Shown: piece by piece, positions 1 to 38,206 of the stretch | Layout of the letters: each line of letters starts with the position of its first letter | Numbering within the stretch: position 1 is the stretch's first letter | Assembly: GCA_019313695.1 (NCBI GenBank) | Contig: JAFDAS010000011.1 | Coordinates: forward strand, 1 to 38,206 | Direction of reading: 5' to 3' | DNA from: Deltaproteobacteria bacterium | Lineage (GTDB): Bacteria > Desulfobacterota > Syntrophia > Syntrophales > UBA2210 | Length of the DNA: 38,206 nt | Program-made: the position numbers and the translations under genes | The notes under the pieces: generated by a model | Seen by the model: only the letters and a program-made list of their open reading frames with translations | Told to the model about the DNA's origin: nothing | Databases searched by the model: none

Positions 1-5
1 CTCAT

Positions 6-79
6 GGTGTGTGTATCCTTTCTTCTTATTTTGAAGTGCCGGGCAATTGAGCTAACAATCGCCCAGAGGATACACCACC
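6..79. repeat. nested inverted repeat at left edge
   Basis: The outer arms ggtgtgtgtatcct (6-19) and aggatacaccacc (67-79) are near-complements. Inside them gggcaattg (41-49) pairs with caatcgccc (56-64) with one wobble. The element lies about 25 bases beyond the premature end of the glycosyltransferase at 104-811. It could be a hairpin terminator, a recombination scar or part of a mobile element that continues outside the window. No coding sequence was recognised in 1-103. Confidence 0.4.
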
Positions 80-103
80 CAATATCTCATACACAACTTT
101 TAG

Positions 104-811
104 TTATAGCTCATCCCGATACTCAACGCCCCTTGTCTTGCCCGCTACCATGAGCAGGATATCATTTGTCTTGTGTTTCTCAACTATCCTGGACCATAAT
201 CTTATGATCCTCTCGAATCCCTTGGTCGGCCTGAAATAGCCAAGCATGAGCACCACCTTCGTATTGTCGTGGATTCCCAGTCTCGCCTTCGCATTATCTA
301 TCGGTTTGATTTCTCTGGATCCATGTGGAACCACATGGATCTTATCCAGCGAACTCTTTTCTTTTATATGGCGTTTTAATGCCTCCAACTGATATGTTTC
401 ATGGACTATTACCGCATCTGAATTTTCTATGATGGAGTTCATAATCACGAGGTGTTCGTAAGAGATTTTATCATAGACCGTGTGGAGAGTAGTCACAACG
501 GGTATTCCCGCAAGCCGGAACTTGAGTATTAACGGGATTACTGAAACACCATAATGCTTCCCGAATAAGCCGAATTCGTGTTGAATATGTACGATATCAG
601 GTGTGAGTCTTGTCATCATGGAGAATGCCTTTTCGGCAAGATCCCCATCTTCATAGTCAAAGGCCGTAAATACATTTTTCCCGCTCCCCCCACGATGAGA
701 GACAACATAGATATCCATTTTCTTGTTTCGCAGGGCGTCTGTCAGATATTGTGTGTAGGTGGCAATGCCACATTCTATCGGTGGATAAGTGGAGATAAAG
801 CCTATTCTCAT
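104..811 (-). CDS. GT4-type glycosyltransferase, C-terminally truncated
   Basis: This is a predicted cytoplasmic glycosyltransferase of the GT4 (GT-B fold) kind. The N-terminus MRIGFISTYPPIECGIATYT and the segment DIVHIQHEFGLFG (about residues 71-83) are typical of the N-terminal acceptor domain. VLMLGYFRPTKGFERI (about 185-200) begins the C-terminal nucleotide-sugar domain. The protein then stops after 235 residues, whereas the family usually has 350-400. The part expected to hold the E-x7-E donor-binding motif is missing, and neither other frame continues it in the next 100 bases. An AACGAGGA ribosome binding site sits nine bases before the ATG. It is the last gene of a minus-strand operon, 15 bases after the FAD dehydrogenase. 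It is probably inactive unless the truncation is an assembly artefact near a contig end. Confidence 0.75.
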   Translation of the reverse strand: MRIGFISTYPPIECGIATYTQYLTDALRNKKMDIYVVSHRGGSGKNVFTAFDYEDGDLAEKAFSMMTRLTPDIVHIQHEFGLFGKHYGVSVIPLILKFRLAGIPVVTTLHTVYDKISYEHLVIMNSIIENSDAVIVHETYQLEALKRHIKEKSSLDKIHVVPHGSREIKPIDNAKARLGIHDNTKVVLMLGYFRPTKGFERIIRLWSRIVEKHKTNDILLMVAGKTRGVEYRDEL

Positions 812-826
812 AAGAAAACATCCTCG

Positions 827-2149
827 TTAAAAGTATTTCCCTGCGATACCGGTAGCGGCGATTATTCCCGAGACGGCCGCTCCCACAATTCCACGACTTT
901 TCCCTGTACCATCACCGGCCACAAAGATACCTTCAATATTTGTTTCGAGATGTCGGTCAGTTGGGAAATGGGTATCAAAAAATTTAATCTCGGGTGCATA
1001 CAATAAAGTGGATGGATGAAGAATACCGGGCACAATCTTGTCAAGAGTTTTCAGAGATTCCCACAGATTATCTACGATACGCGCAGGCAGGCCGAGCGTA
1101 ATGTCTCCCGGCACAGCGTTATAAGTGGCTCTGCAGCGGTCGAAATGGCGGGTTTTGCTGTTAAATGTTGACTGAGAGCTTCTCTTTCCCTCCCGGAAGT
1201 CTCCAATTCTCTGAACAATCGGCCTGCCGCCACCCAGCAGGAAAAACTGTCTGGCAATCATCCGGCCGAATTCAGTAGTATCAGAAAAGGGTTGTGTCAA
1301 GGAGACCGTATTTATCAACGCGAAATTTGTATTTTCTGTTTTACGATCAAAGAGGGCATCCCCGTTAATCAGCTTAAAATTGTCGTAATTTTCAATTCTT
1401 ACCCTGCCGCCCGGGTTGGTACAGAATGTTCTTACCCTGTCACCGTGGCGTTTTGTATGAAAAATAAACTTGGGATCGTATACAACATCGGTTATTGGAT
1501 CATAGGATTTTCTGCTCAGTTCCACACGAATACCCACATCAATGGGTCCAAAATTGTTATTAACACCTATTTTCCGGGAAGTGTCTCTAAACCAGTATGC
1601 GCCACTACGCCCCGGGGAAGAGAGAACGGTTTTTCCAAAATACTTTCCCTTTTTTTGATCTTTACGGCATACAAAGCAAAATCTCTCATTCTCCCTTTCA
1701 ATAGAGATAACCTCCGTACCGAGAAAAAAGGTGGTGTGACTAAGCTGATTACGCAGATAATCAACGAATTGCCTGCCATTATCAGTTCCGTAGTGCCACT
1801 GCTCGGGGGCGATAAACTCTACATTATGTTCCCCGGCAATTTTTCTCCACGCATCGATTTTTTCATTATTTTCAATAAAAGTAACCTGCTGGCAACGGGA
1901 AAATTTGATAAAAACCTGCTTTACCTCATGCATCAAGTCCTGGGCCTCTTTTTTGTCAATCTGGAGTTCATCAAGATCAATTCCAACCCGGTAGTCAAAA
2001 TTCAGCTTGCCGTCGTTCAGTAAGCCACCTGCTGAATACTGGGTCCGGTCGAAAATCGCAATCCTGTCAATACCCAGACGCTCGAGCCAGATGGCCGCAA
2101 AGAGACCGGCCGGGCCGGAACCTATGATCAATACATTGAAGTCATCCAT
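827..2149 (-). CDS. FAD-dependent dehydrogenase (COG2509-like)
   Basis: This 440-residue flavoprotein has a dinucleotide-binding motif at its N-terminus (VLIIGSGPAGLFAA, residues 6-19). A second FAD-contact motif lies near the C-terminus (GIFVAGDGTGKSRGIVGAA, about 407-425). The pattern matches the uncharacterised FAD-dependent dehydrogenases of COG2509. No signal peptide or membrane segment is seen, so it should be cytosolic. The substrate is unknown. Its position between glycosyltransferase genes in one minus-strand operon (36 bases after the upstream gene, 15 before the next) suggests a redox step on a sugar, lipid or polyketide-like precursor of the surface polymer, but that is inference from context. 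It lacks recognisable UDP-galactopyranose mutase features, so I do not assign that role. Confidence 0.75.
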   Translation of the reverse strand: MDDFNVLIIGSGPAGLFAAIWLERLGIDRIAIFDRTQYSAGGLLNDGKLNFDYRVGIDLDELQIDKKEAQDLMHEVKQVFIKFSRCQQVTFIENNEKIDAWRKIAGEHNVEFIAPEQWHYGTDNGRQFVDYLRNQLSHTTFFLGTEVISIERENERFCFVCRKDQKKGKYFGKTVLSSPGRSGAYWFRDTSRKIGVNNNFGPIDVGIRVELSRKSYDPITDVVYDPKFIFHTKRHGDRVRTFCTNPGGRVRIENYDNFKLINGDALFDRKTENTNFALINTVSLTQPFSDTTEFGRMIARQFFLLGGGRPIVQRIGDFREGKRSSQSTFNSKTRHFDRCRATYNAVPGDITLGLPARIVDNLWESLKTLDKIVPGILHPSTLLYAPEIKFFDTHFPTDRHLETNIEGIFVAGDGTGKSRGIVGAAVSGIIAATGIAGKYF

Positions 2150-2184
2150 ATTTCGTATCCTGATTATCGAAGCTCAAGGGCCAC

Positions 2185-3429
2185 TTATTGAATTGTCATA
2201 ACCTTTCGGAACAAAGGTACCATATGATTCTGATAAATTGAATCCCAGACATAATTTTTGATAACATTCTGGTACATGTTGTGCGTTGGGATTGTTGAAA
2301 GAAACCGCAATATCCTGTCGGCAATCCGGTCAGGGTCATCGGTAAGGGAAAAAGTGCATACATGATTCTCGCCGATTTCCAGGAATGGCGGAATATCTGA
2401 GCAGGCTATGGGAAGTTTGATGACCCCGGCCTCAAGAAGCGGGAGACCGAATCCCTCCGACGAACTTGGCATAAATAGAATATCCGCGATAAAGTATAAA
2501 TCTCGAATGAATGACTGATTTGGAATGATTTCCCCCCCGTTCTTTGAGCGATACTCTGCAATGAAAATCACTTCACGAGAGATGTTCAAATCCTTAGCCA
2601 TTTTTTTCAACTCGCGGTAATATTTAGTATTTCTGGGTTCATGTGGGTCATAGGCGCCTGTGATAATGTGGCGTACATTTACCCCTCTTTTCTTAATGGC
2701 GCTAACTACATTCAGACCAAGCTCAAAATTTTTGCGGGGAATCAAGCGGGAGGGTTGGACCATGATGAAATCAACTTCATAGAGCTTTTGTTCATGGATG
2801 ATTTGCCGTGAATCCTGGCCAAGCTGAAAAGATTCTGAAGGATCGATACCGTCGGGAATAACCAATAGGTCTTTTTTAATCTTGTAAAGCTCTTGAAATT
2901 GCTTACATCGGAATTTTGAAATACAGACATAATGAATGGAAGGAATTTTTTCTTTAAGAATATTCCACGGATCCGAGCGGTACATATCAGGACAGTCAGG
3001 ATAAAAATAGATGGAATCGTGGTTCCAGCTTATTATCTTTATCGGATGGTCCTCTGATAGTTTCACAACAGCGTACGTGAGCGGGAGGTTGTAAGGCATT
3101 GTCATGACATTGTGGACAATAAGAACATCATACGAATCAATTTCTTTTTTCAGGTGTTCGTATATGACATCAACTACATACTTGAAACGATCGGCTCTTC
3201 CCGCCTTCAGCTCTTTCAGCGCGAGATCTACATTGGGGTTAAGGGAAGAAAAGATGGGGTCTATCGTTGTGGGAAATTCCCTTGAAAGTGACTCCCCCTT
3301 TCCGGAAATAACCTTAACTTCATGTCCCTGGCGATGCAACAGTAAGGCCTGCTGCTTCATTACTTCCTCTACACCCCCGACAACAGGTGGAGACGAATAG
3401 TGAAGAAGGGCAATCTTTAATTTTTTCAT
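2185..3429 (-). CDS. GT4 glycosyltransferase
   Basis: This 414-residue full-length GT-B glycosyltransferase begins MKKLKIALLHYSSPPVVGGV, with the glycine-rich loop that contacts the acceptor. FIMVQPSRLIPRKNFELGL (about residues 225-243) opens the C-terminal nucleotide-sugar domain. The segment ADILFMPSSSEGFGLPLLEAG (about 314-334) carries the E-x7-E signature (E in SSEGFG and E in LLEAG) of retaining GT4 enzymes. It starts five bases after the stop of the preceding gene with an AGGTG ribosome binding site, so translational coupling is likely. The presumed role is adding one sugar to an O-antigen, capsule or exopolysaccharide unit. Donor and acceptor cannot be told from sequence. Confidence 0.85.
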   Translation of the reverse strand: MKKLKIALLHYSSPPVVGGVEEVMKQQALLLHRQGHEVKVISGKGESLSREFPTTIDPIFSSLNPNVDLALKELKAGRADRFKYVVDVIYEHLKKEIDSYDVLIVHNVMTMPYNLPLTYAVVKLSEDHPIKIISWNHDSIYFYPDCPDMYRSDPWNILKEKIPSIHYVCISKFRCKQFQELYKIKKDLLVIPDGIDPSESFQLGQDSRQIIHEQKLYEVDFIMVQPSRLIPRKNFELGLNVVSAIKKRGVNVRHIITGAYDPHEPRNTKYYRELKKMAKDLNISREVIFIAEYRSKNGGEIIPNQSFIRDLYFIADILFMPSSSEGFGLPLLEAGVIKLPIACSDIPPFLEIGENHVCTFSLTDDPDRIADRILRFLSTIPTHNMYQNVIKNYVWDSIYQNHMVPLFRKVMTIQ

Positions 3430-3434
3430 TTCAC

Positions 3435-4694
3435 CTAAAACCTTTCAATGATCTCGGAGAGAATCCTTTCAAGTCTTTCGTAGGAGAAATGCCTTCTGGC
3501 TACTCTGTAATTCGTATCGGTCATTTGTTTTCTTTGAGAATCATCTGAAAGAATAGTTTTGACGCTATCGATCGTTCCTTTCGTGACAAGTCCATTCAGG
3601 AGAAGAAGTTCAAAGCCTTTCGGTTCAATATCAGAAATAAAGATTGTATATCGATTCACCACAATAGGCGTTTTATAATAGATCGCCTCAAGAAATGCAT
3701 TGCCGAAGCCCTCGTACATTGAAGGATAGGTTACAAGGTCTGCAGCCTGATAGATGTCTCCGATCGTATATTTGTTTTCCGGGAAGTCACCTTCATAATG
3801 GTCTGGAACTATGAGATTATCTATAGGTATTATCCTGACATTCATAAGAGAGGCATATTCCTGTACTCTTTCAAAATAATCAGTCCCCTCATCTCCGGAG
3901 GCATGCGAAACTACAAGACATGAAGGAGACAGGTCAAGCTGACTGACCAGATCAACAGAACGTTCTATGGCCTTTCTCGGTACTACGCGAGTAGGCTGAA
4001 GGATAAAGACATCATCATCCTCTAATCCCACTTCCTTTCTCAACTTGCTCAATATTTCAGAATGGGTTCTCCTTGGCGGAGAGGCATAATTATATACATT
4101 GGGAACAATGGTATTCGACACGCCAACACGATAGGACAATGCCTTGGATGCAATGGAATTGAGAACAACATGTTGAATGGACGGAAGGTTCGGGGGAAAG
4201 GCCATACGCAAATAATCACCAACTGAATTAATCAGGAATCGATCTCTCTCCCAGTAAAAATCATGATGATGCGCGATCGTCGGAATGCTTGTTTCTGCGA
4301 TATATTCCGTGACAGCAAGCCCCAGGGGGATATTCATCGGGATGGTGAGGGCATTTTCGGGAATAATCAAATCGATATCAAAGCGCCTGATGAAATCATC
4401 AATGGAATCCTTCAGCTTGTCTTTTATCCTGCGCGTAAGGTTAGAAATTTCCTTCGGACGTGTTGTTTTTCCAAAGCCGTGCGCGTTGATTTTTTTCACG
4501 TCAGGATTTCTGAAATGGGCCAGATCGGCCTGATAACTTTTATCGTCAGCCCGGTCAATTTCTCCGGCAAAAAAGAAACATGAATAGCCATTCCTTTCCA
4601 GCACATCAGTCCACTTCCTGATTTCTAGACTTACGCCATCAGTACCAGCTATACGTGTTGAGATAATGCCGATATTCCTGACTCTTCTTTCCAT
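3435..4694 (-). CDS. GT4 glycosyltransferase, first gene of operon
   Basis: This 419-residue GT-B family protein has an N-terminal domain beginning RNIGIISTRIAGTDGVSLEI, where the usual glycine-rich acceptor loop is replaced by a TDGVS version. VFILQPTRVVPRKAIERSVD opens the donor domain (about residues 230-249). AADLVTYPSMYEGFGNAFLE (about 318-337) contains the E-x7-E motif. The start is well supported by AAGGAGGG a few bases before the ATG. It is the first gene of the minus-strand operon and has a sigma-70-type promoter about 75 bases upstream (4769-4797). The two neighbouring glycosyltransferases share only the fold, so the operon probably builds a mixed-sugar surface glycan. Substrates are unknown. 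Confidence 0.85.
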   Translation of the reverse strand: MERRVRNIGIISTRIAGTDGVSLEIRKWTDVLERNGYSCFFFAGEIDRADDKSYQADLAHFRNPDVKKINAHGFGKTTRPKEISNLTRRIKDKLKDSIDDFIRRFDIDLIIPENALTIPMNIPLGLAVTEYIAETSIPTIAHHHDFYWERDRFLINSVGDYLRMAFPPNLPSIQHVVLNSIASKALSYRVGVSNTIVPNVYNYASPPRRTHSEILSKLRKEVGLEDDDVFILQPTRVVPRKAIERSVDLVSQLDLSPSCLVVSHASGDEGTDYFERVQEYASLMNVRIIPIDNLIVPDHYEGDFPENKYTIGDIYQAADLVTYPSMYEGFGNAFLEAIYYKTPIVVNRYTIFISDIEPKGFELLLLNGLVTKGTIDSVKTILSDDSQRKQMTDTNYRVARRHFSYERLERILSEIIERF

Positions 4695-4752
4695 TACTTA
4701 CCCTCCTTATGCTGGTTCTGTTGCGCCACAGGTCCCAAGTTTATCACCCACA

Positions 4753-4859
4753 TCGAATCCAGGGTTGATTCTATTTTCACAGGCCTGATAAGTCAATTCA
4801 ATTTCCCGAGATTGAGGGCTGAAACCTTTTTTTGAGAATAACATGGGCGAAATTATTAA
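4753..4859. repeat. diverged duplicate of ispG upstream region, copy A
   Basis: This stretch matches 12491-12688 in two blocks. About 50 bases around 'ttgattctattttca' match 12491-12548. About 48 bases from 'attgagggctgaaac' through 'atgggcgaaattatta' match 12640-12688, which includes the first codons of ispG. Roughly 90 bases present in the downstream copy, including a candidate ispG promoter, are missing here. The reading frame after ATGGGCGAAATT is lost at once (stop within a few codons), so it is an ispG 5' remnant and not a gene. The two copies bracket 4860-12490. Confidence 0.8.
4769..4797 (-). promoter_or_regulatory. sigma-70 promoter of the glycosyltransferase operon
   Basis: On the minus strand TTGACT (4797-4792) and TAGAAT (4774-4769) are separated by exactly 17 bases. 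The predicted transcript starts near 4762 and gives a leader of about 68 bases before the ATG at 4694. A degraded version (TTGATT, 17 bases, TAGACT) occurs at 12507-12535 in the second copy of this DNA. Confidence 0.65.
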
Positions 4860-4861
4860 TT

Positions 4862-4877
4862 GAATTCCGGGGAATTC
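4862..4877. repeat. short palindrome upstream of RAYT promoter
   Basis: GAATTCC and GGAATTC (7-base arms) are separated by GG. It ends about 23 bases before the -35 box at 4900. It could be an operator or chance; there is no further support. Confidence 0.25.
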
Positions 4878-4899
4878 CGAGGGCAGTATACTTAATTTA

Positions 4900-4928
4900 T
4901 TGACATCCTGAGATAATATTTGTATAGT
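4900..4928 (+). promoter_or_regulatory. sigma-70-like promoter
   Basis: TTGACA (4900-4905, perfect -35) is followed after 17 bases by TATAGT (4923-4928, -10 box with five of six bases matching TATAAT). It directs transcription to the right into the decayed transposase that begins at 4935. That would leave almost no leader, so either the transcript is leaderless or this is a fossil promoter. It could now also feed the cytidylyltransferase gene downstream. Confidence 0.5.
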
Positions 4929-4934
4929 AACAAC

Positions 4935-5388
4935 ATGGTAAGAATAATGCGGGTTGTTGTACGCCACATATCCCATCAAATCACTCAACGTGAGAATCGT
5001 AGTCAAGAGGCTTTTTTGTGACGAAAATTTTCATGGCTATCTTGTATTCAACGAGCCATCGGTAAAGCGCATCGACGTTATACTCGTCACATTAATTTTC
5101 GAGAAAATTTGCGAGGCCATTTCTGGCGGAAACGATTCGCCTCTTACCCGATAGAGCAAGAATTATCTTCTCGCCGCTGCCTGGTATATTGAATCGACGT
5201 CTGTAAGGGCTGTATGGTTTGAAGATCTGGTAATTATCGTTGGAGTAGTGCAGCAGCCCATATAAACGGGTATGATGATATCTTTGTGAGAGTTGGTTCT
5301 CTCTTAGATCTGATCCCGGAGTTCCCCTTTTTATTTCAAAAGGAATCATTTCTCTCTATATCATTATATTTTAAATCTCTTTAGGGCT
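4935..5388 (+). pseudogene. decayed REP-associated tyrosine transposase (RAYT, Y1/IS200-like)
   Basis: Reading one frame from the ATG at 4935 straight through three internal TGA codons gives a recognisable RAYT-type Y1 transposase skeleton. RVVVRHISHQITQRENRSQ matches the family's N-terminal 'vvxxxxyHhvtQRGnrrq' segment. AIGKAHRRYTRHINFRENLR and GHFWRKRFASYPIEQE match the 'hxxYtrxiNfrxxxxGhlwqgRF' segment. NYRWSSAAAHINGYDDIFV matches the C-terminal 'ypWSSaxaHl' segment. About 60 residues holding the HUH metal-binding motif are missing after SQEAFL. The frame ends at TAG about 5388. Catalysis is therefore impossible, and the gene is a fossil. Such transposases mobilise REP palindromes and often sit at rearrangement points. 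Here it lies at the left edge of an apparently inserted block. Reads on the opposite strand across this stretch are shadows. Confidence 0.8.
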
Positions 5389-5513
5389 TTATTCCCCGAA
5401 GCGTGCTTCGTAAGTAGTCAGCAGCTCGAACTTTCCGGTTGGGGTTATGGATACCCTGCAGCTTGCTGAGGGGTAGTTCATTGACACTAAATAATCAGGG
5501 AAAGGATATTATT

Positions 5514-6380
5514 TTGAAGTACAGCTCTCACCATAAAGAACGTGTGACCACAGCATTACTCCTTGCAGCCGGAACAGGTAGTCGCCTGTATCCCTTGACG
5601 CGGAATGAGCCTAAATGCCTGACAATAGTTAATGGCGTATCGATACTTGAACGGCTAATCTCTAGTCTGAATCAGCATGGGTTCAAGCGTCTGGTCGTAG
5701 TTACGGGACATTTGGAAAACAGTATCAGGGATTTTCTTGGAAATCGGGTAGGTGACATAGAAATCGATTATATTTTCAGTCCATTATACAAGACGACCAA
5801 TAATATCTATTCTCTCTGGATGGCACGTGAAGTTATCAATGAGCCATTTCTGCTGCTCGAAAGCGATCTTGTTTTTGATGAATCACTTCTGGATGCCATG
5901 CTGTATCCTGACAGAATAGCTGTTGCAAAGATGCGATCCTGGATGAATGGAGGATGCGTTACAATCAATCAATCTAAACAGGTTAAAGCATTTCTAGCGG
6001 GTAACGCGGACTCCTCTGGTGAGACCAAATATAAGACTGTCAATATCTACAGCATTTCACTTGCTTCGTGGCATTGTATTGTAAAAAGATTAGACCAGCA
6101 CATTTCAGATGGCAAAGTAAATGACTATTACGAAGCCGTATTTGCGGAAATGATTGCTGATGGCAGTCTCTCTTTTAAAATTGTCTCTTTTGACGGCAAG
6201 CCATGGTATGAAATAGATACTATTGAAGATCTGGCAAGAGCTGAAAAACTATTTTCATCAGACAGTTATACGACCACGAAATTTGTTACTCCTTCACAAC
6301 CCGTTTTTTCAAACATGCAATTGATCAATTCTGTGGCATCCACCCAGGAAACAACTGGAGTCTTTAATGTCACAAGATAA
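5514..6380 (+). CDS. NTP transferase, LicC/PntC-like cytidylyltransferase
   Basis: This predicted cytosolic nucleotidyltransferase has the signature LLLAAGTGSRLYPLTRNEPK shortly after the N-terminus, where the glycine-rich loop binds the NTP and the lysine contacts phosphate. FLLLESDLVFD places the metal-binding aspartate. PWYEIDTIEDLARAE near the C-terminus is the second metal site typical of LicC/PntC-type enzymes. The family charges phosphocholine, 2-aminoethylphosphonate, inositol phosphate or similar small phosphates with CTP. I prefer the TTG at 5514 because GGGAAAGGA (5498-5506) lies seven bases before it; an upstream in-frame TTG at 5439 also exists. The end overlaps the ATG at 6367 of the PLP enzyme. 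In other bacteria (from memory) the two activities can be one fused polypeptide. A CDP-alcohol phosphotransferase further along supports production of a CDP-activated headgroup. Confidence 0.75.
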   Translation: MKYSSHHKERVTTALLLAAGTGSRLYPLTRNEPKCLTIVNGVSILERLISSLNQHGFKRLVVVTGHLENSIRDFLGNRVGDIEIDYIFSPLYKTTNNIYSLWMAREVINEPFLLLESDLVFDESLLDAMLYPDRIAVAKMRSWMNGGCVTINQSKQVKAFLAGNADSSGETKYKTVNIYSISLASWHCIVKRLDQHISDGKVNDYYEAVFAEMIADGSLSFKIVSFDGKPWYEIDTIEDLARAEKLFSSDSYTTTKFVTPSQPVFSNMQLINSVASTQETTGVFNVTR

Positions 6381-7432
6381 TTATAAGACTCAATCTGAAA
6401 AATACGAATTCATCTCCGGTCAACACGGTGGTTACTATCGGCATAATTTTATAGATCATGCCTATCTTTATAATCTTTATTTCCCGCCGGCCGATGGCAC
6501 AGAATGCTCTTGCCGGGCTTATTGGCAGAATAATTGACCAACCTGCGGAAAGAATTGTTGTGGGTAACGGAGCTGCTGAATTAATAAAAATAGTATCCGG
6601 TCACATATCCAGTAAGTTAATCGTTCCAGTACCTTCTTTCAATGAATATGCCAATGCCGCGCCTTCAGGCCAGGTAGTCGAATTTCCGCTTGAGTTTCCA
6701 TCTTTCCGGTTGGATGTGGATAAATTTGCTGCGGAAACGATCAGGGTAAAAGCTGACGTAGCTGTTGTGGTAACGCCTAACAATCCAACATCTATGTTAG
6801 TTCCCAAAGCTGATCTCATTCGGCTTGCAAAAAAACTTGAGACTCATGATTGCATGCTGATTGTTGACGAATCATTTATAGATTTTGCAGAGAACCATGA
6901 TCAAATAAGCCTGGAACAAGAAATCGCAAGTTACCCGAATGTGGCAATTTTTAAAAGCATGAGTAAGGCCTACGGTATCTGTGGGCTTAGGATCGGTTAT
7001 ATGCTGACCGCAAATTCTCAATTTGCTGAAGCTGTAAGAAAGGGCGTGCATATCTGGAATATTAACGGATTTGCAGAAGAGTTTCTGCGGCTTTTGCCCG
7101 ATTACAAACAGGAATTTATCGAAAGCTGCAAACAGGTTCGATCTGACCGTGACAAGCTCTATAAACAACTTTGTGCTGTACCCGGGATGACTGTCTATAA
7201 ACCGGATGCAAACTTTATTTACTGTCGCATGCCCGATCATGCACAAAGCGGTCCTGAAATCACACGGAGATTGTTTATTGAACACAACATGTACATAAAA
7301 CACAGCCAGGGCAAAACCCAACCGGATTCCGACCGTTATATTCGCATTGCCAGCCGTACCCAAACAGAAAATCGTAAATTAGTTGCCGCATTGGCAGATA
7401 TCATTGACTCGAAAAAAGCAGAGATCTCTTAG
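6367..7432 (+). CDS. CobD/HisC-like class I/II PLP enzyme, frameshifted near the N-terminus
   Basis: This is a fold-type I PLP enzyme. VVVTPNNPTSMLVPKADLI, LIVDESFIDFAE and AIFKSMSKAYGICGLRIGY give the conserved NPTG-like segment, the PLP-ring aspartate and the Schiff-base lysine. DESFIDF is closer to threonine-phosphate decarboxylase CobD (DEAFIDF) than to histidinol-phosphate aminotransferase. Translation from the ATG at 6367, inside the end of the cytidylyltransferase gene, gives MSQDNYKTQSEKYEFISGQH and then a tract ending YLYNLYFPP at about 6489. The rest of the protein is in the next frame (from PMAQNALAGLIG), and about twenty residues seem to be missing at the joint. A shorter product starting at 6458 is possible but lacks the N-terminal arm. 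It might decarboxylate or transaminate an amino-acid phosphate feeding the CTP enzyme. Function may be lost, or the shift may be an assembly error. Confidence 0.7.
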
Positions 7433-7473
7433 TCTGGGTTATTCAAGCAGGATGAATTAAAATGAGGTTTAAT

Positions 7474-8787
7474 ATGAAAGTAGATAATAACATGTCTGTA
7501 TCTGAAATAGATTATGCATCTATAAAAGACACCTATGCGTGTCCTTGCGATGAATCAAAAATGTATGATAAATTTTTAATGCCTGTAAAATCAAAAGGGA
7601 TGTGGGTTTGGTTTGATGGAGAAGAAGAACCTTATCTTGATTTGGTTCTTAACTACAGTTCTGTAAATTTTGGGCATTGTTATCCACCTATTGTGAAAAT
7701 TGTTAAAGAAGTAATAGAAAGGGTGGATCAAATCCATTCATTTCATTCAAAAGACAAACTTGAATTAAGTGAATATCTTGCAAAAAAAGTAAGCACAGAT
7801 GAAAATTATAAAGTCTATTTTAATATAGGTGGTTCTGCGGCTGTTTCTGATGCTATTCGGTTATGTCGTCATACTACTGGGAAAAAATGTATGATCTCGT
7901 TTGACGGCTCATTCCATGGCGTGAGTTCTGCGGCGGCTTCTGTAGCAGATGACCGATTAGTAGCAAAAGAACAATATGGTATTCCCATATCGGATTACAC
8001 ATTTTCAGTTCCGTTTCCAGGCAAACATAATGATGTAACTATCAGTGATTGTTTGGAAAAGATTGAAAAGTTGATCTCGGAAAATGATATTGCCGGAATT
8101 ATTGTTGAACCGATACAAGGGGCCGGGGGATTTATCATTCCAAAAGATTCTTTTCTTTTAGAATTAAGCAATCTTTGTAAACGGTGTGACGTAAAATTAA
8201 TAATAGATGAAATACAAGTGGGTTTTGGACGGGCAGGTTCCTTTTTTGTGTATCAACAATATGGAGTAAAAAATCCGGATATCGTTCTTTTATCAAAATC
8301 AATAGCTGGCGGTTATTTTCCTGTTAGTGCCGTCATCGCACGTTCTGATTTTTTTGCCAATGTACCCCTTAGAGGGACGGCTTTTCAAGCTACTTTTAAT
8401 AACAGTTCTCTGGGACTGGGAATAGCTAATCAATTAATGAAATTAGTAGAAAAAGAGAAGATTTTTGATGGTATATTAGAAAAAGGGAAAGTCTTTTTAG
8501 AAAAATTAAGTTTTTTAAGTAAAAGCCCTTATGTCGCTAATTTAAGAGGGGTGGGGTTAGCGATTGCTTTTGATATTGTCGATCCATTATCTAAATTGCC
8601 GTCGGATAAATTAGCAAAAATATTTGTGTCTCAATGTTTAAAAGAGCATGTGATAAGTTATGCCTGTGGTGTTAATTTTAACAGTGTTAAAATTATACCT
8701 TCCTTAGTCGTTACCAATGAAGAAATAGATATAATAACTGAGAGACTTGGCAGATGTTTGCAAAGCTTTCATGACCATGTGAAGTAG
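7474..8787 (+). CDS. class III aminotransferase (GSA/ornithine aminotransferase-like)
   Basis: This PLP-dependent aminotransferase of subgroup III is about 437 residues long, full length for the family. The motif set is YFNIGGSAAVSDAIRLCRH (PLP phosphate binding), ISFDGSFHGVSSAAAS (aromatic stacking region), LIIDEIQVGFGRAGSFFVYQ (catalytic aspartate and glutamine) and LLSKSIAGGYFPVSAVI (Schiff-base lysine). The ATG at 7474 has GAGG five bases in front; a start at 7462 with AGGATG is equally possible. It is not part of an obvious haem or arginine operon, so a specialised acceptor is likely, perhaps the keto acid or aldehyde used by the neighbouring dehydrogenase. Base composition is clearly A/T-richer (about 30-35% G+C in sampled lines) than the genes before 7432 and after 10415, suggesting separate transfer with the next two genes. 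Confidence 0.8.
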   Translation: MKVDNNMSVSEIDYASIKDTYACPCDESKMYDKFLMPVKSKGMWVWFDGEEEPYLDLVLNYSSVNFGHCYPPIVKIVKEVIERVDQIHSFHSKDKLELSEYLAKKVSTDENYKVYFNIGGSAAVSDAIRLCRHTTGKKCMISFDGSFHGVSSAAASVADDRLVAKEQYGIPISDYTFSVPFPGKHNDVTISDCLEKIEKLISENDIAGIIVEPIQGAGGFIIPKDSFLLELSNLCKRCDVKLIIDEIQVGFGRAGSFFVYQQYGVKNPDIVLLSKSIAGGYFPVSAVIARSDFFANVPLRGTAFQATFNNSSLGLGIANQLMKLVEKEKIFDGILEKGKVFLEKLSFLSKSPYVANLRGVGLAIAFDIVDPLSKLPSDKLAKIFVSQCLKEHVISYACGVNFNSVKIIPSLVVTNEEIDIITERLGRCLQSFHDHVK

Positions 8788-8816
8788 AAAGATTATGGGT
8801 GGAAGTAAATAAAATA

Positions 8817-9743
8817 ATGGCCATTATGAACCTACTATATATTGGTGTTTGTAAAGAGAACCTTGAAAAATATTATCCGTCTTACATTAAAGGTGAATTT
8901 TTAACGGATACATTCACTGATGCCGAATTGGTAGATGTTGTGATACTTAAAAATATTAATGTTTTAATGGTGGATGTGTTTAATTCAACATTCACCGCAT
9001 CATTATTGCAACAATTGAAAGGGCGCATAAAACTAATAAATTTTTCGTATCAATCCATTGATTCTTTAATAGACTTAAAAGAAGCCGTGAATTGCGGCAT
9101 AGAAGTTAAAAAATTACCTGATGACATTTACTGTAATGAAGTGGCTGAGTTTGCGGTTGCTCAATTATTATGTGCCTGTAAGGGCACAATCCAATTTGAT
9201 AAATCTATTAAAAACGGAGAATGGAATCAGGCAATCAATACAAATTTTTCATTACAAGGTAAAACTCTTGGGGTTGTCGGCTTTGGGAATATTGCTAAGT
9301 GCATAATCAGGTTATGTGAAAATTGGGGGATGAATGTTTTAGTAACACGAAAACATATGAATAAAAATCAATATGTTCCGAATGTGACTTTTGTTGATTT
9401 TTCCAATTTGATTGAGAATAGTAATTATATAATTTTTGCACTTCCCCTTAATAAAAATACGTTTCAAATGTTCAATGAGAGTCATATGGAAAAGTTAAAA
9501 AAAAATTCAATTATAGTTAATATTTCACGAGGAAACGTTGTGGATGAAAACGCTATATATGAATCTTTAAGGTCGGGTAGATTATATAAGTATTGTACGG
9601 ACGTTTTTTCACAAGAACCAATCACCAGGGATCATGTGTTGCTCAAAAGTGACAAAACGATATTGTCCCCTCATGTCGCATGGGCAACTGAAGATACTAT
9701 GAAAAAGACATATAGCGTATGGTTTAACCAAACAGCCATTTAA
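8817..9743 (+). CDS. D-isomer-specific 2-hydroxyacid dehydrogenase
   Basis: This NAD(P)-dependent oxidoreductase interconverts 2-oxo and D-2-hydroxy acids. The Rossmann motif LGVVGFGNIAKCIIRLCENW is present. All three catalytic residues can be seen: arginine in VNISRGNVVDE, glutamate in CTDVFSQEP and histidine in ILSPHVAWAT. At about 309 residues it has no C-terminal ACT domain, unlike many SerA proteins, so it is either a minimal phosphoglycerate-dehydrogenase relative or a dedicated enzyme. The true start is uncertain: GTG 8799, ATG 8817 and ATG 8826 are in frame, and GGTGGAAG at 8798 slightly favours 8817. It shares the A/T-rich composition of its neighbours and follows the aminotransferase closely, so the pair could make an amino or hydroxy acid precursor for the cluster's product. 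Confidence 0.8.
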   Translation: MAIMNLLYIGVCKENLEKYYPSYIKGEFLTDTFTDAELVDVVILKNINVLMVDVFNSTFTASLLQQLKGRIKLINFSYQSIDSLIDLKEAVNCGIEVKKLPDDIYCNEVAEFAVAQLLCACKGTIQFDKSIKNGEWNQAINTNFSLQGKTLGVVGFGNIAKCIIRLCENWGMNVLVTRKHMNKNQYVPNVTFVDFSNLIENSNYIIFALPLNKNTFQMFNESHMEKLKKNSIIVNISRGNVVDENAIYESLRSGRLYKYCTDVFSQEPITRDHVLLKSDKTILSPHVAWATEDTMKKTYSVWFNQTAI

Positions 9744-9767
9744 TTGTTTATAGGATAAGAGGGCATT

Positions 9768-10415
9768 ATGGAAGAAAAGAATTTAAGTTGGTGGGGTGAT
9801 GTGACAACAAGTAATAAAGAAGCGACAATTAAGAAAAATAAAGAAATAATTGGTGAAAGAATAGAATTATTTAAAACAATTAAAGAAATTCTGGAAGACG
9901 CAGGTATTGAATTTTTTATAGAGGGCGGAACCTTGTTAGGCGCATACAGAAATGGTCAATTCATTTATCATGACAATGATATAGATACGGGTTGTGTAAA
10001 CACAGAGTTTGTTAAGGTAAAAAAAGTATTGGATAGTAAATTGCCGGATAAGTATACAAAAGTCGGGGCGTACAGCACAAAAGCATTTGGTTGTTTTCCT
10101 AAAGACGGCGAAACAATTGTTGATGCTTATGGCCAGGAATGGCCTTTGAACATGCTGGATATTTACAATTATATTTATAGTGAAGAAGAAAAATCTTATA
10201 GGTTAGATCACGATAAAGCAGGGCGTGATGCAAAAGGAAATCCAAAATGGATACCGGAAGATATAATTTTTCCCTTAAGTACTATTATGTTTGAAGGTAT
10301 AGAATGTCCCTGTCCAAATAACCCAAAGGCGTTTGCAGAACTTGAGCAAGGATATTTAGGTGAAGATTTTGAGTTTGATGAAGAAACACAACTGTTTATT
10401 AAACGTCGTTCATAG
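9768..10415 (+). CDS. LicD-like nucleotidyltransferase-fold protein
   Basis: This 215-residue protein is related to LicD and fukutin-type phosphotransferases. EFFIEGGTLLGAYRNGQFIY followed by HDNDIDTG reproduces the family core GTLLGxxRxxxfixwDdDiDig, where the aspartates bind metal and phosphate. It has no signal peptide or membrane segment. Known LicD proteins move phosphocholine or a related phospho-group from a CDP carrier to a glycan. The combination with a LicC-like cytidylyltransferase in one cluster is the classical pairing, which supports transfer of the CDP-activated group to a sugar here. The RBS AGAGGG is seven bases before the ATG. The stop TAG shares its last base with the GTG of the next gene. 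Composition is A/T-rich like the two genes upstream. Confidence 0.75.
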   Translation: MEEKNLSWWGDVTTSNKEATIKKNKEIIGERIELFKTIKEILEDAGIEFFIEGGTLLGAYRNGQFIYHDNDIDTGCVNTEFVKVKKVLDSKLPDKYTKVGAYSTKAFGCFPKDGETIVDAYGQEWPLNMLDIYNYIYSEEEKSYRLDHDKAGRDAKGNPKWIPEDIIFPLSTIMFEGIECPCPNNPKAFAELEQGYLGEDFEFDEETQLFIKRRS

Positions 10416-11056
10416 TGGTTAAACAATCCCATCAGACAAACATGCTTTCATTTGCCAGGGATCTTCCCAATATCTGTTCCCTTGCAGGTTTGCTATGTGC
10501 AATACTCGGTATTTACTTTGCTATTTTGGGCAATTTCCCCGCTGCGATAATTGGAGTCCTGTGGGCTATTGTATTTGACTGGGCTGACGGAATCGTTGCT
10601 CGCCAAATTAAGGGACGAACAGATCACCATCGAGCCTTTGGGGGCCAGCTTGATTCACTGATAGATATTGTAAGTTTTGGAGTATTCCCGGCTATTTTTC
10701 TCTTAAGCTATGGTAAGTTCAGCCCATGGTTCCTGCCGGGAGCATTTCTTATTGTCGCCGCCAGCGTTATACGATTGAGTTATTTCAACATTTTCGGCCT
10801 GATTGACGATAAAACCTACATGGGGCTCGCATTAGACAATAACGTTATTATTATTGCTTTTGTATTTTTGTTTGAAGGCTTTATTAATCATACAGTTTTT
10901 TCAATAATTCTTTATGCACTATCGATGGTATTTCTGGTTTTTAATTTATCACCTCTACGAACGCCTAAATTTTCCGGAAAATGGTTTTATGTTCTTATGG
11001 TCTACACCCTGGTATTGACAGTTATCTACGGTTGGATTCTCTGGAACAGAGTTTAA
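10415..11056 (+). CDS. CDP-alcohol phosphatidyltransferase family membrane enzyme
   Basis: This integral membrane enzyme moves a phospho-alcohol from a CDP carrier to an alcohol, releasing CMP. The hallmark D-x2-DG-x2-AR...G-x3-D-x3-D motif is visible as DWADGIVAR and FGGQLDSLID (about residues 50-88), with all catalytic aspartates present. Around it are about five or six hydrophobic helices (for example NICSLAGLLCAILGIYFAIL and VIIIAFVFLFEG). At 213 residues it has the usual length. GTG 10415 touches the stop of the LicD gene; ATG 10442 is an alternative start. Because a CTP-transferase is encoded in the same cluster, the likely donor is that enzyme's CDP product, so it may form a phospholipid-like or phosphodiester-linked molecule. 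It could instead be an ordinary phosphatidylserine or phosphatidylglycerophosphate synthase relative, but the context argues against that. Confidence 0.85.
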   Translation: MVKQSHQTNMLSFARDLPNICSLAGLLCAILGIYFAILGNFPAAIIGVLWAIVFDWADGIVARQIKGRTDHHRAFGGQLDSLIDIVSFGVFPAIFLLSYGKFSPWFLPGAFLIVAASVIRLSYFNIFGLIDDKTYMGLALDNNVIIIAFVFLFEGFINHTVFSIILYALSMVFLVFNLSPLRTPKFSGKWFYVLMVYTLVLTVIYGWILWNRV

Positions 11057-11095
11057 CAAAATTACAATATACTTGTAGTCAATCCGAGGAAACAT

Positions 11096-12367
11096 ATGAA
11101 CAAATATCGACCACTCAGGAAATGTATATCTAATAATGACAAAGAGTTAATAATTTACGGGACAGATAATTTTTCACAATTCCCGCGACGTGATGCATCT
11201 GTAAGTTCAAACTGTGACAGAGCGCTCCCTGTCGCTTGCCGGGATGACCTGGTGGTTTTACGCGGAAAACTGGACATCGAGTATCACAAATGGCTGCGCT
11301 CACATGGCCTTGGTTCGGATTATGTTGTTGAATATAAAACCCGGTCAAGGGAGATGACCCTCTCGGAACTTATCGTTAATAATCCCGAACCCATCAAAAA
11401 GATCATTCAGAAGACCGGCAGGAAACCGGTATACGTTCCATGGTTTTCAGGGCATATGGAAACTGAAGCCGCGGAAACTCTTGGTGCCGATCTTTTCGGG
11501 GCATCTGAATCTTTAACATTAAAATATAATGACAAGGCATCTTTTAGGACCATATGCCGCCAATTGGACATACCTGTTGTTGGAGGCAATTTATTTGAAA
11601 TGTACCCTGAAAATAGTCAAAATTGCCTTGAAATGAAAGAGATTATTAACAGTTATCTGTCAGGATACAAAACTGTTATTATCCGCGGCACTCTGGGTGA
11701 AGCCGGCATGTCGTTATACAAAACAGAAGGCAATGATATTTCTAAATTGTATCGACAAATAGCAGATAGCGGCGAAAAGGTGGTTATCATTGAGCCTTTT
11801 CTGAATGTCACTTCTTCTCCGACCGATCAATGGGCGATCGGAAGAGATGGGAAAATAACCACTCTTGGAATGCGGGAACAAATATGCGAAAGAGGCATGG
11901 TACATGTAGGTACCCTCAAAGGAGAAAAAACTTCTCCGGACATTTTAAATTACATCACCGAGACATCTATGAAAATTGTAAACAATATGGCTGAATTCGG
12001 ATATAGGGGTGTGGCTGGTATCGATTATATTGTGTCGGATGATAGTATATTCCCCGTTGAGAATAACGCCCGTTTTAATGGTTCTACTTATGTGAGCATG
12101 GTCGTAGACAACATTGAAAAATTGACATACCCCATTCCATACTGGAAATTCATAAAGATCAAGACAGCCCCATGCACATTTCCGGAACTCACAGAGCGTA
12201 TTAACCCGGTACTTTATGACGGCAATAAATTAAATTCCGTTTTCCCTTTTAACTGTGACGCATTACCAGAAACAGGCGTTTTTGACGTTATACTCTTAGC
12301 CCAAAACCTCGATCAGATTTTATATCTGGAAAAATCATTGAAAGAAATGGGCGTTAAAAGGGACTGA
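11096..12367 (+). CDS. ATP-grasp ligase-like protein
   Basis: This 423-residue protein is probably of the ATP-grasp superfamily with a pre-ATP-grasp N-terminal region. PVYVPWFSGHMETEAAETLG (about residues 110-129) precedes ESLTLKYNDKASFRTICRQL, the usual 'K...R' nucleotide lid entrance. TVIIRGTLGEAGMSLYKTEG looks like the flexible glycine loop, and GVAGIDYIVSDDSIFPVENN plus ARFNGSTY gives the E-x-N-x-R metal-binding end of the fold. Such enzymes join a carboxylate to an amine or thiol via an acyl-phosphate. It is preceded by GAGGAA at the right distance and closes the plus-strand cluster, so it may add an amino acid or small peptide to the amino-alcohol made upstream. I recognise no specific family member, and the last 60 residues have no known motif. 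Confidence 0.65.
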   Translation: MNKYRPLRKCISNNDKELIIYGTDNFSQFPRRDASVSSNCDRALPVACRDDLVVLRGKLDIEYHKWLRSHGLGSDYVVEYKTRSREMTLSELIVNNPEPIKKIIQKTGRKPVYVPWFSGHMETEAAETLGADLFGASESLTLKYNDKASFRTICRQLDIPVVGGNLFEMYPENSQNCLEMKEIINSYLSGYKTVIIRGTLGEAGMSLYKTEGNDISKLYRQIADSGEKVVIIEPFLNVTSSPTDQWAIGRDGKITTLGMREQICERGMVHVGTLKGEKTSPDILNYITETSMKIVNNMAEFGYRGVAGIDYIVSDDSIFPVENNARFNGSTYVSMVVDNIEKLTYPIPYWKFIKIKTAPCTFPELTERINPVLYDGNKLNSVFPFNCDALPETGVFDVILLAQNLDQILYLEKSLKEMGVKRD

Positions 12368-12390
12368 GCAGGACTATACATCAAGGAATG

Positions 12391-12429
12391 CGCCACTCAC
12401 GATTATAGTAATTATGGGCGGCGTTTTTT
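12391..12429 (+). terminator. possible weak terminator
   Basis: About 25 bases after the ATP-grasp gene, gcgcc can pair with ggcg(t) across a long loop, followed by seven T residues (12423-12429). The stem is only four to five pairs, so the call is weak, but it falls where the cluster should end. Confidence 0.25.
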
Positions 12430-12490
12430 TCTATTGAAGTTCCCCCAAAGTGCAGACCCAATTATTTTCCCCTTGTTTTGATTTTCTGTA

Positions 12491-12688
12491 TCGAATTTAG
12501 GGGTTGAGTCTATTTTCATAGACCGGATAAATCAACTCGATCCAATTCCCTGAAAAGGCACATCTTTTCGGCATGATCGACATTCGCTGATTGCCCTTCG
12601 GGGGTGTTCGTGTTATACAATTGCCCAATATGACGCCTGTTATTGAGGGCTGAAACTTTTTTGAGAATATCATGGGCGAAATTATTAA
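12491..12688. repeat. diverged duplicate of ispG upstream region, copy B
   Basis: This is the intact partner of 4753-4859. It keeps the ispG start region and about 90 extra bases in the middle, and carries a degraded reverse promoter (TTGATT, 17 bases, TAGACT) matching the glycosyltransferase promoter in copy A. It forms the right boundary of the block that begins at 4860. Confidence 0.8.
12591..12619 (+). promoter_or_regulatory. candidate ispG promoter
   Basis: TTGCCC (12591-12596) and TATACA (12614-12619) are spaced 17 bases apart, about 50 bases before the ispG ATG. The -35 match is only four of six. The segment is absent from copy A, consistent with that copy not needing it. Confidence 0.35.
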
Positions 12689-13793
12689 AAGAAAAAAGAC
12701 GAGGCATGTCTATGTCGGGCCGGTCAAGATAGGAGGCGATGCCCCCATTTCCGTCCAGTCAATGACCTGCACCGATACAAGAGATGTAAATGCAACCGTC
12801 GGTCAAATCAGGAGACTTGCGGATGCGGGCTGCGAGATCGTCAGAGTAGCTGTCCCCGACATGGAGGCAGCACAGGCGCTTGCTGACATCAAGAGGGGAA
12901 TAACGATTCCCCTGATTGCGGACATACATTTCGACCACCGGCTCGCGATAAGCGCCATCAGAAACGGCGCCGACTGCATAAGGATAAATCCCGGGAATAT
13001 AGAGAAAGATAAAATAAGAGAGGTTATACATGAGGCAAAAGAGAGGGACGTGTCGATACGCATAGGGATCAATGCGGGTTCCCTCGAAAAGGATATCCTC
13101 GCCAGACATGGCGCTCCGACAGCGCCCGCGCTTGTCGAAAGTGCTCTGCGAAATATTGAGTTTTTTGAGGATATGGATTTCCGGTCCATCAAGCTGTCAT
13201 TGAAGGCATCCGATGTTCCTGCCATGATAGAGGCAAATCGCGCGATTTCCGCGGCCACCGATTATCCACTGCATCTCGGTGTCACCGAAGCGGGGAGCCT
13301 TGTCAATTCATCGATAAAGTCATCCATAGGTATCGGGATACTTCTTAATGAAGGCATAGGCGATACCATAAGGGTTTCAATATCGGGCGATCCTGTCGGA
13401 GAAGTCGGCGTGGCTTACGGGATACTGAGATCTCTGGGCATCAGGAGGGTAGGTCCGGACATCGTATCCTGTCCCACCTGCGGACGCTGCGAAATAGACC
13501 TGTTCAAGCTGGTCGAGGAGGTGGAAGACAGGCTTGCGGGGGTAAAGGAATACTTTAAGGTTGCTCTCATGGGCTGTGTTGTCAACGGGCCGGGCGAGGC
13601 TGCCGAAGCGGACATCGGCATCGCGGGAGGGCGTCATATCGGGCTGCTTTTCAAGAAGGGCAGGGTTGTAAGAAAGATAAAGGAAGAAGAGTTTGTCGAT
13701 GCCCTGATGGATGAGATAGATGCGATGATAGAGGCCAGAGGTCAGAAGCCAGAGGTCAGAAGCCAGAAGACTGAAGTCAGGAGTCAGGAGTAG
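12672..13793 (+). CDS. ispG: 4-hydroxy-3-methylbut-2-enyl-diphosphate synthase (flavodoxin/ferredoxin)
   Basis: IspG (GcpE) reduces methylerythritol cyclodiphosphate to HMBPP in the MEP isoprenoid pathway using a [4Fe-4S] cluster. The N-terminal TIM barrel is clear (VGPVKIGGDAPISVQSMTCT, IPLIADIHFDHRLAISAI, IRINPGNI). The cluster ligands are in the C-terminal domain: SCPTCGRCEIDL (CxxC) and ALMGCVVNGPGEAAEADIGI. At 373 residues it is the short bacterial form. The last 20 or so residues (from about EARGQKPEVR) are an odd hydrophilic tail translated from a direct-repeat DNA stretch. The ATG at 12672 has only a weak GAG element in front, but MGEIIKRKKTRHVYVGPV fits the family. proS follows after a gap of about 150 bases. 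Confidence 0.95.
   Translation: MGEIIKRKKTRHVYVGPVKIGGDAPISVQSMTCTDTRDVNATVGQIRRLADAGCEIVRVAVPDMEAAQALADIKRGITIPLIADIHFDHRLAISAIRNGADCIRINPGNIEKDKIREVIHEAKERDVSIRIGINAGSLEKDILARHGAPTAPALVESALRNIEFFEDMDFRSIKLSLKASDVPAMIEANRAISAATDYPLHLGVTEAGSLVNSSIKSSIGIGILLNEGIGDTIRVSISGDPVGEVGVAYGILRSLGIRRVGPDIVSCPTCGRCEIDLFKLVEEVEDRLAGVKEYFKVALMGCVVNGPGEAAEADIGIAGGRHIGLLFKKGRVVRKIKEEEFVDALMDEIDAMIEARGQKPEVRSQKTEVRSQE
13731..13793 (+). repeat. short direct repeats read as the IspG tail
   Basis: Units of the type 'gaggtcagaagccaga' (gtcagaagccagaggtcaga, then tgaagtcaggagtcaggag) repeat through the 3' end of ispG. They are translated as E/V/R/S/Q/K-rich residues and end at the stop TAG. Such 'gtcagaagccag' arrays are non-coding filler in many genomes. 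Here they appear to have extended the gene by readthrough into the repeat. Confidence 0.6.
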
Positions 13794-13814
13794 TAACTCG
13801 TAACTCGAAACCAA

Positions 13815-13927
13815 TATAGTGTTGTGTCAATCAAGAAATGTCATTTCGACCGCAGAGAGAAATCTAAGATTTCTCAGTCGTAGAAAACTCCCTCGAAATG
13901 ACAGAATATCGTTGACATGACACCATA
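13815..13927. repeat. triple-nested palindromic element before proS
   Basis: Three concentric inverted repeats are present. The outer is TATAGTGTTGTGTCA (13815-13829) with TGACATGACACCATA (13913-13927; 12 of 15 complementary). The middle is TGTCATTTCGA (13839-13849) with TCGAAATGACA (13893-13903; perfect). The inner is GAGAAATCT (13857-13865) with AGATTTCTC (13867-13875; perfect). It resembles MITE/REP-like dispersed palindromes. It ends just before the proS ribosome binding site (AGGAGG at 13935-13940), so it would sit in or near the proS leader. Confidence 0.75.
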
Positions 13928-13944
13928 TACAATGAGGAGGAATG

Positions 13945-15678
13945 ATGCGTTATTCAGAGATGTTTCTACCGACTACAAAGGAAACTCCTTCTGACGCGGA
14001 GATCGTAAGCCACCAGCTTATGCTGCGCGCGGGAATGATAAGAAAACTAACGGGGGGAATATATACGTATCTGCCCCTGGGTTATCGTGTGATCAGAAAG
14101 GTAGAAAATATTGTGCGTGAAGAGATGAACAGGGCGGGTGCACAGGAAGTATTTATGCCTGCAGTTCAGCCGGCCGAACTCTGGGTGGAATCGGGACGCT
14201 GGGACATGTATGGAAAAGAACTGTTGAGGGTCAGGGACAGACACAACAGAGATTACTGTATCGGGCCGACGCATGAAGAGGTAATAACCGCGCTGGTGCG
14301 CGATGAGATACAGACATACCGCCAGCTTCCCAGGAATCTCTATCAGATTCAGACGAAATTTCGTGACGAGATAAGGCCGAGATTCGGTGTCATGAGGTGC
14401 AGGGAGTTCGGCATGAAAGATGCCTACAGTTTCGACGCCACTGAGGAGAGCGCGGAGGAAAGCTACAGGAAGATGTTCGATGCCTATACCAGGATATTCA
14501 CGCGGTGTGGCCTTAGCTTCAGGCCGGTAGAGGCGGACAGCGGCAATATAGGGGGGAGTTTTTCCCATGAATTCATGGTCACGGCTGATTCCGGTGAGGA
14601 CGCGATAGTCTCTTGCACCTCATGCGATTATGCCGCGAATCTTGAGAAAGCGGAGATATCCAGACCGGAGGAGGAGACAGGGCATGATCATGCCATGGAA
14701 TATTCCCCGACGGAGGAGGTGCATACCCCCGATGTGAGAACCATCGAAGAGGTCTGCACGTTCCTGGATGTTGCTCCCCGGGATGTCGTAAAAACGATGA
14801 TATTCATGTGTGATGGCGAACCCGTGGCTGTGCTGGTAAGGGGTGATGAGGATATAAACGAGGCAAAACTCAGGAATTACCTCGAGTGCGACTCGCTCGA
14901 ACTCGCCATGGATGATACCATCCTGGAGGTTACGGGATCTCCCAGGGGATTCGCCGGGCCCATGGGAATCAAATCCCGAATTATCGCGGATTATTCCCTC
15001 ATGAACATGAAGAATTTTGTTGTGGGAGCCAACAGGGAAGATCACCACATAAAGAACTGCAACAGCGGAAGAGATTTTGAGATAAAAGATTATGCCGATC
15101 TGAGAATTATAAGGGAAGACGATGTCTGCCCGCGCTGCGGAGAAAAACTCAGGATCGTCAGAGGCATCGAAGTGGGACATGTGTTTAAGCTCGGAGTGAA
15201 ATACAGCAAGGCTATGAACGCCACTTTTCTTGACAGGGATGGCAAAGAAAAACACATGATTATGGGATGTTACGGTATCGGCATAGGAAGAACGGCCGCT
15301 GCATGCATAGAGCAGAGTCATGATGAAGACGGGATTATATGGCCCATGTCGATTGCGCCATACCAGGTGATAATCACGCCTGTGAACATAAATGACGAGG
15401 ATCTGTCCGATGCCGCTGAAGAGCTGTACAACAGTCTTATCGCGGAGGGGATAGAGGTCATTTTAGATGACAGGAATGAAAGGGCGGGCGTAAAATTCAA
15501 GGATGCCGACCTGATAGGCATACCCATCAGGGTTACAGTAGGCGCCAAAAGCCTTGCAGAAGGAAAGGTGGAAGTAAGATTTAGAAAATCCGGAGAGGTT
15601 GAAAAGATACCCCTTGAAACAATCAGGGATTTTATAACAAAAACGATAATGGATCAGATCTCAATCAGTTGCGGCTAA
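13945..15678 (+). CDS. proS: proline-tRNA ligase
   Basis: This class II aminoacyl-tRNA synthetase charges tRNA-Pro; the matching tRNA gene lies 4.6 kb downstream. Visible are MRYSEMFLPTTKETPSDAEI, the class II core (TGGIYTYLPLGYRVIRKVEN, FRDEIRPRFGVMRCREFGMK, EADSGNIGGSFSHEFMV), a long bacterial-type editing insertion (about residues 225-400, including YLECDSLELAMDD and NMKNFVVGANREDHH), and the C-terminal anticodon domain (APYQVIITPVNI, DDRNERAGVKFKDADLIG). I place the start at the second ATG, 13945, because AGGAGG lies too close to the one at 13942. Its length of about 577 residues is normal for bacterial ProS. Confidence 0.95.
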   Translation: MRYSEMFLPTTKETPSDAEIVSHQLMLRAGMIRKLTGGIYTYLPLGYRVIRKVENIVREEMNRAGAQEVFMPAVQPAELWVESGRWDMYGKELLRVRDRHNRDYCIGPTHEEVITALVRDEIQTYRQLPRNLYQIQTKFRDEIRPRFGVMRCREFGMKDAYSFDATEESAEESYRKMFDAYTRIFTRCGLSFRPVEADSGNIGGSFSHEFMVTADSGEDAIVSCTSCDYAANLEKAEISRPEEETGHDHAMEYSPTEEVHTPDVRTIEEVCTFLDVAPRDVVKTMIFMCDGEPVAVLVRGDEDINEAKLRNYLECDSLELAMDDTILEVTGSPRGFAGPMGIKSRIIADYSLMNMKNFVVGANREDHHIKNCNSGRDFEIKDYADLRIIREDDVCPRCGEKLRIVRGIEVGHVFKLGVKYSKAMNATFLDRDGKEKHMIMGCYGIGIGRTAAACIEQSHDEDGIIWPMSIAPYQVIITPVNINDEDLSDAAEELYNSLIAEGIEVILDDRNERAGVKFKDADLIGIPIRVTVGAKSLAEGKVEVRFRKSGEVEKIPLETIRDFITKTIMDQISISCG

Positions 15679-15683
15679 TTAGG

Positions 15684-15910
15684 GTTCAAGGAGTCAAGGA
15701 TTCGAGGGGTCGAGTGAAAGAAGAAAGATAGCGCTGATTTACAATAATTCCTTGAACTTGTAGGTTGGGTTGAGGTACGAAACCCAAAATGCTTAAAAGA
15801 AGACATAGCAGTAAAGTCTCGACAAGTCGGGATTAAATGTGTTGATAAAGGCTTTAGAGAACAGACCATTGAATCCCGACTTGTCGGGATTCTCCAACTA
15901 AATTGGAGAA
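15684..15910. repeat. repeat-rich spacer between proS and rsh
   Basis: No gene is seen in 15679-15935. It holds several palindromes. gttcaagg (15684) matches ccttgaac (15750). 'ttgggtt' (15765-15771) pairs with 'aacccaa' (15781-15787) inside a gtaggttgggttgaggtacg segment of a type I recall as dispersed in many genomes. CGACAAGTCGGGATT (15820-15834) forms a perfect 15-base inverted repeat with AATCCCGACTTGTCG (15872-15886). TTCTCCAA then TTGGAGAA forms a small hairpin at about 15890-15910. The cccgac...gtcggg core recurs in the element at 37708-37850. Confidence 0.65.
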
Positions 15911-15935
15911 CAATCCGTAACCCGAGACTCGAAGC

Positions 15936-18137
15936 ATGATACGAATAACCGACATACTGGAAGAAGGCCAGAAGTATCTGTCTCAGAAAGACCTTGAGAT
16001 GATAGAGAAGGCCTACATATTTTCCGCATCCGTGCATCAGGGACAGCGTCGCCTGTCGGGAGAGCCCTATCTTATCCATCCCCTGGAGGTGACGGGGATG
16101 CTGGTTAAAATGAGACTTGACACCGCCACGCTGATAACGGGTCTGCTGCATGACACCGTTGAGGACACACTGGCCACCCTTGAGCAGGTGGAGGAGGCCT
16201 TTGGTAAAGAGGCGGCCTTTCTCGTGGACGGCTTGACCAAGATAAGCAAGATAACCTTTGGAGACCAGCTGGAGCGTCAGGCGGAGAACTTCAGAAAAAT
16301 GATACTGGCGATGTCCTCCGATATCCGGATACTCCTCATAAAACTGGTTGACAGACTCCATAACATGCGCACGCTCGATTTTCATCCCCCGGACAGACAA
16401 AGATTCATAGCACAGGAAACTCTTGAGGTATATGCGCCACTGGCCGCCCGCCTGGGGATAAACTGGATAAAGGATGAATTGGAGGACCTGTCGCTGAAAT
16501 ACCTCCATCCGGATGGATATTATGAACTGATGGAACGTGTAGACAAAAACAAAGAAGAGCGTGACCGATACACAGAAGAGGTCCGGGACATAATTGAGCG
16601 GCAGATAGACAGTTTTGGCTTGAAGGGAGATGTCAGAGGAAGATCCAAACATTTCTACAGCATTTTCAAGAAGATGCACGAACAGCGCATAAATTTTGAT
16701 GAGGTTTATGATCTTACGGCATTCAGAATAATCCTTGATTCAGACGAGGAGAGAAAGTGCTACGAGGTGCTCAGTGTCATTCATGCACTATGGAAGCCCG
16801 TTCCCGGACGTTTCAAGGACTATATAGCAATGCCCAAGGCGAACAATTACCGCTCCCTGCACACGACGGTTATCGGCCCATACGGGGAACGGGTGGAGAT
16901 ACAGATAAGAACGAAAGAGATGGATGAGTGGGCGGACAAGGGTATCGCGGCTCATTGGAGGTACAAAGAGGGCCGGACTTTACCCGCTAAGGATGAAGAT
17001 CAGATCGACAAACTCAGAGAATTGCTTGAGGGGCAGACTGAGCACGAGGACGCCCGGGAGTTTATGAAAAACCTGAAGCTGGCCCTCTATCCGGACGAGG
17101 TTTACGTGTTTACGCCGAGAGGAGACGTAAAATCTTTTCCAAAGGGCGCCACACCGATTGATTTTGCTTACAGTGTCCATACCGATGTTGGCCATAAATG
17201 CATAGGGGCAAAAGTGAACAGAAGCATCGTTCCCCTGAAGTACAAGCTTCAAAACGGCGATACCGTGGAGGTTATGACCCAGGCCGGGCATTATCCAAGC
17301 AAAGACTGGTTGAAATATGCGGTGACATCGAGGGCTGTATCCAAGATAAAACAGTGGATCAAGACAGAGGAACGTGAAAAAAGCATCATATTGGGCAGGG
17401 ATATCCTCGAAAAAGAATTTAAGAGGCACCTCCTGAAATTCGGCCAGCTGGTCAAGGCGAATGAATTCAGCGCCATATTGGAGGAACATTCTCTGGCCAC
17501 GGTCGATGACCTGCTGGCCCTTATAGGTTATGGAAAGATGTCGGCAAAACATGTGACGCATCAGTTGTTGCATGATGAGGAGGAAGAAGAAAAAAGGGGA
17601 ATTCTGGACAGGGTCAAGGACAGGTTCAGAAAAGCTCCATCAGACGCGGGCATATCCATTACGGGGATTGATAATGTTATGGTGAGGTTTGCCAAGTGCT
17701 GCAGTCCTCTTCCGGGTGATGATATAGTGGGCTGTGTAACACGGGGAAGGGGCATAACTATTCATGAATCTGACTGTCCCATGGTAAAAGAGATGGACAC
17801 TGAAAGGATAATTGACGCGCAGTGGAACGTGGATGAGAAACAGACCTTTTCGGTTGCTATCAGGGCAACCTGCAGCGACAAAAAAGGCCTTCTGTCCGAA
17901 CTGAGCAATGTTATATATTCCAAGGGAATAAACACAACGTATGTCAATATCGATGCAACGCCGGGCAATTACGCGATCTGTGACTTTCAGTTGGACATGA
18001 AAGATCTTAAACAGCTTAACATGATTATTTCCGAATTCAAGAAATTGAAGAGCGTTTTATCGGTTGAAAGGATAAGAGAACCCTTCCACAGTACAAGGAA
18101 GGATAAAAACCACGAAAATATTGACATCCGGCATTAA
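15936..18137 (+). CDS. bifunctional (p)ppGpp synthetase/hydrolase (Rel/SpoT type)
   Basis: This long RelA/SpoT homologue (733 residues) controls the stringent response. The N-terminal HD hydrolase domain is intact (LITGLLHDTVEDTLATLEQV, about residues 64-83, then RLHNMRT). The synthetase domain shows FYSIFKKMHEQRINFDEVYD and RFKDYIAMPKANNYRSLHTT, where the RFKD motif is of the bifunctional SpoT/Rel kind and not the EFDD of monofunctional RelA. TGS (VYVFTPRGDVKSFPKGATPI) and a C-terminal ACT domain (FSVAIRATCSDKKGLLSELS) follow. It should therefore both make and break (p)ppGpp and respond to ribosome or amino-acid signals. The ATG at 15936 is chosen because it gives the standard N-terminus. 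It is preceded by a repeat-rich spacer. Confidence 0.92.
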   Translation: MIRITDILEEGQKYLSQKDLEMIEKAYIFSASVHQGQRRLSGEPYLIHPLEVTGMLVKMRLDTATLITGLLHDTVEDTLATLEQVEEAFGKEAAFLVDGLTKISKITFGDQLERQAENFRKMILAMSSDIRILLIKLVDRLHNMRTLDFHPPDRQRFIAQETLEVYAPLAARLGINWIKDELEDLSLKYLHPDGYYELMERVDKNKEERDRYTEEVRDIIERQIDSFGLKGDVRGRSKHFYSIFKKMHEQRINFDEVYDLTAFRIILDSDEERKCYEVLSVIHALWKPVPGRFKDYIAMPKANNYRSLHTTVIGPYGERVEIQIRTKEMDEWADKGIAAHWRYKEGRTLPAKDEDQIDKLRELLEGQTEHEDAREFMKNLKLALYPDEVYVFTPRGDVKSFPKGATPIDFAYSVHTDVGHKCIGAKVNRSIVPLKYKLQNGDTVEVMTQAGHYPSKDWLKYAVTSRAVSKIKQWIKTEEREKSIILGRDILEKEFKRHLLKFGQLVKANEFSAILEEHSLATVDDLLALIGYGKMSAKHVTHQLLHDEEEEEKRGILDRVKDRFRKAPSDAGISITGIDNVMVRFAKCCSPLPGDDIVGCVTRGRGITIHESDCPMVKEMDTERIIDAQWNVDEKQTFSVAIRATCSDKKGLLSELSNVIYSKGINTTYVNIDATPGNYAICDFQLDMKDLKQLNMIISEFKKLKSVLSVERIREPFHSTRKDKNHENIDIRH

Positions 18138-18186
18138 ATTGCTGTACTAAACTCGCGAACATTTTAATCTTACGACAGAGGACAAA

Positions 18187-18885
18187 ATGATTACAGAATC
18201 AAAAAAATTAATACATGCGGCGGTTTTGTTTATGCTGCTGGTCTTCCCCTTGTCCGCGGCCGCGTCGGGACATGTGGTGGTTATAGATCCGGGTCACGGG
18301 GCCGCTAACAAGGGCGTAACCCTGTCCAGAAACGTTCATGAAAAGGATGTAACCCTCGCTGTCGCGCGACTTGTGAAGAAAAGTCTATCCGGGGTAAATA
18401 ATATAAGAATCAGACTTACACGATTGGATGACAGAGATGTCTCTATGGCAAATCGAAAGAAAATCGTAGAAAGGTCGAATGCGGATCTCTTTATAAGCCT
18501 CCATGTCAACGCCGGCTTCGGGCAGAATGCGGAGGGGTATGAGATTTATTATTTAGGCTCCACTGTTCCATCCGCTAAAAAGAGCAACTCCGGGGAAATA
18601 CTTAAAGATATGGAGCAAACCAGACGTCTGAACAACAGTGTCCGGTTTGCCCAGATAGTTCAGAAGAATGTGGGAAGGGTGTTCCCGCGAAAGGGGAGGG
18701 GATTGAGAAACGCACCGGTTCTCGTTCTTCAGTCTTTGACAGCGCCGGCTGTCCTTCTGGAAGCAGGGTTTGCCACGAACCTCAAGGACAGAAAAAAGTT
18801 GAAAGATGAAAAAATTCAAAAAGATATCGCCGACGCATTAACCAAAAGCATAAAAGAATATTTTTCTACCGGTGGGGCATCATGA
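18187..18885 (+). CDS. N-acetylmuramoyl-L-alanine amidase (Amidase_3)
   Basis: This zinc amidase cleaves the peptide from N-acetylmuramic acid in cell-wall turnover. A signal peptide is evident ([20 protein letters not shown], residues about 8-27), so it is periplasmic. The family metal ligands can be read: histidine in [13 protein letters not shown], glutamate in [10 protein letters not shown], histidine in [12 protein letters not shown] and the catalytic glutamate in [16 protein letters not shown]. At 232 residues it is a bare catalytic domain with no AMIN or SPOR domain. It begins 49 bases after rsh and ends overlapping rph by four bases, so it is probably cotranscribed with rph and rdgB. 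Confidence 0.88.
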
Positions 18886-19604
18886 TAAGAGCAGATGGTC
18901 GCAGATGGGATGAAATGCGGCAGATAAAGATAACGAGGGATTTCCTGCCAAGCGCGAATGGGTCGGCGCTCATAGAAATGGGTAATACACGCGTGATATG
19001 CACGGCCTCTTTGGAAGACAGGGTGCCTCCCTTTTTGAAAAATTCCGGGACAGGATGGCTGACGGCGGAATACGCCATGCTCCCGATGTCCACACACTCG
19101 AGAAACAGAAGGGAATCGTCCAGCGGCAAGATCAAGGGGAGAACTCACGAGATCCAGAGATTGATAGGAAGGTCGCTGCGCGCGGTAACAGACCTGAGCG
19201 CCTTTGGCGAGAGGACGATCTATATCGACTGCGACGTGATACAGGCCGATGGAGGCACAAGGACAGCTTCCATAACCGGTGGATTCATAGCTCTGGTGGA
19301 TGCCCTGCGCGGATTGAGAGAAGAGGGCAAAATAGAAGGGTTTCCCATAACGGATTTTATATCCGCGATCAGCGTCGGGATTGTTGACGGCGAAGTCCTG
19401 CTTGATCTTGACTACAGAGAAGATTCAGGCGCCGATGTGGATATGAATTTTGTCATGACCGGAAGCGGAGGAATTGTTGAGATACAGGGAACCGCCGAGG
19501 CAGAGCCCTTCAGCCGTGATATGATGGACAGAATGATCGATGTAGCGACCACGGGAATCTCCGAACTTACAAAAAAGCAAAGGGATATCCTCGGAAATAT
19601 ATGA
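18882..19604 (+). CDS. rph: ribonuclease PH
   Basis: This phosphorolytic 3'-5' exoribonuclease trims tRNA 3' ends; fittingly, a tRNA gene lies 660 bases downstream. The 240 residues match RNase PH throughout: [19 protein letters not shown] at the start, [60 protein letters not shown] and [19 protein letters not shown], the last being the active-site region. The ATG overlaps the amidase stop (ATGA), and its own stop overlaps rdgB by four bases, which suggests translational coupling across all three genes. Nothing is missing. Confidence 0.95.
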
Positions 19605-20236
19605 CAGCGTTCAAGGTTTTATCAGTGACTGAACCTGAGAATCAGAAGATCATTTTTGCCTCAAAAAACGGGGGCAAAATAAGAGAACTTAAAGCACTGC
19701 TTGAGGGAATGGATGTCAACCTTTTCTCGCTGAATGACTATCCCGATACCCCGAATATCATAGAGGACGGCAACACTTTTCTCGAAAACGCGCTGAAAAA
19801 GGCCCGCGTTATCTCCGAATATACCGGCGGGACAATTATAGCCGACGATTCGGGACTGGAGGTGGATTACCTGGAAGGAGCGCCCGGTATTCATTCGGCC
19901 AGGTATTCGGGAGCAGAAGCAACGGATGAAAGAAACATTCGCAAACTCCTGGAGGAATTAAAGGACGTTCCCACAGAAAAAAGGGGGGCGGCCTTCAGAT
20001 GCGCGCTGGTTTTATACCGGACAGACGGAACATTCGAAACCTTTGAAGGCAAGCTGGAGGGAAAAATAGCCGCAGAGCCGGCCGGCGTCGAAGGTTTTGG
20101 CTATGATCCGGTGTTTGTCGTGCCGGAATACGGTAAAACAGTTGCCCAGCTTGATCCTGAGACAAAGAACAGGATCAGCCACAGGGCGATGGCCTTTGCC
20201 AAACTCAAAAAAAGCTTGCAGGAAAAAGCCGGATAA
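19601..20236 (+). CDS. rdgB: XTP/dITP diphosphatase (RdgB/HAM1)
   Basis: This house-cleaning pyrophosphatase removes non-canonical purine triphosphates (XTP, ITP, dITP) before they enter DNA or RNA. Characteristic segments are [60 protein letters not shown] (the catalytic aspartates) and [20 protein letters not shown]. At 211 residues it is slightly longer than usual because of about 14 extra residues before the conserved QKIIFASKN. The ATG used overlaps the rph stop, so coupling is likely. No hairpin with a T-run is visible between this gene and the tRNA 28 bases downstream. Confidence 0.93.
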
Positions 20237-20264
20237 TCTAAAAAGCAACAACTCTTTCACCATT

Positions 20265-20341
20265 CGGGGCGTAGCGCAGCCTGGCAGCGCGCCTGCTTTG
20301 GGAGCAGGATGTCGCAGGTTCAAATCCTGCCGCCCCGACCA
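20265..20341 (+). tRNA. tRNA-Pro (UGG anticodon)
   Basis: A full cloverleaf can be drawn. The acceptor arm CGGGGCG pairs with CGCCCCG. The anticodon stem CCTGC/GCAGG carries loop TTTGGGA, so the anticodon is TGG (20299-20301). The T arm GCAGG-TTCAAAT-CCTGC is intact. The discriminator A and the CCA tail are encoded (20338-20341). Confidence 0.95.
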
Positions 20342-20711
20342 TTTTAATTCTTAAAATTCAATATCTTATGTTTTTCGATCCTTTCGGCTCACTTCGTTCG
20401 ACCTTGACAGAAAGGTCTTAACCCGTGCTTAAAAGGAATCAGGCGACTGGGTAGGCAATCCTTGAGACTCTGAAAAAAGGGCGTTGGTTTCCGTGCTCGG
20501 AAGGATAGTCCGTGCAGATAAACGTATGTCTTGCGGAATTATTGTTCGTTAGTACACACACCTTCGGAATAGTTTCAGGATAAGGTCACGATTACAGCCT
20601 GATGTCTTCCCAAATGAGGTATTTGAGAAGACGTGATATTGGCAAGACATCTCAATCTCTGCTTTGACAATATTTGTGTTGGAACTCATGGGCACTCTTG
20701 GATTTTGAATT
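20342..20711. other. gene-free gap after tRNA-Pro
   Basis: About 370 bases. I see no convincing gene on either strand, only frames with many stops and a 46-codon minus-strand open stretch ending in a run of basic residues that I cannot assign. The 'cgctcacttcgttcg'-type palindrome near 20387-20402 (ggctcacttcgttcg) is a short, common repeat. The gap could be the scar of an integration at the tRNA 3' end, but I found no second copy of the tRNA end. Confidence 0.4.
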
Positions 20712-22307
20712 TTAACCCCAAAATTTAAATCCCTTAGCGAAAAACAAAAACATAATACCTGTAATTATGAAAACCCCCAAAGCAGGAATCATAATGGAAA
20801 GGAGCATGTTTTCTCTATTTTCGCTTGTATTCTTTCGGTTTTCTAATAAAGAAATGGCACTTGATATCTCTTCTTGAAATCTAAAATAACTTTTCTCAAT
20901 CGAACTTAAGCGAGTTTCAATTAATTTTTTAAAGCGATCAGCGGTTTTTCGATCATTATGCTCGACCGCATTCTTTTGAAAGTGAAAGAAATCTATGCCT
21001 TCATCGCTATTCAGGTTTGTATTATTGTTTTTTTCTATTGCTTCAAAATCATATGATTGTCTCATTGCAAAAGGTGACCTCATGAATGATAGTATGTCGT
21101 TGTAACCATTCAGCATCTCTTTTATCCTGTCAATTTTATGCATAATTTTCTGATTGTCTTTCATCTTTCCGGCCAAGAATGAATGGAATATTTTTATTTC
21201 TTCGGGGGAAAACTTATCAAAGAAATCAATTCTGGTGTTTTGTAAAACAACAAATTCTTTCTGGAGTTGATCATCAAGATTTTTACATTCATTTGCAAAT
21301 TCTGGCATTGCAACATGAACAAAAAGAGAAGTTCTCAAAATTTGTGAAAGTTTACCAGGTAAAACGGTGGTTCCGCCTGGTTGTATTGCAAAGCCCCATT
21401 CATCTTTATAAAATAGTGGTATAACTGAGTAATAAATTCTCCATGCGTATATTGGTGAATAGTATTCATGAATCAAATCTTGTTCGAGTTTTAAACGCGC
21501 CGGATATATTGAGTTAGAAGACGAAAACAGCGACATCTCATCTAAAAAAAGTTTCTCACGCTTAGATTTTTCGGGTTCCATAAGACATCGCTTCGTAAAA
21601 TCTTCGGTTCTAAATTTATGAGAAGATACAAAAGTTAGAATAGGAATCCCAGAAAAAGGCTTCGATTTTCTTGATATCCCAAGAATATTTTGTAAATCTT
21701 CCAGATTCCTGAACGCTTCGATCTTCTCTTTCCAATATGAGACAACCTTTTTATAGTCTTCCAGAGTTTTATTTTCACATTGTGTTTTATCAAGGGTAAG
21801 TACTACAAATGCCGGAAACTTCATAAATTCAATATGTTCCCAGCCTTTAATCTTAAAGCTAACATATTGCTCCTCTATAACAATGTCTTTGTGGTTTTTT
21901 AAATAGTCCTTTTGTTCATTTGGAGGTATATTGGGAAATCCTTTTATTGATATAGACTCCGGGTCTATTTTAGGAGAATCCTTGAGTTTCCCGATAATAG
22001 TATTAATACCTTCATGAGAAAATGTGAATGGATAAGAAAGTGAAGATGTAAAATAATAATAATCCGTATATCCAAAATCATTTATCCGCTTTCCCCATAA
22101 ATTGTATCCGTATTCGGTCAGTTCTGATTTGCCAATAATCTCTGTATCCACGGTAGTTATTGGGTAAATCGTAGCTATAAAAATGGCGCTATCAGATGCT
22201 ATCGGACCTTCTTCATTAATGTTTATAATAATGTTTGCGCCCATGGCTTGCCCCCCTAAAAAAAAGAAAAACAAAATAGGGATTATGATTTTGTTTTTAA
22301 CTTTCAT
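20712..22307 (-). CDS. orphan exported protein with C-terminal membrane anchor
   Basis: I do not recognise this 531-residue protein. The preferred start is the ATG at 22307 (MKVKNKIIIPILFFFFLGGQ), which gives a clean signal peptide ending near AMGA; an upstream start at 22331 adds eight residues. Most of the protein should lie outside the inner membrane. A helical stretch with coiled-coil character (KKLIETRLSSIEKSYFRFQE) leads into one C-terminal transmembrane segment (LLSIMIPALGVFIITGIMFL), followed by the short tail AKGFKFWG. No enzymatic motif is seen. It stands alone, with gaps of about 350 bases on both sides, and is A/T-richer than the housekeeping genes. It might be a surface-sensing or envelope protein, but I assign no function. 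Confidence 0.7.
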   Translation of the reverse strand: MKVKNKIIIPILFFFFLGGQAMGANIIININEEGPIASDSAIFIATIYPITTVDTEIIGKSELTEYGYNLWGKRINDFGYTDYYYFTSSLSYPFTFSHEGINTIIGKLKDSPKIDPESISIKGFPNIPPNEQKDYLKNHKDIVIEEQYVSFKIKGWEHIEFMKFPAFVVLTLDKTQCENKTLEDYKKVVSYWKEKIEAFRNLEDLQNILGISRKSKPFSGIPILTFVSSHKFRTEDFTKRCLMEPEKSKREKLFLDEMSLFSSSNSIYPARLKLEQDLIHEYYSPIYAWRIYYSVIPLFYKDEWGFAIQPGGTTVLPGKLSQILRTSLFVHVAMPEFANECKNLDDQLQKEFVVLQNTRIDFFDKFSPEEIKIFHSFLAGKMKDNQKIMHKIDRIKEMLNGYNDILSFMRSPFAMRQSYDFEAIEKNNNTNLNSDEGIDFFHFQKNAVEHNDRKTADRFKKLIETRLSSIEKSYFRFQEEISSAISLLENRKNTSENRENMLLSIMIPALGVFIITGIMFLFFAKGFKFWG

Positions 22308-22331
22308 CACTACTGTTCCGACGTTACTCAA

Positions 22332-22662
22332 ATAAACTCAACTGGATAAGAACCAAAAATATTAAGTATCTAAAAAAGCAGGGAAATAGGAAAGAACCCC
22401 CCTCCCTTTTTCGACAGTTTCGCTATATGCCTTGCTCAATGCTAATTAACTCAAAGATTTAGAATAACTTAACCATATCATGATCAAAATTGCAAAATCA
22501 AGGAGTTCATACAGGCTGCTTGCCAGTAGTGTGTTGTGGATTGTCAATGGATAAAAAAACGCTTTCAGGAAGGAAGTTGTCAGCTTCCAGTTAAAGTATA
22601 ATGTAGTGCAAAAGTGGTGTGACCCCTTATGCCCTTATGCCTGGATAAAGGGACCTTATGTC
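22332..22662. other. gene-free gap
   Basis: About 330 bases with no gene found. It contains a small stem (ggaag-ttgtcag-cttcc, about 22570) and an imperfect inverted repeat ggataaag...cttatcc at 22643-22668 that overlaps the end of the cyclic-nucleotide-binding gene. The latter could slow transcription, but it has no T-run. Confidence 0.35.
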
Positions 22663-23165
22663 TTATCCGGAAGAGGCCCCCTTTAACTGCTCAAGCTCAC
22701 CCTGCACTCGGGTCAGATGGTTGCTCGTTTCTCTCAGCCGCTGCGCGAGGATCTCCGACAGGGTCCGGTAATAGATGGCATCGAACCCTTTTCTCTCCTC
22801 ATCACCCATCCTGTCCATGAAAGACATATCAATCGCAAGGCAGGCGGTGTCCGTGACGGCATGAACGGATGCCGACCGGGCCTCGCCGTCTATCACAGAA
22901 AGCTCGCCGAATGTGCCTCCCGCAGAATCAAGGGTGGCTATCTCCTTGCCCTGTTTTGTTACCCTGACCTCGCCGGAGAGGATGATGTACAGCCAGAGTC
23001 ATATTCTCCCTCCGCAGTGATCAGTTCACCGGCCGAATACTTGCGCAGCTTGCTCAATTCCAGGATGCCGACAAGGCTTTTTTCTTCATACGGTTTTAAG
23101 AACGGGATCTTCTTCAGGATGCCGATCAGATCTTTTCGCCCCTTGAAATAGCCGCTCTGCTCCAT
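22663..23165 (-). pseudogene. cyclic nucleotide-binding domain protein, frameshifted
   Basis: A small Crp-type cNMP-binding protein is split by a one-base loss near 22994-22998. Frame one gives MEQSGYFKGRKDLIGILKKI, PFLKPYEEKSLVGILE and KYSAGELITAEGEYDS. The next frame continues at once with WLYIILSGEVRVTKQGKEIA, then GTFGELSVIDGEARSASVHA, which is the phosphate-binding cassette (FGE-(x)n-R-A-x-V). A helical C-terminus (ILAQRLRETSNHLTRVQGEL) replaces any DNA-binding domain, so it would be a sensor or regulator of something else and not a Crp-type transcription factor. The start at 23165 has GGGAGG five bases before it. It lies just downstream of the cyclase, so it is the likely reader of the cyclase's product. 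Either the gene is dead or the base is a sequencing error. Confidence 0.8.
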
Positions 23166-23206
23166 TATGCCCTCCCCAGTTGAGAATCCTGATATTTTGC
23201 AGTAAC

Positions 23207-25456
23207 TCACTTTTTTGTCATCGTATACACGCCATCCCACCCGCTTTCAGGAGGATTATCTTTGAGCTTATCGCACCTTTTTATGTACAATTCGGATGGT
23301 GGGTCACCGGAACGGATCTCTACCGCCTTTTTAAAACAGGATATTGCTTCATCCCACTGATACTGCTTGTAATTTGCCAGCCCCTCCTCAAAGACACTGA
23401 TAAAACCATTCGATTTTTCCGAATCTTTCTTTTCTCCCAATAGCTCGTATATTTTAACCGGAAGCGTTTTTCCTTTAACCCTGACAGAATCCAGTTCGCG
23501 ACAGAACAACGTATCCTTCACACTTTCGTAAGTAAATTCGCTGATAACTATATTTGTGCCGTATTCCTTATTTATACCTTCCAGTCGGGAGCCAAGGTTC
23601 ACACTGTCGCCCATAACCGTATAATCAAATCTCATCTCGGAACCCATGTTGCCGACAACCATGTCGCCGCTGTTGATCCCTATCCCGATGTCGAGTACCG
23701 GCCGCCCTTCATCCGTCCATTTCTTCTGAAGTTTTTTCAATTCCTCCATCATTTCCATTGCCGTCATGCATGCCCTCTCCGGATGGTCCGGCTGATCCAG
23801 TGGAGCGCCGAATACGGCCATAATGGCATCCCCCATATACTTATCGAGAAGCCCGTCGTATCTGAAGACAACGTCTGTCATGGCGGTGAGATACTCATTT
23901 AATAAATGAACAAGCTCTTCCGGTGTAAGCTTCTCCGACACGGTTGTAAAACCCCTTATATCGGAAAAGAGGACTGATAGATTCTTTTTGTCCCCTCCCA
24001 GTTTGAGCTTTGAAGGATCCTTCAGCATCTCATTGATGACCGATGCAGTCAGATAATACTGAAATGCACCCTTTATCTTCTTCTTTTCCCGCTCCTCCGT
24101 AATATATCTGTAAATGGTTATACCGATATAGACTGTCAGTATGGTAAATAACGGATAGATGGTGTTAAGCCATAGATTGTAACTGGAAAAAACAAAACGG
24201 TTTATCAAGACCCAGGCAACAATTAAAGCCATACCGAGTAAAAACCCGCTAACGGCCCTCGACCGCGAAATGATAATCCCCATTATAGATCCGACCAGGA
24301 TAATAATAAAAACATCAATCAGTGACGTCCATCCAGGCCGCCTGATAAAGTTTTGATGAAGAATGTTGTCTATCACCGTGGCATGGATACCTATGCCGGG
24401 GTAAGCAGTGCTGAAAGGCGTTACCCTCAGATCGTAAACTCCCGTTGCTGTAGCGCCAACGAGCACAATCCTGTCCTTAAAAAGGGCCGGGTCCAAACGG
24501 TTGTGGATGATATCGGTAATAGAATAGTGCGGGAAGGTTTTTGCCGGCCCCAGGAAATTGATGAGAATCTGCCCCGTTTCATCTGTGGGAATCTCTATGT
24601 CCCCAATCTTTATTCCCTCAACACCATAATCTGCTGTTTTTAAGGAAAGCATCGGCCCGCCCAGATACTGTTTCAGAACGGAAACCGATAATGGGGGATA
24701 AAAATTATCTCTGAACCTGATCGCCAGAGGAGACCATCGGTTCGTACCGTCAATATCGGAAAATGAATTAAAATACCCACTGGCATTTGCGGCATCGGTG
24801 AGAGGTTTCACATTAGGCGCCGCAGAATACGCGTTTATGACGGCATATTCATCGAGGTTACCCCTCATCTGAACGATGTCGTATTTCGATCCACTGATAT
24901 ATTCCTCACTGCTCTCGATATCCTTCTCAGAGAGATGCTCCGCATCCTTTTTAGAGACGTAGAAAAAATAACCAAGAGTCACATTCCCTGCCCGCTTGAT
25001 AGATCGTGCAAAGATAAGATCTGTATTGGCCTCCTCCTTTTTCTCATCAAGAAATTTCAATAACGCCGGGTCTTTCAGCCCAATATCATCGATCTTTATT
25101 GACAATTCCTCCAGGTCTTTAAGTGATGAATTTTCATCGGGCTCGGCAAACACAACGTCAAAACCGATACTCTTCACCCCATACTCATTCAGTGTATCTA
25201 TAAGCCGCGCAATTGTAGTTCGTGGCCACGGCCATCGGCCAAGCTCCGTCAAACTTTTTTCGTCAATAGCGGCAATCACCGTTTCTACCCCCGGCGTCCT
25301 GACACCGCGAGCCATAAAACTCAGGTCTAATGCCTTCAGTTCCATAAAATGGAAAAATGGAACTTTCATAATGTACATCGTAAGGGATAAAAAAATGACC
25401 AGAATGGTTATCTTAAGAGGAGACACGGAGAATATCTTTTTTATCAGGTTTCCCAT
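23207..25456 (-). CDS. CHASE2-domain adenylate/guanylate cyclase with TPR-like tail
   Basis: This membrane-bound class III nucleotide cyclase has about 749 residues. An N-terminal membrane segment (ITILVIFLSLTMYIMKV) precedes an extracytoplasmic CHASE2 sensor domain (from ALDLSFMARGVRTPGVETVI, including DEKSLTELGRWPWPRTTIAR). Three further membrane helices follow (about residues 355-430). The cytoplasmic catalytic domain has LSVLFSDIRGFTTVSEKLTP and DKYMGDAIMAVFGAPLDQPD, which provide both metal-binding aspartates. The substrate-selecting residues do not let me choose ATP over GTP. FISVFEEGLANYKQYQWDEA (about residues 695-714) is a TPR-like tail. ATG 25456 (MGNLIKK) is the likely start; GTG 25468 is also in frame and would overlap the stop of the FecR gene. 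The FecR neighbour plus CHASE2 is a recurrent pair in bacteria. Confidence 0.88.
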   Translation of the reverse strand: MGNLIKKIFSVSPLKITILVIFLSLTMYIMKVPFFHFMELKALDLSFMARGVRTPGVETVIAAIDEKSLTELGRWPWPRTTIARLIDTLNEYGVKSIGFDVVFAEPDENSSLKDLEELSIKIDDIGLKDPALLKFLDEKKEEANTDLIFARSIKRAGNVTLGYFFYVSKKDAEHLSEKDIESSEEYISGSKYDIVQMRGNLDEYAVINAYSAAPNVKPLTDAANASGYFNSFSDIDGTNRWSPLAIRFRDNFYPPLSVSVLKQYLGGPMLSLKTADYGVEGIKIGDIEIPTDETGQILINFLGPAKTFPHYSITDIIHNRLDPALFKDRIVLVGATATGVYDLRVTPFSTAYPGIGIHATVIDNILHQNFIRRPGWTSLIDVFIIILVGSIMGIIISRSRAVSGFLLGMALIVAWVLINRFVFSSYNLWLNTIYPLFTILTVYIGITIYRYITEEREKKKIKGAFQYYLTASVINEMLKDPSKLKLGGDKKNLSVLFSDIRGFTTVSEKLTPEELVHLLNEYLTAMTDVVFRYDGLLDKYMGDAIMAVFGAPLDQPDHPERACMTAMEMMEELKKLQKKWTDEGRPVLDIGIGINSGDMVVGNMGSEMRFDYTVMGDSVNLGSRLEGINKEYGTNIVISEFTYESVKDTLFCRELDSVRVKGKTLPVKIYELLGEKKDSEKSNGFISVFEEGLANYKQYQWDEAISCFKKAVEIRSGDPPSELYIKRCDKLKDNPPESGWDGVYTMTKK

Positions 25457-25467
25457 ATAAACCACCA

Positions 25468-26484
25468 CTACTTTTTACTGCCACCAGAATTGCCACCACC
25501 GGAGTTACCACCGCCAGAGCTGGAACCGCCACCGGAGTTACCACCGCCAGAGCTGGAACCTCCACCTTGACCACCGCCGGAGTTGCCGCCACCGGAGTTG
25601 GATCCACCAGAGCTACCGCTGCTACTACCGCCAGAGCTGGAGCCACCGCCTTGACCACCACCAGAACTGGAACCACCACTGGAGCTACCGCCACCAGAGT
25701 TACCGCCGCCGGAGCTGGAGCCACCGCTTTTATCGCCGCGAGAACCGGGAGCGACGCCTTGGTCGCTTTTCCGATCCTGTTTCTGATTTGTAACTTTGGC
25801 AGCAGGTTTCTGAGATTCTTTTACCTTTTGGGGCTCCCTGTCTATTTTTGCCCGACTCCGGGTTGCCTTCTTGAATCTCTCAATGTCTTTGGATCTGGCG
25901 GGAGCTACTTTGGGCGCTTCTCTGCCAGTCCGCGCTGTCATTTGCTGACCTGCTGTCAGAGTGACGACTTCGTTGGGCACATCTCTACTGTAGGCATACC
26001 CTTTTCCTTCCACAAAGACGGCGCCGCTCACCTTTTGCTCGTGATAAGCGAAGAAATCTGTGCCTCTCACACCGCAAATTGCTATTGGTGTATGGATTTC
26101 ATATTTACCTTTTTTCTTTTGAAAATCAGAGTCAAAAACAACCTTTACGATATTCCGGAGCTTTCCCCTTAAGAGATTGATTACTTCACTGCTCTCGGAA
26201 CCTCTCATCGCATATTCTCTGATTTCTATGCGTGTTTCTGAAGCAAGACGGATAACGTTCCCGTCATGGAAGGTTACTTCTGCCCTGGCATTATCATGGG
26301 CGTATATGGCATCAGAGACATTAACATCTTCACCCATCTTTGCCTGCCGGGATTCACCTTCATATAGATTTTGAATCTCAACCGTTCCGGAAATTTTTGT
26401 AAAAACTCCCACCGATTTTGCTGAAGCCGACACAGCGCTGATAAGTGACAAGCATATAATGATTATTAACAGGCGTTTTCTCAT
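25468..26484 (-). CDS. FecR-domain exported protein with Gly/Ser-rich repeat tail
   Basis: This 338-residue exported protein has an N-terminal signal peptide (LLIIIICLSLISAVSASAKS). A FecR domain follows (VGVFTKISGTVEIQNLYEGE, VSDAIYAHDNARAEVTFHDG, RIEIREYAMRG, IHTPIAICGVRGTDFFAYHE; about residues 24-185). A basic linker comes next. The final 90 or so residues consist almost only of G, S, N and Q in GGGNSGGGSSSGG-like repeats, encoded by repetitive DNA at 25480-25730. FecR domains sense or relay envelope signals, and pairs of a FecR-domain protein with a CHASE2 cyclase are common. The repeat tail may be flexible or adhesive. GAGGAGGAT precedes the ATG. No membrane anchor is seen after the signal peptide. 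Confidence 0.85.
   Translation of the reverse strand: MRKRLLIIIICLSLISAVSASAKSVGVFTKISGTVEIQNLYEGESRQAKMGEDVNVSDAIYAHDNARAEVTFHDGNVIRLASETRIEIREYAMRGSESSEVINLLRGKLRNIVKVVFDSDFQKKKGKYEIHTPIAICGVRGTDFFAYHEQKVSGAVFVEGKGYAYSRDVPNEVVTLTAGQQMTARTGREAPKVAPARSKDIERFKKATRSRAKIDREPQKVKESQKPAAKVTNQKQDRKSDQGVAPGSRGDKSGGSSSGGGNSGGGSSSGGSSSGGGQGGGSSSGGSSSGSSGGSNSGGGNSGGGQGGGSSSGGGNSGGGSSSGGGNSGGGNSGGSKK
25480..25730. repeat. tandem repeat DNA coding for Gly/Ser-rich tail
   Basis: Repeating units such as ccaccgccagagctggaacc and ccaccggagttaccaccgcc are arranged in a 9- and 18-base pattern. The repeat is prone to copy-number change, so the protein tail length probably varies between strains. Confidence 0.75.
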
Positions 26485-26948
26485 TTTTTTATCCTCCTCA
26501 ATGTTTGGCCAATATAACGGCGAGGGGAGGGGTGTTTTGCATTAGAGTTCCACCCACAGATTAATAAGAGCAAAAAACTCCAGTAAATCTACCCATAGTT
26601 CCAGAAAAATGCAAGTAATTATGGTCGCCATCACTCAAAAATTATTTCCCTGCCTCGCAGCCCATTCACCGTTCAGAATCGTATTACTGAGAGCACCATA
26701 ATCCATGGGCTCAATAACCACGCTAATAATTGTTGAAATTCCTTGCTTATTTCAACTTTCGGATTTATAAATGACATCGAAAAGGCAGGGGGTGGACTCC
26801 AAATTGGAGTGATTTTGTGATAAGTGAACAGTCATTAAAAAGCATTCAGCAAAGCCGGGAACACAGTATGAAGTCGTATTGACTTGTTTGTGTATTTAAA
26901 GGTAGTTATGAGTCATCTATTTCATTCAAATTTATCCATGTTTTTAAT
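26485..26948. other. intergenic region with short perfect palindrome
   Basis: About 460 bases divide the two divergent units (FecR and radC). It holds ACTCCAAATTGGAGT (26796-26810), a perfect palindrome with a single central base, and soon after it a GTG-started 21-codon open stretch (26817-26882) that begins ISEQSLKSIQQSREH. The latter looks like a decayed leader of a mobile-element gene, but this is weak. No strong -35/-10 pair was found for radC. Confidence 0.35.
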
Positions 26949-27632
26949 ATGACTATTAAGAAAGACCATAGACACGGGCATCGCGGCCGACTCCGAGAAC
27001 GTCTTCTCAAAACTGGGCGGCAGGCCTTTGCGGATTATGAACTGCTGGAGTTGTTGCTAACCTATACCATTCCAAGAAAGGATACAAAACCAATAGCCAA
27101 AAGACTCTTAAAGCGATTTGGTTCTTTCGCGGCAGTATTTGATCAGACAGGGGAGCAACTGCAGGAAGTGGAAGGCGTAGGCCCACAGACAGCCGTGTTT
27201 TTGTTTGCAATTCGAGAAGTTATGGTCAGATACCTGGAGCAGGAAGTTGAGTATGCCGAAACAATTTCCTCACCTGAAGATATCGCCGGGTTTGTGCGCA
27301 CCCATTTAGGCGCAACGTCACGTGAATGTCTGATGATTCTCTACCTCAATGATGCCAATCGTCTTATGTATCATGTAATAGTCTCTGAAGGCACTGTAGA
27401 TCGTGCCCCGTTTTATCCACGGGAAATCCTGAAGACCGCTTTACTTCGTGACGCAACCGGCCTGATCATGGCGCACAATCATCCCAGCGGTGATCCGATT
27501 CCTTCTGAAAACGACCATATAATTACCTCACGTATGGAGAAACTTGCTGCTGAATTCGAAATTAAAGTCCTTGATCACTTAATTGTGACACCACACAGGG
27601 TCTTCAGCCTTAAGACGGGAAGGTTATTATGA
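26949..27632 (+). CDS. radC: RadC family protein (MPN/JAB domain)
   Basis: RadC-type protein of 227 residues. The N-terminal helix-hairpin-helix part includes HRGRLRERLLKTGRQAFADY and VEGVGPQTAVFLFA. The C-terminal JAB/MPN+ domain shows the metal-binding signature H-x-H-x7-S-x2-D as LIMAHNHPSGDPIPSENDHI. The biochemical role of RadC is unsettled despite its 'DNA repair' name, and it is frequently found inside mobile and defence islands. Here its last four bases overlap the hsdR start (ATGA), a strong sign of translational coupling to the restriction system. There is no strong ribosome binding site before the ATG at 26949, so the exact start is less sure. Confidence 0.9.
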   Translation: MTIKKDHRHGHRGRLRERLLKTGRQAFADYELLELLLTYTIPRKDTKPIAKRLLKRFGSFAAVFDQTGEQLQEVEGVGPQTAVFLFAIREVMVRYLEQEVEYAETISSPEDIAGFVRTHLGATSRECLMILYLNDANRLMYHVIVSEGTVDRAPFYPREILKTALLRDATGLIMAHNHPSGDPIPSENDHIITSRMEKLAAEFEIKVLDHLIVTPHRVFSLKTGRLL

Positions 27633-30600
27633 GCAATTTCAACTTTCTTGCATCAACCTGGCCTGTGCTTGCTGAATTAGGAGATTTGGCAGAAAGGAAC
27701 CTGTATATCGATTCCAACACATCCCTCATAAAACTGCGCATGCTTGCGGAAACCCTGGCAAAGTATCTCCTCGCTTATGAGAACCATGAAGACCCGATAG
27801 ATGGAAAGCAGATTTCAAGAATCAATCTATTGAGCAGTAATGGCATTGTTTCTGAACCACTGGTCTCACTTTTTCACTCTCTAAGAAAAACAGGGAATAA
27901 GGCCTCCCATGAAGTCTATGGCACAACAGAAGAGGCACAAACCCATTTGCAGTTTGCCTTCCGTCTGGCAGTCTGGTTCAGGCAAACCTATGGCGACGGG
28001 AAATATAGTTATCAGGATTTTATCCCACCGGAACAGCCCTCGGATGATGCTGAACAACTCACCGCTTTTAAGCAGGAACTAAATTGGCGCACCGCACAGT
28101 TAGAGGTAGTTCAAGACAGGCTTCAAGAGGAGCTTGAAACCTTGAAAACATTGGAAGTGTCGGAGCAAACAAGAGCAGCACGTCGCAAGCTTTCGGCTCG
28201 CGCTGCCAATGAAATGAATCTTTCAGAGTCTGAGACACGTCGGTTGATAGACCAGCAGTTGGGTGTTGCAGGCTGGCACGTGGACACACAGAACCTTCGC
28301 TATGCAAAAGGAGCCCGCCCGGAAAAAGGGACATACAAAGCTATTGCAGAATGGCCTACGGCTTCGGGACCGGCAGATTATGCGCTGTTTGTAGGGATGA
28401 ATCTGGTGGGTGTTGTTGAGGCCAAGAAAAAAGCAAAAGATGTTGTATCAGATTTAGTTCAGGCTAAGCGTTATGCAAGAGACGTTGAGATCAAAGGGGA
28501 AGAACGTTTTGCAGGTGGCCCCTGGGGCGAATATAAAGTTCCGTTGCTTTTTGCCTCAAATTCTCGCCCCTATCTAAAACAGTTGGAACAAAAGTCGGGC
28601 ATTTGGTTTCTCGACGTGAGACGGTCGACCAACCACCCGAGGCCATTACAAGCCTGGTATACCCCACAGGGGATCATAGAAATTTTGCAACAGGACCAGG
28701 ACAAGTCAGAAGCCAGACTCAGAAAAGAGCCTTTTGGTTATCTCGGGTTACGAGATTATCAGATCCGCGCTGTGAACAAAGTAGAAGAAGCGCTTGAAAA
28801 CGGGGAAAGGGCCATGCTGCTTGCCATGGCAACCGGAACAGGAAAGACCCTTACGGCCATTGGCCTTCTCTACAGACTGATCAAAACCGGTCGATTTCGC
28901 CATGTTTTATTCTTGGTGGACCGCAATGCTCTCGGCGAGCAGGCAGAAGATAAATTCAAAGAAACACGGCTTGAAGACCTCCAGACATTTGACCAGATCT
29001 TTGATCTGAAAGGGGTCAAAACGATCAAATCCGAAGAGACCACGCGAGTTCATATTTCCACGGTACAGGGGATGATCCATCGTATAATGTTCAACACTGA
29101 TGATGATGCAATCCCAACTGTGGATCAGTATGACTGTATTGTAGTGGATGAAGCTCATCGTGGTTACACACTCGATAAAGAACTGGGTGAAGTAGAGCTT
29201 CTCTACCGTGATGAAAAAGATTATATCAGCAAATATCGCAGGGTTCTGGAATATTTTGACGCCGTAAAAATAGGGCTTACAGCAACCCCGGCGCCTCACA
29301 CGATCGAGATATTCGGAAAGCCGGTTTTCACCTATACCTATCGGGAGGGTGTTATTGATGGTTGGCTTGTGGATCACGAACCGCCCCATCAGATCGAAAC
29401 CAGGCTTAAAAAGAAAGGAATAACCTGGAAGAAAAGCGATACAGTTCCGGTTTATGATCCCGCCACCGGACTTATTACCAATATCGAAGATATTCCGGAT
29501 GATATCACGTTGGATATTGAACATTTTAACAAGCTGGTTATTACGGAGAAATTTAACCGCACGGTCGCCAGGGAGCTGGTCCGGGAACTCGACCCTTATG
29601 GAGAAGAAAAAACCCTGATTTTTGCTACAACCGACGACCACGCCGACCTTGTGGTTAAGGTTCTCAAGGAAGAGTTTGAAAAAGAAATGGGGGAAGTGGA
29701 TGATGATGCCATTGCCAAGATAACCGGGTCCATCGATAAACCCATAGAAATGATCCTCAAATTCAAAAACGAGAAATTTCCCACCATAGCGGTTACAGTG
29801 GATCTTTTAACTACTGGTATCGATGTGCATGAAATCTGCAATCTTGTTTTTTTGCGCAGGGTTCGTTCCCGCATTCTGTATGAGCAGATGCTTGGAAGGG
29901 CAACACGGCTTTGCGATAGAATCAAGAAAGATCATTTCAATATCTTTGATGCAGTTGGGTTGTATGAGGCCCTCGAACCGGTGACGAATATGAAAGCGGT
30001 GGCACCCGGCCCGATGGTCACCCTGCAGAAACTGGCCGAAGAATTGTTCAACATGGAATCTGAAGCGCACCAGAGGGCACATATTGATCAGTTGATTGCG
30101 AAGTTGTGGAGAAAAGCCCGGGTCATAGGCGACAAGGAACGCAATGTCTTTGAAACTCTTTCAGGCGGGGAAACCCTTCAGCATTTTATAGAATCCCTCA
30201 AAGGAAGGGATGCCAGCCAAGTTAAGAGGATAATAAAAGGGAAACAAAACCTGCTGGCTTTTTTAGATGAAAACCGTCACCAACCACGCAAACAACTCAT
30301 TTCTGACCATGAAGATGAACTGGTCTCCCATAAGCGAGGCTATGGCAAGGGAGAAAAACCTGAAGATTATTTGAACGAATTCAAGGCATTCATCATAGAC
30401 AACATGAATAAGATTCCGGCTTTGGCCATAGTCTGCCAGCGACCCCGCGAGCTTACACGACAGACCCTGAAAGAGTTGAAGTTGGCCCTCGACCAGCATG
30501 GCTACACAGAACCCAACCTGCGAACGGCGTGGCGAGAATGGAAAAACGAGGACATTACTGCCGACATCATTTCCTTTGTCCGGCGGCAGGCGCTGGGCGA

Positions 30601-30871
30601 TCCTTTGGTCAGTCATGAAGACCGGATTCGTAAGGCAATGAAAAAGGTGTATTCTCTTGAAAAGTGGACAAAGATACAAAGACAATGGCTGGAACGTATT
30701 GAAAAGCAGTTGATCGCGGAAACGGTCTTTGAGCGAAAAGATTTTGACAAAGGCGCTTTCAAGGCACATGGTGGTTTTGCCCGGCTTAACAAGATTTTCC
30801 AGGGAAATCTCAATGCTGTTTTGGATGAAATCAATAATGCCCTTTATCCTGAAGAAAGGAAATATGCGTAG
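27629..30871 (+). CDS. hsdR: type I restriction enzyme, R subunit
   Basis: HsdR (1080 residues) is the ATP-driven translocase and nuclease of a type I restriction-modification complex. The N-terminus (about 1-130) resembles DUF4145. A PD-(D/E)xK-like nuclease follows (GPADYALFVGMNLVGVVEAK, about 246-266). The SF2 helicase core has Walker A MLLAMATGTGKTLTAI (about 394-409) and Walker B VDEAHRGYTLD (about 505-515). Helicase motif III is KIGLTATPAPHTIEIFG, and motif VI is in YEQMLGRATRLCDR. The helical C-terminal part looks like the EcoEI R subunit. The start is supported by GGAAGG before the ATG and by the four-base overlap with radC. hsdM and hsdS follow after one intervening gene. Confidence 0.92.
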   Translation: MSNFNFLASTWPVLAELGDLAERNLYIDSNTSLIKLRMLAETLAKYLLAYENHEDPIDGKQISRINLLSSNGIVSEPLVSLFHSLRKTGNKASHEVYGTTEEAQTHLQFAFRLAVWFRQTYGDGKYSYQDFIPPEQPSDDAEQLTAFKQELNWRTAQLEVVQDRLQEELETLKTLEVSEQTRAARRKLSARAANEMNLSESETRRLIDQQLGVAGWHVDTQNLRYAKGARPEKGTYKAIAEWPTASGPADYALFVGMNLVGVVEAKKKAKDVVSDLVQAKRYARDVEIKGEERFAGGPWGEYKVPLLFASNSRPYLKQLEQKSGIWFLDVRRSTNHPRPLQAWYTPQGIIEILQQDQDKSEARLRKEPFGYLGLRDYQIRAVNKVEEALENGERAMLLAMATGTGKTLTAIGLLYRLIKTGRFRHVLFLVDRNALGEQAEDKFKETRLEDLQTFDQIFDLKGVKTIKSEETTRVHISTVQGMIHRIMFNTDDDAIPTVDQYDCIVVDEAHRGYTLDKELGEVELLYRDEKDYISKYRRVLEYFDAVKIGLTATPAPHTIEIFGKPVFTYTYREGVIDGWLVDHEPPHQIETRLKKKGITWKKSDTVPVYDPATGLITNIEDIPDDITLDIEHFNKLVITEKFNRTVARELVRELDPYGEEKTLIFATTDDHADLVVKVLKEEFEKEMGEVDDDAIAKITGSIDKPIEMILKFKNEKFPTIAVTVDLLTTGIDVHEICNLVFLRRVRSRILYEQMLGRATRLCDRIKKDHFNIFDAVGLYEALEPVTNMKAVAPGPMVTLQKLAEELFNMESEAHQRAHIDQLIAKLWRKARVIGDKERNVFETLSGGETLQHFIESLKGRDASQVKRIIKGKQNLLAFLDENRHQPRKQLISDHEDELVSHKRGYGKGEKPEDYLNEFKAFIIDNMNKIPALAIVCQRPRELTRQTLKELKLALDQHGYTEPNLRTAWREWKNEDITADIISFVRRQALGDPLVSHEDRIRKAMKKVYSLEKWTKIQRQWLERIEKQLIAETVFERKDFDKGAFKAHGGFARLNKIFQGNLNAVLDEINNALYPEERKYA

Positions 30872-30873
30872 GC

Positions 30874-32031
30874 ATGGATGATTCAGAAAACAGTGACAAT
30901 TCGGTTGTTGTTATAAACGATTATAATGATTTTGCGAAGAGTATCTATGAGTTAGTGGCATCAGCCCGCAGGCAGGCTGCACGATCTGTTAATGCCATAC
31001 TTACTGCTACCTGCTGGGAAATCGGGCGGCGAGTTGTTGAATTTGAGCAGGAAGGAAAAGAGAGAGCGGAGTATGGCAGCGCTCTTCTTCAGCGCCTTTC
31101 AAAAGATCTGACGAAACGTTTTGGCAGGGGATTTGGTGTTGATAACCTCCAGAGGATGAGGGCTTTCTACCTGGAATATAAACCTGAGACCATTTACGCG
31201 ACACTGTCGCGTAAATCCGAAGAGCAGAGTCATCAGATAAATTCCCAGGCAGCGGCCCGGATTTTCACACCGAAAGAATTGGCCTCTGTTTTCCCTTTGC
31301 CGTGGTCCGCGTATGTGCGATTGCTGTCTGTTAAGAACGATCAGGCCCGCGCGTTTTATGAAGAAGAATCCCTGCGTGGTGGCTGGTCGCTTCGCCAGCT
31401 TTCCCGGCAGATATCTTCAAATTTCTATGAACGCACCCTCCTTTCTCAAAACAAAGCCAGGATGCTGGAAAAAGGCTCGATCCCCAAGACAAGTGAAACC
31501 ACTACACCAGAAGAGGAAATCAAAGACCCATACATCCTGGAATTTCTAAATCTCAAAGATGAGTATTCGGAAAATGATCTCGAAGAAGCGTTGATCCGTC
31601 ATCTTGAAACATTTTTGCTTGAGCTGGGTGGTGATTTTGCCTTTATCGCCCGCCAGAAACGATTGCGTGTCGGCAATAAATGGTATCGTGTTGATCTGGT
31701 TTTTTATCACAGAAGTCTGCGCTGTCTGGTTCTTATTGATCTTAAAATAGGGGAATTCTCACATGCCGATGCCGGACAGATGCATCTTTACTGCAATTAT
31801 GCGAAAGAACATTGGACTCGTAAAGAAGAAAATTCGCCGGTAGGGCTGATCCTTTGCGCTGAAAAAGATCGTGCCGTAGCCAAATATGCCCTTGAAGGGC
31901 TGCCCAATAAAATCCTTGCATCTGAATACCAAGTTGCATTGCCTACGGAAAAAGAATTGGTTGAAGAGCTTTTAAAAACGCGTAGATTATTAGACTTGAG
32001 GCAAGCTGTGGAAATGAAAGACGGGGAGTAA
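30874..32031 (+). CDS. DUF1016/YhcG family PD-(D/E)xK nuclease
   Basis: This 385-residue YhcG-type protein has an N-terminal DUF1016 helical domain (WEIGRRVVEFEQEGKERAEY, GFGVDNLQRMRAFYLEYKPE, WSAYVRLLSVKNDQARAFYE). It has a C-terminal PD-(D/E)xK nuclease, where WYRVDLVFYHRSLRCLVLID and LKIGEFSHADAGQMHLYCNY provide the aspartates and the lysine (DLVFYH...IDLK). Such proteins often lie inside type I restriction loci. The role is undecided; a helper or anti-restriction-escape nuclease has been suggested from context. It starts two bases after the hsdR stop and ends 22 bases before hsdM, so it is an integral part of the operon. Confidence 0.85.
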   Translation: MDDSENSDNSVVVINDYNDFAKSIYELVASARRQAARSVNAILTATCWEIGRRVVEFEQEGKERAEYGSALLQRLSKDLTKRFGRGFGVDNLQRMRAFYLEYKPETIYATLSRKSEEQSHQINSQAAARIFTPKELASVFPLPWSAYVRLLSVKNDQARAFYEEESLRGGWSLRQLSRQISSNFYERTLLSQNKARMLEKGSIPKTSETTTPEEEIKDPYILEFLNLKDEYSENDLEEALIRHLETFLLELGGDFAFIARQKRLRVGNKWYRVDLVFYHRSLRCLVLIDLKIGEFSHADAGQMHLYCNYAKEHWTRKEENSPVGLILCAEKDRAVAKYALEGLPNKILASEYQVALPTEKELVEELLKTRRLLDLRQAVEMKDGE

Positions 32032-32053
32032 TTTATAAAGAAAGGAAACGTGC

Positions 32054-33469
32054 ATGACCACGCAGGAAATTGTACAAAAGCTGTGGAAACTCTGCGATGT
32101 CCTGAGAGATGACGGCATTACATATCATCAGTATGTAACCGAACTTACTTACATCCTTTTTCTCAAGATGGCCAAGGAGACAGAAGCTGAAAAGAATATC
32201 CCCGAGGGATACAGGTGGGACGATCTCTTGGACAAAAAAGGGGTTGATCTGAAACGGTTTTATAAAAAACTTTTAAGCTACCTCGGTGAAGAGAGTGAGG
32301 GCAGGATCAAAGAAATTTATGCCAATGCCGGAACAAACATTGATGAACCCAGGAACCTGGAGAAAATCATCCGCTCAATTGACGGCCTGGACTGGTACAG
32401 CGCAAAACATGAAGGACTTGGAGACCTTTACGAAGGACTCCTGGAGAAAAACGCGAATGAGAAAAAATCAGGCGCGGGCCAGTATTTTACCCCCCGCCCC
32501 CTCATCAATGTCATGGTGCGGCTTGTCAACCCTCAGCCCGGTGAAAGGTGCGGTGATCCGGCCTGCGGAACTTTTGGATTCATGATTGCCGCTGACCGGT
32601 ACATAAAGGGTAAAACTGATGAACTCTTTGATCTGAAGGAAGCACAGCAGCGATTTCAGCGAAGAGACGCGTTCAGCGGTGTTGAACTGGTTCAGGATGC
32701 CTATCGCCTGACCCTCATGAATGCCATGCTTCATGACATAGAAGGAAAGATCATGTTAGGCGATACACTCGCAAATGCCGGCAAATCCTTCCGGGATTAT
32801 GATGTGATTTTAACCAATCCCCCTTTCGGCACAAAAAAGGGAGGGGAACGTCCCACACGGGATGACCTGACATTTCCATCCTCAAACAAGCAACTGAACT
32901 TTTTGCAGGTTATCTACCGTTCCCTTAGACCCAATGCTAAATCCAGGGCCGCGGTGGTGCTTCCCGACAATGTGCTCTTCCAGGATGGTGACGGCCAGAA
33001 GGTACGGGCGGACCTTGTGGAAAAATGCGACCTTCATACCATCCTGCGTCTTCCCACGGGCATTTTTTATGCGCAGGGTGTGAAAACCAATGTCCTGTTT
33101 TTTACAAGGGGCAATACCGAAAAGGGGAATACAAAAGAGATCTTCTTTTACGATCTCAGGACCAATATGCCGAGTCTTGGGAAAACTCATCCTCTGACAG
33201 AATCCCATTTCAAAGAATTTGAGGATACATTCAATGCATCAAAAAAGCAGAAACTGGAGCTTGAACGGTGGAATGTATTTACAAAGGATGAGATAAGGAA
33301 GAAAGGCAATAGCCTTGATCTCGGTCTTATCAAGGACGACTCGGTTATTTCCCAGGAAGACCTCCCCAACCCCGTAGAATCAGCGGATGAAGCCATCGCC
33401 AAACTGGAACAGGCGAGCGATTTGCTATCGGCAGTGATCAAAGAGCTTCAAATGTGCGGGGTTGAGTGA
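32054..33469 (+). CDS. hsdM: type I restriction enzyme, M subunit
   Basis: HsdM (471 residues) is the adenine N6-methyltransferase that protects host DNA and forms the core with HsdS. It has the N-terminal helical domain (TTQEIVQKLWKLCDVLRDDG) and the SAM-dependent core. GAGQYFTPRPLINVMVRLV (about residue 139) leads into motif I DPACGTFGFMIAA (about 167) and the catalytic NPPF (VILTNPPFGTKKGG, about 253). Motif I has GTF in the place where most HsdM proteins have GTG; the rest of the binding loop is intact, so I regard the enzyme as probably functional. It overlaps hsdS by one base (TGATG). A weak GAAAGG lies before the ATG. Confidence 0.93.
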   Translation: MTTQEIVQKLWKLCDVLRDDGITYHQYVTELTYILFLKMAKETEAEKNIPEGYRWDDLLDKKGVDLKRFYKKLLSYLGEESEGRIKEIYANAGTNIDEPRNLEKIIRSIDGLDWYSAKHEGLGDLYEGLLEKNANEKKSGAGQYFTPRPLINVMVRLVNPQPGERCGDPACGTFGFMIAADRYIKGKTDELFDLKEAQQRFQRRDAFSGVELVQDAYRLTLMNAMLHDIEGKIMLGDTLANAGKSFRDYDVILTNPPFGTKKGGERPTRDDLTFPSSNKQLNFLQVIYRSLRPNAKSRAAVVLPDNVLFQDGDGQKVRADLVEKCDLHTILRLPTGIFYAQGVKTNVLFFTRGNTEKGNTKEIFFYDLRTNMPSLGKTHPLTESHFKEFEDTFNASKKQKLELERWNVFTKDEIRKKGNSLDLGLIKDDSVISQEDLPNPVESADEAIAKLEQASDLLSAVIKELQMCGVE

Positions 33470-34938
33470 TGCCAAAGAAAAAGCCTAAAAAGAGTCTTGA
33501 TGAATTACTGGAAGAAGCGATTGTGGAAGAAAATGAGCAGCCTTATGAGGTGCCGGGGAATTGGGTATTCACAAAATTGGGGAGTATTTGCACAAAACCT
33601 CAATATGGTTGGACAACCAAAGCGAAACAAGAGGGAGATGTTTATCTGGTAAGAACTACAGATATAACATCAGGTAACCTCGACTGGCAAAATGTTCCGT
33701 ATTGCTCTGAAGTACCTAAAGATTTATCAAAATATCTATTGAAAGAAGATGATATTGTAATATCAAGGGCTGGCTCTATCGGGGTCAGTTATTTGATAGA
33801 AAAGCCAAAAAAGGCAGTGTTTGCGTCTTATCTAATCCGGTTTAACCCAATAATAAACAAGAAGTATGTTTATTTGTTTCTAAAGAGCCCTATATATTGG
33901 AGCTCTATTTCTGAAAAAAGCTCTGGAATTGCATTACCAAACATTAACGCAACAAAATTAGGTAAGATTCAATTTCCGCTCCCCCCACTCCCCGAACAAA
34001 AACGAATAGTCAAAAAGCTCTCTTCCATGCTTGGCAAGTTAAAAGAGGCAAGGGAACTGATTCAGGAAACAAGAGACACCTTTGAAGAACGCCGGGCAGC
34101 CATTCTCAACAAAGCATTCACCGGAGAACTCACAAAAAAATGGCGTGAAGAAAATCCTGATGTTGAACCTGCATCGATGCTCTTAAACGAGATACGAAGG
34201 GAAAAGAAAACTCTAATCGTAAAAAACAGAATCAAGGAAAATATGCCACATACTGATATTTCATATCTGCCGCCATTGCCGACTAAATGGGAATGGGCAA
34301 TCGTTGGGGAAATTTCAGATAAAATACATTATGGATATACCGCAAAGTCAGAGGGTAATCCAATTGGTCCAAAGTTACTAAGAATAACTGATATCCAGAA
34401 TGATACTGTAGATTGGAATATTGTTCCGTATTGTAAAATAGACGAAAATCAGAAGACAAAATATTTCCTAAGAGAAGGTGATTTGGTTTTTGCAAGAACT
34501 GGAGCCACAGTTGGAAAAAGCTACTTATTAAGCGGGAAATTTCCCGAGTCTGTATTTGCATCATATCTTATTAGAATTATTATTAATGAACGGGTATCCA
34601 ATAGATACATAAGCAATTTTTTTAAATCTCCATCCTATTGGCGGCAAATTACGTCAGGACAAGTTGGTATTGGACAGCCAAATGTAAACGCCAAAACCCT
34701 CTCAAAAATAATTTTGCCATTACCCCCTTTTTCAGAACAAAAAGAAATCGTGCGAATCCTTGACAAACTCCTGGATCATGAAGATGAGGCCAGGGCGCTT
34801 ATAGATATGGAGGAACATATCGACCTCCTTGAAAAAAGCATTCTGTCAAAAGCTTTCCGCGGAGAATTAGGCACAAATGACACAGATGATGAACCGGCCA
34901 TTGAGCTGTTGAAAAGAAGTCTGAAGGAAAAAATGTAA
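33469..34938 (+). CDS. hsdS: type I restriction enzyme, specificity subunit
   Basis: HsdS (489 residues) sets the DNA target of the R-M complex. There are two target-recognition domains, about 30-190 and 270-430, each followed by a conserved helical spacer (LPPLPEQKRIVKKLSSMLGK and PLPPFSEQKEIVRILDKLLD). The recognition domains resemble each other (YGWTTKAKQEGD, VRTTDIT, DWQNVPYC versus YGYTAKSEGNPIG, LRITDIQ, DWNIVPYC), so the two half-sites may be related. The ATG shares its A with the hsdM stop. An in-frame GTG three bases earlier is less likely. No truncation is seen. The operon ends here, followed by a 238-base gap before recG. Confidence 0.92.
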   Translation: MPKKKPKKSLDELLEEAIVEENEQPYEVPGNWVFTKLGSICTKPQYGWTTKAKQEGDVYLVRTTDITSGNLDWQNVPYCSEVPKDLSKYLLKEDDIVISRAGSIGVSYLIEKPKKAVFASYLIRFNPIINKKYVYLFLKSPIYWSSISEKSSGIALPNINATKLGKIQFPLPPLPEQKRIVKKLSSMLGKLKEARELIQETRDTFEERRAAILNKAFTGELTKKWREENPDVEPASMLLNEIRREKKTLIVKNRIKENMPHTDISYLPPLPTKWEWAIVGEISDKIHYGYTAKSEGNPIGPKLLRITDIQNDTVDWNIVPYCKIDENQKTKYFLREGDLVFARTGATVGKSYLLSGKFPESVFASYLIRIIINERVSNRYISNFFKSPSYWRQITSGQVGIGQPNVNAKTLSKIILPLPPFSEQKEIVRILDKLLDHEDEARALIDMEEHIDLLEKSILSKAFRGELGTNDTDDEPAIELLKRSLKEKM

Positions 34939-35176
34939 ACTCGTCTCCAATTGAAATCGCTTTTGAAGGACCGTGGTCCCGGGGTGATCTGGCAGAAAAA
35001 GGTAATACCCTTTAAAAAGGATATTAAAGAGGGTAATAAGTTGTGCTGCACGTTAGCAATTCATAGCACTGATACAAAAAGCAGATCAAAAAGCAGCGTA
35101 AAGCCCGCATATCTCAAAGGCAATTCCGACGGCTGTTTTTTTGTTAAATACGCAGTAATTTATACAGGAAATACTG
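34939..35176. other. gap between hsdS and recG
   Basis: No gene was found. A plus-strand open stretch of 84 codons (34951-35205) overlaps the recG start, has no ribosome binding site and no family resemblance, and is probably chance. No clear terminator was seen. Confidence 0.4.
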
Positions 35177-37684
35177 ATGGAAAATGTCCTGAAAATTCTG
35201 AATAAAATTGAAACTCCTCTGATTTTTCTGTCGAAGAATTCCTATAAAAATCTTCCGGTTGTCAGAGATCTTGAACGTACCATGTCAAGGTTTCTTGATG
35301 AGTTAAGGTCCGCCTTTTCATTTCACTGCCGCGAGGATTCCGCTGTAGAGATCCCGGAAGACGTTATACGGGAGCTTCGTAAAACATTCATGGGATTTGA
35401 TTCTCTTTCCATATCCGACAAAAAGAAACGCATCGATAACGCGTTTGTCTACATAAAAGAGCTGAAGAGTTTGTGCTCCGGCCAGTCTCCCGACGAATAC
35501 CATCGGATACCGTCGGGATATCCGTCGAATGCTGTCGAAATTCCAAATAATTCAGACATTCAAAACAACGGAAGTCTGAATGAATGCTTCAGAAAACTTT
35601 CGGCAGATGTGCAGTATATCAAGGGTGTTGGCCCGAAGGTGGGTGCACTGCTGGGCAGGAAAGGGTTGCGGAATGTGGAGGATATGCTCTATTTTCTGCC
35701 GAGGAGATATGAAGACAGGAGACACATAAAGAGTATCTCCTCGGTGGATATTGGTGTCCGCGAGACAGTGATGGGCACGATAATGAGTGTAGGAATACAG
35801 CGGTACAGGAACAGACGTGTGCTTGAAGTGACCATAGATGATGGAACAGCCCCGCTTACCGCAAAGTGGTTTCAGGGAAATTTCTCGTATTTAGGAAAGA
35901 AATTCAAACAGGGGGAAAAGGTTATCCTGACGGGGGAGGTCAAGATATATCTCCTTGGAAAAGACATGCTGCATCCGGATTACGAGATACTGGACGAAAA
36001 TGATGATGAGCTCCTGCATTTCAAGAGGATCGTGCCCGTTTATTCGGAGACGGAAGGACTCCATCAGAAGTATATAAGAAGGATAATGATGAGGGTTGTC
36101 AACGATTACTCCACATTTATCTCCAGTCCTATCCCGGACGAAATATGCAGGAGAAACAACCTTGTTGATATAGACTATGCCATAAAGAATGTACATTTCC
36201 CCGACCATGATCAGGATATCGAGGCGCTCAATAACCTCAGATCACCGGCGCGCGTGAGGCTTGTGTTTGATGAATTTTTCTTTTTTGAACTGGGAATGGC
36301 CATCAAGAGAAAAGGCCATCTGTTTGAAGAGGGAATTCCCTTCACAACAGGCGGCCCTCTGGTAAAAAAATTCTACGATATTCTTCCCTTTGAACTCACA
36401 AAGGCACAGAAGAGGGTTATAGGCGAGATAGAAGCGGATATGTCAAAGGCCTTCCCGATGAACAGGCTTCTCCAGGGAGATGTCGGAAGCGGTAAGACAG
36501 CCGTTTCAATGGCGGCGATGGTTGCCGCGTGTGAGTCGGGTTACCAGGCGGCCATCATGGCGCCCACGGAGATACTGGCGGAACAGCATTTCAACAACAT
36601 CAGGGAATGGGCGGACAGTCTTGGAATAAAGGCGGCGATCCTTACCGGAAACATGAAGGCGGCTGACCGCAAGAGGGTTATCAAAGGGATCGAATCAGGC
36701 GATACAGGTATCATTGTGGGAACGCACGCGATAATACAGGAAGGGGTTGATTTCAGGAACCTCGGGTTTGTCGTTGTGGACGAGCAGCATCGCTTCGGCG
36801 TTATACAGAGGGCCGCTCTCCGGGGGAAGGGGACAAATCCGGATGTTCTCGTCATGACTGCCACTCCGATTCCACGGACCCTCGCCATGACTGTGTACGG
36901 TGATCTGGATATATCTGTAATCGACGAGATGCCGCCCGGGAAGAAACCCATAAAGACAAAGGTTTTCTATGAAAAGGGTCGCGACAAGGTATACGATATA
37001 ATACGCAGGGAGACGGGAAAGGGTAATCAGGTTTTTATAGTATATCCACTGGTGGAGGAATCGGAGGCGCTTGACCTGAAGGACGCTACCAGTATGGCCA
37101 CGCACCTCCGGGAAGATATTTTTCCGGATCTTCGCGTCGGGTTGATTCATGGAAGAATGAAGGGGGCCGAAAAGGAAGCGGTGATGGCCGATTTCCAGAA
37201 TGGCGGCCTGGATATACTTGTCTCCACCACTGTAATAGAGGTTGGAATAGATATTCCAACGGCATCCCTGATGGTTGTGGAACACGCGGAGAGATTCGGC
37301 CTTTCGCAGCTGCACCAGTTGAGGGGAAGGGTTGGAAGAAGCGGTCTGGAGTCTTACTGCGCGCTGATCGCGCAGCACAGGGGCAGTATGGACGCGAGAA
37401 AGAGGCTGCGTGTAATGGAGCAGACAAATGACGGCTTCAGGATCGCCGAGGAGGATCTTCTGATCCGTGGCCCGGGCGAGTTCATGGGGACGAAGCAGTC
37501 CGGGCTCCCCGATTTCAGGGTCGCGAGTATACTGAGAGACGCCAATACGTTGAACGAGGCGAGGAGAGAGGCGTTTTTACTGGTTGATAAAGATCCCGAC
37601 CTTGAAAAGCCTGAACACGGGGCATTGAAAAAGGTGCTTATGAAAAGATGGGAAACCCGGCTGGAGATTGCAAAGACGGGGTGA
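35177..37684 (+). CDS. recG: ATP-dependent DNA helicase RecG
   Basis: RecG (835 residues) remodels stalled replication forks and branch-migrates Holliday junctions. A non-conserved extension of about 140 residues precedes the wedge/OB part that begins at YIKGVGPKVGALLGRKGLRN. The SF2 helicase core shows LLQGDVGSGKTAVSMAAMVA (Walker A, about residue 434), VVDEQHRFGVIQRAALRGKG (DExH, about 534), VMTATPIPRTLAMTVYGDLD, VSTTVIEVGIDIPTASLMVV and HQLRGRVGRSGLESYCALIA. All motifs are intact. The N-terminal extension lengthens the protein by about 130 residues relative to E. coli RecG. AGGAAA stands eight bases before the ATG. It is 238 bases after the defence cassette. Confidence 0.94.
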   Translation: MENVLKILNKIETPLIFLSKNSYKNLPVVRDLERTMSRFLDELRSAFSFHCREDSAVEIPEDVIRELRKTFMGFDSLSISDKKKRIDNAFVYIKELKSLCSGQSPDEYHRIPSGYPSNAVEIPNNSDIQNNGSLNECFRKLSADVQYIKGVGPKVGALLGRKGLRNVEDMLYFLPRRYEDRRHIKSISSVDIGVRETVMGTIMSVGIQRYRNRRVLEVTIDDGTAPLTAKWFQGNFSYLGKKFKQGEKVILTGEVKIYLLGKDMLHPDYEILDENDDELLHFKRIVPVYSETEGLHQKYIRRIMMRVVNDYSTFISSPIPDEICRRNNLVDIDYAIKNVHFPDHDQDIEALNNLRSPARVRLVFDEFFFFELGMAIKRKGHLFEEGIPFTTGGPLVKKFYDILPFELTKAQKRVIGEIEADMSKAFPMNRLLQGDVGSGKTAVSMAAMVAACESGYQAAIMAPTEILAEQHFNNIREWADSLGIKAAILTGNMKAADRKRVIKGIESGDTGIIVGTHAIIQEGVDFRNLGFVVVDEQHRFGVIQRAALRGKGTNPDVLVMTATPIPRTLAMTVYGDLDISVIDEMPPGKKPIKTKVFYEKGRDKVYDIIRRETGKGNQVFIVYPLVEESEALDLKDATSMATHLREDIFPDLRVGLIHGRMKGAEKEAVMADFQNGGLDILVSTTVIEVGIDIPTASLMVVEHAERFGLSQLHQLRGRVGRSGLESYCALIAQHRGSMDARKRLRVMEQTNDGFRIAEEDLLIRGPGEFMGTKQSGLPDFRVASILRDANTLNEARREAFLLVDKDPDLEKPEHGALKKVLMKRWETRLEIAKTG

Positions 37685-37686
37685 TT

Positions 37687-37707
37687 AAGTATTGACACCT
37701 TAATTTT
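37687..37707. repeat. direct repeat, left flank of MITE-like element
   Basis: aagtattgacaccttaatttt matches aagtattgtcaccttaaattt at 37851-37871 with few differences. The pair flanks the palindromic element exactly, so it may represent a long target-site duplication or a recombination footprint. Confidence 0.6.
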
Positions 37708-37850
37708 GATGCTTCGTAAAAAGCCTGTCATTCCCGCGTAGGTGGGAATCCAGAAGCGCATAACTACTTAATCCCGACTCGTCGGGACTGGATTCCCGTT
37801 TTCACGGGAATGACAAAATTGTGTATATTTCGACTTTTTACGAGTCCATC
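37708..37850. mobile_element. MITE-like palindromic element
   Basis: It is bounded by imperfect terminal inverted repeats: gatgcttcgtaaaaag (37708-37723) and cttttta-cgagtccatc (37834-37850). Within are nested arms gtcattcccg (37727-37736) with cgggaatgac (37805-37814), gggaatccag (37744) with ctggattccc (37789), and tcccga (37772) with tcggga (37782). The 'cattcccg...cgggaatg' core is of the kind seen widely in Desulfobacterota-like genomes. It carries no gene. It lies between recG and the toxin-antitoxin promoter and may also act as a terminator for recG. Confidence 0.7.
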
Positions 37851-37872
37851 AAGTATTGTCACCTTAAATTTT
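37851..37872. repeat. direct repeat, right flank of MITE-like element
   Basis: Second copy of the 37687-37707 repeat (see there). It runs straight into the toxin-antitoxin promoter. Confidence 0.6.
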
Positions 37873-37875
37873 TGG

Positions 37876-37904
37876 TTGACAAACTTGAATAATCCGACTA
37901 GTCT
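37876..37904 (+). promoter_or_regulatory. promoter and operator of the antitoxin operon
   Basis: TTGACA (37876-37881) and, 17 bases later, TAGTCT (37899-37904) form a moderate promoter. A palindromic GACTAGTC overlaps the -10 region, followed by the near-direct repeat GACCAGT. Such overlap of an operator with the promoter fits autoregulation by a Phd/YefM antitoxin. AGGAGG then stands a few bases before the ATG. Confidence 0.5.
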
Positions 37905-37934
37905 GACCAGTATATTTGTTAAAAGGAGGGGCAG

Positions 37935-38186
37935 ATGAAAGCAACTTGGAAATTGCAAGACGCAAAGGCCAAATTTAGTAAAGTTGTTGACGATGCTTTA
38001 AAGACAGGGCCTCAGCATGTAACACGTCGAGGGACAGAAGCAGTTGTCGTGGTTTCCGTAAATGATTACGAAAAACTGCTTTCAACCAAGCTTTCCTTTA
38101 AAGATTTCTTACTTGGATGTCCGAAAATGGATAACGACTTCGAACTTGAAAGACAGAACGATTTTCCAAGGAGTATTGACTTGTGA
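37935..38186 (+). CDS. Phd/YefM-type antitoxin
   Basis: This 83-residue DNA-binding antitoxin has the typical Phd/YefM N-terminus MKATWKLQDAKAKFSKVVDD followed by HVTRRGTEAVVVVSVNDYEK. The C-terminal half (LLGCPKMDNDFELERQND) would be the unstructured toxin-neutralising tail. The excellent AGGAGG before the ATG and the upstream promoter/operator support expression and autoregulation. Its stop overlaps the start of the next gene by four bases (GTGA), the standard layout of a toxin-antitoxin operon. Confidence 0.88.
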   Translation: MKATWKLQDAKAKFSKVVDDALKTGPQHVTRRGTEAVVVVSVNDYEKLLSTKLSFKDFLLGCPKMDNDFELERQNDFPRSIDL

Positions 38187-38206
38187 AATATCTATTAGAT
38201 ACCTGT
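38183..38206 (+). CDS. start of a PIN-domain (VapC-type) toxin, partial
   Basis: Only eight codons fit before the window ends: GTG then KYLLDTC. This is the characteristic first strand of PIN-domain toxins (KYLLDTN/C), with the first catalytic aspartate. The GTG overlaps the antitoxin stop by four bases, as expected for a toxin-antitoxin pair. The full gene lies outside the window. Confidence 0.6.

Follow-up and report, generated by a model that had tools for sequence, protein, structure and literature searches.

In the LicC/LicD system of phosphocholine decoration and in the Kennedy pathway an amino-alcohol phosphate is activated by CTP and then transferred from the CDP donor. The polar lipids of Archaea are generally considered to arise from CDP-archaeol and a free alcohol. 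Related enzymes of CDP-ethanolamine metabolism are known from Campylobacter. FrbH, an enzyme of FR-900098 biosynthesis, also carries a PLP decarboxylase domain; to our knowledge no CDP-alcohol phosphotransferase is associated with FrbH. It is cited as a cytidylyltransferase whose substrate is an amino acid phosphonate (in PMC6697681). For the CDP-alcohol phosphotransferases a signature with four catalytic aspartates has been described (PMC8633023), and in a review on archaeal headgroups (PMC9385802) CDP-ethanolamine is not mentioned.

Compared by description, the core module presented here shares with FrbH a LicC-type cytidylyltransferase and a CobD-like PLP enzyme, which are often fused in the relatives considered here; FrbH, however, uses a phosphonate substrate and belongs to a PEP mutase pathway. 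The likeness to LicC/LicD and to the Kennedy pathway lies in the activation of an amino-alcohol phosphate by CTP and its transfer from the CDP donor, but here this phosphate would come from decarboxylation of a phospho-amino acid and not from a kinase, and the constant transferase of the core module is not LicD. In PntC and the rhizobial PEP mutase clusters the pair of cytidylyltransferase and CDP-alcohol phosphotransferase recurs, the latter again of the extended-loop type; their source is a phosphonate, whereas the carriers of the present module are devoid of PEP mutase. The phosphatidylserine synthase PssA and the archaetidylserine synthase have the same CDP-alcohol phosphotransferase fold with the motif DxxDGxxAR...GxxxDxxxD, but the core enzyme belongs to a separate clade, has a longer loop and possesses a tyrosine in place of the second conserved arginine. 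Finally, LdmS and BesA are the closest relatives of the associated ATP-grasp protein by sequence, with a match mainly in the C-terminal half.

Gene content of the window and of the archaeal loci

The stretch of DNA analysed (38,206 nucleotides, in the following the window) belongs to a draft genome of 282 contigs. Seven plus-strand ORFs (Table 1) are present where the original prediction had placed them (5514-12367), and its family assignments agree with the profile searches, the ATP-grasp protein reaching 21 bits, just under the Pfam cut-off of 23.2. Downstream of the cluster ispG and proS (assigned by inspection) are followed by relA/spoT, RNase PH and HAM1. These housekeeping genes are bacterial and identify the window therefore as a bacterial contig.

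Table 1 Open reading frames of the cluster in the window and their place in the module
Feature	Position	Strand	Profile or match	Place in the module
LicC/PntC-like cytidylyltransferase	5514..6380	+	PF00483/PF12804	core gene 1
CobD-like PLP enzyme, broken	6367..7432 (readable piece 6458-7432)	+	alignment with the L005 protein	core gene 2
Class III aminotransferase	7462..8787	+	PF00202	insert
D-2-hydroxyacid dehydrogenase	8799..9743	+	PF02826	insert
LicD-family protein	9768..10415	+	PF04991	insert
CDP-alcohol phosphotransferase	10415..11056	+	PF01066 (CDP-OH_P_transf)	core gene 3
ATP-grasp amino-acid-ligase-like protein	11096..12367	+	LdmS-like	usual fourth gene, optional

Four public contigs (L004-L007) match the ATP-grasp protein of the window at 63-87 % identity. 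L004 is a deltaproteobacterial MAG and L007 a Desulfobacteraceae MAG, and L005 and L006 are archaeal MAGs. Two archaeal carriers are publicly titled Methanosarcinaceae MAG and Euryarchaeota MAG. In L005 the genes of the cytidylyltransferase, the CobD-like enzyme, the CDP-alcohol phosphotransferase and the ATP-grasp protein are arranged head to tail. The first three of them, in the following the trio, are contiguous and in identical order in 20 loci of one methanogen order (one of these loci is ended by the contig edge), and the flanks vary except among close relatives. Homologues thus occur together in other genomes, as had been predicted, and the co-occurrence of the core genes lies far beyond chance expectation. 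The core CobD-like protein was found in 22 of the 186 genomes of this archaeal order with 84-100 % identity to the L005 protein (one copy is a fragment), and the ATP-grasp gene or a remnant of it in 21 of 186. All four core genes, including the ligase, are under purifying selection.

The seven genes of the window had originally been taken as one pathway; four of them recur together in other genomes, the remaining three do not. The accompanying statement that no described pathway has exactly this set is true, but partly because the set consists of a core plus an insert. A search of the open literature yielded no matching description of the module, and a subscription paper could exist. The archaeal module looks undescribed, and it is its conserved archaeal copy that constitutes the real finding.

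In most archaeal loci the ATP-grasp gene is located 3' of the trio. In L028 a transposase-like ORF separates the two, in L105, L106, L107 and L108 the gene is absent from this place, and in L056, where the trio is tandemly duplicated, it is reduced to a remnant. Since it is missing or a remnant in these five trio carriers, the ligase is an optional partner of the trio, which itself is an indivisible unit, and not the obligatory step assumed before. Conversely, on the L007 contig the ATP-grasp gene stands alone, with no trio, and the ligase may therefore have a different substrate; a close CobD was not found in the L007 genome.

Insert and lesion in the window copy

The genes of the class III aminotransferase, the 2-hydroxyacid dehydrogenase and LicD are located exactly between the CobD-like and the phosphotransferase gene of the window, and in L005 these two core genes abut (5875/5875). 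None of the three was found in the archaeal core loci examined, which argues against aminotransferase and dehydrogenase as members of the pathway and against LicD as a member of the core. The GC content of the insert amounts to 32-35 % (aminotransferase 34.5 %, dehydrogenase 32.2 %, LicD 34.3 %), that of the core genes to 40-42 % and that of the remainder of the window to 43-49 %. Close relatives were found neither for the aminotransferase in a sample of 296 other genomes of the window's phylum nor for LicD in a sample of 246. Because the three genes are absent from the archaeal loci, AT-rich and without close copies in the sampled phylum, they are best read as a probable insert from another source.

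The LicD protein passes PF04991 with 51.7 bits (cut-off 22.6), its best match being short. In the viral contig L111 two LicD genes, and with them an unrelated ATP-grasp gene, adjoin a fusion of nucleotidyltransferase and CobD-like enzyme (NTP-CobD); since LicD is found there beside the fusion, the LicD of the window may by analogy be a second CDP-alcohol transferase using the same CDP donor as the core. That the CDP-amino-alcohol decorates a surface glycan, with a central role for LicD, had been suggested in part by the original prediction but is unlikely. The LicD genes of the insert and of L111 would fit this explanation, as would the locus L109, where an NTP-CobD fusion lies beside a CDP-glycerol-type glycerophosphotransferase and adjoins polysaccharide genes; but the archaeal core loci contain neither LicD nor conserved glycan genes, the transferase that is always present is the CDP-alcohol phosphotransferase, and both the LicD (22 % identity) and the ligase (no similarity) of L111 are unlike those of the window.

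The CobD-like gene of the window belongs to the predicted family, but it is not intact. The alignment with L005 and the other archaeal orthologues reveals a loss of 53 bp between 6490 and 6491, which puts the N-terminal piece (ATG at 6367) into another frame than the remainder; the ATG at 6458 serves as a fallback start. Of the L005 protein, residues 2-43 are matched by one piece and 58-373 by the other, in different frames, and the deleted residues 44-57 include positions that are invariant across all archaeal copies. The remainder is still 83 % identical to L005 with a dN of 0.10 in comparison to a dS of 0.80, and the loss is therefore either a recent event or an assembly fault.

The window copy could be a decaying relic without function in this genome and the deletion real, an explanation which is compatible with the other readings and to which we give a little less than even chances. 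Apart from the frameshift and the AT-rich insert between the core genes, the distribution speaks for it: the module was not found in 40 relatives, and among 297 sampled genomes of the phylum the window alone has the ATP-grasp gene, the module being absent from the 296 others. Against it stand the open reading frames of the other core genes and the purifying selection on them, as well as the possible misassembly of a single MAG contig. All eight ATP-grasp carriers in the sample of the archaeal phylum belong to one order. In the ligase tree L004 is the partner of the window, and both stand next to the archaeal clade and not within it, with L007 outside; a transfer between the domains is clear from this, but not its direction.

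Enzymes of the core module

The nearest solved structures to the cytidylyltransferase are LicC (1jyk, E 1.5e-16) and then PntC (6pd1, E 9e-14), and sugar enzymes match more weakly. This structural kinship is in agreement with the predicted assignment as a LicC/PntC-like enzyme and not an ordinary sugar enzyme. The window protein contains a LAAGxGxRxxPxTxxxPK-type motif (LAAGTGSRLYPLTRNEPK), and its archaeal orthologues are about 64-72 % identical to it over the conserved part. The close structural relationship to PntC, together with rhizobial relatives of both the CobD-like enzyme and the phosphotransferase in PEP mutase clusters, could also point to a phosphonate pathway with CMP-aminoethylphosphonate or a similar compound. 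But the PEP mutase profile (PF13714) is negative in all 22 carriers and positive in 9 of 14 control genomes. This route, already regarded as unsupported in the original prediction, was rejected and is highly improbable.

For the CobD-like protein TIGR01140 is the best profile with 175.5 bits, below the cut-off of 290.6, and profile and structure-database searches place the enzyme nearest to proteins of the threonine-phosphate-decarboxylase type. The archaeal orthologues are 84-96 % identical to the L005 protein. In the tree the CobD-like enzymes have a clade to themselves, separate from the paralogues of CobD/HisC type that these genomes also contain. On account of the score and the separate clade a CobD of the cobamide pathway was rejected. 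By comparison with its relatives, the enzyme would decarboxylate a phospho-amino acid. The CobD-like fold also includes transaminases.

The phosphotransferase of the window is characterized by RLSYF and by the motif DWADGIVAR-x12-GGQLDSLID, whose pattern is common to all archaeal copies and in which all four catalytic aspartates of DxxDGxxAR(n)GxxxDxxxD are kept. The loop between AR and GxxxDxxxD comprises 12 residues in the window, 12-13 in every cytidylyltransferase-linked relative examined and 7-8 in every ordinary synthase examined. Furthermore, R-L-[SA]-Y-F is present in all cytidylyltransferase-linked enzymes examined and RLARF in PssA, and the core enzyme has a tyrosine at the second of the two arginine positions investigated in MjPSS. 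In a tree with long branches, which places an Erwinia/Priestia group elsewhere, the core phosphotransferase joins the rhizobial cytidylyltransferase-linked enzymes (93/92, narrowly short of the starred level) and is separated from the PssA clade of phosphatidylserine and archaetidylserine synthases (95/90). The separate clade, the 12-residue loop and RLSYF instead of RLARF led to the rejection of a phosphatidylserine synthase, and the enzyme stands outside this group as had been expected.

The ATP-grasp protein is LdmS-like according to NCBIfam (E 4.5e-13), and the PDB search resulted in 7r8p (E 2e-6) and BesA (8yi6, E 1.5e-4), so its nearest relatives are amino-acid ligases. The metal-binding Glu and Asn residues are kept: E322 and N324, like R326, are invariant in 12 aligned rows. 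AlphaFold2 models of ligase and phosphotransferase were too poor to use (mean pLDDT 48 and 55, respectively).

Proposed pathway and its product

For the core genes, the chemistry suggested in the original prediction is a reasonable conjecture. We think it somewhat probable that the trio is a CDP-amino-alcohol activation-and-transfer module which was laterally acquired in the window and, as CobD is disrupted, is probably failing or salvage-fed there. For the module we infer the following substrates, order of steps, acceptor and role of the ligase. Cytidylyltransferase and CobD-like enzyme would convert a phospho-amino acid, most likely O-phosphoserine and next phosphothreonine, to a CDP-amino-alcohol, e.g. 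CDP-ethanolamine, and cytidylylation may precede decarboxylation by analogy with FrbH. The dedicated membrane phosphotransferase would then move the amino-alcohol phosphate off CDP and onto a hydroxyl acceptor, forming a phosphodiester; the first choice for this acceptor would be a lipid alcohol (such as archaeol or diacylglycerol), a soluble alcohol being a further possibility. The ATP-grasp ligase would subsequently, in most carriers, link the amine to an amino acid or another acid. The window copy of the module would have arrived by lateral transfer and gained the three-gene insert with LicD, and its CobD gene is now disrupted.

The phosphatidylserine decarboxylase profile PF02666 was found in 20 of the 22 carriers, and PssA-type genes, other CDP-alcohol phosphotransferases, are present elsewhere in the sampled carriers. 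With this serine route to an ethanolamine lipid available in the carriers, a simple ethanolamine lipid from the module would be superfluous, and the product should be other than, or extra to, ordinary phosphatidyl- or archaetidylethanolamine.

The product might also be a small soluble phosphodiester, either a compatible solute or a natural product, which is formed on a soluble alcohol and maybe aminoacylated afterwards. CDP-inositol, which serves the synthesis of di-myo-inositol phosphate, is the model for this explanation, which we regard as possible but not probable. It is in line with a match of the cytidylyltransferase to a bifunctional solute enzyme (IPCT/DIPPS, E 9e-20) and with clusters in Erwinia, Rahnella and Priestia, which combine NTP-CobD and the same type of phosphotransferase with ATP-grasp genes and MFS exporters and look natural-product-like; in addition, a soluble acceptor would ease a transfer between Archaea and Bacteria, as their lipids differ. 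However, the nearest solved relatives of the phosphotransferase are lipid headgroup enzymes, and the transfer does not exclude a lipid, as known CDP-alcohol phosphatidyltransferases accept archaeal and bacterial lipids alike (PMC8633023, PMC9385802).

With a lipid as acceptor, some methanogens might have a so far undescribed CDP-amino-alcohol pathway beside the normal CDP-archaeol route, by which archaeal lipids would receive an amino-alcohol phosphate in aminoacylated form via the distinct extended-loop class of phosphotransferases; this proposal is a tentative one. If true, Archaea would have a second headgroup logic, with a headgroup derived from a phospho-amino acid and activated in the manner of the Kennedy pathway, and the passage between the domains would make the headgroup module portable. 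The extended-loop subclass may also predict the type of donor in numerous bacterial clusters without a known product. According to the simplest reading of the related loci, the nucleotidyltransferase and the CobD-like enzyme would make the CDP-amino-alcohol and the different transferases would be interchangeable users of it. NTP-CobD fusions are accompanied by other transferases that use CDP donors, of the CDP-glycerol type in L109 and LicD in L111. Among the bacterial relatives the pair of cytidylyltransferase and phosphotransferase is constant, and the source of the donor varies by bacterium: it is a PEP mutase, a GHMP kinase or a CobD-type enzyme or NTP-CobD fusion.

Related clusters outside the trio

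Proteins in which the LicC/PntC-like cytidylyltransferase and the CobD-like PLP enzyme are fused (NTP-CobD) also occur beside other CDP-donor transferases (Table). The polysaccharide locus L109 stems from an archaeon with a genome of 4.1 Mb, which belongs to the order that includes the carriers of the trio, i.e. cytidylyltransferase, CobD-like enzyme and CDP-alcohol phosphotransferase. In the Priestia cluster the CDP-alcohol phosphotransferase carries no annotation, and the extra DXP reductoisomerase might be a self-resistance copy. The rhizobial plasmid clusters contain asparagine-synthase-like genes as well.

Surroundings of the module in the window

Two of the upstream glycosyltransferases show a distant likeness to mannosylglucosylglycerate synthase. 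The protein encoded at 3435-4694 has a 48% identical copy in the deltaproteobacterial MAG contig L004, about 6 kb away from the module of that contig.

Table. Features of the window and of related loci
Locus	Position	Source or setting	Content
L111	5317-10685	viral contig (IMG/VR)	NTP-CobD fusion, ATP-grasp gene, two LicD genes
L109	5077-9147	polysaccharide locus	NTP-CobD fusion adjoining CDP-glycerol-type glycerophosphotransferase
L060	2811-10915	Priestia megaterium plasmid	NTP-CobD fusion, CDP-alcohol phosphotransferase, two ATP-grasp genes, extra DXP reductoisomerase
L089, L090, L092		rhizobial plasmids	cytidylyltransferase and CDP-alcohol phosphotransferase with an extended loop (12-13 residues), next to either PEP mutase or GHMP kinase in the cluster
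L056	3829-10151	archaeal core locus	trio duplicated in tandem; ATP-grasp ligase reduced to a remnant only
Window	104-811, 2185-4694	directly upstream of module, minus strand	glycosyltransferases
Window	26949-34938	restriction-modification region	RadC-like gene, then type I locus (HsdR, DUF1016/YhcG nuclease, HsdM, HsdS)
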